Source of the DNA: Pempheris klunzingeri
Taxonomy: Eukaryota; Chordata; Actinopteri; Acropomatiformes; Pempheridae
Length of the DNA stretch: 64,000 nt
Direction of reading: 5' to 3'
NCBI RefSeq assembly: GCF_042242105.1
Contig: NC_092017.1
Span: 2,455,652 to 2,519,651, forward strand
The stretch's first letter is position 1. Each line of letters opens with the position of its first letter. Below, in pieces: positions 1-64,000 of the stretch. The notes under the pieces are model-generated. The model was not told the DNA's origin. It saw only the letters and a list, made by a program, of their open reading frames with translations, and made no database searches. Position numbers and translations under genes: made by a program.

Positions 1-442
1 AGAACCGACGTTTCTATCAGGTTCAAGATGGAATAAGTTTTTAACTGTTGTAAAAGCTTACTCAGAAGACTTCAGTATCCAGTTCAGTGAACTCATAACT
101 GTGGACCTCTAAATTTGATTATGACAGCGCTGCCGACCCTCAGGTGAGAGCAGAGTTTCTTTTGGTTGACGACCAGCTCTCCAGCGGTGGACTGGATGAA
201 CTCCACTGACCCACTGCTGGATGAGTCATTCCACAATCTAATGGCTTTACTGTCCTGGAGTAGAAAGCAAATACTAACTGTGGGCACAGTAACAGAAGAG
301 AAGCTTTTGTAGGAAGTGTTGAGCTCCATTGAACTTGTAACTAGAAACTTAAAAGCAGTCGAGGTGATTTGAATGAATGCGTGAAAGAAAAGCATGGTTC
401 TGTTTAACAAGCGGCTGTTCTCAGCAGAGTATGACATCACAT

Positions 443-650
443 TAGGTGGTTAGCACTGTTGCCTCACAACAACAGTCTGCATGTTTTCTCCTGTACCAAA
501 GACTGTACAGGTTAGGTTCACTGGTGCCTGAATCACCCATAGGTGGGACTGGCTGTCTGTCTCTGTGTCCTGCCTTTTGCCCAGTGTCAGCTGGGATTGG
601 CTATAGCCCCCCTGCGACCCTGTAGAATAAGCGGTATAAATGAATTTACC
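443..650. repeat. short interspersed repeat, family A, in a ctns intron
   Basis: This begins with a GGTTAGCACTGTTGCCTCAC-type motif and ends with a GTGTCAGCTGGGATTGGCTATAGC-like stretch followed by a sequence resembling AAGCGGTATAAATGAA. It is a degenerate copy of a widespread teleost repeat, seen again at about 12515, 19365, 32655 and 39555. The rest of 1-774 is intron with no exon that I can support. Confidence 0.6.
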
Positions 651-774
651 GTCATAGTTCAGGGAATTATCATTATTCCAATTTTTGAATGCATCTTTAA
701 AATGGCTCTGCAGTTTGTCTGGATATCCTTGAATCTGTTTTGGTGTGTAATCCACTGTTTCCTCTCTCTTCCAG

Positions 775-3006
775 AGGGGGGGCCAGAAGGTCTCCTGTAC
801 AGCCTTGCTCTTGTTGCTGATTGGCTGGACATTTGCCTTGGTCAGCTTGTTTCTTGCGGTCGCCAAACAGATCAGCTGGCTGGTTTACCTGTACTACTTC
901 TCCTACATCAAACTAGCAGTCACTCTGGTCAAATATGTGCCACAGGTACGTTGTGCACATGCACACACGAAGGGACCAAAGGAATGGAAACATCCTGCAC
1001 GCAGGAAATACTACCTTTTTGTTTAAGGATTCCATTTATGGTAGTGTGTGTTTCCTATTGTGTCTGTGTCAGTAGTGGCATTCAAAAGATGGATTAATGT
1101 TCAGTATAACACCAGTTATTGTGAGAGTTCTAAAGGTGTGTTTTTCCAGGTGTATATGAACTACAAGAGACAAAGTACTGACGGCTGGAGTATTGGAAAT
1201 GTGCTGCTGGACTTCACTGGTGGAATCCTCAGTATTCTGCAGATGATCTTACAGTCTTACAACAATGGTAACTACTGTGCTTCATGCTGTTTAATACTCT
1301 ATGCTGCTATCATTCGTAGCATTAAGGACAGTCACACATTTAAAGGAGGGTTTGACAGAATGGTAATTTAGCTTCTGCGGTTGTAGACGTGTTCAGAGCT
1401 ATTCTTAAAAAAAAAAAAAGTGAAAACGCTTAAGAGGTTCATTCATTTACAAAAAGTCTGAAAGGTAAAAGAAACCCGATTTAGAAATGTCTTTGCCTTT
1501 GCACTGGCTGGAGGCGTCGTGGTTCCTGGATGCTCATACGTACATATGTCGTCTGTCAAGAACACCTAGAATGAACTTGTTTAAGTTTGGCTCAGACGTC
1601 CACGTGGGCTGCAGGATGAACTGGTCAGATTTGGGTGGTCAAAGGTTAAAGTCAGAACATTTTGAAATCCTAAAGGTCCGATGGTCTCCTGCACTATAGG
1701 CCAATATTCACAAGGGCTGATTGTGACCATATTTGACTGAATACTGAATTGGTGTGACACTAATTTGGGTGTGGACAGACATGAATGGTTGGTGGACGCA
1801 TTCATCTGTGAGGCTGTCATTCTAGTTTTCACATGTATATGTGTTTTCACTGTTTTGCAATGTCTATAGAAATGTTGAAATAATAATAATGATAATAATA
1901 ATAATATTAATGCCATCAGTCAAACGAATCTTTAACTTTGTGTGTTGTCTCTTTTTGGCAAATGAAGTACACCCCTAATAAGTGGAGTGTAAAGAAGAAT
2001 AAGAATAAGACGGCCTTTATTTATCCTGGAGGAAATTATTGTGCCAGAGTGCGATACAGAGGTCATCACAACAATACAAAATATTAAAATACAAAATTGA
2101 ACAGAAACTTAGACACAATAAAATACAATTAAATAGTCTGTCCCTTTTCTTAAAACAAAAAGTGCAGATTTGTGAGACAGAAGGCTTTAACCATAACTGT
2201 ACAAAAACCTTCACTTAATGGACTGTGAAAAGGCAACCAGAGTAACTGAACATCTGCCACCAGTGCATCACGAGGCAGCACTCAGGTTTACAACGAACCA
2301 CTGTGTGCTGTATCCTGTTCAGGCCACAGGGCTTAGGACTTAGGACAAGACGGCAATGTTAATGAATTGAAACATGTCCACACACCGTGCTCCAGTCCCA
2401 CGTCAACTGTCTCTGTCAAATATGATTAAACAAAAGGAAGAGACGCAGATTAGGTTGTGAGATGATGATCAAGGTTTGTAGCATTTGCTAGATGGCACAA
2501 AATATAGCAGAGGCTGATGGAGCGTCATTCGTTTTCAAGGTGTTTGGTCATAAACAAACACTTTGGAAAAGTTTGGAGCACAGTAATCACAAATTATCCC
2601 AAGGGCTGCATGAATGTCAGATCGCCATTTAATTTGGTTCAATTGAATAGTTAGTTCAGTCTGGAGCAGACCGGGGAACCATGGTGACTGACATCCTCAC
2701 TGCTAACGTGGCTGAAGATGAACACAGAGGACGTATTTGCAAAAAAAATTAAAATGCATTGAAAACATTGAACTACTTTTACACCTGCACTTAAAATAAG
2801 TATTGTGCTGTATGTGTGACTGACAGCATGTTGTTTTCTGTCTGTGTGTCTCCTCAGAGGAGTGGAGGCTGATCTTTGGTGATCCTACTAAGTTTGGTCT
2901 GGGTCTGTTCTCTGTGGTGTTTGACATCATCTTCATGGCTCAGCACTACTGCCTCTACAGACAGCCGGCACAGTACGAAGCTGTTGCAGAGCAACAAGAA
3001 GACTGA
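775..3006 (+). CDS. ctns: cystinosin, C-terminal exons (5' part lies outside the window)
   Basis: Coding exons 775..945, 1150..1267 and 2858..3006 join in phase and give the last 145 residues of cystinosin, the lysosomal cystine/proton symporter (about 367 aa in human). Exon 1 here starts after an AG acceptor at 773-774 and encodes membrane segments and the second PQ-loop, with the Pro-Gln at its very end (YIKLAVTLVKYVPQ). Exon 2 holds GWSIGNVLLDFTGG, which keeps the Asp that couples protons in the human protein. Exon 3 holds LIFGDPTKFGLGLFS and the last helix, then a TGA. The cytosolic tail ends in QYEAVAEQQED, so the human GYDQL lysosomal signal is replaced by a YxxPhi-type YEAV. All junctions are GT-AG. 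An ATTAAA lies about 300 bases past the stop. Upstream coding exons are not in the window. The gene points towards trappc8 (convergent). Confidence 0.95.
1994..2215 (-). mobile_element. probable LINE 3' tail in a ctns intron
   Basis: An AAGAATAAGAATAAG tract is followed by a CTTTATTTATCCTGGAGG-like stretch. Read on the minus strand this is a terminal AATAAAG and a short (TTCTTA)n tail, the usual 3' end of Rex/RTE-like fish LINEs. No coding part is left. The intron around it, 1268-2857, shows nothing else I recognise. Confidence 0.4.
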
Positions 3007-3267
3007 CACTGACTTGATGTTGTCTAGATGGACTGCCTAAAAACCCAATCATGAGGGAATGCACAGCTGATTTGTATCAGACAACAAGAATGAGCACAAC
3101 AGATAAACCAGCAAGTGATTCAAGCTGCAGCAGAGGTCAGAGGTCGTCTGTGGCTCCAGAGCAGCTTGTGCACAGTGCCTTCCTTTTTCCTTTTCTTTTT
3201 TTAATATAAAACCACTGCTATGAAACTTTTGGTTGATAGACAGTTTAAGAAAAACAGATGTACTGTA

Positions 3268-3298
<31 letters not shown>

Positions 3299-3302
3299 CT
3301 TT

Positions 3303-3308
3303 ATTAAA
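3303..3308 (+). other. possible ctns polyadenylation signal (ATTAAA)
   Basis: ATTAAA lies about 300 bases downstream of the ctns stop codon, just after a (GAT)n run at about 3268-3294. Position and strand fit the ctns 3' end. No transcript evidence is available here. Confidence 0.4.
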
Positions 3309-3559
3309 TGCAATATCACGACTGTCGTTGCAGAACTTTCAGCCTGTTTCCTATTTTGGCTCACCAAGTATCAGTAGTCACGTAGATTCTGGTGAATAAG
3401 AAACAAAGGATGTCTAAGAGTCTCCGTTACGTAGTTGAGCTGTGTAGGTCAGGGTCACTACTAGTTGAAATACTGTGTGGCAGACCAGAACTCCTAATCA
3501 AAAATAAGAAATGAATATATGTATGAGTCAATAAGTAAATAAATATACCATTAAATTCA

Positions 3560-3760
3560 CTAAAGGTAATATTAAAAACAAATGGAGTCACTAAAGGTTT
3601 CATACATTGATAATTCTGTTCCAAGTCCCCAGAGGTTAAAGTCTGCCCCCTGAACCCAAACTGGAAGGAGGTTCCACAGGAGAGGAGCCTGATAGCTGAA
3701 AGCTCTGGCTCCATCACTACTTTAGAGGACCTTAGGAACCACCAGTAGGTGTGACGCACA
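3560..3760 (-). mobile_element. L2-like LINE fragment (end of the RT open frame)
   Basis: Minus-strand translation contains AIRLLSCGTSFQFGFRG in one frame and SYQAPLLWNLLPVWVQGAD in another. The second matches the extreme C-terminus that follows the RT domain in L2-type fish LINEs. It lies downstream, on the same strand, of the RT piece at 4040-4662. The two may be one element split by about 280 bases of unrelated DNA. Confidence 0.5.
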
Positions 3761-4039
3761 TGAGATGTATGGTCACATTTATGTAATTTTGTTTGTTTTA
3801 TTTTGAAAGGGTTATTTCTGTGAGATAAATGTACTAATATGAACCGTAATGGTCAATGATTATCTCTTAAATGAGATGACAAGACCTCATTGTATTTATA
3901 CACTTAGAGCATTTCAGTGTTTCCAGTAGGAGGCAGAGTGGGACTCTCCTTTTGAACGGACTCTTGTTTACTTCCTCATTCTGCTGAGCGAAGCTGCACG
4001 GACCAGAAGCACTGTCACCTGTCTCATTCTTTCTCCTGT

Positions 4040-4662
4040 TTATACAGGACTCTTCTCTGTTAATGGGTTCTCTATCTGAGACCTGTTACATAGGCCTGCA
4101 GTCTGGGAGCACAGTGCTCTAGTGGGGTAGTACAGTACTATGAGTTCTTTAAGATATGATGGAGCCTGACCATTAAGAACCTTGTAGGTGAGAAGGATTT
4201 TAAACTCTATTCTAGATTTTACTGGAAGCCAGTGAAGAGAAGCCAGTACAGGAGAAATATGGTCTCTTCTCTTAGTTCTCATCAGAACACGAGCAGCAGA
4301 GTTCTGGACCAGCTGGAGAGTCTTTAAGGACTTATTGGGGCAGCCTGATAAGGAGTTACAATAGTCCAACCTGGAAGTGACAAATGCATGGATCATTCTG
4401 CATCATCTATAGACAGGATGGACCTGATTTTAGCAATATTACATAGATGGAAAAAGGCAGTCCTGGAAATCTGTTTCATGTGGGAGTTAAAGGACAAATC
4501 CTGATCAAAGATAACTCCCAGATTCCTCACAGTGGAGCTGGAGGCCAGAGTAATGCCATCCAGAGCAGTTATATTGTTAGAAAAGGTGTCTCTAAGGTGT
4601 TTGGGGCCGAGCAGAATAACTTCAGTTTTGTCTGAGTTTAGCAGCAGAAAGTTGCTGCTCAT
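4040..4662 (-). pseudogene. broken reverse transcriptase of an L2-like non-LTR retrotransposon
   Basis: Two overlapping minus-strand frames cover the C-terminal half of a LINE reverse transcriptase. The upstream frame (4393-4662) reads LLLNSDKTEVILLGPKH, SSTVRNLGVIFDQDLSFN and RTAFFHLCNIAKIRSIL. The downstream frame (4040-4396) reads FVTSRLDYCNSLSG, LQLVQNSAARVLMRTKRRD and VLASLHWLPVKSRIEFKI. These are standard thumb-region motifs of L2/Jockey-type elements. A frameshift near 4393 joins the two frames, so the copy is dead. The N-terminal endonuclease and the catalytic FADD part of the RT are missing. The 3' UTR tails elsewhere in the window (5361, 8201, 25848) probably belong to the same or a close family. 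Confidence 0.85.
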
Positions 4663-5238
4663 CCATTGTGATCATTTATCAGAATATGCAGCTGAAATAA
4701 TGGGAGTGGATAAAGGAAATCAAACATATGTGAGTACTACTAGGTTTAGATTCAAGTGCAGTCCTGGTTAGTCTTAAATACACCTATTTTAAGATGCAGA
4801 CAGGATATTCTCTACGAAATCTTACAATCCGTATAAAGAATTATTAGACTAGTGACTGCAGGTAGCAGCTCCTGTAGGATTTGAAACAGTCGAGCTGACT
4901 ATACCAATAAGTAAGGCAGGAACTAAAGCATTCACATGCAACCAAATGATGTGGTAGAGGTTATGGCATAAAGATACTAAAGGAAGGCATTTATATTGGA
5001 TCCAGCAAGAAGTAGGAGAGAAAGAGTGCCTGGTGAGCAGGATTAGACTGCACACACTACATGAGATTCATCTCTACACCTCGTTAAGAAGCATTAAGAA
5101 CATGTGATGTCTGCAGTCACAGACAGACTGGATCGTCGGACACTCATGTTTTTCAATAATATCATACTGTTAATCTGTTAGTCACACTCCTATTGTCAGT
5201 GCTATAGTCACTGCTAGTACGTTGGTTGCTGTTTGTGT

Positions 5239-5645
<407 letters not shown>

Positions 5646-7426
5646 CCTGTCACTCTATTCTGTCCTAAATATGACAGTTATTAAGGAATGAACTGGAACG
5701 TAAAGGATTGAACAGTTGGACCTTAAAACAATCTTCTCAAGCAGCCCTGGAGAGCTGGTTTTAGAGCGTGTCAGCAGGTAGTAAGGTAAACATGTATGCA
5801 CACTGCAGGTGTAAACAGGTAGTAATAAATCTGTGCAGTAAGATGTGAAGTGTATCGGTGTGGTGCGACTAAGTGGCACAGTGACGAGCCCACAAACGGT
5901 CCTACGGTCTGTGGATGAAGCTTCCCTGAGCCTGATGCTGTGGGACCAGACTCAGTGGTGCACCTGTGGTGACGTTCAGTATTACTGGTCTGAAGGTTTT
6001 ACAGCTGGAACCCTAGTGCACAGCTGCTTCCATGGAAGCAAATGGGCCCGGGGACAGCTAGGTGTTTCCCATCATGCAGTGAGTGAGAGCGACTGCAGCC
6101 TCTTTGATCTCATGAGGTTATTGTTGCCTACATTTTCATGGCATCAGAACAAGTTGGGATAAGATCAAGTTGGACAGAAATCTGTACCAGCATGCATTGT
6201 GCCAGTTATCTATTGTGCACAGGCACGGCTCATGTCGAATAAACTTAACGGGATGTACTGTAAATAGTAGCGATGTCCTCCAGCATGACTAAAGTGAATG
6301 TGTCTGAGTCTGAATAACATAAATAGCAGCATGCATACTGTATCTACTCTACAAATCTCTTAGAAGCCAAAAAGGAATTCTATATTAGTTTTCAGCAGCT
6401 CAGCTGCAGCACATAAAACCACAGGTTAATGTCCCTTCAGTCCGGTTAGATCCTTACCTTACCAGCCGACCTGGCCGGGGTCGATCCGGTCACAACCATT
6501 TATCTAATAAAGGGATAAGACGACACATATTAATAAGATGGCTGTCACTGGATTGTTCTGTCAAATCCACTATTGCATCAGTTTAATCACGTTCAGTGTA
6601 TTTTCGGTTCATCCAACAAACTCCTGCACTTAAAGCTTGAGTTGAGAAGAAAGATGGAATTGCTGTGCTTCCAACAGGATTTTGTAAAAGTTTAATTTAG
6701 ATACGTTACAGCTTTCACAGCTGTGGTTGTTTATGGGTCTGTTCAGCTGCGTCAGAGGCATTTTGGTCCGTGCAAAGAAAAGTACAGGACATTTCAATCT
6801 ACATACCCAACAGCTTAAATTTACAAATGACATAAAAAATGTGCAACCATACGCCAAAGAGTGAACAGGTTCCATATAATGAGTACCAGGGTAGTGAATA
6901 GTATAATACAGCCGCTCAACAAACGCTGCAGAAACTCTGGGAAAGAGGAGAGCTAACAGTTCTCACAACGCAGCATAGCTAAAATGAATATAATTAGGTC
7001 TCTACCCTCATAGTACACGTCATAAATATAAAGCTGGTTAACACAGTGGTAATACAGAGCATTTCAAAAGTACTGATCTGTCTCAACTCAGACGCTTCAG
7101 CTGAAGTTTAGCTGCAACAGAAATGCTAGTTAAAGGGAAACTCTGCTTATTTGTATCAGTCCAAAATAATCATACAAATTGTATTGTAGTATATGCAAAT
7201 GAATCATGTTTAAGCGAATGGCACTGCCACTGATTCAGCAGACACTGATACCTCGGACTTGTTTTTGCTAGAAACCTCTCGGGTGACTTCTCACCGTGGA
7301 AGAAACGTTTGTTGAAGATCTCTGTCTGGTCTCAGGTTGAAGAAAATGATCTTTACTTAAGAATCATGTGATGTCCCGTGCCCTTACCTGTTCATCTGTG
7401 TGGCTCTGTCCGTTCAGACAGCTGCT

Positions 7427-7460
7427 GGGTGGGGCTGGGTGGGGCTGGGTGGGGCTGGGT
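7427..7460 (+). repeat. 10-bp tandem repeat, G-quadruplex-type tract
   Basis: About three and a half direct copies of GGGTGGGGCT give more than four G-runs of three or more with one- to two-base loops, a canonical intramolecular G-quadruplex pattern. Confidence 0.8.
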
Positions 7461-8200
7461 GAGCCTAGTGTCTCTAGTTTATAAAGTGGTGACGGCTACC
7501 AACAGGCTCCTCTTCAGTTCCTCACACACCATCTCCATTGTTATGCACACCCTCCTCTACTGATTCTTCTGACCTCCACACTCATGTTGTGTTGTGTATT
7601 TAATGAATCTCAGTTTTCTTCAGAAATTACCTTGATCACCATTTGAAACATTGGCTGACTAGACGTCATGCTGACAGTGTCAATCCTGGTGTCACACCAA
7701 AAGCTAAAGTCATGACTGAATTTCAGGAATGCTGTCATGCTGTTGCAGTAGATCGGCTAGACAGACGGTCCGGAGTGGCCGGCCTGCATTTGTTATTCAC
7801 CAACAGTTACTGGTTTTCAAGGATTACTACGTTTACGGTCATGCAGCATGGAGGGAAATACAAACATGTAGTATTTGCAGTCATCTGCTCTGCATCCTAA
7901 AAACAGGAAATGCATACAATAAAACACAGATGTTTGTCTGGAGAACCAAAAAGCAAGAGTTCCACACCTAATACACGTCTGTCTCACATGGCACACAGGC
8001 ACAGAACATTCTGGGCTCTTACTGGAGAACACCATTACACTGTGGCTATGGCCCGAATGGTCTTTTAATATCTTCGGGCTCTGCGCTGCACCTCACCTCT
8101 CCGATGCTTGAATGTTGTACTTTCTATTGCTCGTCTGTAACAGTTAACCAGAACAAGGCTCGGAGAGTTTCTTTAGGCATCACAGCCGTTCTGCGCTTTC

Positions 8201-8374
8201 TTAATCTCTGATGCTGCTCATGTGGGGATTCTTGAATCCTTAATGTTGAATTCCTGAATCGTTGGGTCTCTCTCTAATTAAAGAGTTTGGTCTAGACCTG
8301 CTCTTTATGGAAAGAGTCTGGAGATAACGCTGTTATGAATTGTTGCTATATAAATAAAGATTGATTGATTGATT
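8201..8374 (+). mobile_element. L2-like LINE 3' tail, copy B
   Basis: Shares about 170 bases with copy A with only a few differences, from TCTGATGCTGCTCATGTGGG to the (GATT)n end. It is 5'-truncated, as expected for target-primed reverse transcription. Confidence 0.85.
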
Positions 8375-9580
8375 TTAACCAGGTTGGAGATGTGAGAGGA
8401 CCATGACGGAGGGGGGGGCTAAACACACAGCCAACAGTCCAGAGTGCTACATTTGCCAATCAGTTTCTGTGGAGCTGAAATCACCAGTAAAGATGTGAAG
8501 GGCGGTGGGGATGTCGTCCTCTGAGTGACTGCAGGCTGGTCGGGATGATGTGCTGTGGGACAAAGCACTACATCAGAAGGGGGGGGGGGGGGTTGGTTCC
8601 TTGTGATAACAGGATTATTAGTCCTGAAACGTTTCTTGCGCTGCGACAGTCATTAAGAAACATATCGAGAATGTTGTGACCAAAACAGAGAAGAGCAGAG
8701 ACGTCAGAGCTTAGAGTCTCCGTGCAGATTGTGCTCTGTGATAGATCTGCTGAAGACTGGAGGCAAACTGCTGGTATGGGTCAACATGTTTCCCATTAAA
8801 GTGGGTTTTGATTGTGACTATTCTTCTTCAATACTGTAGTCCCCCCCCCCCCACACACACTCACACACTCAGACAATCCGCACTTGACACTAAGGATCTC
8901 AATTTTGTTTTGTTTTTTTATATCTTTTAATTTTTCATTTACCTTAATTCAGCTCATGGTTTTCAACTGTCGTGTGACAAGTTGCATAATTAAATAAATT
9001 ATAGTTACAGTGACATATGTTCTGCAAATTTTATTTCCCACGATGAGAGTCTAACCTAAATGCACTTTATTTATACGTCCTGACACAGATTCTGAGGAAT
9101 CCCTCATTTATGGATTTATTTCATCGGCCTAAAAGTATTTACAGGATATGTAATGACGCTGACGCTGAAAATACTGCCATCAGTCGGAAAAATAGCCATC
9201 AGTGTTTCATTCTGTAATGGAAGTAACTAGAGCCCCTCCAATTCACTGAAAATAGAAAGGGCATGAACTTGGTGGAGCCGTAGCCCTGCTTGGGTTAGCA
9301 GTGTCATCAGCCAGTATTCACACCTGCGTCGTTGTGGGCTTAATACTTCCAACACACATCGTTTTATATACTTCATGAATGCATCTTCTGACAGTGTCCC
9401 TGCCCAGATATCAGACAGCCTCTCACAGTACATAAAGTGTCATTAGTTACATTTTTATTTTCTATTTACATCCAATTTGTTATATAAATATAATACATAA
9501 TTTTAAGAAAACCTGTCAAGTCAAGTCAATTCATACAAGAGTTTGATCACAATATGGGGTGGTTAAACACAGGTTAGAGT

Positions 9581-9605
9581 GGGGGAGGGGGAGGGGGAGG
9601 GGGGG
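9581..9605 (+). repeat. G-rich tract (GGGGGA)n, G-quadruplex-type
   Basis: Four G-runs of five or more separated by single A residues. It lies about 1 kb beyond the trappc8 stop codon on that gene's downstream side. Confidence 0.8.
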
Positions 9606-9974
9606 TGGAGGTTATGCTGACTGGACTGGCTGGACTCTAGAAAATCAACCGCATGCACATGAGGCAGTATGGGTAGTGTGTTGCACTGACAGGTTGAAAG
9701 TCACACAGAACGGGCAGTAAGATGAGCTTCATTCATCAGCCTGAAGAATGAAGGCTGCACAATATTCAGGAAGTAAACGCCTTGTGTTTGTTACACTAGT
9801 TAAGAACTGCTGAATCCATTCAGGGATTTTACACGTCTGATTCCTCTAGAGTTCCACATTTTGCAGATTGTGGACCGTCTGCTGTAACAGAGTCTGGAAC
9901 TGAAGGCTAGTCCAGCTGCAGTGGACCAGAGGCACAGAAACCAATACCCCAGTGTTGTGATGAAGCTTAACATT

Positions 9975-9975
<1 letters not shown>

Positions 9976-10009
<34 letters not shown>
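9976..10009. repeat. (AC)n microsatellite
   Basis: About 17 uninterrupted AC units, in the likely 3' flank or UTR of trappc8. Confidence 0.95.
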
Positions 10010-10012
<3 letters not shown>

Positions 10013-10565
10013 GTTCAAAACAAGTGCAGAAGTTTGTCTCTGACTTTGCTTTAAGGCTTCAGATCAGAGTCAACATTCTGGTCCGACACCAGTACGTCTG
10101 CTAGAAGCCAGATGATGGGATTACTGTTAGGTTCCAAACACAAGTGGGTGTTTGAGATGCTGGTGACAGGTGGGACTAAGGGCGGGTGGAGACAGTGGAG
10201 GTACAGGGGGCTGGATGGTAGGAAGGTACACCTGTATGTTGATGAGAGGGGCCCGCACAGAAAACCTACCATGCAAGTGAAACTCTTTGATGCTTGGCTG
10301 ATGAAACTAAATAGTTCTGAGGTCCACAAACTGCCTGACCACTTCATCTGAGACATCAACTTGCCAATCTCTAGAAACTGTAGCCGTTTGTTTCAAATAT
10401 TTTTTCCTGTTTTACTGATAAAAAATAATAAAACAAAAAAAAAAAAAAAATCATCTTTGCTTCTTGCTGTCCAGTATTAGCCCAGAGAACAAGGGTGTGT
10501 AGAGGAGAAGCTAGTGGAGTCCAGCAGAGTCCTGGTCCTCCTGTCTGTAGGGAATGATGCTCCAC

Positions 10566-11214
10566 TCAGGCGTTGTTGATGATTATGAGAGCAGGACTAG
10601 CTGTCTGCTGACTCGTATCACACATGGCGCCCTGCTCGGCCGGCTTGGCAAACACTCGCGGCGTGTTAAGGTTGTAGACTCCTGCCTGGAGGAAACAGGC
10701 TCGCAGAGTCAGGCACAGCACCTCCTGAGGCTTCAGCTGCAGCTTGTACTGGGTTTGACCCACCCAGGTGAACGAGCTGTGGACCTCCAGAGACTCCGGG
10801 CTGAAAAAGGCACAAGTGGAAGGAAAGTAAAGAAAATCATTTCACTTTTACAAAGACGACTGAAGGTTAAAGATATATTTAACGGGATATTTTAATACTA
10901 GTCCTGTTCAAAAGTCTTTCTAACAGGACTCCTTAATTTCACTGCTATCAACATCTGGTTTTGCCAAAGTCTGAGTGCATAAGTCACGTTGTAAAGGATA
11001 ATGTTGAGCAACGCAGCTGCCAAGGTGTTCATAAAATCTAAAAACAAAATCTTACCCTGTACTTTTGTGCCGCAACTCTATGATGACATCCACTTGAGCC
11101 AAGGAACAGTTTGACAGAGTCAGAGTCACCGGCACCAGACAGAGACTAGAGAGACAGACAGAGAGCAGCTTCACTAAGCAGTTCCTCTGATGTGTGCCCA
11201 CTGTGAGGATGGCA

Positions 11215-11272
<58 letters not shown>

Positions 11273-14200
11273 ACCTGTCCTGCACAAAGGGGTGTGTGTA
11301 GGTCTCAGGGTAGTGCAGATTGGTTTTGATGAGTTGGGACAGCTCTGCAGATGGGAGGACAACTGGAGGAGGCAGCTCTGATTTAAACTTGAGCAGCACC
11401 ATCTCCTGAGCCTCCTGCGACAGAAACACAGAGTCACAGTGCACAACGCTACACCTCCTCTTCATGGCCTCATTTTCAGAATCAAACCCTACTGACACAT
11501 GAGGCGTCACACTTTGGGTGTCAAGCTGCATTAGTTTTCTAGATTTCAGTGCCTGGTACGAACACTGTCTTAGCAGTTTTAATTTTGGCGAGGATACAAT
11601 ATGTCTGGTCGTGTCATTTCAAATGTAAGTACCAGCGGGAAACTATCACCGTGAGTTCCACGTGAGGACTGCCGACACACTGACACAGTGGTGACAAAGT
11701 CAAGGCAACGTGTTGACCACGTCAGACCAGCTGTGGGTCCTCAAGACCTTCTGCTTTCATGGTGTGGGAAGCATCAACAACTGGTCTAGGAACTACTTCT
11801 CAAGACCCTAGTCCTACAGCCAGTGGTGTAGCATCTACGCTTGATATCAGCTTGTAGAAAGGTTACGTCAATGTTTTCAACTTGCCTTTTAGGGAACAGA
11901 CACGTTATGTGAAACCTCGGACCATGTTGTGGTGTGCATACTGTACCTCTCTGGGAGTCAGAGAGCTGGCCTCTTTGTCGATAGTCTGCAGGGCCACATG
12001 GAGCTGGCCCTCTAGGATCAGCTGTTTGTTATCCTCGACCATGTACGCCTGTGCAGACACACACACACACATCACATCACAAACTGGAGACAGAAGCACT
12101 AACAATCCATTTAGAGTCTCATTAAAGTTAAAGTTAATATTGAAATCAAGTTGATTGGTGATGGTCAGCCACAGCTCCTCATGTGACTGTTAGGATCCTC
12201 AAGTGCCAATTCAAAAAAAGGGGATGAGGAAAATCATCTCCTTCAAGCTGGTAAGAGTTAAAACTGTAGCTTGTCGTGTCATTTTGAATGACAACATTTT
12301 TATTCTAAGTCAGAATAAAAATGATGTTTTAATAAAATAAATACATTTGCCCGATGCAGCGACGTGCTGATTCCAACCCTTTTAGCTCAACAGAAGGAAG
12401 CAGCTCAGACAGCTACACTTAGCTCCTGCTCACTCCTGAGAGCTTAGTTCTGTTTAAAGGAGTGAAACCTCTCACACACACTTTCTGGGGTCTTTCTCCA
12501 GTCCAAACACTGTCCATAGGTATGAGTGAGAGTGTGAGGGGTTGCCTGTGTCTACATGTCTGTGATGGACTAGTGACCAGTCCAGGGGGCACCCTGCCTT
12601 TCACCCAGAGTCAGCTGGGATTCAGGGATGGATGGATTTGTGGTGTCATGTTTATTGGGAAGTAACTGCAACATCCTTTCAAGTTACTTAGCCAAGTGTC
12701 ATGTTCATTCCAGCTCACAGAAATCTGAGCAACTGTGGAAGAGAATAATAATGCAGCTCAAACTTGAACTTTGAACCCTAAATACATATCAGGGAGTCCT
12801 GTGCTTTGTTGTGCTTTCTGTTTTGTTGAATTAGAAATCATATTCCTTTGTGACTGGTTTTGGGTTTGGCCTCACTGCCTACGTCACAAAGGGAGTTATC
12901 ATGTCGCTCTGTTATGTGTACCTTCCAGATGACGATTATGTTGAGGTCCAACTCATTACACTTCTTGACAATGTTGATGATGTCAGAGGCTCTGTCCTCA
13001 GTGGGGGCGTGGCCCTGATTCTTGCTGCTTGACGTCCTGGATGACGCCACGTCCACTCGTTGAGATTCTGAAGTCCGACAGCTACGGAAGAAGAAGTCTC
13101 CGCAGGGTGTGGAGGAACTGACGATCTGCACGAAGACAATAGCAAGAAGTGGTGGGAAAGGCAGAAGTGGGTAGACAGAGAGAGGGAGAGCAGAAAATAC
13201 CCAAGAAGAAGAACACAGATCAAATGGAGAAAAGGTTCTAGCTTCTAGTCGGCCTTTTTCACAGCACGGCTTGTCCCAGTGGGAAGAACACAGGTGTTGT
13301 TGAGAACATTAAGGATGGCTCTGTCCCAGTAAGCTGTGACGGCCAGAACCCTGAAACTAAAGCAGCTAAATGGAATTCAGCCATTATTCATTTAATCATC
13401 TACACATGTGCTTTTCCTACTGCGACAAAGCCTCTGTGAAAAAGGCCCATTCTGGCTGCAACAAACACCGAACCTTGTGAGGCAGATTTACCATCACATG
13501 CAAGTCCATCGTGGCATGGACCACGGAGGTTCACACCAATCATCTTTAAGTTCCAGTCGGGGCTTAGGTGTGACAGCAGCAGCTACTTAGTTAGTTCCAA
13601 AACAACAATGGCGGCTCCCTTAGGGGTTAGTACACATGCTGCTGAAGTATCAGTTATATCTCTGTACTTATTTAATCCCAGGCACTATTTCTCTTTAGAA
13701 AATGTACACTTTACATTTTGGATTTGTATTTAACGTTTGTATTTTAAGTTGCGTCAACTGTGTACTCTTGCAATGCAATTTCCTTCGGGATCAATAAAGT
13801 TGATCTTATTCTTATCTGATCTAGAAAAGATTTGATCATTGAGAGAAAAGCACCGAACAGCACTGAAGGATTTTCTCCATGGAAAAGAAGTGTTGGCTTT
13901 AGCGAGATTGTAAACTACTTTATATGGTTTGTTGATTTGATGTGGATGTGTCACACTGGGATGGACAGATACCCTCCTGCCTCAGATGGTTGTGTGCAAC
14001 AACTCATCTGGAGCGTCACCACAAAGACAAACTGGAATCTGTGCTTGATCTCTGAGCTCAACACCATCAGATGACAAACGACTGCTGTTCTTTTCTAAAA
14101 CTGTTACAAAGCATCAAAAAGAGAACACGCATCAGATAAATGAAACCAACAACAACATTTTGCTTTCAGTTTACCCGCTCATTTCCCAGATTCAGGTCTG

Positions 14201-17200
14201 CAAAGGTGTACTTCCCCACAGCGTCCAAGGTATCTACACACAACAGACACGACACAGTCAGACTGAAAGCCCTAAATCTACAATACTGACTGTGGTTTGA
14301 TGATGTGACCTGTATGAAGTACCTTGGTAGGGCTTGCACCGTGTGGCCCTGAAACACAACTTGGCTCTTTCTCTGCTGGTGAGTTTACAGTCTAGAGGGG
14401 ACAGGGAGAGATGCTGTGACTGTGATCAATCAATCAATCAATCAATCAATGTCTTTATTTATATAGCATAACAAACATTATCACAAGACATTTCTCATAT
14501 AGAGCAGGTCAAGAACAAACTCTTTAAACAGGTTTGTCATATGTAGCAGTAACACTAGAATGGCCAACCCCTCCGGAGGCAGAAGTCAAAAGGTTTAGTT
14601 TACTTCATTATATATATTTGTTTCCTGGTTAGGATTAGTTATTTCATTTCTATTTAGTTCTCCATGTTTGATTCATGCTTAAATTGACCACAGATTAACC
14701 CCTAATGCATTTAGTTAGAGTTAGTCAGTTCACTCTGTGTTCAACTGTGGATCTTTGACCATCAAGCAGGATATTCATTTTGCCATTACATAATTACTAC
14801 AGTATTATGTAACATTTCATTATTATTATTCATTTTTCAAAGCTCCAGAATATTAATGAACCATTTGTGTGCATTATTAAAAGCACCTTGTAGTATCAGT
14901 GTATCACAGTATCTTTAAAAGTGGGTCCCTGTGCTGATCTACACAGAACACAAATCCAGCCCCTATGTGAGAAGTAACTGATACAGATGTATGAGAGATA
15001 AATGGAAGTGGAAGAAATAAAGCCCAGGTGCCAGACAAACCTTTATCCTTGGCTGGGTTGATACACTTGTGAAGGCGCCAGTGTTGACTGCTGCTGGACA
15101 CCTGGACAATGTGGAATTCACGCACACCAGCTTCACTCTGGGAGCCAAGAGGAGGCAGTTATAGGCTGTTCACCTTGACATGTGAGAGCTTCATACAGGA
15201 GGTGTGTGGCACGCCGTGCATCTCACCGTGTTAATGTTCTCCACGTCAACAAAGACCAGCGTTCCGCCGCTGCCTTTGTCATCCACACTGTGAAGAGGAG
15301 GAACGCTGCTGCGGCAGGCCGACACCTGCACACTCAGAGACCGACTTGCACAGATAAACACTGTGTGACGTAACACCCGATGACTTCGCACGAAGAGAAG
15401 GGAGAAAGAGTAAGGTGATGGAGACGCTGTGAACACACACCTCAGCTAACAGCCATTACATCTCTAACCATTTCTAATGGAAGTCTGTGAGAAGAGCAAG
15501 AGTGACCACACACAAAGAAGAAATGAAAGGGAACACTAACAATGTGGAGGGGGTCACAGAGCGACACAGGGTGTAAGGCTTATTTCTAAGTAGTGGACAC
15601 TAAGCGTGTCTCTCCTTAATGATTAAGAGTTCATTACTTTTATCAGAACATTTTGGATTCTACTTTAAAGAGATGATGACCCCTTTCTGCTACAAGCATC
15701 CCGGCTCGGTTACCCCCGAACAGAGGGAAGTGACCGTAGCTCTCAAAAACTCTCACAACTATACATCCGGACCAAATTCTGGATTATGACAGGGCAAAGG
15801 TATGCACACATGAACACACACTCCAGTCAAGTCAAAGTAAGCCACTAAGCATTTCACAAATGTCTGTCGACCAAATGAATACTGGTGACACGCACTGTGT
15901 GAAATATGTTGTGCACAAGTTGAAACCCAGATGAAGTTCCTAGAAAAGCTCTCTACTGATCAGCTCTGTTCTAGTCTTATACAGGTTCCTAATACTAATG
16001 TTAAAATGAGACATTTGGATAAATAAGCCCTACTATGCATGCAGTCTTCTTTACCTGATTTTGTTTCCTTTCTCCGTGCTTTCGTAGTAGAACAGGAAAT
16101 TGATTTCATGGACTCCCTCCTGGTCTGGTCCTCGGAGCCAGAGGGGCAGCTGGGTGGACTCGCCTGGTTGCAGCATGCTGCCTTCTATTGGGATCTCCAC
16201 CACACCGGCCGGCTGGCTGAAATCCTCGGCTGAGACCAACATCTCAGACGCCACTGAACCTGGTTGGAGTGCCGTGGCCATGGTTTTATAAGCTGAGCAG
16301 TTTTCAGCCGAGGTGGGGCTGAGGGGCGTGAGGGGTGTCGTAGCCTGACTGCCAAAAGTGAAGAAGTCGGGGTGTGTGGAAGCAACTCGGACGCCGCGCA
16401 AAGCAACGCTGCTGACGTTACAGAACTCAACGTAGGCCTTTCTGATCTCACCGCACAGCAGAGCAGTCGGAAACTGCAGGAAGAAAACCTGAAATACACA
16501 CACACACACACACACACACGGTGATAAACAGTCAGGTTTAGCACAACTGTGACCCTTTTTTTTTGCATGTTTGATAGTTTTGAGTTGTCCAGAAGACTGT
16601 AAATGACTAAAACATGATTTTGAATTTTGAAAGTGATTCTTCTCATGTCTGTATTATTCGTCTAACACTTTGTATTTTGTCATGGGATTTATAACACATT
16701 ACTTTGACTACATTTCCTCTTGTCTGGCCTTGTGCTTCTCAGCCTGGGCTGTGGCTTGCTACGTTTCTGACGGACATTAAACTCACTCACAAAGTAGAGA
16801 GCCTCAGGGTAGAGACACAATTTGAGGACGGGTGGAATGTGTGCTAAATGTTGTCAGTGCAAGGCTAATCAGCAGTCAGACATACTCAGACATAGAGTGA
16901 AACAGCATCCCTTCTTGTAAGCAAGGCAGGTATTATGTAGGGAAATCCCATTTAATTCTAACACATACTCAACATTAAATGACAGACTGTGTTCAGGGGC
17001 AATAAAATACTAATCAGGACATCCTTAGTCTTTAGATTGGCCACATTCTGTTAGAGTGTCCTAACAGTACCTCCATTAGGGGCATGGGTGGTGTTATGAT
17101 GGGATTCAGACGGAGATCAGGACCATGTCGAACCAACATCTTGTCCTCTTTGGTCTGGTTGAGTCGAGGTCCCTGGATCTTGAGATCCTGTCTGCCACGA

Positions 17201-20200
17201 ACAACCATCAAATCTAATGTTTGCTGGCCTGTAGACATGGAAATATCCACACAGTGTGTTAAGAGTGGCAGTAAGAATATCTGACATTGGGAGTTTTCTT
17301 TTCTTTGATAAATGTTTTCTCTAAAAATGACCTTACACAGATCAAAAATGCAAATGCAGTACAAGTCAGTCGGTCAGAGTCAGCAATGTGTCTGTACTCC
17401 TAACACAGTACTTTCATTCAGCAAGCACAACTGCAAGTCGGTGACACGACTACTGACATCAGAGTACAAACTGATACTAAAGCATCCGACAGCAACGTCC
17501 AAGGATCCAAGTTAAAGTAAATATCAGCTGACAAAACTCTGTGCATTACCTTCAGCGGTGGGAGCCATCTCTGCAGAGACATCAGCAGCCAGGTTGTACA
17601 CCACACCAACAATGTTCAGCTGGCCTGTTCTGTGCGGCAGCAGTCTGAGCCGAGCCTTGTATCAAGAGCAACAAAACAAACTCATGATCTGCACTCTTAA
17701 TTCTAGCTCACTTGCATTACTGTCTCTGGTCTGCAGGTGGATCACATCTCATCAAGCCATATCATCTGGATAGTGCACTTCTACGCCACCAACAGTCAAA
17801 TACATGTCAGTTCACCTCTAGACAGTCATGTCAGCACCTTACCATTTTGGTCTCCTCTGGACTGATGTGAAATTCAAGAATGACCTCAGAGGTAACGATG
17901 TCGTCCTGCTGTGTCATCTGCAAGAGTAAATAGATATTGAATGGACCATCTTTGTTTTGGTTTTTCATTGCATCTATCCATCAAACGGAACACAGATCAC
18001 AAGATGAAATGTTGCCCACCCCTAGAGCCAGGGTCTCCTCATTGGTGATGGCCACCTCTTCAGTTGTCTTGTCCATTGATGGAGACACACCACCGGCAGT
18101 GAATCTCCAGAGGAGTGAGAGGTTGGAGAGAGCCAGAGAAACCTTCAGAGGGTTCCTGAACGCAACCTCCACTATGATGGGTTCTGTAAACGGAGCATGA
18201 GTAATAATTATTGTTCTTTATATTGTGGCCAGGGTCCATTCAAACTGTCCCACTGTGTTTGAGCACTGAAGATCTCTTACCCTCCACTACAGCCAGTGGG
18301 TGGCGCAAGTTGTCTGTCTGGCTGTTCAGGCAGCACTGGGTGGGCTGGAAGTTTGCTGGGACAATCCCCCGGTTGGCAGCAGCCACGAGCTGTTCCTCTA
18401 GATGGCACCACATGGCTGCCAAATCCTGGTCATACTCCTGGTCCAAGGACACATGAGTGGCTGCCTGCTTTTCCCCTGCACACACACACACACACACACA
18501 CACAGATGAAATGGTAATTGGTCTCTAGAGAGGCACAATACAAGTAGTCATTTCGACCACTTTCACACTACATCCACGTTCATCCATTCACACATCATTC
18601 AAGGACACCTCGACATGCGGACTGGAGGATCCAGCTCCATCCTGCTCCATCTCTGAGCCACATTACTAACCATTAGATAATAAGAAGCAAAAAATCTATC
18701 ACTGGTTAATCAACATAATCAATACCACTACACATTCACACCTTGGAACGCCAAATTAGAGTAAACCTTTATCTAAAGGCAGCTCATTGATTCATTGATT
18801 AATACTGCTGTTAACATATATGGTTCACTAGTATTGCGTGGTGTACTGCAGGATTCAAATAGAGGCCTGTTTGAAATCATTTCAGTGGCAGAGTCCTGCC
18901 GACACAGTTGCAGTTCCAGGATTGGTAACAACTGATCTACACTACAAGGCAACTCGAACAAAGGAGGATGGACTTACCAAACAGAGAGTCTAAAAGAGAG
19001 GCTGACGACAAACAAAATAAAACACTAATCAGTATTGGAAAAGCTGCCTACTTTATCTTCCTGTAACATCTAAACGTGTAGCAGGTTTCTGTTAGTGTGT
19101 TAGTGTGCTGTGTAATGGATGGAAGACCATGAAAGCAGGTGATGAGCGGCTATGTAGAATGCTGCTAATGGTCTAACCGTAGCGTTAGCCAAGGCTGCAG
19201 TTCATTCTAGCTCATGTTTATGTAACGTTCTGTAACCGCATCACGATTCCAATCGGGACCGGGATGCACAAAAGTTGGCCTCTGAAATAAATTCATTTTT
19301 CTGCTAGCTTGTGTATGTAGATCTGAAAGCAGGCGATGATGTTGAATGTTGCTAATGCTTATCCGTCAGGGTCGTTGGATCCAATCACAGGGCCAACCAC
19401 TCGCACTCACACCTATGGGTAATTTCAGAGTCACCAGTTTACCTAACCTGCATGTCTTTGGAGGATGCCGGAGTACCCGCAAGCACGGGGAGAACTCCAC
19501 ACAGGTTCAAACCTGGATTCCAATCGTGTGCTAACCACCACACCATGCTGCTAAAGAATTGCTGCTATACTGTGTAATTGCATTGGAATCACATACACGA
19601 TCAGTTGAAGCTGCTCAGACAACATTTTCCTTCACTGAGCGGCTGTGGGTTCGATCTCCACTCCACTCGTGTCGTAGTGTCCTTCCACAAGACAGTAATC
19701 CCCAACTGAATGATTGGTTTCCTCCATTCACACACTGGTGTGTGCGAATTGTAGAAATTATGTGTATGTAATCAACATTTCACATGGTGAAAAGATTGTT
19801 ATATCATCTATTCATTATTTGCATCTGTGTTCATTAGGGATCCATGCCATGATGTCTGCTGCTGGAACCCTATAGTTTTTGTCCTCTTTATCCATTTATT
19901 TATTTATCTTTTGTTTCTCTGCTAAAAGCCTTTGTGCAGCCAAACTGTAAAACCTGATGACACCCTGCATCTGCAGATTTAGTTCATCATCCAGTTCAGA
20001 TCAGCCTCTTTCAAGTAAGTATCAATGAATTTGAACAACTCGTCCTCAGTTGCTCTGTCAGTTACACATTCACAGTTGCCCCGCGCCCCCCAGTTTGGGA
20101 ACCACTGCCTTAGCCCTTGCTCCTCAAAGATGCTCCTCCTTCAAGATGGTGGAGCAGAATATCTTCCTGCTCAAGCGAGAGATGAGGAGCAAGGAAATAC

Positions 20201-23200
20201 CAAATAAGAGACATGGGAAGGACCCAGAGATATTTTGTTTAACGAAGGTCATGTGGATAGATTTTTTGATTACATTTTAGTTTTTTTAAATGGGGGGGGG
20301 ATTGATCATTGTATTACCTTCTGCAAGGCGGCGCTCATGTCCAAAGTAGACCCTTGTGGCTGAGCTGTTGATGGAGGGCAGAGGCAGCTGAGGGAGGCTG
20401 ACTTCATTTCCCCCGATCACACTCTGAAAACACACACATGCAATCACCTTGGTTATTTGTCTGCTTTCATTACTTAAATATCACTATCTATCTATATAGA
20501 ATGCTATAATGACATATATATTCTTGATATTTGATATGGTTGTTGATTTTTTTCTTATATTATTCAATGAATTCAGTTATGAAACGAGTCAAATCCAAGT
20601 CTTCGAAACAGTTGTGCTAACAATGATCCTTGGTTATGTATCATTTCTGCTGCACACTGTCGAAAAACTCTGCTTTTTGCTACACTTAGATTGAAACTTT
20701 TATCTTTGTCTAGTTCTGGTTCAGTGCTCACACGTGGCCACAGTCACTTGGTGATATCATGATGTACAGCTGTGTCTGGTATGCAGAATTACAATGGCAA
20801 GACATTTTGCTATGGTTCTTCTTCTGAGCTGGTGGACGTGTGGGGATGTTGAGCAGAAGAGGTTTGAGACCAGAGCCTTGGGGAGCTCCAAGTCATTGTT
20901 ATTTACTCAGATATGTAGTTGCTCATTTAGACAAAGGGGTCTCCATCCTGTACAGTTGGCTAATTCAGCATAGCGACTACAGTTACCTTGTAAACATAGA
21001 GGTACTCTCTGAGGAAGGCGCCTTGTTGTGTGGCCGTTTGCCTGCTGTCATTGGTCAGGATCTGTCTGAAGGCCGTTACAGCATTCTCTGGTTGGTGAAG
21101 TGTGAAGGACTGACGGCCAATCGTGAAGTTGATATGGTCCTCTGCCAGAGACCAGCCCCTCTCCTTGTACACCTGCATGGCTTGGCAGTAACAGCGCAGT
21201 GCGTGCCTCCTCTGCATTGGACACAATCCAGAGGGTACAAGACAAGAGGAAGAGGAGGTTGTTACATAAGGCAACCATCAAGGACCAGACACTTTCATCT
21301 GTGGTTCTTCTCTAACACCACCAGTAAATCAATCAGTGTGAGGAGGGCCGGCCATAGTGATTTGGAAAGTGGTAGGAGGCACACTCTAGATGCTCTGTCA
21401 CAGTCCAAAATAGTTTTTTCTTCTGTTTTGTGATTTATAAGTGCCACTTATGGCACATATGTGCATGTGATGATCAGATATGTTGCTACGCATTTTCCTA
21501 GTTGACTCAAAGTAAATCCATTTTTTTTCCTTTTCACTTTTTGTGTTACATATGTACAACTGACACCCTTCTCTCCAGGCAGACTCAGTCTAGAGGCCCA
21601 TACTTCTCATCAGGGGCATCTCTGATTCTGTGATATAGAGTTACTTTTATCAGCAAACATACACAGTACAATATCACTCAAAATAACATATCATATGACA
21701 TAAAAGCTCTCAAGTAACATAGTTCTTGGTTTTTCCCATGATATGATCAATAATATCAGAAAGAGCATCAAAGCAAAATGTGTCTGGGTGCCTCCTCCTT
21801 TTGAATCCTGGATAGCATGGAGGCTATGTCAGGCAAAACCAAAGAAAGATAATGATTTACTCACTAAAAAAGTCTTGTAATGACCACCAGTAGTGATATA
21901 GGGTTGACATTTTGAATTTCTATGTATTTCAATGAGTGCCCTATAAAGGGTTAAGTACTGTAAACTGTAACAAAATATACTGCTGAACAAAAAGAATCTG
22001 GGACAGTAACTGTTTGCAATGCTACAGGTTAAAGATTGAACCAGTATGGCTATGAGAGCTGTACCGTCGGCAGGGACATCATCACACTCCCACATATAAC
22101 CCTGTTTAGAGCTTCTGGGCACCAGTGTTAGGTTAGGCCACGCAGACCAGGAAGGGTTGAAAGGCTCACCTGTCCTGCTTTGCTGAAACGATGACCGGCC
22201 AGGATCATATGGAAGGCAAACTTGCGCACCATAGGACTACGCATATTAATAAAACAATGGGCGGCCTGTTCCAACAGCAGAGCACTGCGCAGGTCAGAGT
22301 CCTGAACAAAAAGGTCAAATAAAAAAGAATTGGTTGAAGTTTGACTTGATAATTCTACTTCTGTGAATTCATTCATCCATCGATAGAAAACCCCACAGCA
22401 GGTTACTAGATTCACAACTGTAAACTGGTGAGAACAGCAGTTCCCACAGTATTCAGTAAATCTATTACACAAGTAAACACAATGTATCACTTTTACCCAG
22501 TTGTGTGAGAATTATTAAAGCATGGTGCACAGACAGGTTTAATGATAGTGGAGTTAAGTGTGCAGTGCACCTGGGTAAGACGGGACATACAACAGGGCTG
22601 AACATGGTGTGATGTTTCCTCACCTCGCTGGTCATCTTGATGAGGAGAGTTGCAGCATCTGAGTATTTGCCCTGACTCTTGAGTATCTCCGCACTGAGTA
22701 AAGCACAGCGCTCAGCCAGCACCATGTTCCTGTAGAGGCAGAGGGAAGAATGTTAACATGCTGACGTCAAAGCTGCAAACACTGACAGCTGCCACAGACA
22801 CAAAAGGGACGTCTGAAAGGACAAGCAAAACTTTATGGGATATTCTGAATTCTTATCACAGGCAGTTACAGTAAGTATAATAATGAGTTTTGAGTCAACT
22901 CATGCCTTATGTAATATTTTCCAATAATCAAACGTTTGTGTCTTTTTTTCCAACAACCTTCGATTATTTTAGTATTCTCAGGGCGAACACTGGAAAAACA
23001 TCTATGAAAAGAATATGACACTGGAATAGCACAATATCCTGTTACACAAACACTGACTTTAAACTGGAATAGCAGGCAGAAAAAAATGTTCTAATCAGGT
23101 CATACTTGCAGACATCTCTGTACGTCTGTATCGCTGTGTCCATGTAGTGTGCTGGGTATGGTCTGGGAGCTCCAGCCTGCAGAAAGGCTGACACTGCAGC

Positions 23201-26200
23201 CATTTCCTGCAGAGCATGGCGAGATGAATGAATTGACCATGAGGACAGATGCAGTAATCCAGAAAGGAAGGGGAGAGAAAAGAAGGGTTGAGGACAATAA
23301 ACGCCGTGATGCAGGAGTTAAAATAAGAGTATTTGCCTTTTGAAAGAAGAAAGAGCACAGACCTCTTACAACTGAAAAGTTGAGCTGATGAGCAGTATTA
23401 CTATAAAACTGAAGTGACTGGGTCAGTTCACTGACTTTATCACTCTTTCCTATTGTACTGCTGTTACACTACGGCCACAGCCTTGGCTACTGTTCAGCCA
23501 CACTTACAGTCTCACCTAAGGTTAAAACATTGGCTGAAGTACAGAGTGTATCCCCTGTGACATTAGCAAACACCTCAAATTGAAAACGAAGGCTTGAAAG
23601 CAGGCTTCCTTAATGCAGCGTTAAGATTTGAGTCAGGAAATGAATGCTATTAGCACATGAACCTCGTGAGGACAGATAGAAAGGTGCTGTGAGTGTGCAT
23701 GTTCTCACCAGTGCCCCTGCAGCATACAGCATGGCCTGATCTGACAGGAAGTCTTTCTTTGCAGTGTGGTAACAGCTGTAGGCCAGCTCATAGTGCTGAA
23801 CCAGGAAGCACAGGTCGGCCATCTTCCTGATCTGCAGCTCAGGGGCTTCTGGGGGATATCTGACATGACAAATGTGAAAGATTAAACCAGCAGCCGGTGT
23901 TTATGGTGTACCACCGTGCTAATATGTAAATACAAAGGAGCCTCATGAAGTGTCAGATGAAGTGTGATGCTGGGCAACTTACAAAAGGCCACATGTGCTC
24001 TTTGGTTCACTGATGCTCTTCTCTGGAACTTTGCCTCCACCAAACCACTTCTTGGTCGCAGTGAACAGAGACCGACTTAGACCTTTCCTGGAGACTAGCT
24101 GTGGAAAGGGAGGCAGATCATGTGTTTGAGTACTGGGAGGATGTTGATTGTCAAGATAAACAGTTGTCCAGTAGCTGCCTGTGAAACAGCTAGTAGTGTT
24201 CTCAAGAAAGTTCCGGGTTCAAATCCACTGGCCAGCAGGTTTGTAGTTTGTTCTAAACACCTAAGTGATGACAGTCTAATGTTGGATATTCAGACTTTGA
24301 GTTGATCATTAAATACAGCTGAAAGTTTATACATTTTGCCAAGACCCTTAATTTGCAATTGGGGTTGAATAATTGAGTCCAACTGCAAATATTTTTCAGG
24401 TTTTTTTGATGCTGTTTTGAAGGCAAAGGGAGGTCCCACCTAATATTGATTAGATTTAGATTTTTCTTCTGTTTGCTCACTTTGCATTTTGTAAATTGCT
24501 AAAAAATAAACATTTCAATTTTATATTTTTGAAAGCATTCTTATTTTACAGCATTTCTTCACATCTGCCTGAGACTTATGCAGTGCTGTATATCGCAATT
24601 GGGCTTGGGCATGGCACGTCAAACCTGTGGCACGTTAACCCACTAATTTGTTTTAGTATTTTAGAAGTACAAGGAGTGCTCGAAAACTCGAAAATTTGCA
24701 TGTGCATCATCAGTGGCCAAATGTAATATTTGATATGGGTCTTGGGTGTGGTTGTGGTAAATCAGCTCAAGGGCGCCCCCTGGAAAATTAAAGGTCAGGT
24801 CAATATAAGCTTCCCCCACTGCCCTTTATCACTTTTTCTTGCTTTAGCTCTGCTGGACCCCTGAAGGTCCCATTCCTGGCCTCCAGCTGCAGCCTCAGTG
24901 TGGCCTGTACCAGAGCAGACCACCTGTTTCAGGGAAACGACACAAAGTCCTGCCTGAACCAAGTTTCTCAGCACCAGCAGGTATGACCTGAAGTCTGCCA
25001 GCTGGTCTTCAGAGCAACAGGAGCTCACCAGCAAGTTAGCACCGAGCTGCTAACTAGCAAGGAACAAAGGGGCACAGAGCCATTTTGGAGGTAGTCTCCA
25101 TTTGGTTCTCCCACCTTTTGTAGTTATGTCTTACCTTCTTTTGCATATTCACGTGTATATGTAAGTCTGTTTTCTCTAGCACCAGATTGTGGACACAGAA
25201 GGGGACATTCATCTCACTTCTAGTGCGACTTCCAGGGGCACGCAGCCCTACTGACTGCACAAACCAATGCATGTGGGGGCAAGGGCCGATTCAACGCTGC
25301 TTGCAGCTTTCATTACGTTTGTTCTGTAAATCTGTAAACGTCATATCACATAGTCAATATTCTGTATGTCTTTTATTTTATGTGGCATTTTCTTTTACGG
25401 AGATTTAGCGATTTTAATGGCAGGGTTCACCTCCCCACGTTCTAACAAACAAAACAAATGCCCCCCCCGCCAACAGTAATTTGCAAAAGGTGTCATCACT
25501 GCCACAAACAAGCCTAAACCATAATGAGAATGGCTTCAGCCAGAGCTTTCGCCAGACCAGAAGCATGGAGATAGGTCTGGCTATGCGAGACAGACTCATT
25601 TATAATTGATGAGGGTAGGTTAAATAACAAGAACACCTCTCTGTAGAATGCAACACTGTTCAACAGCACCACAAACTACATCCTCCAAATGACGACACAG
25701 TTGAATTAATCCTTCAACTCTGAATATCAGATCCAGTAAGATAGTTATAGTATTACACGTTAGCTGTAGCTGGAGTTGAATACATTTTTGAAGTTTTGGT
25801 GAGTCAGTCACACTGTTAATTTAGCACAATCTAAACCAGTTATGTCAGTCAATCAATCAATCTTTATTTATATAGCAACAATTCACAACAGCGTTATATC
25901 AAGACTCTTTCCATAAAGAGCAGGTCTAGACCAAACTCTTTAATTAGAGAGAGACCCAACGATTCAGGAATTCAACATTAAGGATTCAAGAATCCCCACA
26001 TGAGCAGCATCAGATATTAGATTAGGACACAGTGGAGGAAGAACTCCCCTTTGTCTGTCAATGTTCAAGAGTTGGAGTTGTACCTGGTCATTGAGTTGTC
26101 TGATGTTCTTCTCTATGTGTGGCAGCAGACCTCTGAAGGTGAACTCTTGGATGAACTGTCTGATGTGGTCATGATCATTCAGGGTGAGACATGCCCCATG

Positions 26201-29200
26201 GCTCCCTGCTCCCCCTGCCAGGCTCTCTGGAACTCTTGCAACTTTCTTCAGGTCAGTGTGGACAGCACTTAAGGTGTGCAGGCTCCCTGAGCTGCTCGCT
26301 GTGTCCAGATGCAGAGGATGGCTTTCCAGACTGTTGGACACTCCATCTGGTAAGAAACAGTGTCAAAACTAAGCTCACTGACAACACAGCAACCACTTTA
26401 CCAAAGTCAGCCAAAAGCCCTTTGCAGATGAATCAGAGGATTTGACATCACTTATTCACTTAATGTTGACGGTTTCCTGGCGCCCTATGATCACATAGTA
26501 ACTAGGGGCATGAAGTTTAGGTGTTGAGAGGCCAGAGAAGTGATGGACATCATTTCTTCTGGAGGCTTCTCCTAGGTCAGGTTCTTGCCACCTCTCTTAC
26601 CAAAACCCATCCCCTGATTTTTCAGTTTGGCCCAGGAAGGCAGCTCTAGGAAGAGCTCTGGATGTTCCAAACTTTTTCCATTTAAGAATTATGTTGTGTT
26701 CTTGGGAACCTTCAGTGAAGCAGAATTGTTTTTGCAGCCTTCCCCTGATCAGTGCCTCAACTGACAACGGACCTTATACAAACAGGTGTTTGTCTTTCCA
26801 AATCATGTACAAAGAATCTGCCAATCAAGGTGTAGAAACATCTCAAAGATGACAATCTAAACAAGAGGACACTAAAGTTATTATATTAAGCAGCTTACCT
26901 TTCACTGTTGCATGGTGGCAGTCCACTTCAGCTGCACTGATAATGTTCTCAACAGCAGCACTGCTCACAGTTGAAGCTACATCATCAAGCATATCCTGTA
27001 TTGAGGGTAACCATTTTAACACAAGGCACATCTTTGATGGAAGACATAACAGACTAATTCCATGGCTGATGCATGTGATGTGCTCTCTTGCAACTCTGCC
27101 ACAACTGTAGTCAGTCACTGCGTGCTGAAGAAGCTAGAGTGCTTACCTGATTATGCAGATTATTCCTGTGCAGGTATTGACTCCAGGGGTCTGGAATCTG
27201 TTCATCATCTTCAGCTGAGAAGGTATGAGAGTTCATTTTCAACAGGTAGCAGCCCTGAGAACCATATCTCTGTTTCATATCCTCATAAATCGTATCTGCC
27301 CTGGAGAGGAAGGAACACGGATCAAACATGATTCACCTCCAGCAGTTTGTTAAACATCTGACTGCTTGTTTTACTCTAAAGCATGCACTGATGCCTTTTA
27401 AATCAAGGTGCATCCCCAAAAGACAAAAATCCCAATGAGAGAGAACATGATACAACATGGACTATTTCATTATTGTCACCCATTCACTCATGCCAAGAAA
27501 ATAAAGCTCACACAACGTGGCATGCTGTAAAGGTATCTTTAACACTACTACTACTACATCTACTAAAATATATACATGTACATAATGAAGCTTGTTTCAG
27601 TACCTCTGTTCATCCCCCTCACTCATGTCATGCAGTAAGACGTAGTACTTGAGCGTGTTGGGGATAAACCACTTAGGGTTAGTGTATTCTCCACTGTGCT
27701 GAATCCTGTGCTGTTCCTGGGAAAGCTTGAGGAACTGCTCCACAGGGACTGCCTCAGTGGAGGACACCACCAGCAGGCCTGGCACGACTCGGACGTCAAG
27801 GACACAACTATAAACCATATGGATCCATCAAAGGAGAGCAGACACACTGAACCATGACAGCTTTGCACACTCTTGGCATCCTCTCAGTCAGCTTCATGAG
27901 GTCATCACCTGGATGGTTTTCCAACAGTCTTGAAGGAGTTAGCAGAGGTGCTGAGCACTTCTTTGCTGCTTTTCCTTCACTCTGTGGTCCAACTCATCCC
28001 AAAACATCTCACTTGGGTTTAGGCCAGGTGACTGTCGAGGCTAGGTCATAGGACTCAGCACTCCAACTGAGGGTCCAGCTTGACTCCCTCTCTCACTTCT
28101 CCTCTGGACCCCTGAGGGTCCAGCTTGACTCCCTCTCTCACTTCTCCTCTGGACCCCTGAGGGTCCAGCTTGACTCCCTCTCTCACTTCTCCTCTGGACC
28201 CCTGAGGGTCCAGCTTGACTCCCTCTCTCACCTCTCCTCTGGACCCCTGAGGGTCCAGCTTGACTCCCTCTCTCACTTCTCCTCTGGACCCCTGAGGGTC
28301 CAGCTTGACTCCCTCACACCTCAGTAAGATCTCTTCCTCTTACAGTGGCTAAAACGTCATATGAAAAGAGCAGTAAAGGTTCTCCTGGAGTTCATGAACA
28401 GCACACAATGTTGTATTTTAACAGAGCTTGTGAGATGAATGATGTCACACTACTGAATACTGCTTAACCTCAGTGGAATTTTAAAGAAAGACCCGACCTG
28501 AGCACGACGACTCATGACCAGTAACAGATTTGTATGCTGTTGGAAGGATACAGGCGAGGTAGTGATTGAGGAACTCATGGTCAGAGGCAGGCATCGACTG
28601 CAGGAAGTTCTCCCTGTAGGTTTCAAACCAGGGTGTGGTTGCTAAAAACACAAAGACAAAATGAGACAGATGACCTACAGCAAACAACAGCCATTGTCTC
28701 ATGCTAAAGGTTTTTTCTTCTTCACCAGATGATTATAAAAAACATGGCTTTTAATTTATTGTCATGATTTTGATGTTAAAACACATGTGAACAACACTCT
28801 GTTTCCTCACAGTAATGCAGCCTAGGCTGCTTAAAGTTCCAGGGGGGGTTTGTCATTACATTATTTTATCTGTATACATTTGTAAGTGGAGAAAAGAAAC
28901 CTTCCAAATGGAAATTTTAAAGTTTAAATGTTTTTTCCAGCCCATTCACCTCAGTGTGGAGGAGTCAGATCTGTGGGGGGGTTGTGCCAAATTACAGTGC
29001 TTAAAGACCAATAAGTAGATCTTGGCTACAACCTCATCAATTAAATCACAATGATGGGGGTGCCCTGGATGCATGAGAGTTAAGGTGCCAACCATAAACC
29101 ACGTCTTCAGTTTGCTTCCGGCAGTTTCAGTTTCATGTCCTTCCCCATCTCTCTCTGAATTCACATTCAATTATTCAGTTCAATTAACTTTCTGAGCATG

Positions 29201-32200
29201 GAAGTTTTAACAGCAATGTTGCCAAAGCATCAAAAAAACTTTTAAAAAAAGCAAAGTGCAATTTCTGCAGATCTCTCTATTTTAAGAATCAAACCAGAGG
29301 TTTGGATTGATTGACTTATTGCATCTTGATACATTTCCATACTTTTTCTTACTATTCCACCACATTTGCAGTAACAGAATCATAAATCATTAATATCCAT
29401 TGCAAAAAAGCTGTTTCATCATCGCTTTTCCGTTTTCCCCCACTTCCTCCACCACACTGGGATCTCAGTGGTCACTCAGATGAACGCTGTGTTCCACTAC
29501 ATCATGTATAATGAGGTCCTGCAGTGATATTACCTTCTAGCACGACACAACTTTAAAGGTCAGAGGGTAACCACCGTACACAAAACTAAATAATGCTGAC
29601 TTTTTATTATTGCAAGTACAACTTTTTGATATCCATACATCTTGGCGATTTTTACTAAAACCAATATGGAATATTGGCACCGGCAGGAGGAAGAAGACGC
29701 TGATTACAGATTACAGAATTAAGCAATAGAAGTTATTTTTGACTCCATAATTCAAAGCTCTGTAAATGTACTCTGATCCTGCTGGGACTTGGCTACAAAA
29801 CATGACCTCTGTGTACAGTACAGTACAGACACCCTTACTATATGGATATGCAGTATCAGAGACTACATTAGACCTTTAGATATGTACTCAACAGTGGCAT
29901 TATCTGGGAATGTGTAGTATAGAACACTGTACGGTTAGGTAATGAATAGGGGAAAGAGCAAAACAGGAACATCTGCCCGAGGGGCGTGTTGCATTATGCT
30001 CATTGTAGATTTGTGTCCGCACTAAGACAGAAGTATGCATGCGTTCTTTTTGTTAAATGTACAATGGCTAGTTCTGTTTCAAGATTCTCAATCATTTTGG
30101 AACTGGGTGCACCTGCTTAACTCCATTTCCATCTCACAGCTAGCCATTAATGGTTGTAGATCGATATTTGTGCCTGCTCCAAGACTCGTTAGACCTTTCA
30201 GTTAGAACAGCAAAGTAGACATGCACATCATTACCAAGAGTGCTGGAACAGCTGGTGCAGCTGTAACTGTAAGTGGAAGTGGGGTGTTTGTTATGAGGAG
30301 AATAGAGGCGTGTTTGTGTGTCCGCTCATCTTTGAACAAGCCATTTGTTTGTTTCTCTCGCTTGCTGCATGATCTATCTGCTTGTCCGTCTGCTCGACAG
30401 CTCTCAAGCGTTTGAACGAAAATGAAGGACCTACACAGCTCTGCCAATCCCACCACTCTGTCAAAATAAAGGTTTCTTATCATTTCAGTAGCAGTGATGA
30501 GATACGCCTGAGTTTCAGTTGATTGGTTTTGAGTAGTCCTCATTAGAAGGTAATGATTTAGCAGCCGGAAGAATTGTATGAATCATGAAGGGAGATGGCT
30601 GACACATACGTCAGCTGTGTTCATAAGTGTAGTGATAGTGAGTGGAATGTGTGCATTTGTATGTAGATGGTCTTGACTTGATTCTGTATATACCTACCTG
30701 CAGTGGCTTTTAAATCATGATGTTACAACGTTAGAGGGCTCAGGAAACTGTGCTGTATCATTATGTGTATCCTTATCAGGACATGACATAACCCATATCA
30801 GGATAAGACATTCAAAGATAAGTTCATTTTATCGACAATTTCAATGCAGGACTTCCACCGTGACTGCATCATCTCCTTCTGGAGTTCTGTCTCCTTCTAG
30901 TCCATAAAGCAGTCAGTGTAAGCGTAATTGTTGGAAGGCACTTTTTACTTGTTAACAAATAAGTAAGAGTTCTTTGATAACCAAACACAAGGGATCCTTA
31001 TCAGAAATGTTTGTGTTTTGGCAAATATATTATCGAAACTGGCACGATCCATAAAAACTCTGTATAATTTCAGCTCTAGTCCTTACCACTGAAGTTTAGG
31101 TTGTAGGCCCCAGCCGTGATCACGTTGGTCATAGAGCCCTCTTGTGGCTGGCAGGATAACACCACTTCATTGAGCAGGCGGCGCTGGGCGGGGCTGAGGG
31201 CAGCTGATGCTGTGCTTGGATTAGTCACCACATTGTTGACACAGATTCGCAGGTTTTTTACAACCTGCACCTGGTTGTTGGGGTCCCGGATGTGACCTAG
31301 AGAAGAAGACAAGAACAACACTTTGCTCAGTCAGGTAAACCCAGTGTACTGATTTGATGATTAGGGGAATGACAGAAAGTGCATTGACAATAATTTGATA
31401 ATCATTTAATGATAATCAAACCACCTGCTATCACGTGACTGAAGTTCAACTGAGATTTCAAGGAAAAGCCAGTAGTAAGCTCGCCTACAGGTAGAGACAG
31501 GAAATGTGGCCCAGGCGTTAAAAACCACCACAATCACCTCAGTGCCTAAAGTCAACTGCAGCACACACACTAATCTCAATTAAGTGTTTCAATGAGCTAC
31601 TCATGGGACACATCAAATCCCCTCTCCATCCTCCAGTTTGCATATCGGTCCAAAATGTGTTAGCTTACATCTATGTATTGGCTTATAATGTATTATTGAG
31701 GAGCTTTTAAGCGTCGACATTACTAATTTCCTTATTCAAAGATTATTATTTTGCCTTTATTGGACAGAGACAGTGAAGGTAAACGTGAAGAATGCTATTT
31801 ATTGGCTTCAGTTGAGCAGTCAGCACAACCATTCTCTGGTAGCTGGCCTGAACACCTCCCTTCGGGGACTGGATTCACAGCGAGACACCAGACCCTGCTC
31901 TGCCAAATACCGCTCCGATTATATTATCAAGTTTGTGGATGACATAACAGCGGCAGGCCTGAGTTACCTTTATCTATTCATCGATAAGCTCTTCTAAGAA
32001 ATGGTGAGGAGTAAACACAGTTGAGGTGAAGTGGCTGAGTGGCTGGCACTCTGATGCCCAGAAAACAAACCATCTCTCCACATTGATGAAACAGATGAAA
32101 AATGACTTCTTGAAGGCCCACGTTGCCCACCGTCCTCTCATCAACAGGCCATGCGTTGGGGGAGCACATTAAGGATGTAATGATACCAAACACTCTCAGT

Positions 32201-34871
32201 ATATGATAGCAGAATGAAACGTCCACACTACCATATTGATCACAATAAAAAATAGATATTCATCTAACATTTTTCTCATATTCTTTATGACAACTTTGGT
32301 CCTCCTGTTTATAAATGTAAACTTAAGCTATATATACTTCATACAAACTATAATTGTTTCACTGTAGTTGGTTAAGAAAAAATAATTTCAGTCAAGATGG
32401 TGGTGAAAATAAACAGGGATTCATTTGTGTCATAGAGTGTGCCACTTGTGGATCATGGATCATAACATGCTGCGTATGGAATTCATCTGCAGACGCTGTG
32501 CTTCAAAACAAGACCAAACCTTTCTATGGATGTCTTTGAGCCATGACAAAGTTCCTCAACTGCAGCATGTGCTCACATCCAGGGCAGGCACAACACAACA
32601 GACTGACTGAGTGCACACGTGATGACAGACTGTAGCAGAGCTCCGGCACATTCATCCATCCATACATGACCCATACCACTCATCCTTAAGGGCCGTGGGG
32701 GGGCTGCAGCCAGTGCCAGCTAACATTAGGCGAGAGACGGGTTTAGTCACCAAATTAACCTAACCTAGTCTTTGGACTGTGGGAGGAAGGCAGAGAGCCT
32801 GGAGAGAAGACTGGCCCCATGTTCTAACTGCAAGTTGCCAGATTCAAATCTGCAACGTTCTTACTGTGAGACAACAGTGTTAGCCACCACACCACCATCG
32901 AGAACTTTCACCATACGCATGAATCCTGTTCTCTCTACAGCTGAGCATGGCGGCATACTGGCAGTGGTATTAGTTATCACTTTGGCACAGTCTGTCTTTG
33001 CAGTTGGACGCTGCCTGAGTGCTGTAGGGAGAGGGACTCGTCTTCATGTCTGACTTAGTCTTGTTCTGCTAGTACATAACACCACAGAAATCCTTCAAAT
33101 ATCTGATAGAATTCCTCCTTTTCACTCTGCAAGATCCTGCAAGCAGTCATTTTCAGCACATGCGCAGAACAGAGCAGGAGCAACATCCTTTTCATACCAA
33201 GTCTGGCAGTGTGTGAGTGTGTGGAGCATTGGACGTATACTAGTTTAGCAGGAATGCTAATCAGTATGCACTGGGAGTACAGGATGTACTACACTACCCC
33301 AGAATGCATTGCGCCATGGCAGACTGAAAAGCCAACAGTTGTAGCTCCACACTGTGGCTCTTAAGAGGTATGGCTGTAGAAAACACTCGGCAGTGATGGC
33401 GAGTCACAAGAAGCAGGAGCTACTCAGGATCAAGGACGTTAAGAGGTGAAACACACATGTATAGTGCAGTGTAGAAACAATATTTACACATAAATATTCA
33501 AGAATTATATTTAGCCTTAAAACAAAACTGAGAACTATCACACTGAGTGCTGATTTGATGCAGAGGAGACACACTGCTTCAGTATACTTCACTGTCAGGG
33601 CGCTGTTGACTGTTCATTTAGGAAGCAGCACATCCTGACTGACCATGTAGAGCTGTAGTACTGTAGAGCTGTAGTACTGTAGAGCTGTAGTACTGTAGAG
33701 CTGTAGTACTGTAGAGCTGTAGTACTGTAGTGTTGTAGAGCTGTAGTACTGTAGTGCTGTAGTGCTGTAGTGTTGTAGAGCTGTAGTGCTGTAGTGCTGT
33801 AGTGTTGTAGAGCTGTAGTACTGTAGTGCTGTAGTGCTGTAGTACTGTAGAGCTGTAGTACTGGAGAGCTGTAGAGCTGTACAGCTGTAGTACTGTGGTG
33901 CTGTAGTACTGTGGTACTGTAGTATTGTAGAGCTGTAGTACTGTAGTGTCAGACCTCTGGACACACTTCCCTTACTGCATCTGAAGCACTTCCTAAATGC
34001 TGCGCGTGTCGTCAAGTTCATTAAACTGTTTTCTTAATTTGCTTGTGTGTTTTCTTAAATCGAGCCGTCGGGGCCACCGTAGTATTCTGCCAACAGAAAA
34101 CATTTCAGTGCGGTCGATGGTGACTTATCAGTCAGGCTACATGCATCAGACTGTTCTCTTAATACTACGGTAGTTGTAGTCTACAATATTAATATTACTG
34201 GTGTCATTATTTCACACAACACTTTAGCCAGCAGGCTGGCTGGAGGGGGTTTACTGAAGCCCTGACAGTCTAAATATCAGACACATCACTGATACATGCT
34301 GTCAAACGTCGTGGCACGGCTTGCATCTTGTCTTACTCGGCTATCGGGTTAGTTTAGCCTAGTTTATTTATGTGTGGACTGCAACTACAGCCCGTTAGCC
34401 CGCTAGCTTGTTTACTACAGCTCTTTCTTGTTCGGTCCGATAATCCGGCACCAACAGAACTGGTGTAATGAAGGTATCGTCGAGAGCAGCTTTCAAAGGC
34501 CAGACCAGGTGTCATTCGGCCCTCAAGTCTGGACTTCATCTTCCCTCCTGTCAACGTTCAGATGCTTAGTCACAATCCAGTGTGCTAACCGGCTGTTAGT
34601 GCGGAGCTAACGACGCTAGCTGTCTCGGAGAAGCTACGGCTGTGACAGCTGACACACCGACGGCCGGGGGTCACAGCGGGTTCTAGGAGGGTTCTAGGTG
34701 GGTTCTGCGCTTACCTTCGGACGTTAGTCTGCAGAAAGGCCTCAGCAGCTCAGCGAAACTCAGGTTGTTCTTGCGAGTCACTCTCTCCGCTTCTTCACTA
34801 CACAAGACGGCCACCATCGGAACAAACGAGTCCTGGACGAACTCCTGCACTGACTGAACACACTGGGCCAT
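10566..34871 (-). CDS. trappc8: trafficking protein particle complex subunit 8 (complete, 29 coding exons)
   Basis: TRAPPC8 is the Trs85-type subunit of the TRAPPIII Rab-GEF/tethering complex (ER-Golgi traffic, autophagy). Exons 5' to 3': 34715-34871, 31087-31296, 28552-28641, 27604-27778, 27147-27300, 26899-26995, 26084-26346, 23983-24098, 23709-23859, 23106-23206, 22624-22729, 22170-22301, 20987-21211, 20318-20423, 18281-18475, 18020-18183, 17843-17917, 17550-17655, 17071-17228, 16055-16488, 15227-15383, 15041-15137, 14323-14391, 14175-14233, 12922-13125, 11947-12048, 11275-11414, 11056-11145, 10566-10800. They sum to 4368 bases, 1455 aa (human about 1435), with GT-AG borders and matching phase throughout. 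Start MAQCVQSVQEFVQDSFVP; Trs85-like core with HDHIRQFIQEFTFRGLLPHI (about residues 340-360) and MADLCFLVQHYELAYSCYHT; helical-repeat-like middle (about 470-660, EDHINFTIGRQS); beta-rich C-terminal half with LPLWLRGPDQEGVHEINFLF and FVDVENINT; end SPALIIINNA. No broken exon seen. Confidence 0.97.
11218..11269. repeat. (GT)26 microsatellite inside trappc8 intron 27
   Basis: On the transcribed strand this is (AC)26, starting six bases after the donor of exon 27. It makes up about 40 percent of a 129-base intron (11146-11274). Confidence 0.95.
12515..12640. repeat. short interspersed repeat, family A, in trappc8 intron 25
   Basis: Contains GATGGACTAGTGACCAGTCC, CACCCTGCCTTTCACCCAG and GTCAGCTGGGATTCAGG, the hallmark middle of a common fish repeat. 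The rest of the intron (12049-12921) shows nothing recognisable. Confidence 0.6.
13741..13813 (+). mobile_element. probable LINE 3' tail in trappc8 intron 24
   Basis: CAATTTCCTTCGGGATCAAT then AAAG and a (TTCTTATC)-like short tail, typical of the 3' end of fish Rex/RTE LINEs. No coding part remains. It lies in the intron spanning 13126-14174. Confidence 0.45.
14424..14532 (-). mobile_element. L2-like LINE 3' tail, copy D (diverged)
   Basis: (ATCA)n followed by a TTTATTTATATAGCATAACA-like stretch and AGAGCAGGTCAAGAACAAAC, the reverse complement of the L2 tail seen at 5361. It is more diverged and shorter than the other copies. It sits in trappc8 intron 22 (14392-15040), which has no other recognisable content. 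Confidence 0.7.
16496..16519. repeat. (AC)12 at the trappc8 exon 20 acceptor
   Basis: On the transcribed strand a (GT)12 tract ends a few bases before the TATTTCAG acceptor of exon 20. Confidence 0.95.
18479..18504. repeat. (CA)13 abutting the trappc8 exon 15 acceptor
   Basis: On the transcribed strand (TG)13 runs directly into the CAG acceptor of exon 15 (exon begins at 18475), replacing the polypyrimidine tract. Confidence 0.95.
18555..18680. repeat. short interspersed repeat, family B, in trappc8 intron 14
   Basis: Contains CCATTCACACATCATTCAAG, ACACCTCGACATGCGGACTG and GAGGATCC, the core of a teleost repeat seen again at about 19620, 42180, 43880 and 48035. In better copies the reverse strand has a tRNA-like GGTTCGATCCCC box. 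Confidence 0.6.
19365..19545. repeat. short interspersed repeat, family A, in trappc8 intron 14
   Basis: A well-preserved copy: ACTCGCACTCACACCTATGG, AGAGTCACCAGTTTACCTAA, CATGTCTTTGGAGG, CACGGGGAGAACTCCACACA and a GTGCTAACCACCACACCATG-like end. This is one of the most common short repeats in fish genomes. Confidence 0.75.
19620..19745. repeat. short interspersed repeat, family B (reverse orientation)
   Basis: GAGCGGCTGTGGGTTCGATC followed by AGTGTCCTTCCACAAGACAG is the reverse of the family B repeat. The GGGTTCGATC box looks tRNA-like, but there is no complete tRNA fold. Confidence 0.55.
25848..26052 (-). mobile_element. L2-like LINE 3' tail, copy C, close to trappc8 exon 7
   Basis: Reverse complement of the tails at 5361 and 8201, with (ATCA)n, TTTATTTATATAGCAACAAT, GAGCAGGTCTAGACCAAACT and a CCACATGAGCAGCATCAGAT stretch. 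It ends about 30 bases from the exon 7 donor (exon lower edge 26084). The rest of the intron 24099-26083 is repeat-like AT-rich DNA without a recognisable gene. Confidence 0.85.
26450..26870. mobile_element. interspersed repeat relic in trappc8 intron 6
   Basis: Contains CCTAGGTCAGGTTCTTGCCA, CTCTTACCAAAACCCATCCC, GTTCTTGGGAACCTTCA, CAGGTGTTTGTCTTTCCAAA and GTAGAAACATCTCAAAGATG. I recognise this word order from an abundant teleost (including salmonid) transposable element but cannot assign the class. It fills most of the intron 26347-26898. Confidence 0.5.
27852..28045 (-). pseudogene. Tc1/mariner transposase C-terminal fragment
   Basis: Minus-strand translation gives WDELDHRVKEKQQRSAQHLC followed by a stop, then a LLQDCWKTIQ-like stretch and a CQECAKLS-like stretch. 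This is the end of a fish Tc1-like transposase, with an internal stop and frame breaks. It lies in trappc8 intron 3 (27779-28551), next to the 45-bp minisatellite. The rest of the transposase and the terminal repeats are not seen. Confidence 0.75.
28069..28317. repeat. 45-bp minisatellite, about 5.5 copies, in trappc8 intron 3
   Basis: Tandem units starting at 28069, 28114, 28159, 28204, 28249 and 28294 with almost no divergence. Unit landmarks are GAGGGTCCAGCTTGACTCCC and CTTCTCCTCTGGACCCCT. The 45-base period keeps an open minus-strand frame with a 15-residue repeat (REGVKLDPQGSRGEV). Confidence 0.95.
31750..32180 (+). pseudogene. decayed LINE reverse transcriptase fragment in trappc8 intron 1
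   Basis: Plus-strand translation includes SDYIIKFVDDITAAGLS, which resembles the catalytic IVKFADDTTVVGLI block of Rex/Jockey-like reverse transcriptases. In a later frame EVKWLSGWHSDAQKTNHLS and MKQMKNDFLKAHVAHRPLI look like the region that follows (usually with a TKEMIVDFR motif). Frames are broken and similarity is weak, so this is an old copy. It lies in intron 1 (31297-34714). Confidence 0.45.
32655..32905. repeat. short interspersed repeat, family A, in trappc8 intron 1
   Basis: CATCCATCCATACATGACCC, TAAGGGCCGTGGGGGGGCTG, AACATTAGGCGAGAGACGGG, ATTAACCTAACCTAGTCTTT, GGACTGTGGGAGGAAGGCAG, then a ACAGTGTTAGCCACCACACC-like end. This is the fullest family A copy in the window. Confidence 0.8.
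33644..33948. repeat. 8-bp/16-bp tandem repeat in trappc8 intron 1
   Basis: About 300 bases built from CTGTAGTA, CTGTAGAG and CTGTAGTG units. The 135-residue Tyr/Thr/Ser/Leu-rich minus-strand ORF across it is only a reflection of the repeat. Confidence 0.95.
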
Positions 34872-36346
34872 GTCGGACCGGCGCCACGAGCAGCTACACA
34901 CCGAACCGAGTCAACTGTCCTAGAGTCCGAGAAAGCCCGACTGTTTCATTGCTTTAGACAACTCCTCCTCTATTTGCAGACAACAGCCATGTTGAATTCG
35001 TAAAGCCACTTCCTGTGTGGCGCTGAGAGGATCAGGTGACGCCTGTCTGATACACTCACTTCCTGTTCCTCCCATGACGCCATTAAAGCCACCGGAGGCT
35101 CAAGAAAGTCCGGAAACTGAAAAGACTGTTGCACATGAGCTAGCACTTAGCTTAGCAAAAGTTAGCTTCCATAAAAGGAAACTTTATTACACAAAACCTG
35201 TCTATTGTTAATGAAATGTAACAAATAAACATTTCAGCCTTCTATAAAACCCAAAGCCTTTCAATGTATATAAGATTATGATGTTATATGTCAATATTTA
35301 ATACTTTGGATATTATGACGTACAATTGTCCAAACTGCAGAGCCCTGTCTCCTTTTCTTTCTTTTTCTGATCATTTATTAATCCCTTAACCATTGGCATA
35401 TGTTTGCTGTTTGTTTGTTTTTTTGCAGTTTTGCAATTAAAAATGCAACATAAAAAGAAGAAGGGAATTTCATGAACTGATAATTAATAGTGTGCTGAGA
35501 TGATTATCACGTGAGTCAAATCAGAAACACAAAGTTGTGTAAAAGCACTGTATGATATATGGATTCACTTTAGCCTTGACATTCCTTTTGCCTATTAGTC
35601 TTTGATTATTTAGAAGGACTCTGTCAGAAAGGGATCCCTAAATTCATGCCACCTTTACCTTGGTGAATGACCGTGTCACCGTTCTGTCCTTGCTCTTTTC
35701 CCATTTTGATGAAATAAAGGAGGTCGCTGATGCAGGAGCTTTAGTGAAGACAAAAGCTTGTTTTTAGAGGGGACAGTTTTTGTATGTTAGATTAAGAAGG
35801 TGTGGGGCCATAAGCCAAACATCCATCAGGGTTCCCTTGCAGATTTATCTTTCTCAAATGACTGAATTATTTGCTAAATAACCTAATAATATTCTAGCTT
35901 AAAGCAACTTTATTCAGGCTTTCAGGCCAGTGGGGTGTTCCATCAATGCAGGCAATGAAAGCTACGCTTACTTGAAAAAGCCCAGCTTTCACTTAAAACT
36001 CAACTCTTCCATGAACACAATTCAGCTGTGAGAGAGAATAGAGGAAGTCTTAGTCACAGACTGTATAAAACGTGGACATTGATTCATTTCTGAAAGGTGA
36101 AGTCGATGTGGAAGCACCTTAAACTGGGGGTGAAAAAGGAGTTTGTAAAAAGAAGTCCAACTGTATGGAAGTGTATGACAAAATGATTGGTTACCTTAGT
36201 TCACTCATGTTCCTATTGAGTTTAGGGTCTCAGTTGCTAATTTCAGGTTTTCTTCAATGCAGTATGATGTTTATTTAGTAAATGATGGTCCCGTTCGGAG
36301 TAAAACAGACCATAAAGTAGCATCCTTTAGGGTACACTTTGTAACT

Positions 36347-36545
36347 AACCAATCAGAGGTGGGTCATCCCTAATCCTAACCAATCAGAGGTGGGTCATCC
36401 CTAAGCCTAACCAATCAGAGGTGGGTCATCCCTAAGCCTAACCAATCAGAGGTGGGTCATCCCTAATCCTAACCAATCAGAGGTGGGTCATCCCTAAGCC
36501 TAACCAATCAGAGGTGGGTCATCCCTAATCCTAACCAATCAGAGG
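36347..36545. repeat. 31-bp tandem array with seven CCAAT boxes
   Basis: Six full units and a partial seventh, starting at 36347, 36378, 36409, 36440, 36471, 36502 and 36533. Each begins AACCAATCAGAGG, which fits the NF-Y consensus RRCCAATCAG, and continues GTGGGTCATCCCTAA. Units differ by a single G/T. The spacing is close to three DNA helical turns. The array lies 1.5 kb upstream of the trappc8 start codon. Confidence 0.95.
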
Positions 36546-36808
36546 CAGCATCGTTGCAGAATGAATTTCCCTTCAAAACCAAGAATGGCCAAAATGCCAA
36601 ACTCAAGGCTTCAAAACGGCGGTCCACAAACCAATGAGTGACATCACAGTGGCAACGTCCACTTCTCATATAGGCTACAGTCTATGGACTTGCCCGGATA
36701 TCAGTTATCTGTTATGTGGAGATCTGCTGGCTACACTAGAATCACTAAAACTTCAGCCTTTGCCCCAAATGCTGGTTTGTTGTTAGACAATAGCTGGTGG
36801 GTTTAAGA

Positions 36809-36991
36809 TTAGGGGAAAAATATTGGGACAAGAGCCCTTTTTGGTGATGATCCCGTGATGGTTCCTCCCTGTAGCTCCATTAGCAGGCTTTGTTCTACTG
36901 CTGAGAAGAACACACTTCTTGTTTTCCCCTCTTTTTGTGACAGAGAACGGTCTTTTTGACAACCACCTGTTCTGGGAGGTCTGGTGGTCAT
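36809..36991 (-). pseudogene. relic of a Myb/SANT-like domain, PIF/Harbinger type
   Basis: A minus-strand frame reads FFSAVEQSLLMELQGG. After a shift the neighbouring frame reads NHHGIITKKGSCPNIF. Together they resemble the FSAxExxLLMELY...HIITKKGNT pattern of the Myb/SANT-like protein carried by Harbinger transposons. The frames are broken. Similarity is by eye. Confidence 0.45.
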
Positions 36992-37224
36992 ACTGGGTGT
37001 CCTAATGACAAGTGGTACCTATTTCTGTTTTAATGTCTTTTCTATTTTATCCGTTAACTGTTTAAAGTCGTATCCTAATCACACTGACAAAACTGTGAAA
37101 CCAATTATTTCTTTTTTCTTGAAGCAGATTCACTGGATCCTTCCTGACTGGCCCTTAGGTTAGCAGAAAGTGAGGCAGGGGTGCAGACTGAAGCTGTGAT
37201 GGAGGAGCAGGAGGAAATCATTTG

Positions 37225-37883
37225 TCAATTGTCCGAAAAAAGGCCGAGCAGAGGTTGTACTTCCTGCGACAGCTCAGGAAGTTTAACCTGCCACAGGAGC
37301 TGCTGATCACAGTCTACTCTGCCATCATCCAGTCTGTTCTCTGCACTTCCATCCCTGTCTGGTTTGGATCGGCCACCAAACAGGACAAGCACAGACTGCA
37401 AAGGACAATCAGGTCTGCAGAGAGGATAATTGGAGCCGATCTGCCCTCCATCCAGGACTTGTACCTGTCCAGGGTCAGGGGGAGGGCAGGTAACATCTCT
37501 GCAGACCCCTCACACCCCGCACAGAAACTCTTTAAACTCCTCCCGTCTGGTAGGCGCTACAGATCACTGTACGCCAAAACCAGCAGACACAGAGACAGTT
37601 TGTCACCTGATGAACTCTCTCTAGTCTCAGAGACTCGGGAACCACTGTGCAATAGTCCCATACCTGCACATTGCACTATATCTGCACTACTTTGCGCTAT
37701 ATAACTGCACCACACCTACCTCCACTGTACACACTGTTGTTATGAGTGCTCATATTGTTCATATTCTTATTGTTGTAGTTTATTTCTTACTTTTTACTGT
37801 ACATAAAGAGAGAAGTTGCACCGGAGTCAAATTCCTTGTTTGCTTTGTACAAACTTGGTCAATAAAGATGATTCTGATTCTGA
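37225..37883 (+). mobile_element. Rex-like non-LTR retrotransposon, 3' part with open RT C-terminus
   Basis: An open frame of about 160 codons carries KKAEQRLYFLRQLRKFNL, VYSAIIQSVLCTSIPVWFG, KHRLQRTIRSAERIIGADLP, SIQDLYLSRVRGRAG, DPSHPAQKLFKLLPSGRRYR and SLYAKTSRHRDS. This is the canonical end of the RT protein of Rex/Babar-like fish LINEs. It is followed by a short 3' UTR ending AATAAAGATGATTCTGATTC. The copy is 5'-truncated, but the frame is intact where present, so insertion is fairly young. It sits between two Harbinger-like pieces. Confidence 0.85.
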
Positions 37884-37979
37884 ACTCATTAAGCATCAGA
37901 GGGGAACTGAAAGAAATCATTGTGGATTTCATGCAGCTTCCTTCCACCCTGCCACAAATGATTTCTAAGAAATAGCCCG

Positions 37980-38190
37980 GAGGACGCTAGATGAATAAAA
38001 AAAAGCACTGTGTTGAAATAAAGCACAGCTAAAAGCACTGGATTATCCCCTGCCGGAGTCGTACTGCTACGACATGGCTGGATCAGATACTTGAGCAGAA
38101 GGCCTGTCATCTTGAGGGGAGGCCATTCCTTAATATTATGCAGCACACTGCATGCTTTCACAATTAGCATACCTACGCCAAATCGCTTCA
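37980..38190 (-). pseudogene. possible Harbinger transposase C-terminal fragment
   Basis: A minus-strand frame reads RFGVGMLIVKACSVLHNIKE. The ACSVLHNI block matches the (A/C)CAVLHNI motif near the C-terminus of PIF/Harbinger transposases. The frame continues without obvious similarity. Together with the SANT-like piece at 36809 it suggests one element later split by the LINE at 37225. Confidence 0.4.
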
Positions 38191-38748
38191 TTCTGCAAAG
38201 GTTTGTATTGTTATACTGTATATTGGCACAAGCCTACACACAGGCCCAAACATCCAATGTTAAGTCCCTCCACACCACTCTACCCTCCCAGCCAGCTGGC
38301 CAAACATTCAGCAGGTCTAAATGCACACCATAATACCTGTGCACTCGCATACTAACATAAACATCACACGGCTTTCGGTGACAATAGCAGCGACTGCTCG
38401 TCTTCTGCCAGGCTTAAACACTCACCACCATCATTTACCGCACTGGAAGTGTTTGATTCCAGTCCAACGTTGGCACAGATGTACTTTTCTCCTGCCTGTC
38501 AGGGCCATCTGCCTTTACACTGCTGCCTTTGACAAACCACAAGAACACTGTTTCGTTTCTGTCTTTTATACAATATCAGCAGAACTGTAGAAATCTTATA
38601 TACAATACAGTCAAAACCATTTAGTACAAATTGTGACAATGGACCAAACAACATTCAACACTGTAGTGAAGAATACATGTTTTCCAGGTAGAAAGGCAAT
38701 GTGATTTTGGTGGCGGGATGCACACGTAAGACAAAAGTGACGTGGGAG

Positions 38749-41700
38749 TCATTTGATGTTGCGTAATATGCGGCGAGCATGACTGCTTTTCATGGCCGCC
38801 AGAGCAGCCTCCAGTGTGGAGATGAGGTGCAGCAGGGTGCTGGGGTCCGTCTGGAGAGCTCTGCTGCTGCGCTCGCTACCACTGTCCCGCTCTCTTGTCA
38901 GGAGCAGACGCATCATCAGCATGGGACGGACCTGCTGACGGACTGAGCGACTCGCCAACTGGCAGGAAGAGGTGGGAGGGGTGGGGGGGGCACCGAAGTA
39001 AATAACAGAGAAACAAGGGCAAAAAAAATAGAGCACGTACAGTGTTAAGTGCTAGAAACACAAAATGTTAGAAATATAATATCTGTGCGCTCACTGGTTC
39101 TGATGGTGGAAAAGTTGATCAATTACCACAATAGAGTGTAGAAACAATGCAAAGAAGAAATATTCACATACAGTGCCTCACAGTTCCCTTCTTCCTGGTT
39201 TCATCAACAACTGTTTTAGAGCTTCAAACTAAATTGAATATAAGTCAAAGAACACCTGAGTAATGTTTCATTTGTTCTCTAGAGCCTACAAAGCATGGGT
39301 GTGTGACCCGGCATCGGAAAGGAATGAAATCTCCAGTCATTACTGTGCAAGCTAAAAATATTCAAGTCGAGCAAAACATATGTCTGGCAGAGAGCTCTGG
39401 TTTCCCACGGAGACGCCTTTAGCGGTCCTATTCTGCGGGGGAATCTCAGTGCTGAATAAAGCATCGAGTAGCACCCGAAGCTCTCCTCTCTCATTCACCG
39501 ATGAACTCAAACGAACTGATAACTGAGTTCGATGAGACACAATCAGCACGCTGGGTCAGCAGTGGTTAGCACTGTCAGGTTCCAAGGTTGAACCATTCTG
39601 TGTACACTTTCTATGTTCTCCCTCTGCTTGTGTGGGTTCTCTCTCTCTCCAAGTACTCCAGGACCCCCCCCCCAGTCCGCTCAAAGAAAGTTAGGTTAAA
39701 GCAACAGCTGATAACTCTTAGAAATATCTGCTGAAACTGTCAGTATTTACGTGAGACAGGTCACGTGTGAAAACAAAAAAGAGAAATCAGCTTCCTTTGG
39801 CTCCTTCCAGTGCTCGTAATGTGTTCAAGACTCCACTGCGCCTGAATCAAACTGTCTCTCCTGCAGTGTCAGGCACTGCTTCTACACAGGCTCTGACTCA
39901 GTCCAGCTCAGCAGTTCTTAACAGATAGTCTCCCAATACAGTCTGAACATCTGCCACAAGTTAATGTGACAGATGTGCAAGAATAGAAGAAATCAGGAAG
40001 GGCACAATCTGTGGTGGATCCTAAACAGATCTGCTACAGATTGTGGTGGATCCTACACAGATCTGGGATCGACACCTCTTTGATTGGATCCATGTATGTT
40101 ACATCAGATTTAAAAAGCCTGAGCCTGAAACGAAGCGCAGGAGCCTGGACAAAGACATGAATTACTGCTGCAAGTTCTATATTTACAGCATCATCCACTT
40201 GAATCCACAACAGATGAATAATAATGTCTACATTATCCAGCATATTAACCCAAATGCACACACCTGTACATCCAGTCTCCACTCCAGGTTGTGGTAGGCA
40301 GGCAGGTTGGGGGGCAGCTGCCCCAGGGTGCTTCGGATCTGACTGTGGTGCTGCAGGTAGAGCTGCAACAGAAAGCCTCACATGCTCACCTGGCCAGTAC
40401 ACTGTCATCCAACTGTGCACTGCTCAAATGAATCAAACGGATCCAAAGTCACCTGTAAGAGGATCTGGTTCAGCTCTTCACCAAACCCCAAAACCAGCAC
40501 GGAGTCCAGGAAATCCACTTCAGAGATCTACACACACACACACACAGCTAGTGAACATGTGGGTTACCAGGTATTGGTGTTAAAGTGTTTCATGACCACA
40601 CGTCACATGACCCCCCCCCCCCGTCTTCCTGCTTGTCATCACACAACAGCAGAAGAAATGGTTCCGCACGGACAATGAACCTGAGCACAAAGCACTGGTC
40701 TGTGGGACGGATCTTATCGTTCATTCAGGGTAGTCTAGACGACGTCAAACATGGTTCTGAAGCTGTGCCGATACGACCAGAGAGAAGTGTGTGTGTGTGT
40801 GTGTGTGTGTGTGAGTCACCATGTGCTTGGAGCTCTCTGTCATCAGGAACATCAGGCCCTCCACGCCGTGCTGCACCATCTCCACAGGAACACACAGCTT
40901 CCCTGCAAGCAGTCAGTCGTTACGGACTTACTTTGTAATCTGTGTGTCACAGCTGGAAGATGTGGGAAAATGACTGATTTATTTCTCAGCTTTGCACTAC
41001 TAATAGTCAATCAGCTGCCTCGCTCTCCTCTGTCTGGTGGGACACTAGGCTGAATAAAAAACGCTTGCTGGAATATCCTGGAAGGTGTTTTAGGTGAGGG
41101 TTTACTGCAACGTGTGACAGAGAAATGTGAATAACGGGCGCTACATGTGGGGAATAAGGTGCTATTAAGCACCTGACCACCGAGGCACGTTATCCCCTTC
41201 ACAACACAATGCCTGGATCCTTCCCGCTGTGTTATCCAGCACTGGGGATTTATCGGAGAGTTATTTACCAGGTTTTACAAGCTGCTGTCCCTTGACATAC
41301 ATATGTGAAATAAAAGAAGGAAGAAGAGCTCTTCAGTGAAGCTCTTTTTTACTGTGTGGATATCCACTCAGCGTCCACTTTCTTAGGTCCACTAGCCAAC
41401 CAGCAGTACACAAAAGAGCCCAGCGACACTCTCATATTCACTGTGACTACTGTTGACATGAGGTTTTGATTCAACTCATCATTGTGGAGGCTGCACTTGT
41501 GTTATACTGAGGGGTGTTTCCAATATTTTGTCCACACGCTCTATCAGGTATGAATACTACTGACTGGGCTGTTGTGTCAGACTGCACTGCCTTCAGTAAG
41601 GTGAACCTGATAATAAGACAACTAAATACATGTTTCCAGAGCAACAGCAGAGGTGAGAACACTGGAGCACTACTGTATGATGTGTCTGAGGCGCTGCTTT

Positions 41701-43488
41701 AAACCACACTGCCTGTCACTGGTCCCACACTGTCTGCGGTGTGGACTAGAGCTTGGAACAGCAGCCCAGTCAGCTGCTTGGTGAGCACTACTTCGTGAGA
41801 GGTGCAGAGTCTTACTGGCTGCTCCCTCGTAGATCTTGGGGGTCGTTCCTCTTTTTAGGAACTCCAGCGCTATGCGGCCGAACTCTCCGACCACTGAGGA
41901 CAGAAGAACACATGGACGCGTACACTTCATTTTCAGATTCCATGTCTTAAAGGGTTGAAATGTACACTTTGTTCCAGACATCCTCATGTTTAATCTGGAG
42001 GAGGAAACTGTTATTTTCAGGTACTTGTACTTTGAGGATTTGATGCTACTTAATAACTTTTTTCAGATTTAAATGTACTTTTTACTCTACTACATTTTTA
42101 TTTGACAAGTAACTTCACTCATTTAGATTTTTACACTATATCAAGCAAAAAAAGGTAAATGTCTATCTGAACAGCTCCTTTCTAGTCATTTCACCTACTC
42201 TGAGCTCCATCACATCCTCATTCACACGTCATTCATTCAGGAGGAGACTGTTCTTTCACACACTGAAGCTGCTTCAGGAACAAGCTGGGGTTCAGTGTTT
42301 TGCCCAAGGACACTTCAACATGCTGACTTAGAGGAGCTGGGGATCGACCCTTTGATTGAGGGACGACCCACTCTCCCTCTGAGCGACAGCCGCCCACAAA
42401 ACATCCCCCCCATGAGGCGGTGGTGGTGGTGTGTCTTCCTCAAGTACCTAGGATTACACTCTTCCATCCTGACCGTGGGACTTCCAGCCCACACTCAGTG
42501 CAGATGTTCCTGTTCACTATGCCAGCCACTTGGTTATAGCGCTTCATGTACGTTTTCCTGTCTGCAGCTTCCACCCTGTTATTATGTGCTGGACTCCTTC
42601 AGGAGCACCTCTGCACAGCCTGCCCCTGGGGTCCTGTCTGGTGTGGTAGACCCCCGCCCCCCCGCCTGCTCTTGTGCTGCCATGATTAGTGCTTCTGTGC
42701 TGTCTTTTAACAGCCTTTTCCAGCCACTGCTAGGATTTCTTCATACCAACCACTTCTTCAGGTTTCTGGGGGCCATCTTCCTGATGGGTTTCTGGATCTT
42801 GATTGTTTCGTCCCAGACAGTGGCTCCTCGGCCTCCCCCACTCCACTTAGCGTTAAGTCTCAGGGTGCTGGACTTTGGATGAAGCCCTCCATGCATCCTG
42901 AGGAGCTTCCTTGTCTTGTCTTTATGTCCTCCTTTAGCCTGTTTATTACTACAGCAGGGTGTCTGATGACTGGCAGGGTGTACGTGTTGATGGCTGGGAC
43001 TTTGTTCTTCCCATTCCGCTAATTGTGTGTGTGTGGGGGGGGGACATTGAGTCATTGGCTATATCTCTATCTATATATCTATATATCTATATCTCTATCT
43101 AATAATACACTGTGTATTCAGTACTTCCTTTTAATACTTTAGCAGCTTATTAGGATTCTGTTCTGTCCCTCCACTGCTGTGTGCACACATGCTGTTCTAA
43201 AGGAAACCCTTAGAGTGGGAGTTCTGCTGACACCCCCAGCTTTCCCTCAGTCCCATCATCAGTGCTCCGGACGCTCTGTTCCACTGACTGGTCCCACTCA
43301 TCACGAGCCCGCTGCCCTGCACACCGCCTCTGTCTGACTACTGTGAGCTGACAGTCAGCTGATCCGTCACCACGGCCCCGATCTGATCCTGAGTCAGTGC
43401 ACTGACGGAGCTGGGACTCACCTGCGGCATCGACCGTGGGCAGGAAGGCCAGGTGTTCTTTGTGCTCCTCAGACAGAACCAGCAGCAT
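38749..43488 (-). CDS. commd2: COMM domain-containing protein 2 (complete, 6 exons)
   Basis: COMMD2 belongs to the COMMD family, which forms the COMMD ring of the Commander complex (endosomal recycling) and has been linked to NF-kB control. Exons 5' to 3': 43422-43488, 41816-41893, 40820-40902, 40453-40527, 40264-40362, 38749-38958. They total 612 bases, 203 aa (human 199), with GT-AG borders and phases 1,1,0,0,0. The protein starts MLLVLSEEHKEHLAFLP and has EFGRIALEFLKRGTTPKIYE (about residues 26-45), VQHGVEGLMFLMTESSKHM and a helical N-terminal region. The C-terminal COMM domain begins at NLEWRLDVQLASRSVRQQ (Trp129) and the protein ends HARRILRNIK. Intron 1 holds LINE debris. Intron 3 has complementary CA and TG tracts at its two ends. 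The gene is in tandem with lmnb2 upstream and trappc8 downstream on the same strand. Confidence 0.96.
39555..39705. repeat. short interspersed repeat, family A, in commd2 intron 5
   Basis: GTCAGCAGTGGTTAGCACTG, GTTCTCCCTCTGCTTGTGTG, GGGTTCTCTC and a CCAGTCCGCTCAAAGAAAGT-like end mark a reverse family A copy. The remaining intron (38959-40263) shows nothing I recognise. Confidence 0.65.
40531..40546. repeat. (CA)8 at the 3' splice site of commd2 intron 3
   Basis: On the transcribed strand this reads (TG)8 followed directly by TAG and exon 4 (40527). There is no conventional pyrimidine tract. Confidence 0.97.
40787..40813. repeat. (GT)13 at the 5' splice site of commd2 intron 3
   Basis: On the transcribed strand this reads (CA)13, starting six bases after the exon 3 border (GTGACT then CACACA). 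It is complementary to the (TG)8 at the other end of the 292-base intron. Confidence 0.97.
42180..42400. repeat. short interspersed repeat, family B, in commd2 intron 1
   Basis: CATCACATCCTCATTCACAC, TTCAGTGTTTTGCCCAAGGA, CACTTCAACATGCTGACTTA, GGGGATCGACCCTTTGATTG and a GACGACCCACTCTCCCTCTG stretch give a well-preserved copy. Its reverse strand shows the GGGTCGATCCCC tRNA-like box. Confidence 0.7.
42440..43025 (-). pseudogene. R2/R4-type LINE, C-terminal fragment, in commd2 intron 1
   Basis: Minus-strand translation from high to low coordinates gives TRKLLRMHGGLHPKSSTLRL, GGGRGATVWDETIKIQ and IRKMAPRNL, and further on VQHIITGWKLQTGKTY and KRYNQVAGIVNRNICTE then CGLEVPRSGW. These follow the order of the C-terminal part of the type-1 R2-like (Dong/R4-type) retroelement protein common in fish and are interrupted by stops and shifts. 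The part between (about 42600-42740) is not recognisable. It is dead and 5'-truncated. Confidence 0.75.
43063..43100. repeat. (TATC)n-like short tandem repeat
   Basis: Imperfect ATCTATAT/ATCTCT units over about 40 bases, just left of the LINE fragment in commd2 intron 1. Confidence 0.7.
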
Positions 43489-46400
43489 CCTGACAGACAG
43501 ACAGACAGACTGCAGCTCACAGCCAGCACCAGCCGAGATCCTCCCGCCGGAAACGGAGGAGTTCCTTCTTCTACGGAGTCCTCCTGCAGCCCGTGCGCTT
43601 CCTGGAACATGACTGCCCCCCTCTGGACCCAGAGCGACATGGACGGGACACCTTGTGGAAACGCAGGGCCGAGAGAGGAAGCGGACTTTTCTGAAGCGTG
43701 CACGTGATCTACAGACACACTGACACACTGCAGCCTGCCATGCTCTTCATTCACTTCCTGCCAGGACACTTCTCTTCTTCCTGTCCCCTCTGAGAACAGG
43801 CTGACTGCTGTCTGCAGGAGAGAGAGCCCATCCTCTTCATAGAGAGCCCATCCTCTTCATATTCCTACAGCACTTAGTCCACTCATGGTGCCTCAGCACT
43901 CCGTAGAGAACGGGGGGGGGGGGGAGCTGCTTGGGCCAAGACACTCAGTGGACATCTGGACTGGGGTCTGATCAGTCCCCCCTCCCATGTCTTTGTGAGA
44001 CACAGAAAAGGAGAATGGATGGTTTCTACATGTGTGGAGAAGCAGGGACACTTAATCAGCATGGCCTCCACATGTCAAAGCAAAAAGGGGACTACTACTA
44101 AAATCTAAAACCTCCTGGACTGTTCTACACTGTGTACAACACAAGTCTGCATGCCTTCTAGAATAATCTAAAATGTAGAAAATAAAAAGACAGAAAAGCC
44201 TTTTGAGCAGTACTGATGTTCAAATCTGTCTCTTTTCAGGATGAAAGTCTGCAAGTAAAGTGAGATATGAGCAAACTGAGGACTCCTCCTCCTCCTCCGG
44301 CAGTGTGAAGACAGAGCTTTTAGTGAATGAATCAGTGCCAGTCTGTATACGTTTCAGCCTTGAAATCAATTCTCTGGCACCATTTCACTCATGTGTACTA
44401 ATAACCACCAGGGATAAAGTGTGTATATGTAAAACATTTATTGTGTGTACAAAAAGTAGTTCAACAGTTAGTCGTGAACGAAAACATTTGGCAGCCCCCC
44501 CCCCCCCAAATGAACAATCCCAGGTCTCTGTTTGTGATTAAAACTTGGGTGTTAAGGAACGATCGGTCTACTATGGACATGTGAACATTCCCCTCTAGGA
44601 CGTTGGCTTCTCTAGAAACCTGTCCTAAAGGCATTCATTCATTAGGGCCCGGGTTCTTTTCTAAAGCTCTACTGTGACTGCAGTTGAGTTGAAAAACTGA
44701 AAATCAATTGCAAAGAGTATCATTTTCTAAAAAACACGTTGATAATCATGCATACTAATATGCAGCCAGGTTCAGAAAACATGTCTACTTCCTAGGTAGT
44801 CTCTTATGGGACTTAGGGGATAAAGATTACATTTCATAATAAAATTGCAGTAACTGCTGAAATTAACATTTGGCCAGTTGTTAAGAAGATTATGATGTTT
44901 TTGAAAATCTTGCTGGCTGGACTGGTGACTTTTTCGGGGGGCACCAAGGCTGTAGTGATGTGAACGGCTTGGGGCCTTAGTGGGGCCTGCCGGGTTTTCA
45001 GGCTGCAAGGTGGAGCGTTTCAGGCCTGTATACATGTGCTCTGAGGTGTGAAATTATCAGAATCCAAACATCTATCTAAGCCCAGCAATCAGGTTTCTCC
45101 TTTCTGTTTAGGTCATGAACACCCAACCTTAATCACCACAGAAACCCTAAACACAAAATAATAAATGAAATACTTGATGTAAACAAATTGATTACATAGA
45201 CAAGACCTCTCTAGAAAAATAACTACCAATATAAAGCACGGCATACAAAAACAAGAAAAATGGGTTTCCCATGAGAGCACACACGTCGAGTGCAACACAC
45301 GAAAACAATGGAAGAGTACAGAGAACACACAGACCATCAGAATATCATCTCATACACTGCATCATGTCTCCAAGTGTTGCCTTCACTGTTTACCTTGTGT
45401 GTACTTTGTAAGTGGAGGTAATGTTTTGTCAGTTTAATCTTTCAGATTGACAAAGCCAGTCCCACAGCTTTTAATTTAGGCAGATTCTTTCATGATGTGG
45501 GGGCTCCAAACACTAAAGTCAACAGTTCTTCCATCCGCATTTTGGCCCCTCTGGGTTTTAAAAGCAGCAATGCTGCTTTGCATGGTTCGAGAAAATAAAC
45601 CTGGGCCAGTCTGTCCCATCGCTGTCCGAGCAGAGAAAACCTTGTGTCTGTTATTACAACAGAAGAAAAACATTTTAACGCATTACCACAAGTTTTATGG
45701 CTGTAAAAGTAGTTATCTAGAGCAACACCCCTTCTTTATAGGAGATCCATGTGTGCCCATTCCTAGGAGACAGCTGGACTAGACCCTAGTCAGCAGTGTG
45801 GTTTCATACACTTCACTGCTAATTACATGACACAGTTACCAGATCAAGTTCAGTTTCATTTCCGTGCCCTGCTGTAGCATACATCCAGGATCTGTATGTA
45901 CGCACTTCCTGTTTCTGGTCTGGTCTTGCAGCTGTATGTCCAGCTTCTGCTTCACATTTTGGCCCAAAGAGACTGAACATGTAGCACATAGGTGAGCTTC
46001 TAAGGAACTGTTTCATATCAGTAAAAAGCTTTAAGAACAAGTTAACACACCCCTGATTTTACAGATTTAACTGGTCACTTCACTGCCCCAAGCTAGCAAC
46101 ATGTCAACCAAGAGCTCCGAGGTAGCATGACAGGCCTTCTAGCAGCTGGCAGTATTTGCAAAAACTACTAATCATCACTCTGAAATGCAAAGATTCTTGA
46201 TGTGCTGCCTGCGTGAAGATAGAGTTGGAGTCAGTCAGCCCATCCCCACAACATAGAACATTTTCTTTCCACTACAGCCTCCATAAAGGCAGCCGAGACC
46301 TAAATGAACCTGTAGTATTTCTGGTAAAGCTACAGGGAGCTCTCAATAGTTAACTGAAATATAGCTTCAACACAACAAGAGGCTCCAAACACCTCGAACG

Positions 46401-47266
46401 TTTGTCACCTCTGCCAAGTAAGACTGAGGAACCATCACATTTCAGTGCCATCTTCAAAGAAATAAAGAGAAGAGGACAGAAAGCACAGGGGCAAGGGGGG
46501 GTGCTTTCAATAATGTGATGAGAATTCTGACAGTAGCTGATGTCATGACCATGTGTCCCCCAAAATGTCTGACGTGGGTGGAGTCTAAGCTCAAGTCCAA
46601 AACCTGCCACTTGGCTACAAACAGCAGTGAATTTACAAGCCAACGTTTGATTAGAGAAATCAATTTCCAATAAAATCCCACAAGATTGCATCATTTCAAC
46701 AGGCTTTCAATCAATCCATAATTTCAACTGCATTTCTGTGCAGATCTCAGGAAGACATAAAAGGTAAAGATCTGTTTAACCAAACAAATGTTACATATGG
46801 AAAACACTTAAAAACCTTTTGTCAGAGAGCTCCTGATTTGTACCTTTTACCTCAGATAAAAGGTTCTGTTTGTTGACTTCTGTGCGATCGTTTCACATTG
46901 TGTTCTACTGTACATGGAGGATGAAACTGACCATATGCTTACCATGGAAGAATGACAGTGGAATGAATCATTGTAAAGGACTATAAGTATGGGTGGAAAC
47001 ATTCAACTGCACCCCCACAGTTGACTCAATATTTGGATGTATCCTCTTTTCATGATCCACATACATTGGCATTGCAATATTTAGGGAAAGGACTTATCAA
47101 AGCAGGTCCAGAAATGTAGAGAGCAGTAAAGGCAGTCCAAAGATTCTTATATTGTCTTGAATGATAAAAACAACAAAAGATGAAGCAATGGACAGGATCA
47201 TATCTGAGTCGCTCTAGAGAAAAAAAAATAAGGGGAAGGTCAAAGCAATCAAGAGAGCAGGAAGCT
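43489..47266. other. commd2 upstream region and probable lmnb2 3' UTR
   Basis: 43489-43760 is GC-richer and should hold the commd2 5' UTR and promoter. It includes a GACAGACAGACAGACAG run. At 43830-43860 a 20-base unit (GAGAGCCCATCCTCTTCATA) is directly duplicated. 43880-43980 is a family B repeat with a poly-G run. From about 44430 to 47266 the DNA is unique and AT-rich with only chance ORFs, which fits a long lmnb2 3' UTR. A minus-strand AATAAA at 44437-44442 is a candidate end, unproven. Confidence 0.45.
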
Positions 47267-50200
47267 TCACATGATGGAACATTCTCTGGACGACACCTTG
47301 CCCTGTGGGAGAAACAAAAAGGTTCAGATCATTGTTCAAAATACCATTATGAGCCATTCACATGGTTCCGTTCAATATGCTTTACTTGCTACAATGTAGA
47401 TGATATTTAGAATCATAATTGGGGCCCAGATGTTTCTGAGAAGCATTAAAGCATCTGATAAAAATATATCACCACTATGCAACTCCTTGTTTGGTTTTTT
47501 TAAAAACATGACATTTGGTGAATTGAGCAAACATGGAAGTGTTTGGACTTTAAACTTTTGTGGCAAACATACACATCAGGTGGAACTAGACAACTAATAC
47601 AGTCTAATGCAACAGTCCAGCAGTAAATGCTACTGTCATGATTCCACTTTGATCATTTTGGGGAATGTAGTTTGTGCTGGTGTTCAACAGGATTGCATTG
47701 TCCAGAGGTGTTTGTTATTGCGCCCAGACTCATTGATACAAATGGGGCAGGAAAAGTAAAAACATGCGACACAATTCAGCAACACCCCACAGTGCAGCCC
47801 CCCCAATTGACTACACAGTTTGATCACCACCAATCTAAAACTGTTCTAACAAAAAAAATGAGCACAATGCTCTTCATGAAGACAGGACAGACTGCAGGAC
47901 TGCTGTATTACACTGAATTCATTTGATCTAGGTGTACCTAATAAACTGGCAAATGAGTGCAGATAGTGATCACTAGAGCCACAGTGTGGTTCTTTCAGGA
48001 CAGCCCATCTAAAGACATCAACAAATGTAAAAGGTCTGGACTTGTATAGAGCGCCTTTTCAGTCATTTTGACTTTTCCATCACATCCTCATTCACACATC
48101 ATTGATACAGGAGGAATCTAAGTTGGAGGAGACTGTTCTATTCACACACTAAAGCTAAGCTTCAGGAGTACGTTGGGGTTCAGTGTCTTGCCCTCCGATT
48201 AATGGACAACCCACTCTAACGCTGAGCCACAGCGGGGTGTAATCAAAAGAACAAGTTTGGAGCAAGTAAAAGGAGAATCAGAATCAGAATTACTTTAATA
48301 AAGAAAGGAGACATAGAATGAAATGGAAAACTCTGTTTTGGTATGCATTTCACACAGGTAATACTCACAGTTTGTGCCACTTCCTCCTCTTCCTCTCCAT
48401 TCTCTAACTCCACTTGAGTCTTGGTTACACTCCTTTGGGCCACCTCCTACAAGACAGTCAATCAGCCAACCCACATGACTCAAAACAGAAACACTGCGAA
48501 TGCTGTGAAGCTCACATACACAGAGGAACATTCAATATATATCATGAGGTGATTTGTGCACAAGAGTCATGCATGGACATCTTTACCTCGCCGTCAGCGT
48601 TCACCAGAGTGGTGACTATGTGATTTCCTGTGCCCCATGAAGCCTGGCTCTTCCACAACAAGTCAGATGGTGGACTGTGGGCCACACCAGCATCAGCAGA
48701 CCATACCTGTATACACAGAGGGCAGGTCAATACATCGTATAGTTAAAGGAACTGAACAAAATCAGCCATCTCATTAATATCCTGCCAGCTATTTTGCTAC
48801 TTCACACAGTGACTAATACTAAACATTTCACACCGACAAAAAGACTGTTAAATTACTGCTATACCCAGTCACTAACATAATGCATTACTTCTTTCCCTCT
48901 CTCATCCAACCTGAGCTCATCACAGACACTAGTTCTAATGCCAAAATAAAGACTGAAGTATCGACAGGATCATGTCATCTCTTTAGTTTCAACACTGTCA
49001 GAGGCAGTTTTATATATAATATCATTTATATTACGCAAACACACACTCTTCTATTTCACATTTCTCACCGTGACCGACTGTCCAGCCTTGAGGACAAACT
49101 TTGGGGAGAACTTGTAGACAACCTCGTCCCCGTTGTCAACCTCTCTCTTCAACCTCCAATTGCCCAAAGGCTGATCCTGTAAAACACAAGACCCACACAA
49201 ACATACATGTAGAGAATCTTTTAAAACCAGACCTATTGATCCATACTTAGACACTGTTTTTGCTAAACTTATGTCAGACCTCAGGAGGCTAGTAGGTTTT
49301 CAGCCTACATTACATGATTGGCTTTGTGTGATGCTACAAATTACTAACTTCTGGTCATCTCAACTAGACAAGATATGAAAACCTGTTGCATTTCTGGTAT
49401 TAGTCCAGTCTTGCATACCTGCTCCGTATCATTGGTCAGTGTGACTGCGTTTCCGTCCATGTCAGTGGGTGATATGGTGACTGCTCCGCTAGCTGTGGCC
49501 TCTTCAGACACCAGCAGCTGGCCCTCTTCTCTTCTCATCTCTGCCAAATCCTGTGCCTCTACCTCCACTCTCTTCCTCTTGGAGCGGGAGGCAGACGACC
49601 CTGTGATCCTGGAAACGGAGACTCGAGCCGATGGGCTTGGGGACAGCTTCAGTCTGAAAGAAGCACACCAGTCACCAGTGAGTTAACACCATCCTTGTTC
49701 CAGAACTATTGTTCTATAACTATAGCAATGACCACTGCCCAGAGGCCTGTGTCCAAGGCCTGCAAGTTTGTGTGTCGTACCTGTGCTCCTCTCCCTCCAG
49801 CAGTTTTCTGTATGCATTGATCTCCATATCCAGGGCAAGCTTCACATCCAACAGCTCCTGGTATTCACTGAGCTGAGCGTTCATCCTCTCTCTAAGTTCA
49901 GTCATCTCCTGTTCTTTCCCTTCAATGGCACGGCGGTGCTTGTCGCGCTCTGCCGACAGAATTTCCTCTAGCTCTCTGATACGATCCTCAGAGGCAGCCA
50001 CCTACAAATACAAACACACACATCCAACCAGCATAAGCTGTAATCAATTAAGGCAATTGGCTATGCAACTCATGACGCTAGATGGCAAAACGCACCATGA
50101 ACTTGAAGAATTGTGCATGTCTTGATTTGTGTCCAGTGGTCATTAAGCAGTACCTGTTTCTGGAGGGCACTCAGCTGATATCCAAGGCTCTCTATTCTCA

Positions 50201-53200
50201 CACGGGACTCCTGCAGCTCCTCCCTGGCTGTGCTCACTGCCTTGTCATTCATCTCTGAGGACACCTTGGCATTATCCAACTGCAGGGAGACGGACTATGT
50301 GTGAGAGAAGGTTCTCTGTGCATCTTCGAGTCATATGCAACTGAATCTGGTGCTTCTCAGCTTGAGGACAGCAAATTTCCAAAGGAAAAACACAGGACTG
50401 CAGCACACAGTCGGTAAATTTGCAGCCTTGAATAATGCAAATATTTCAGAGCTGCCAGAGTCAAAAAGCAATCAGAGTGCGTGTGGAAAAGAATGATTTC
50501 TCTCTCACCTTGGCCTGGAAGGTTTGCTCCAGTTCCTCCTTATAAAGAGAGACTTGCTCATCATGTTGCCTCCTAAGGTCCTGGTGGGATCACAAAACAT
50601 GATTAATGCTGATCCTCAAGCAACATCTCCAACAGGTTAGTGTAGTGCAAGTCTAGTGCTGAGCATTAGGTTGTAGGGTTTTATTGCCTATGAAATTCTT
50701 GATTCTGCTAAGACAGTTTGATTTTTACAGCTTGATATTTGTTTAATTTCAGACATGTTAAGCCTTGCAGAAACCCTGTCACATGTCACACTCACTGTGG
50801 GTGACTTTTAACTGCCCAGCCAAACATGATCAGATTTTCTGGAGACATGCAGAACATTAACATGGGAAAACACAATTCATCGTACTAAATCAACAGTGAA
50901 AAGCATCACCTTAGGACAGGTTTAAAATTCAAAAACACTTGTCAACACGTACAGGGAAATTCATGACATTTGTTGCTTTGCATCTGTGATGTGACTGACT
51001 GTTGCTGTTGTCGAACAATCAAAAGGATACATGAATTTCATATATTCACATCAACTCCATACTTGCGTTCTTTTTCAGTGACATATTTACAGTATATACT
51101 GTTTCTATTATGCGTTAGGGGTGGTGATAAGACCAAAATGCTTTATCACAGTAACAGTATACATCACCATGCAGTCATATAGTCAGTCAACCCTAACCCT
51201 TACGTACAAACAGAAACACTTAAGTTAAAAACAGGACTCAAAACAGTGACAGGAACATCCTTTCGAATGGAATTTTTAGGGTTCCAAATAAGAATAATAA
51301 TTTCAAGTGTTATGGGTTTTAAGGTTAATGGGTGCAAATAAATACCAGGCTGACTTCTGGCTTTATCCTGCTCTGTGTTTACAATTTCACTCTCTCCTCT
51401 CCTCCTCCATGTCTGCCCAAACCATGTTACCTCCATCATTGGACACATTTTTACCGTTGCACGGTATATGCCATAATATCACATCACCCAGTTCTACCAG
51501 ACATGGCAACAGCCAAAATGACAGCTGCTGTAACATAAGACATGTGTAACAACATACCTGCAAGGCTTGTCCCAGTTTGAACTCATAGTCCTGTCTGACA
51601 CCAGAGTCCACCTCCACTATTCTCTGCTCCTGTCGACGTCGGGATTCGCGCACCTCCTGAAAACAAGGAGAAAGATGGGATCACAACAGGGAGAAATCCT
51701 TACTGCTATAGACATTTCACAGGTTTGGTCTGTTTACTAAAACAATCTTTCTGCTTTGGTGACTCTATTAGAGATTGTATCATAGTGTAAATACTCATAC
51801 ACACACAAATGATTTATGGTAGTCATGCTTATGGCAGAAAACACAGTTGTGACCCAAAGGATAAATGCTGGGATTGAGCAGTAAGCGTTAAAACATATTT
51901 AATCAATAGTTAATAAACAGCAATGTTTATTGTTTTTATTGTCTGACCAGAGTTTTAATTTGACCATGGAACTATCCATCTCACAAAATGTCATATTCTT
52001 GTTGAAGACAAATTTATCACATCACATTGGGGGTGGACAGTATGGACACAGTGCACATGTGTAACTTGGGGAGGGGGAGGCTCACTCTACTTTATCCAAT
52101 GCAAAAAAAATTAATCTAAAATCACTTCGACATCAATCAATTATTAGATTTATCAATGTCATTTGTGAGGTCAACAGTTGAGATGTCTCACCTCCAAGCA
52201 GTTGAGATGAGTCAATTTAGCAGTTAATTTGCTAAATAATCATGTACAAAACAATGGCAGATTAGTTGATGGTGAAATAATGATTTGTTGCCATCCTATG
52301 CAAATGTCATTTTACACAACATACACCCCGCTTACCTCTTCAAACATGCTCTTCCTGAACTCCAGCTCTTCACTCAGTGATTGACAGCGGTTTTCCAAGT
52401 CTACACGCATCAGTGTCTCTGTCTCCAGCTGGCGCTTAGCAACAACATGGCTGTCCTCTGCCTATGTATGATGTAACACCATAAGAAATATTAGGGCATG
52501 GACACCTCAACATTTTAACAGTTTTAATGACTCACATGAGCAAGCTGTGCTAAAACAGAAATACATGTCAGTCTGGCTTACAGTCCTCTCTGTAGGTGCA
52601 ACATTTACTCCACTGATCCTGCATTTGGTTTAATACTGTTCTGTGTGGTGCTTAAAGAAGTACCACTTCTGTAACTTCATGTGGACTACAACATTAAATA
52701 AGATTGAAGTGCAGCCACACTAGCAAAGTTGGATCAATATAATGGTCATTTTAAATGCGACTTCAACATGTAAAATGTTCAGCTTTGTTACATGTGTTTC
52801 CTTTGAGATATCTACCTTATTTAATCCTGTTTTGTTACAATGAGAATGTTAAATCGAATGCCGTCATCACCACAGTGCTCTCTCCTCCCAGTCCCACATC
52901 AAAATGCTAACAATAGCCTCTTTTGAAGCTCTTAGCCCTACTGGATTAAGAATGCACCGTCACAATTTCTCAACCATTCCACACACTGTTTTACAGAGAA
53001 GATGTAATACTGTCACAATGGACTGCTCTTGTATACTCTCACTAAAAATCTAATAGGGATGTGTATTTCAGGCAAAAATACTACTTGATAGTCACTGAAT
53101 TGTTCCAAGATTCTTCTACTATCAAAGAACCAGTGGCGAAAAAGATGCCCATGTCTGGTCCAAAAAGTTGCACTTGAACACGCCGTAAAATCCTACAGCC

Positions 53201-56200
53201 AATGGTCAACTAGCACATACATTGATGCATGTTATGTGCCTGTGAGGGGGGAGATAACTCTCCATCCCAGCAGGTGGCAGTAGTCTTAATCATCATTGAA
53301 TAAAGGAAAAGACCTTGGGCTGTGGCTATGCAAACTGTAAACAGTAAGCACTGTAAACACTGTAAGCAGTGTTTGCTTACCATTTTCACACTACTTTCAC
53401 TCATCACAGGTTAATAATAGAGTGGGAGTGGGGTGTTCGCAATTTCTTAAATTTACATTTTAGCTTATCAGGCGTGGAATAAAGTTATTGCTGTTATTTC
53501 TGTAGTCTGAATAATGCAACGGCATATCCACTAACTGCACCATCACATTTTAAATCTATAATATGTGGTTTTGAAGCAGGACAGAGTTAATGCTGAAGAG
53601 TAGCATTCACTCTCTCATTTATAAACAACTGAGTGTCTTTCTTTCCCTCTATTCCCACTGTTAGCCACCACTATGTTTTTCCAGGCGCTTCCAAGATGAG
53701 CCTTGTAGTACACACCTTAGCCAGCAGGCTCTTGACATCAGCCAGTTCAGAAGTCAGAGCAGCATTCTGGCTTAGAGCTGTAGAAAGAGCTGCTTCACTC
53801 TTGTTCAGCTGGCCCTCCAAACCACTGGCCCTGGACACAGCTGCAGCAAGATCACTGTCCTTCTTCTTGGCACTGGAACACAAGACAGACAGGGTGAAGG
53901 AGACAGTTATTTTGCCTTAAACTGGACATTGACTCTGCCCTTCCAAGTGATCCTGATTCCAAAAGCTTACATGGTCCTCACGTTAATTTGATCTCACACA
54001 ATATGACACGTGATAATTATGTGTACTGTATCATATTACCTGCGTGTTGCCTCTTCCAGGTCAGCCTGAGCCTTGCCCAGGTCTATCTGGAGCCTGGCTC
54101 GCTCTCTGGCAGTTTCATCCAAAACCCGTCGAGCATCAGCTAACTCTGCCTCATACAGAGCTTTCAGGCCCGTCACCTAAAGAGGACGCACAACTACATT
54201 ACTAGAGAGCCTGGCTGAGTGAAAAAAGAAACTACAAACTACATTGATCACGGTTATACATTTGGGATGCCTGCTTGTCTGGGACAGGTAAATCTAGCAA
54301 CTCACTTGCCCATCCGTGCAAGTGGTAAGAAAAACAGGGCTAAAAAATGGCATAAAAATACAAAATTAGAAATCAGATGTGGTGTGCAAAAAATCTATTT
54401 ATTTATGACACAATTCTATCAGCGCATGCTGCCATGTTGATATTTGACCAGTGTCTGAAGTGAATTCTCAGGTGTAACTCTTGTTTATGAACTAAGGCAG
54501 TTCAGTGTTGCAGTACTGGTTCCGTCCCGTAATAACTTACGTTAAAGTGAAATTTAATAATCATTTCTAAACATCTTTTCTTTCTTTTTTTTTATTATCT
54601 AATTTTATTTATCTACCCTGACTGTTGTGGGGCCAATCCACAAGAAGTCTTCCCAGATGTGACATCCTGTACAGTTCCAAGCTTCCACTGTTGGCAAGGA
54701 TTCAGTGCCAGCATTGACAGGTCGCAAACTGTGGCATTCTAAACTATACTCTAAAACCAGTCTGCTCTGTGTTTGCTTTCAGACACCCACCAGAGTCACT
54801 ATGGCGCACTACTTAGCAACAATGATGGTGGGGTCATTGTTTTCTTCAACTTTTTTCTGAGCCATAAGTATACTTTTGCTTCCCGTCATTGACAGGGCAT
54901 CATCTGTGGTCATTCCATCAAGTTTATCTCACAATAGACCAGCACCAGCTGAGTCACATGACTGCTGAAATAAATCAGCGGCTGTAGTTATACCATGTCA
55001 TGTCCAAATTAAGCAGCTCTCTCACCTCAAACTCATCATTTATACCCCAGAGGAATTAGAAAATGAGCACTATTAGTTACATCAGAGCATTATCAAGCAC
55101 ACAGAAGAGGCGCTGAATTCTTAGGATTAGTTGAGCAGCAGATCATAAATGTCAGTAATCAGCTCCACCGCTGTGACTGCTGACAGGACCCAGACATTCC
55201 TGCCAGCTGTGGTCAGTAAAATCCTCACATCAGAAGAGAAAAGGAACGCCTCTCTAGAGCTGTACAGCCCTGCCTCATAGTATAAACCATTGTGTAGTGT
55301 TATGGCGTCTGTCAAACCTTCAAACTCAGAAATCTATTAATGAAACCGGCCATTCTGGACTGTATTTACTGTCTTGTTAGTACCAGAAACCAACCCACAC
55401 CAACTAAGCCCCTTGTGTTGTTTTAATACAGTTCTATCTTCTGACTGAACACCTGCTAAAAGCTTAAAAATAGTTATAATAAGATAAGAATCCATTCTCT
55501 ATTACTACAGCTAAGCTTCAGTCCTATTCAGGGCTGGTTTCATTGGTTCTTGGTGCAGTTTGAGAGAAGTATTTTTATTGTTGCTGCTGATGGAAAACCA
55601 GCTCAACAACTCTCAGACCTTTTTGACGGCGTTACTGAACTTGTAGCGGACGTTCAAAAGAATCTTAAGTTTGCACAAATCCATGAGAAGCTCACTTTGT
55701 AGTTTCAAAGAACTACAGGAAATGACAGCCAGCGGTATTTCAAACGGTTTTTTTCCCGGAGAAGTAGAAAATAGAGCACAGTAAAATGACCGCTTTAAAG
55801 CATCATTACTGAAATACGATGTGAAGCTACAAGATAATAGAGGGTTGCAGTCAAATGAAGCTCACACTCTGGACACATGGGTCATTTTTTAAGATTGGCG
55901 CGCTTGTTACCCAGCCGCTCCCGGTCCGTTTGAATGCAGGCTAGTTCAGTGACTCTAACGAGCACCTCGCCGGTCAAGCTAGCCGTGTTTTAACGGTCCG
56001 TTGCTACTCTCAATTAGCGCTGACGTGAATTATTTGCACTGCTCTGTAAGTTAATGGTTTATCTCAATTCATTCTTAACGACATGTGGACGTTTCGTTTG
56101 GTCTGATTCACCATAACTAGGTTAAGACCGAAGCCGAGGCTACGTGTGGATGAGTGCCAACACCTCAACCTGGTATTTGACTATTTCTGTTGAACTCACC

Positions 56201-56412
56201 TCTCTAGTAGTCACCTCCTCTTTCTCAGACACTTTAACCATCAGCCGGTCGTTCTCCAGCTCCAGTGCCCGCACACGGTCAATATACACCGCTAGCCTGT
56301 CGTTCAAGTGTTGCAAATCTTGTTTCTCTTGTAGGCGAGAGATCCGGGTTGGGGAGAGGGGTGTAGAGGCCGACGACCGGCCAGCTTCACGGCTTGGGGT
56401 AGCAGTCGCCAT
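47267..56412 (-). CDS. lmnb2: lamin B2 (complete, 13 exons)
   Basis: B-type lamin, an intermediate-filament protein of the nuclear lamina. Exons 5' to 3': 56200-56412, 54040-54176, 53716-53872, 52336-52461, 51558-51656, 50509-50580, 50154-50279, 49781-50001, 49419-49653, 49069-49176, 48587-48706, 48369-48446, 47267-47302. They total 1728 bases, 575 aa, with GT-AG borders and all phases matching. Head with the mitotic CDK site [11 protein letters not shown] (about residues 16-26). Coiled-coil rod from about 28 to 384 ([40 protein letters not shown]). Nuclear localisation signal SKRKR at 408-412. Lamin-tail Ig fold about 435-550 ([33 protein letters not shown]). Acidic GEEEEE, then a 12-codon last exon encoding CSIM, a farnesylation CaaX box. 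[12 protein letters not shown] and the tail favour B2 over B1. It is divergent from rpl36. Confidence 0.95.
48035..48240. repeat. short interspersed repeat, family B, in lmnb2 intron 12
   Basis: CACATCCTCATTCACACATC, TTGGGGTTCAGTGTCTTGCC, TTAATGGACAACCCACTCTA and CGCTGAGCCACAGCGG identify the family. It is preceded by the TATAGAGCGCCTTTTCAGTC head found in fish copies. Confidence 0.7.
48272..48310 (-). mobile_element. Rex-like LINE 3' tail remnant
   Basis: GAATCAGAATCAGAATTACT then TTAATAAAG is the reverse complement of the tail seen at 37870 and 63160. Only the last few dozen bases remain. It sits about 60 bases from lmnb2 exon 12. Confidence 0.45.
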
Positions 56413-56603
56413 AACGGTTTCTTTTAAACAACCTTGAGTTTGCTACACCGCTCAGTGAGCAATAAAAAAAAACAGGTGTCTTCTGTCTTCGTTAAATTAG
56501 AACGCAGAACCAGTTTCTCCTCTTAATCAATGGTACGGTGGCAATCAATGAGTGGTAAGAGCATGCAGTGTCTCGAAGAGTTGTCTGAAACAGTAATGTG
56601 ATT

Positions 56604-56617
56604 CCAAGATGGCCGAC
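56604..56617 (+). promoter_or_regulatory. YY1-like motif upstream of lmnb2
   Basis: CCAAGATGGCCGAC fits the YY1 core AAGATGGC found near many housekeeping start sites. It lies about 190 bases upstream of the lmnb2 ATG. Confidence 0.45.
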
Positions 56618-56632
56618 ACCGCTATTAGGACC

Positions 56633-56640
56633 GCGCCAAA
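56633..56640 (-). promoter_or_regulatory. E2F-like site upstream of lmnb2
   Basis: GCGCCAAA, which on the minus strand is TTTGGCGC, fits the E2F consensus TTTSGCGC. It is on the lmnb2 strand about 220 bases upstream of its ATG, plausible for a proliferation-linked lamin gene. Confidence 0.4.
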
Positions 56641-57850
56641 AGCAGAGAACGCTTCCTGTCTCGCAATGGTTGATGGGTGACCGGGAAACAAAGAAGGCCC
56701 AGAGAGGGACAGACAGTAGACAAGGGGACAGACCACAGACTGTGGTCTACATGTTGATCCGTTCAGACAGACTGTGTTATGGAACAGACAGGACATATCT
56801 GGTGGTGGGAGGAGGCTTCAGTATAGGATCTGATTGATCTTTTTCGCCTATTTGCATTTGTGAACGTAATATTTTCCATATGTACTTTTACAATCATAAT
56901 CATTCTTATAAAATGTCTCTCTTTTCACCTGGTTTACTGGTTAAATCAAATGTGTAATTTTGAATCAAACTTTTTAAATCGTATATGTATTATATATATG
57001 CTCGTATATATATATTTTATATTTGTTTCATGGTTCTCAGACTGTTCAAGTTCTGTTGTTGTGGAAAAAATGGAAAAACTAATAAAAAGTGAGTTACAAA
57101 AAAAAAAAAACTTTTTAAATCGTTACCCAATATTTATACAAAACTCTGATTGATTTTAACCTTTGCTTTGCTCGGCAGGGAGCATTGTGGAGCCCTGCCA
57201 AAGTGTCCTAAAATGGCTTTTAAAATGGCATCTACCATAAGGTTACATACAAACTGTGGATTCACATCAAACATATTTTTACCTTGCATTAATTCAATAG
57301 CCCAGAAGATATTGCACTACAACTAACAATTCAGTAGGAATAACCGGAATTTCTTGTTTCTTGAGACATGATGTATAACTACAGCCATGAATTATGTCAT
57401 TTTTGGGGCAAGGCCATTTTGGCCTATGATAAAAACAAATGCCCCTATAAGGGTCATCGCAGCCCAAATGTACAATAACAATAAGTGATATTACATGTAT
57501 GATGACAAAACAGTAGACTACACGATCAACAATCAGGAAGCACTTTATTGAAAAGCAAAGAACAATATGAATATAGACAAAGATTCAGGTGAACATGGAA
57601 AACATTTTATTATTCCTGATTCCAAAGTGTGACAAAATGCCAGTCTGTGAAATATTTAAAGTAAACAAATGAGATTACATATCAAAAATAAAGTGTCTAA
57701 TATAATAAACAACAAGAATGTCCACATCTTAATCAATACAGACAACCTGATATACAACAGGTAGAGATTATTGGATGGCACAAAAAACAGATGCTCGATG
57801 CTCTTTTCACTGGACTACCATGACATTCAATAGGATGACTTCAACTCATA

Positions 57851-58262
57851 CAGAATTCAGCTGCCACAGTTCTCACTGGTACAAGAAAACATCATTACAT
57901 TACACCATTACTTAACTCACTTCACTGGCTTCCCATTAACAGAGAATTCACTTTCAAACCCTCTTGTTAGTTTTTACAGCACTACATAAGTCAGCTCCCT
58001 GTCATGTTTCTGACTTGCCTCCATCAGACCTCTCAGGTCTTCCAACTGTAGCTGTCTGGCTGGTCTCAGAATAAGATCAGGAGCTGGTAAAGGTGTTTTT
58101 TGTTACTGTGGAATAGTCTGCTTGATGAGCTGTGATCTCTAAAAACTGTATCTTTCTATCATTTTATGTCCCTTTAATGTCTCTTTTTTAATGTAAAGCA
58201 TATTGAGTTTCTCTGTAATGAAATGTGCTCTATAAATCAAGTTGTCTTGCCTTGCCTTGCCT
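57851..58262 (+). pseudogene. L2-like LINE, decayed RT C-terminus and 3' tail
   Basis: Plus-strand translation reads QNSAATVLTGTRKHHYITPL then LNSLHWLPINREFTFKP, the LxSLHWLPV block of L2-type reverse transcriptases, followed by stops. The non-coding end has ATGTGCTCTATAAATCAAGT and a (CTTGC)n tail. This family differs from the (GATT)n-tailed copies elsewhere in the window. Confidence 0.75.
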
Positions 58263-59144
58263 AATCTGTTGGTCCTTCAAAGCTTGTTTAAAATTCATCT
58301 GGAGCTGCTGTCATAGCCACAGGTCCTCAAGCCCAAACTGTGCAGGTTTGTCTACAGTTAGCTGGATCATGACCTGGGCATTTTAGAGTGGACCCAATAC
58401 ATGAACTCATTTCAGGCTTCGGATTTATCATGATAGAGTGTTGCTGTAATTCTCATTTTAGAAGAGAATAGTCTTTTCCCCAAAATGTTAATTGTAATTT
58501 TGTGTTAGGACAACACATCATAGAGACGTAGAGTAACAATTCTACAGTTTAACACTAGAAATACTCACATTACATATACACACGCTCAACTTGCACCAAT
58601 ATCAAAAAGAACACAAAGAAAACAAAATGCAGGTTATTGTAAGATCACTATGATCTCTTGGTGTAATTATCACAATGGAATGTTCATATTGAACAGATAC
58701 CCTACTTACACATGATAAAACAAAACAAAATAATAAATAGGCTGAATTTAAAAACTGAAAATGAGAGTCTTTAACAAAAAAAAACCTAAACCTGATATAA
58801 AAAGACATAAACTTAGACCTTAAAAAGACCATTGGAGCCAGAACATATGATATTTAATCTGACATTATGAAGGGAATTTGTCTTGTTGGGATTTTGTTCA
58901 CTTACTGTTGTACCTACTGAAGTGCCTTTGAACATCGATGCATTCACATCTGATGCACATACTAAATCTAAATCACATGACTAACTGCTGAAAATTGTTC
59001 ATACAATTAAAACTTTGAAGAGATTTTGATAAGGTTTCATTTCTCTAGCAGGCTTATGATCATGAGTGGGAGAGCACAGCAGTCCCCGCAGTGTGAACAG
59101 TACCTCCTCCGGCCCGGCAGGGGCACTGCTCTGCGCACCGCGCT

Positions 59145-59229
59145 CTCATGTCTTCCGGGTCAAACCTCTCATCACCCCGCCTCGCTCCTCCAACAGTCCT
59201 TCCGGCTTCACCGCCATCACAGAGCGCAG
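59145..59229 (+). promoter_or_regulatory. rpl36: rpl36 promoter and inferred non-coding first exon
   Basis: Two CTTCCGG (ETS-type) motifs lie at 59152-59158 and 59199-59205. The second is inside a pyrimidine-rich CCTTCCGGCTTCACC that could be a TOP-type start of a ribosomal protein mRNA. A GCAG/GTAGG donor at 59229/59230 would splice to the acceptor at 60166, two bases before the ATG. The start base is a guess. Confidence 0.55.
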
Positions 59230-60168
59230 GTAGGATTTTAATGTCGACAACAATGACCTAAAATCCACTTATAATCTCCGCCATCCGTCTAATTCTCCAA
59301 GAGCAATTAGATGTACGGCGACTTGCGGACATTACTGAATGTGTGTGTCCGTTATTGTGTCACCACAACAAATGACACTAATGAAAATGTGTATCCGCGC
59401 CAGTGACTGAATAGCACCTCAGATTATGTTCATTCAACATGCTGCATTCAACTAATAGTAACTGATTAGTAATAATTCTCTCCTGGCATCAGTGGGACTC
59501 TTAACTTTCAACCTCAGCCCGCATGTTGTAGAGAAACTGGACCTTGTTCTTCAGACACCTCTGAACGAAACCTGTTCGGACGTGCGACCCTGTCGGTTAA
59601 ACCATGTGTATGTGCTGTGTGTGTGTGTGTGTACATACATGTATATATGTACTGTACTGTGTCTTTAGCTCGTACACGCACACGTCTGAGCAGCTTGACG
59701 TCCCCACGGTGTGTTGATGGAGCAGAGGAGCTCATTTTACTGCAAAACTCGTTTGGAGTTTTTGTGTGTGACGTAATCATTGGTCGTCAGTGCACCAGGA
59801 CAGGAAGCTGAAATGTTCAACGTGCTGCGTTAAAGGCACGTTTCTAAGAGGGTCCCAAATAATTGTGCCTCGATGAAATACTATAAAGGAATACTGTAAG
59901 CTTGAGTGGCTTTTTCAGTGTTAAGGTGGTCCTTTATAGGTCCCACGAGGAGGACATTTGCAGCAGACAGGAGATGTATATAAAAAATAACTTTGAGTTT
60001 GTGTGCAGTGTTTTCAACAGTGTGCTCCTGTTGCCAGGGGCGACGGCAGCACCCAGCAGTCGGTGTGTGTGATTGCTTTAAGGAAGAAGTGATGTCCCCT
60101 CCTGCTGGATGGTCAAGTGGCAGTTGTCACGTACTTGATCTTATGTTTGTGTGTGTTCCTCTACAGAC

Positions 60169-61549
<1,381 letters not shown>

Positions 61550-61559
61550 CCTGTCACTT

Positions 61560-61565
61560 AATAAA
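61560..61565 (+). other. rpl36: rpl36 polyadenylation signal (AATAAA)
   Basis: AATAAA begins 11 bases after the last base of the rpl36 stop codon, the very short 3' UTR typical of ribosomal protein genes. Confidence 0.85.
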
Positions 61566-63147
61566 AGTTTGATAAACCATCAAATCTGGACTGATGGTCT
61601 GTTTATCGTCTATTTAGCTGTTGCTAAACTGTTGGCAGGTCTGGTTCTGAGAGCCCATGTCCAGCACATAACTAGTAACGCATTCCAACTCCACGGCTCT
61701 GTGTTGAGTACTTTTTTTTAAAATCCAGAATTAAAGTGAATTGATTTACACAAGCTGTTGCAGCATGAAGCTGCTGCCAGCGGTAGAGTTGTGGGAAAAT
61801 ACAGAATACAACGTACAGAACAATATTGTTGAGATGGTAAATGTATCAGATTTATGATGAGAAAACAGTCCACATAGTTTCATAAGGATAAAAGGAGTTA
61901 CAACTTTTAAAATTTGACTGTATATTTACCATGAGTGGTAGTTGTGTTGATTTAGAATTGCTGCTCTGGTATCTGGAATCATCAGGGACAGATGTGGGAA
62001 ACAAAGATGGCATTTTGTAAAGTTCTGAAAAGCACACTTTTCAAATATGTCCGAGTAGGGTAGCATTAATATAGCAGAGGGAATAGCTTCCAACACAATA
62101 GCCGAATGTTTCAAGACAAGAACTGTGTATTATGAAGAAGCAACCAGGGATGATTTCAAAGCTCAACTTAAACTAGTATTAAACACTTGTGAGGTGATTG
62201 TGAAGCGTGTTACTAGACTCTCCTGACAACTATTCTGCTCAGAGCACAAAGTTAAGTTTCTTTGGGAATGAAAAGCAAATATTAAGACATGACTCAGTGC
62301 TGTGGCTGTGGGTCACAGTCGAACCCACAGCAGCAGAGAAATAGGTTTGCTTGACGGTCTTCAGGTGGACTCAGAGGCACGATGGTAGCAATGTGGAGGT
62401 ACTGGTAATAATCTCCCCTCCTGTTCTATCAGTCAAGCAATTTTGAAAGTCTGAAGTTATAGTTAGTACCTTTGTTTTCCACATAGTAAACCACGAAACA
62501 GAACAAAGAACATAAGCTCAGAGGAACAAACTTAAGGGTGTACAAAGAGATCGACCAGTGGGTATGTGTGAAGTCAGCAATGTGTTTAGAAAAAGTAGTG
62601 ACTGAAGTAGCATTTTTGTTTTGTATCATGTTCCAATGTAGGTCATGGCAGGTTTTGTAATCTTGAGATAAAATCAATAATTCATGGAAGATGGATCAGT
62701 CTTGTCTTGGATCAGTTTTTATAATTTACTGTAACCTACTTATGGCTAAATACTTACGTTTATTATCTCAGACATCTGGTAACCACCGACAGGTGTCTGA
62801 TCCACTGTTCCGTTCACGGGAAGGTCCGGGGGGTGAGGGGAGTAACAATTAAACCCAGAAGAAGAAAAGACAGGGAAGTGGGACATCAAACAAACCAGGG
62901 ATTTATTCTCAAACTCTAAACTTTTTTTTCTTTACAAAAAGAAAGACTCATTAGGCTAAATACAATCCTCATGACTTCAGTTGTTGCTGCTAGTAACTTC
63001 ACTGGTGTGTTTTTTTTGTCCTGGATAGAGACGACTGCTGGCTTGATGTCCACGGTCAGGTTCCCCTGCAGCAGTAGACCCTGTTCACAGCTCACAGTCT
63101 GACTTGTCATAGCAGCAACAACACCAGAAAGGGCTCCAAGCAGTTTC

Positions 63148-63197
63148 CCCCGCGGGATTATTAAAGGAATTCTGATTCTGATTCTGATTCTGATTCC
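63148..63197 (+). mobile_element. Rex-like LINE 3' tail remnant
   Basis: CCCCGCGGGATTATTAAAGG then AATTCTGATTCTGATTCTG repeats is the 3' terminus of the same kind of LINE whose RT end is at 37225-37883. Confidence 0.5.
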
Positions 63198-63655
63198 ATT
63201 AGTCAGTGAGCAAACATCACACCAGAGCCCTGGATCAGGCTAACCTAAATGGAATGCAGACACATATCGATCATCAGTTCCACCTGTGCTTGTCCTACAC
63301 TTTCCAAACGTCTGCTGTGAAGAAGGTCTGTTGGTCTTTTCCCTTTAAACCCATCAGTACTGTGTGCCAGCACCACCACCACACCTGACTGTTAGTAACC
63401 CAACTCAAGCCACAAGCTCAACTATATTCAAAAGAAAAGGCTAGAGACTTTGATGTCAGATTTTCACTTTTCTACCAAAACCTCCAACCAAATTCTCTTT
63501 ATTTTCAGAAATGTTCCACCCTGCAGGTCACCCAGGCTCCTGAGTGTAGTACAGGAGGCCATATCAGTCACGCTTCGTAGTGTGTGCGGCGTTGCCCCTG
63601 GTGACGCGTCTCTATCCACTTTAGACCCACCCGTGCTTCTCATTCTCGGCCTGTG

Positions 63656-63662
63656 ATTGGCT
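63656..63662 (-). promoter_or_regulatory. inverted CCAAT box in the pde6d promoter region
   Basis: ATTGGCT (AGCCAAT on the minus strand) within GTGATTGGCTGTT lies about 270 bases upstream of the pde6d ATG in a CpG-richer stretch. It is a plausible NF-Y site only by motif. Confidence 0.35.
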
Positions 63663-63926
63663 GTTAAGAGTTACCCTGCGCCTTTGACTGGCTAGGCTAG
63701 CTGTTTGTTAGTTAACTGGGTATATTAAGCTGATTGCATTATCGGATCAGATTTAACCTGCGGTCCAACAAAATAGTTAAGTACACATAGTTTATGCTAT
63801 TTTCAGGCAAACGCTCCCGTTAGCCGGCAGTGTAGTTAGCTGAGCGTGAAGCTAACGTCAACAGCAGCCTCGATTTTCAGCAGATCCTGGGTTTTCTGTG
63901 AGGAAGGAAAACAGGCGATTTCTGAA

Positions 63927-63976
63927 ATGTCTTCAGACGAAGACAGGGCCAAGGAGATTTTGAAGGGCTTCAAACT
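63927..63976 (+). CDS. pde6d: PDE6 delta subunit, first coding exon (gene runs off the window)
   Basis: The ATG at 63927 opens MSSDEDRAKEILKGFK plus two bases of the next codon, then a GT donor at 63977. The human PDE6D protein starts almost the same way (an acidic head, then AREILRGFKL) and its first intron interrupts the same Leu codon. PDE6D is the prenyl-binding chaperone that shuttles farnesylated and geranylgeranylated proteins (Ras family, PDE6, INPP5E) between membranes. Only 16 codons are present, so the call rests on this short match and on the splice phase. Confidence 0.85.
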
Positions 63977-64000
63977 GTATCCTTTTCACTGCTGAGCCGG

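Follow-up and report, generated by a model that had tools for sequence, protein, structure and literature searches.

Introns in which AC and GT repeats bridge the two ends were reportedly described in fish by Lin et al. in 2016 (Genome Research) and are said to occur in about 10% of zebrafish genes; Yeo (2004) is said to have predicted that AC and GT repeats of fish introns act as enhancers independently of each other. Bridging introns have been put forward to illustrate how RNA structure can take over from a core splicing factor. At CFTR exon 9, a T tract separates the TG repeat from the acceptor, the donor has no CA partner, and TDP-43 is best known as the repressor of this UG-repeat acceptor. 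The intronic CA repeat of eNOS, bound by hnRNP L, stimulates splicing without a UG partner. According to an excerpt of a recent paper (PMC12962679), CA/UG pairing draws the ends of fish introns together and replaces U2AF2. Excerpts of two reviews describe repeat hairpins that mediate U2AF2-free splicing in zebrafish (PMC9198270) and AC and GT tracts that enforce the choice of splice sites in lamprey and fish (PMC7404189). Among the listed publications mentioning commd2 and intron, judged by title and the start of the abstract, none dealt with a repeat-bridged intron.

Splice signals and borders of commd2 intron 3

In a 64,000-nt stretch of the Pempheris klunzingeri genome (the window), the minus strand of positions 38749-43488 carries the six coding exons for COMMD2, which measure 67, 78, 83, 75, 99 and 210 nt. 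The joined exons give a 203-aa protein that aligns over its full length to solved COMMD2 in a PDB search (8f2r_B, E 4.8e-83), which we take to be the human protein. The junction between exons 3 and 4, TESSKHM/ISEVDF, is gap-free and carries no insertion relative to 8f2r_B. The borders of intron 3, numbered by coding introns only, follow from the protein alignment together with GT and AG, and place the following features:

40820..40902, minus strand: commd2 coding exon 3, matching COMMD2 without a gap
40528..40819, minus strand: coding intron 3, 292 nt, phase 0
40814..40819, minus strand: 5' splice site GTGACT, after an exon that ends in ATG
40787..40813, minus strand: (CA)13C tract from intron position +7, with (CA)13 at intron positions 7-32
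40551..40555, minus strand: branch-point-like TTCAC (yUnAy) ahead of the TG tract, with its A 25 nt from the end of the intron
40530..40546, minus strand: (TG)8T tract, its last T shared with TAG, with (TG)8 at intron positions 274-289
40528..40530, minus strand: 3' splice site TAG
40453..40527, minus strand: commd2 coding exon 4, 75 nt, in frame

The earlier note had described a 292-nt intron of the form GTGACT(CA)13...(TG)8TAG that lacks a polypyrimidine tract and leaves a loop of about 240 bases between its repeats. The sequence confirms this anatomy, the borders fit the COMMD2 alignment, and the measured spacing from the CA to the TG tract is 240 nt. Pyrimidines make up 50% of positions -23 to -4 (nine U, one C), bearing out the absence of a polypyrimidine tract; this fraction of 0.50 is the joint lowest, with trappc8 introns D-E and M-N, among the 32 introns annotated in the window. 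The duplex of the donor with U1 is worth -5.1 kcal/mol, and three of the 32 introns have weaker donors. Donor and acceptor of intron 3 are thus both weak, neither uniquely so in this set. The neighboring commd2 intron 4 (40363-40452, minus strand, 90 nt) opens with the same unusual donor hexamer, GTGACT.

The TTCAC element matches the branch-point consensus yUnAy. An AG at position -22 sits 3 nt from its A, probably too near to compete, and its use as acceptor would shift the frame and lead to an early stop. Retention of the intron likewise leads to an early stop, whereas skipping of exon 4 removes 25 aa without a frameshift and leaves an open 178-aa protein.

Predicted pairing between the intron ends

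The isolated CA and TG tracts form a best duplex of 17 bp with -30.1 kcal/mol; the pairing proposed in the earlier note is therefore predicted, and its stated maximum of 16 bases is corrected by one. The expected number of tract-to-tract pairs is 16.65 for the intron alone and 16.61 with 60-nt exon flanks, and forbidding these pairs raises the ensemble free energy by 33.8 kcal/mol. Folding of the intron, suggested as a check, gave a divided result: the tracts pair strongly, and folding of the entire intron does not surpass that of its dinucleotide shuffles (z = -0.48, or +1.52 with exon flanks). We rejected these whole-intron z-scores as evidence for structure, because dinucleotide shuffles retain CA and TG. 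Scrambling the tracts in place still left 5.88 expected pairs, with at least 8 pairs in 21 of 50 scrambles.

When the intron is folded alone, pairing takes in the first three bases of the donor and most of the branch site; adding 60-nt exon flanks frees the donor but leaves the acceptor AG mostly paired. As modeled, these folds are not clearly splicing-friendly.

To compare intron 3 with its neighbors, the donor end of each of the 32 introns was scored against its own acceptor end and against the ends of the others, giving 1024 head-tail combinations. The end-to-end complementarity of commd2 intron 3 (-31.6 kcal/mol) is the strongest of the 32 own-end pairs, and only 7 of the 1024 combinations reach this value, with mismatched ends averaging -13.5 kcal/mol. 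The runners-up are commd2 intron 4 (-26.5 kcal/mol, with ends overlapping by 5 nt) and trappc8 intron V-W (-24.2 kcal/mol), both about 90 nt long. A general end complementarity of trappc8 and commd2 introns was rejected, as without commd2 intron 3 the own ends score -12.28 and mismatched ends -13.33 kcal/mol. The tracts of commd2 intron 3 probably pair, and this pairing may help splicing.

CA and TG tracts at other splice sites

The comparison set consists of the five commd2 introns and 27 introns of the neighboring gene trappc8, which we annotated in the window on the minus strand from Pfam TPPC8 domains. The 28 trappc8 exons around these introns form a single open frame with 1402 residues up to the stop; the first trappc8 exon, near 34868, and its intron were left out of the set of 32, and a PDB search with a trappc8 segment returned no match. 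Intron B-C contains a 45-bp unit repeated 5.5 times with 99% matches (28067-28315). Elsewhere in the window lie a CTGTAG-rich tandem array of 16/24-bp units (33646-33948, about 300 bp) and, on the plus strand at 37192-37704, an open reading frame with a Pfam match to ALKBH8_N (PF09004), presumably a retroelement remnant. Four trappc8 introns carry one of the two repeats at a splice site:

18476..20317, minus strand: intron M-N, ending in (TG)13CAG; donor AAG/GTAATA without a CA tract
16489..17070, minus strand: intron R-S, a 24-nt TG tract followed by ATTTCAG; donor without a CA tract
12049..12921, minus strand: intron X-Y, a 15-nt TG tract ending 8 nt from the 3' end; CA run at the donor of at most 5 nt
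11146..11274, minus strand: intron Z-AA, GTGGG and then, starting at +6, a CA tract of 52 nt; acceptor of the usual pyrimidine-rich kind

With commd2 intron 3 included, TG tracts of at least 12 nt lie within the final 40 nt of four of the 32 introns, and CA tracts of at least 12 nt within the initial 40 nt of two. The reverse arrangement, TG at the donor or CA at the acceptor, was found in none of the 32 in either case. All four TG tracts of at least 12 nt in these introns stop 2-8 nt before the intron end, the three in trappc8 at 3 to 8 nt, and none of 200000 random placements put every tract within 9 nt of it; two of the three CA tracts of at least 12 nt start at +6 or +7, as in 1 of 200000 random placements. 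The plus strand of the window contains five CA and five TG tracts of at least 10 nt.

Only commd2 intron 3 carries both tracts, for which the margins predict 0.25 introns (p = 0.24). When the seven sense-strand tracts of at least 12 nt that lie in introns were placed at random, one intron received both kinds at its splice sites in 1 of 200000 trials. This null takes no account of the tendency of these repeats to lie at splice sites, which the value of 0.24 includes. The longest TG acceptor, (TG)13CAG of trappc8 M-N, belongs to an intron whose donor end is the least complementary to it of all 32 donor ends. If the inferred exon borders are used, the trappc8 TG acceptors without a CA donor imply that a TG acceptor can do without a CA partner, at least in trappc8 and commd2. 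The window thus provides natural controls side by side in two conserved genes, with one intron that has both repeats, three with a TG acceptor only and one with a CA donor only, so that pairing and separate protein-read elements can be directly compared with one set of splicing reporters.

For a genome-wide view, patterns were counted in the 646-Mb assembly with both strands summed, and each pattern's own reversed form served as control. The acceptor pattern (TG)8YAGG occurs 2132 times and its reversed form 917 times, a 2.3-fold excess; the donor pattern AGGTRNGN(CA)8 occurs 104 times versus 50 (2.1-fold). The reversed controls suggest that perhaps nearly half of the pattern matches are not real splice sites. 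The joint pattern GTRNNN(CA)6 N{40,70} (TG)6YAG was found 0 times in either form, and with a spacer of N{230,260} it was found 4 times versus 4, one of the four being commd2 intron 3. In the two length windows counted, the joint CA-donor/TG-acceptor design is therefore not in genome-wide excess; the strict patterns do not capture tracts that are shorter or in the other register, nor different lengths, and its rarity holds for the counted design alone. Unanchored (CA)8 N{225,255} (TG)8 likewise showed no excess, with 8793 placements versus 12284 in the opposite order, long tracts being counted many times in such numbers. CA/TG tracts of at least six units number 51 in 264 kb (the window plus 20 stretches of one contig).

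Individual matches were then inspected for partners. The CA-donor sample comprised the first 40 places listed among the 104 matches, with the window's trappc8 site and a five-copy tandem cluster (contig C9) removed. A TG tract of at least 10 nt lies within about 900 nt downstream in 10 of the 40, where tract density predicts 3 to 4, and in two (L031 and L068) a TG tract is followed by YAG within that distance. L031 looks real as a candidate bridged intron of about 207 nt, with CAG/GTAGGA(CA)n and a 57-nt TG tract followed by YAG; L068 is of low complexity. Among the first 40 places listed for the 2132 TG-acceptor matches, all on contig C1, seven have a CA tract of at least 10 nt within 900 nt upstream, versus 3 to 4 expected. 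By our judgement the CA tract directly follows a donor in one of these 40 (L045), which has an open frame downstream and is a candidate bridged intron of about 127 nt, with AAG/GTGAA(CA)5C and (TG)28 before the acceptor. In L051 and L083, a GT lies within 14 nt before the CA tract; both were judged non-donors, L051 having no open frame past the acceptor and L083 reading GTC. With a shorter spacer, (CA)6 N{60,90} (TG)6YAGG gave 55 placements versus 42 reversed. The 55 correspond by eye to 29 distinct places, of which 20 were inspected, and a G/GTR directly precedes the CA tract in two of the 20 (L106 and L118). CA donors and TG acceptors seem to be mostly separate habits in this genome, which agrees with the prediction that Yeo is said to have made.

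Explanations and comparison with known systems

We regard it as an even call that paired CA/UG tracts of commd2 intron 3, otherwise an ordinary spliceosomal intron of the GT-AG type, aid the joining of exons 3 and 4. Its weak donor and missing pyrimidine tract go together with a CA repeat immediately downstream of the donor and a complementary UG repeat immediately upstream of the acceptor, and these two would pair in the nascent RNA over about 17 bp, with several registers possible. The helix would begin just past the U1/U6 contact and have its UG side between branch point and acceptor, so holding the splice sites close across the 240-nt loop and helping to join exon 4 to exon 3. The analysis shows the sequence, the borders by protein alignment and the predicted pairing; that the tracts pair in the cell, and thereby aid splicing, is what we infer. 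Of the bridging, U2AF2-free mechanism put forward in the earlier note, the anatomy and the strong predicted pairing stand; the one-repeat introns nearby, the few partnered loci, the shuffle z of -0.48 and the pairs left after scrambling weaken it. The TG tracts found downstream of 10 of 40 CA donors speak for pairing, and the mostly paired acceptor AG, the chance-level overlap in the 32 introns (p = 0.24) and the joint pattern counts speak against it. The two repeats are probably not a co-evolved pair in origin, because either one can also be found by itself at splice sites here, and the introns with one repeat only imply that pairing may help commd2 intron 3 without being essential.

Quite possibly, TG repeats in this fish replace the pyrimidine tract without needing a partner, and CA repeats are a donor-side element in their own right, which would make commd2 intron 3 a coincidental bridge. 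If so, pairing would be a by-product or secondary aid rather than the founding feature of a bridged class. The two repeats of commd2 intron 3 may act apart, with pairing incidental, an explanation that we hold tentatively and with some doubt: the UG tract would replace the pyrimidine tract and be read by U2AF or a UG-binding protein, and the CA tract would serve as an enhancer within the intron, to which a protein resembling hnRNP L binds. This is consistent with tracts at four of 32 acceptors (TG) and two of 32 donors (CA), always in the same orientation and together in one intron, with TG tracts hugging the intron ends more closely than in any of 200000 random placements, and with the genome-wide excess of each repeat alone (2132 versus 917 and 104 versus 50). 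Since pairing would work in either orientation, the fixed orientation is presumably not a requirement of pairing. Relations of HNRNPL to AC repeats and of TARDBP to GT repeats, given in an excerpt of a preprint (PMC13174678), point the same way. Against separate action, proteins would have to compete with a duplex of about -30 kcal/mol, and the TG-binding protein TDP-43 is best known for repressing such an acceptor at CFTR exon 9.

It is improbable that the tracts are neutral microsatellites tolerated near splice sites, and that splicing relies on nothing more than U1, exon signals and the branch point. CA/TG microsatellites are common (51 per 264 kb, as counted above), and intron 3 has a branch-point match as well as GT and AG; the non-random placement near splice sites in fixed orientation, in two annotated genes, and the genome-wide excess argue against neutrality. 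It is very unlikely, finally, that exon 4 is a regulated cassette whose skipping is caused by a repressor bound to the UG repeat at the acceptor, in the manner of TDP-43 at CFTR exon 9: the layout is of the TDP-43 (UG)m type, with a UG repeat immediately before an exon that can be skipped in frame (178 aa), whereas intron 3 retention or the AG at -22 gives an early stop, but the skipped form would lose 25 residues in a region conserved with solved COMMD2.

Bridging by the paired tracts, the reading that we favor, can be set against the described systems. Commd2 intron 3 shares UG-repeat RNA with the pUG fold and differs from it in having 8 repeats only. According to an excerpt of the source (PMC12962679), this quadruplex requires 12 guanosines, with (GU)11.5 as the shortest form, and we therefore rejected it for (TG)8. 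As in eNOS, where the repeat is bound by hnRNP L, the intron contains an intronic CA repeat. As at CFTR exon 9 with its (TG)m acceptor, a UG repeat lies just upstream of the 3' splice site; unlike there, the UG tract abuts TAG and a CA partner is present. The closest likeness in anatomy is to the published fish CA/UG class, which the intron fits as the earlier note proposed, and of which it would at best be one more case. In the two length windows counted, the joint design is rare in this genome, compared with the bridging introns reportedly described by Lin et al. Like those introns, commd2 intron 3 is short, has a CA repeat at one end with a complementary UG repeat at the other and lacks a pyrimidine tract, and its predicted end-to-end helix (-31.6 kcal/mol) exceeds that of every other intron among the 32 compared.
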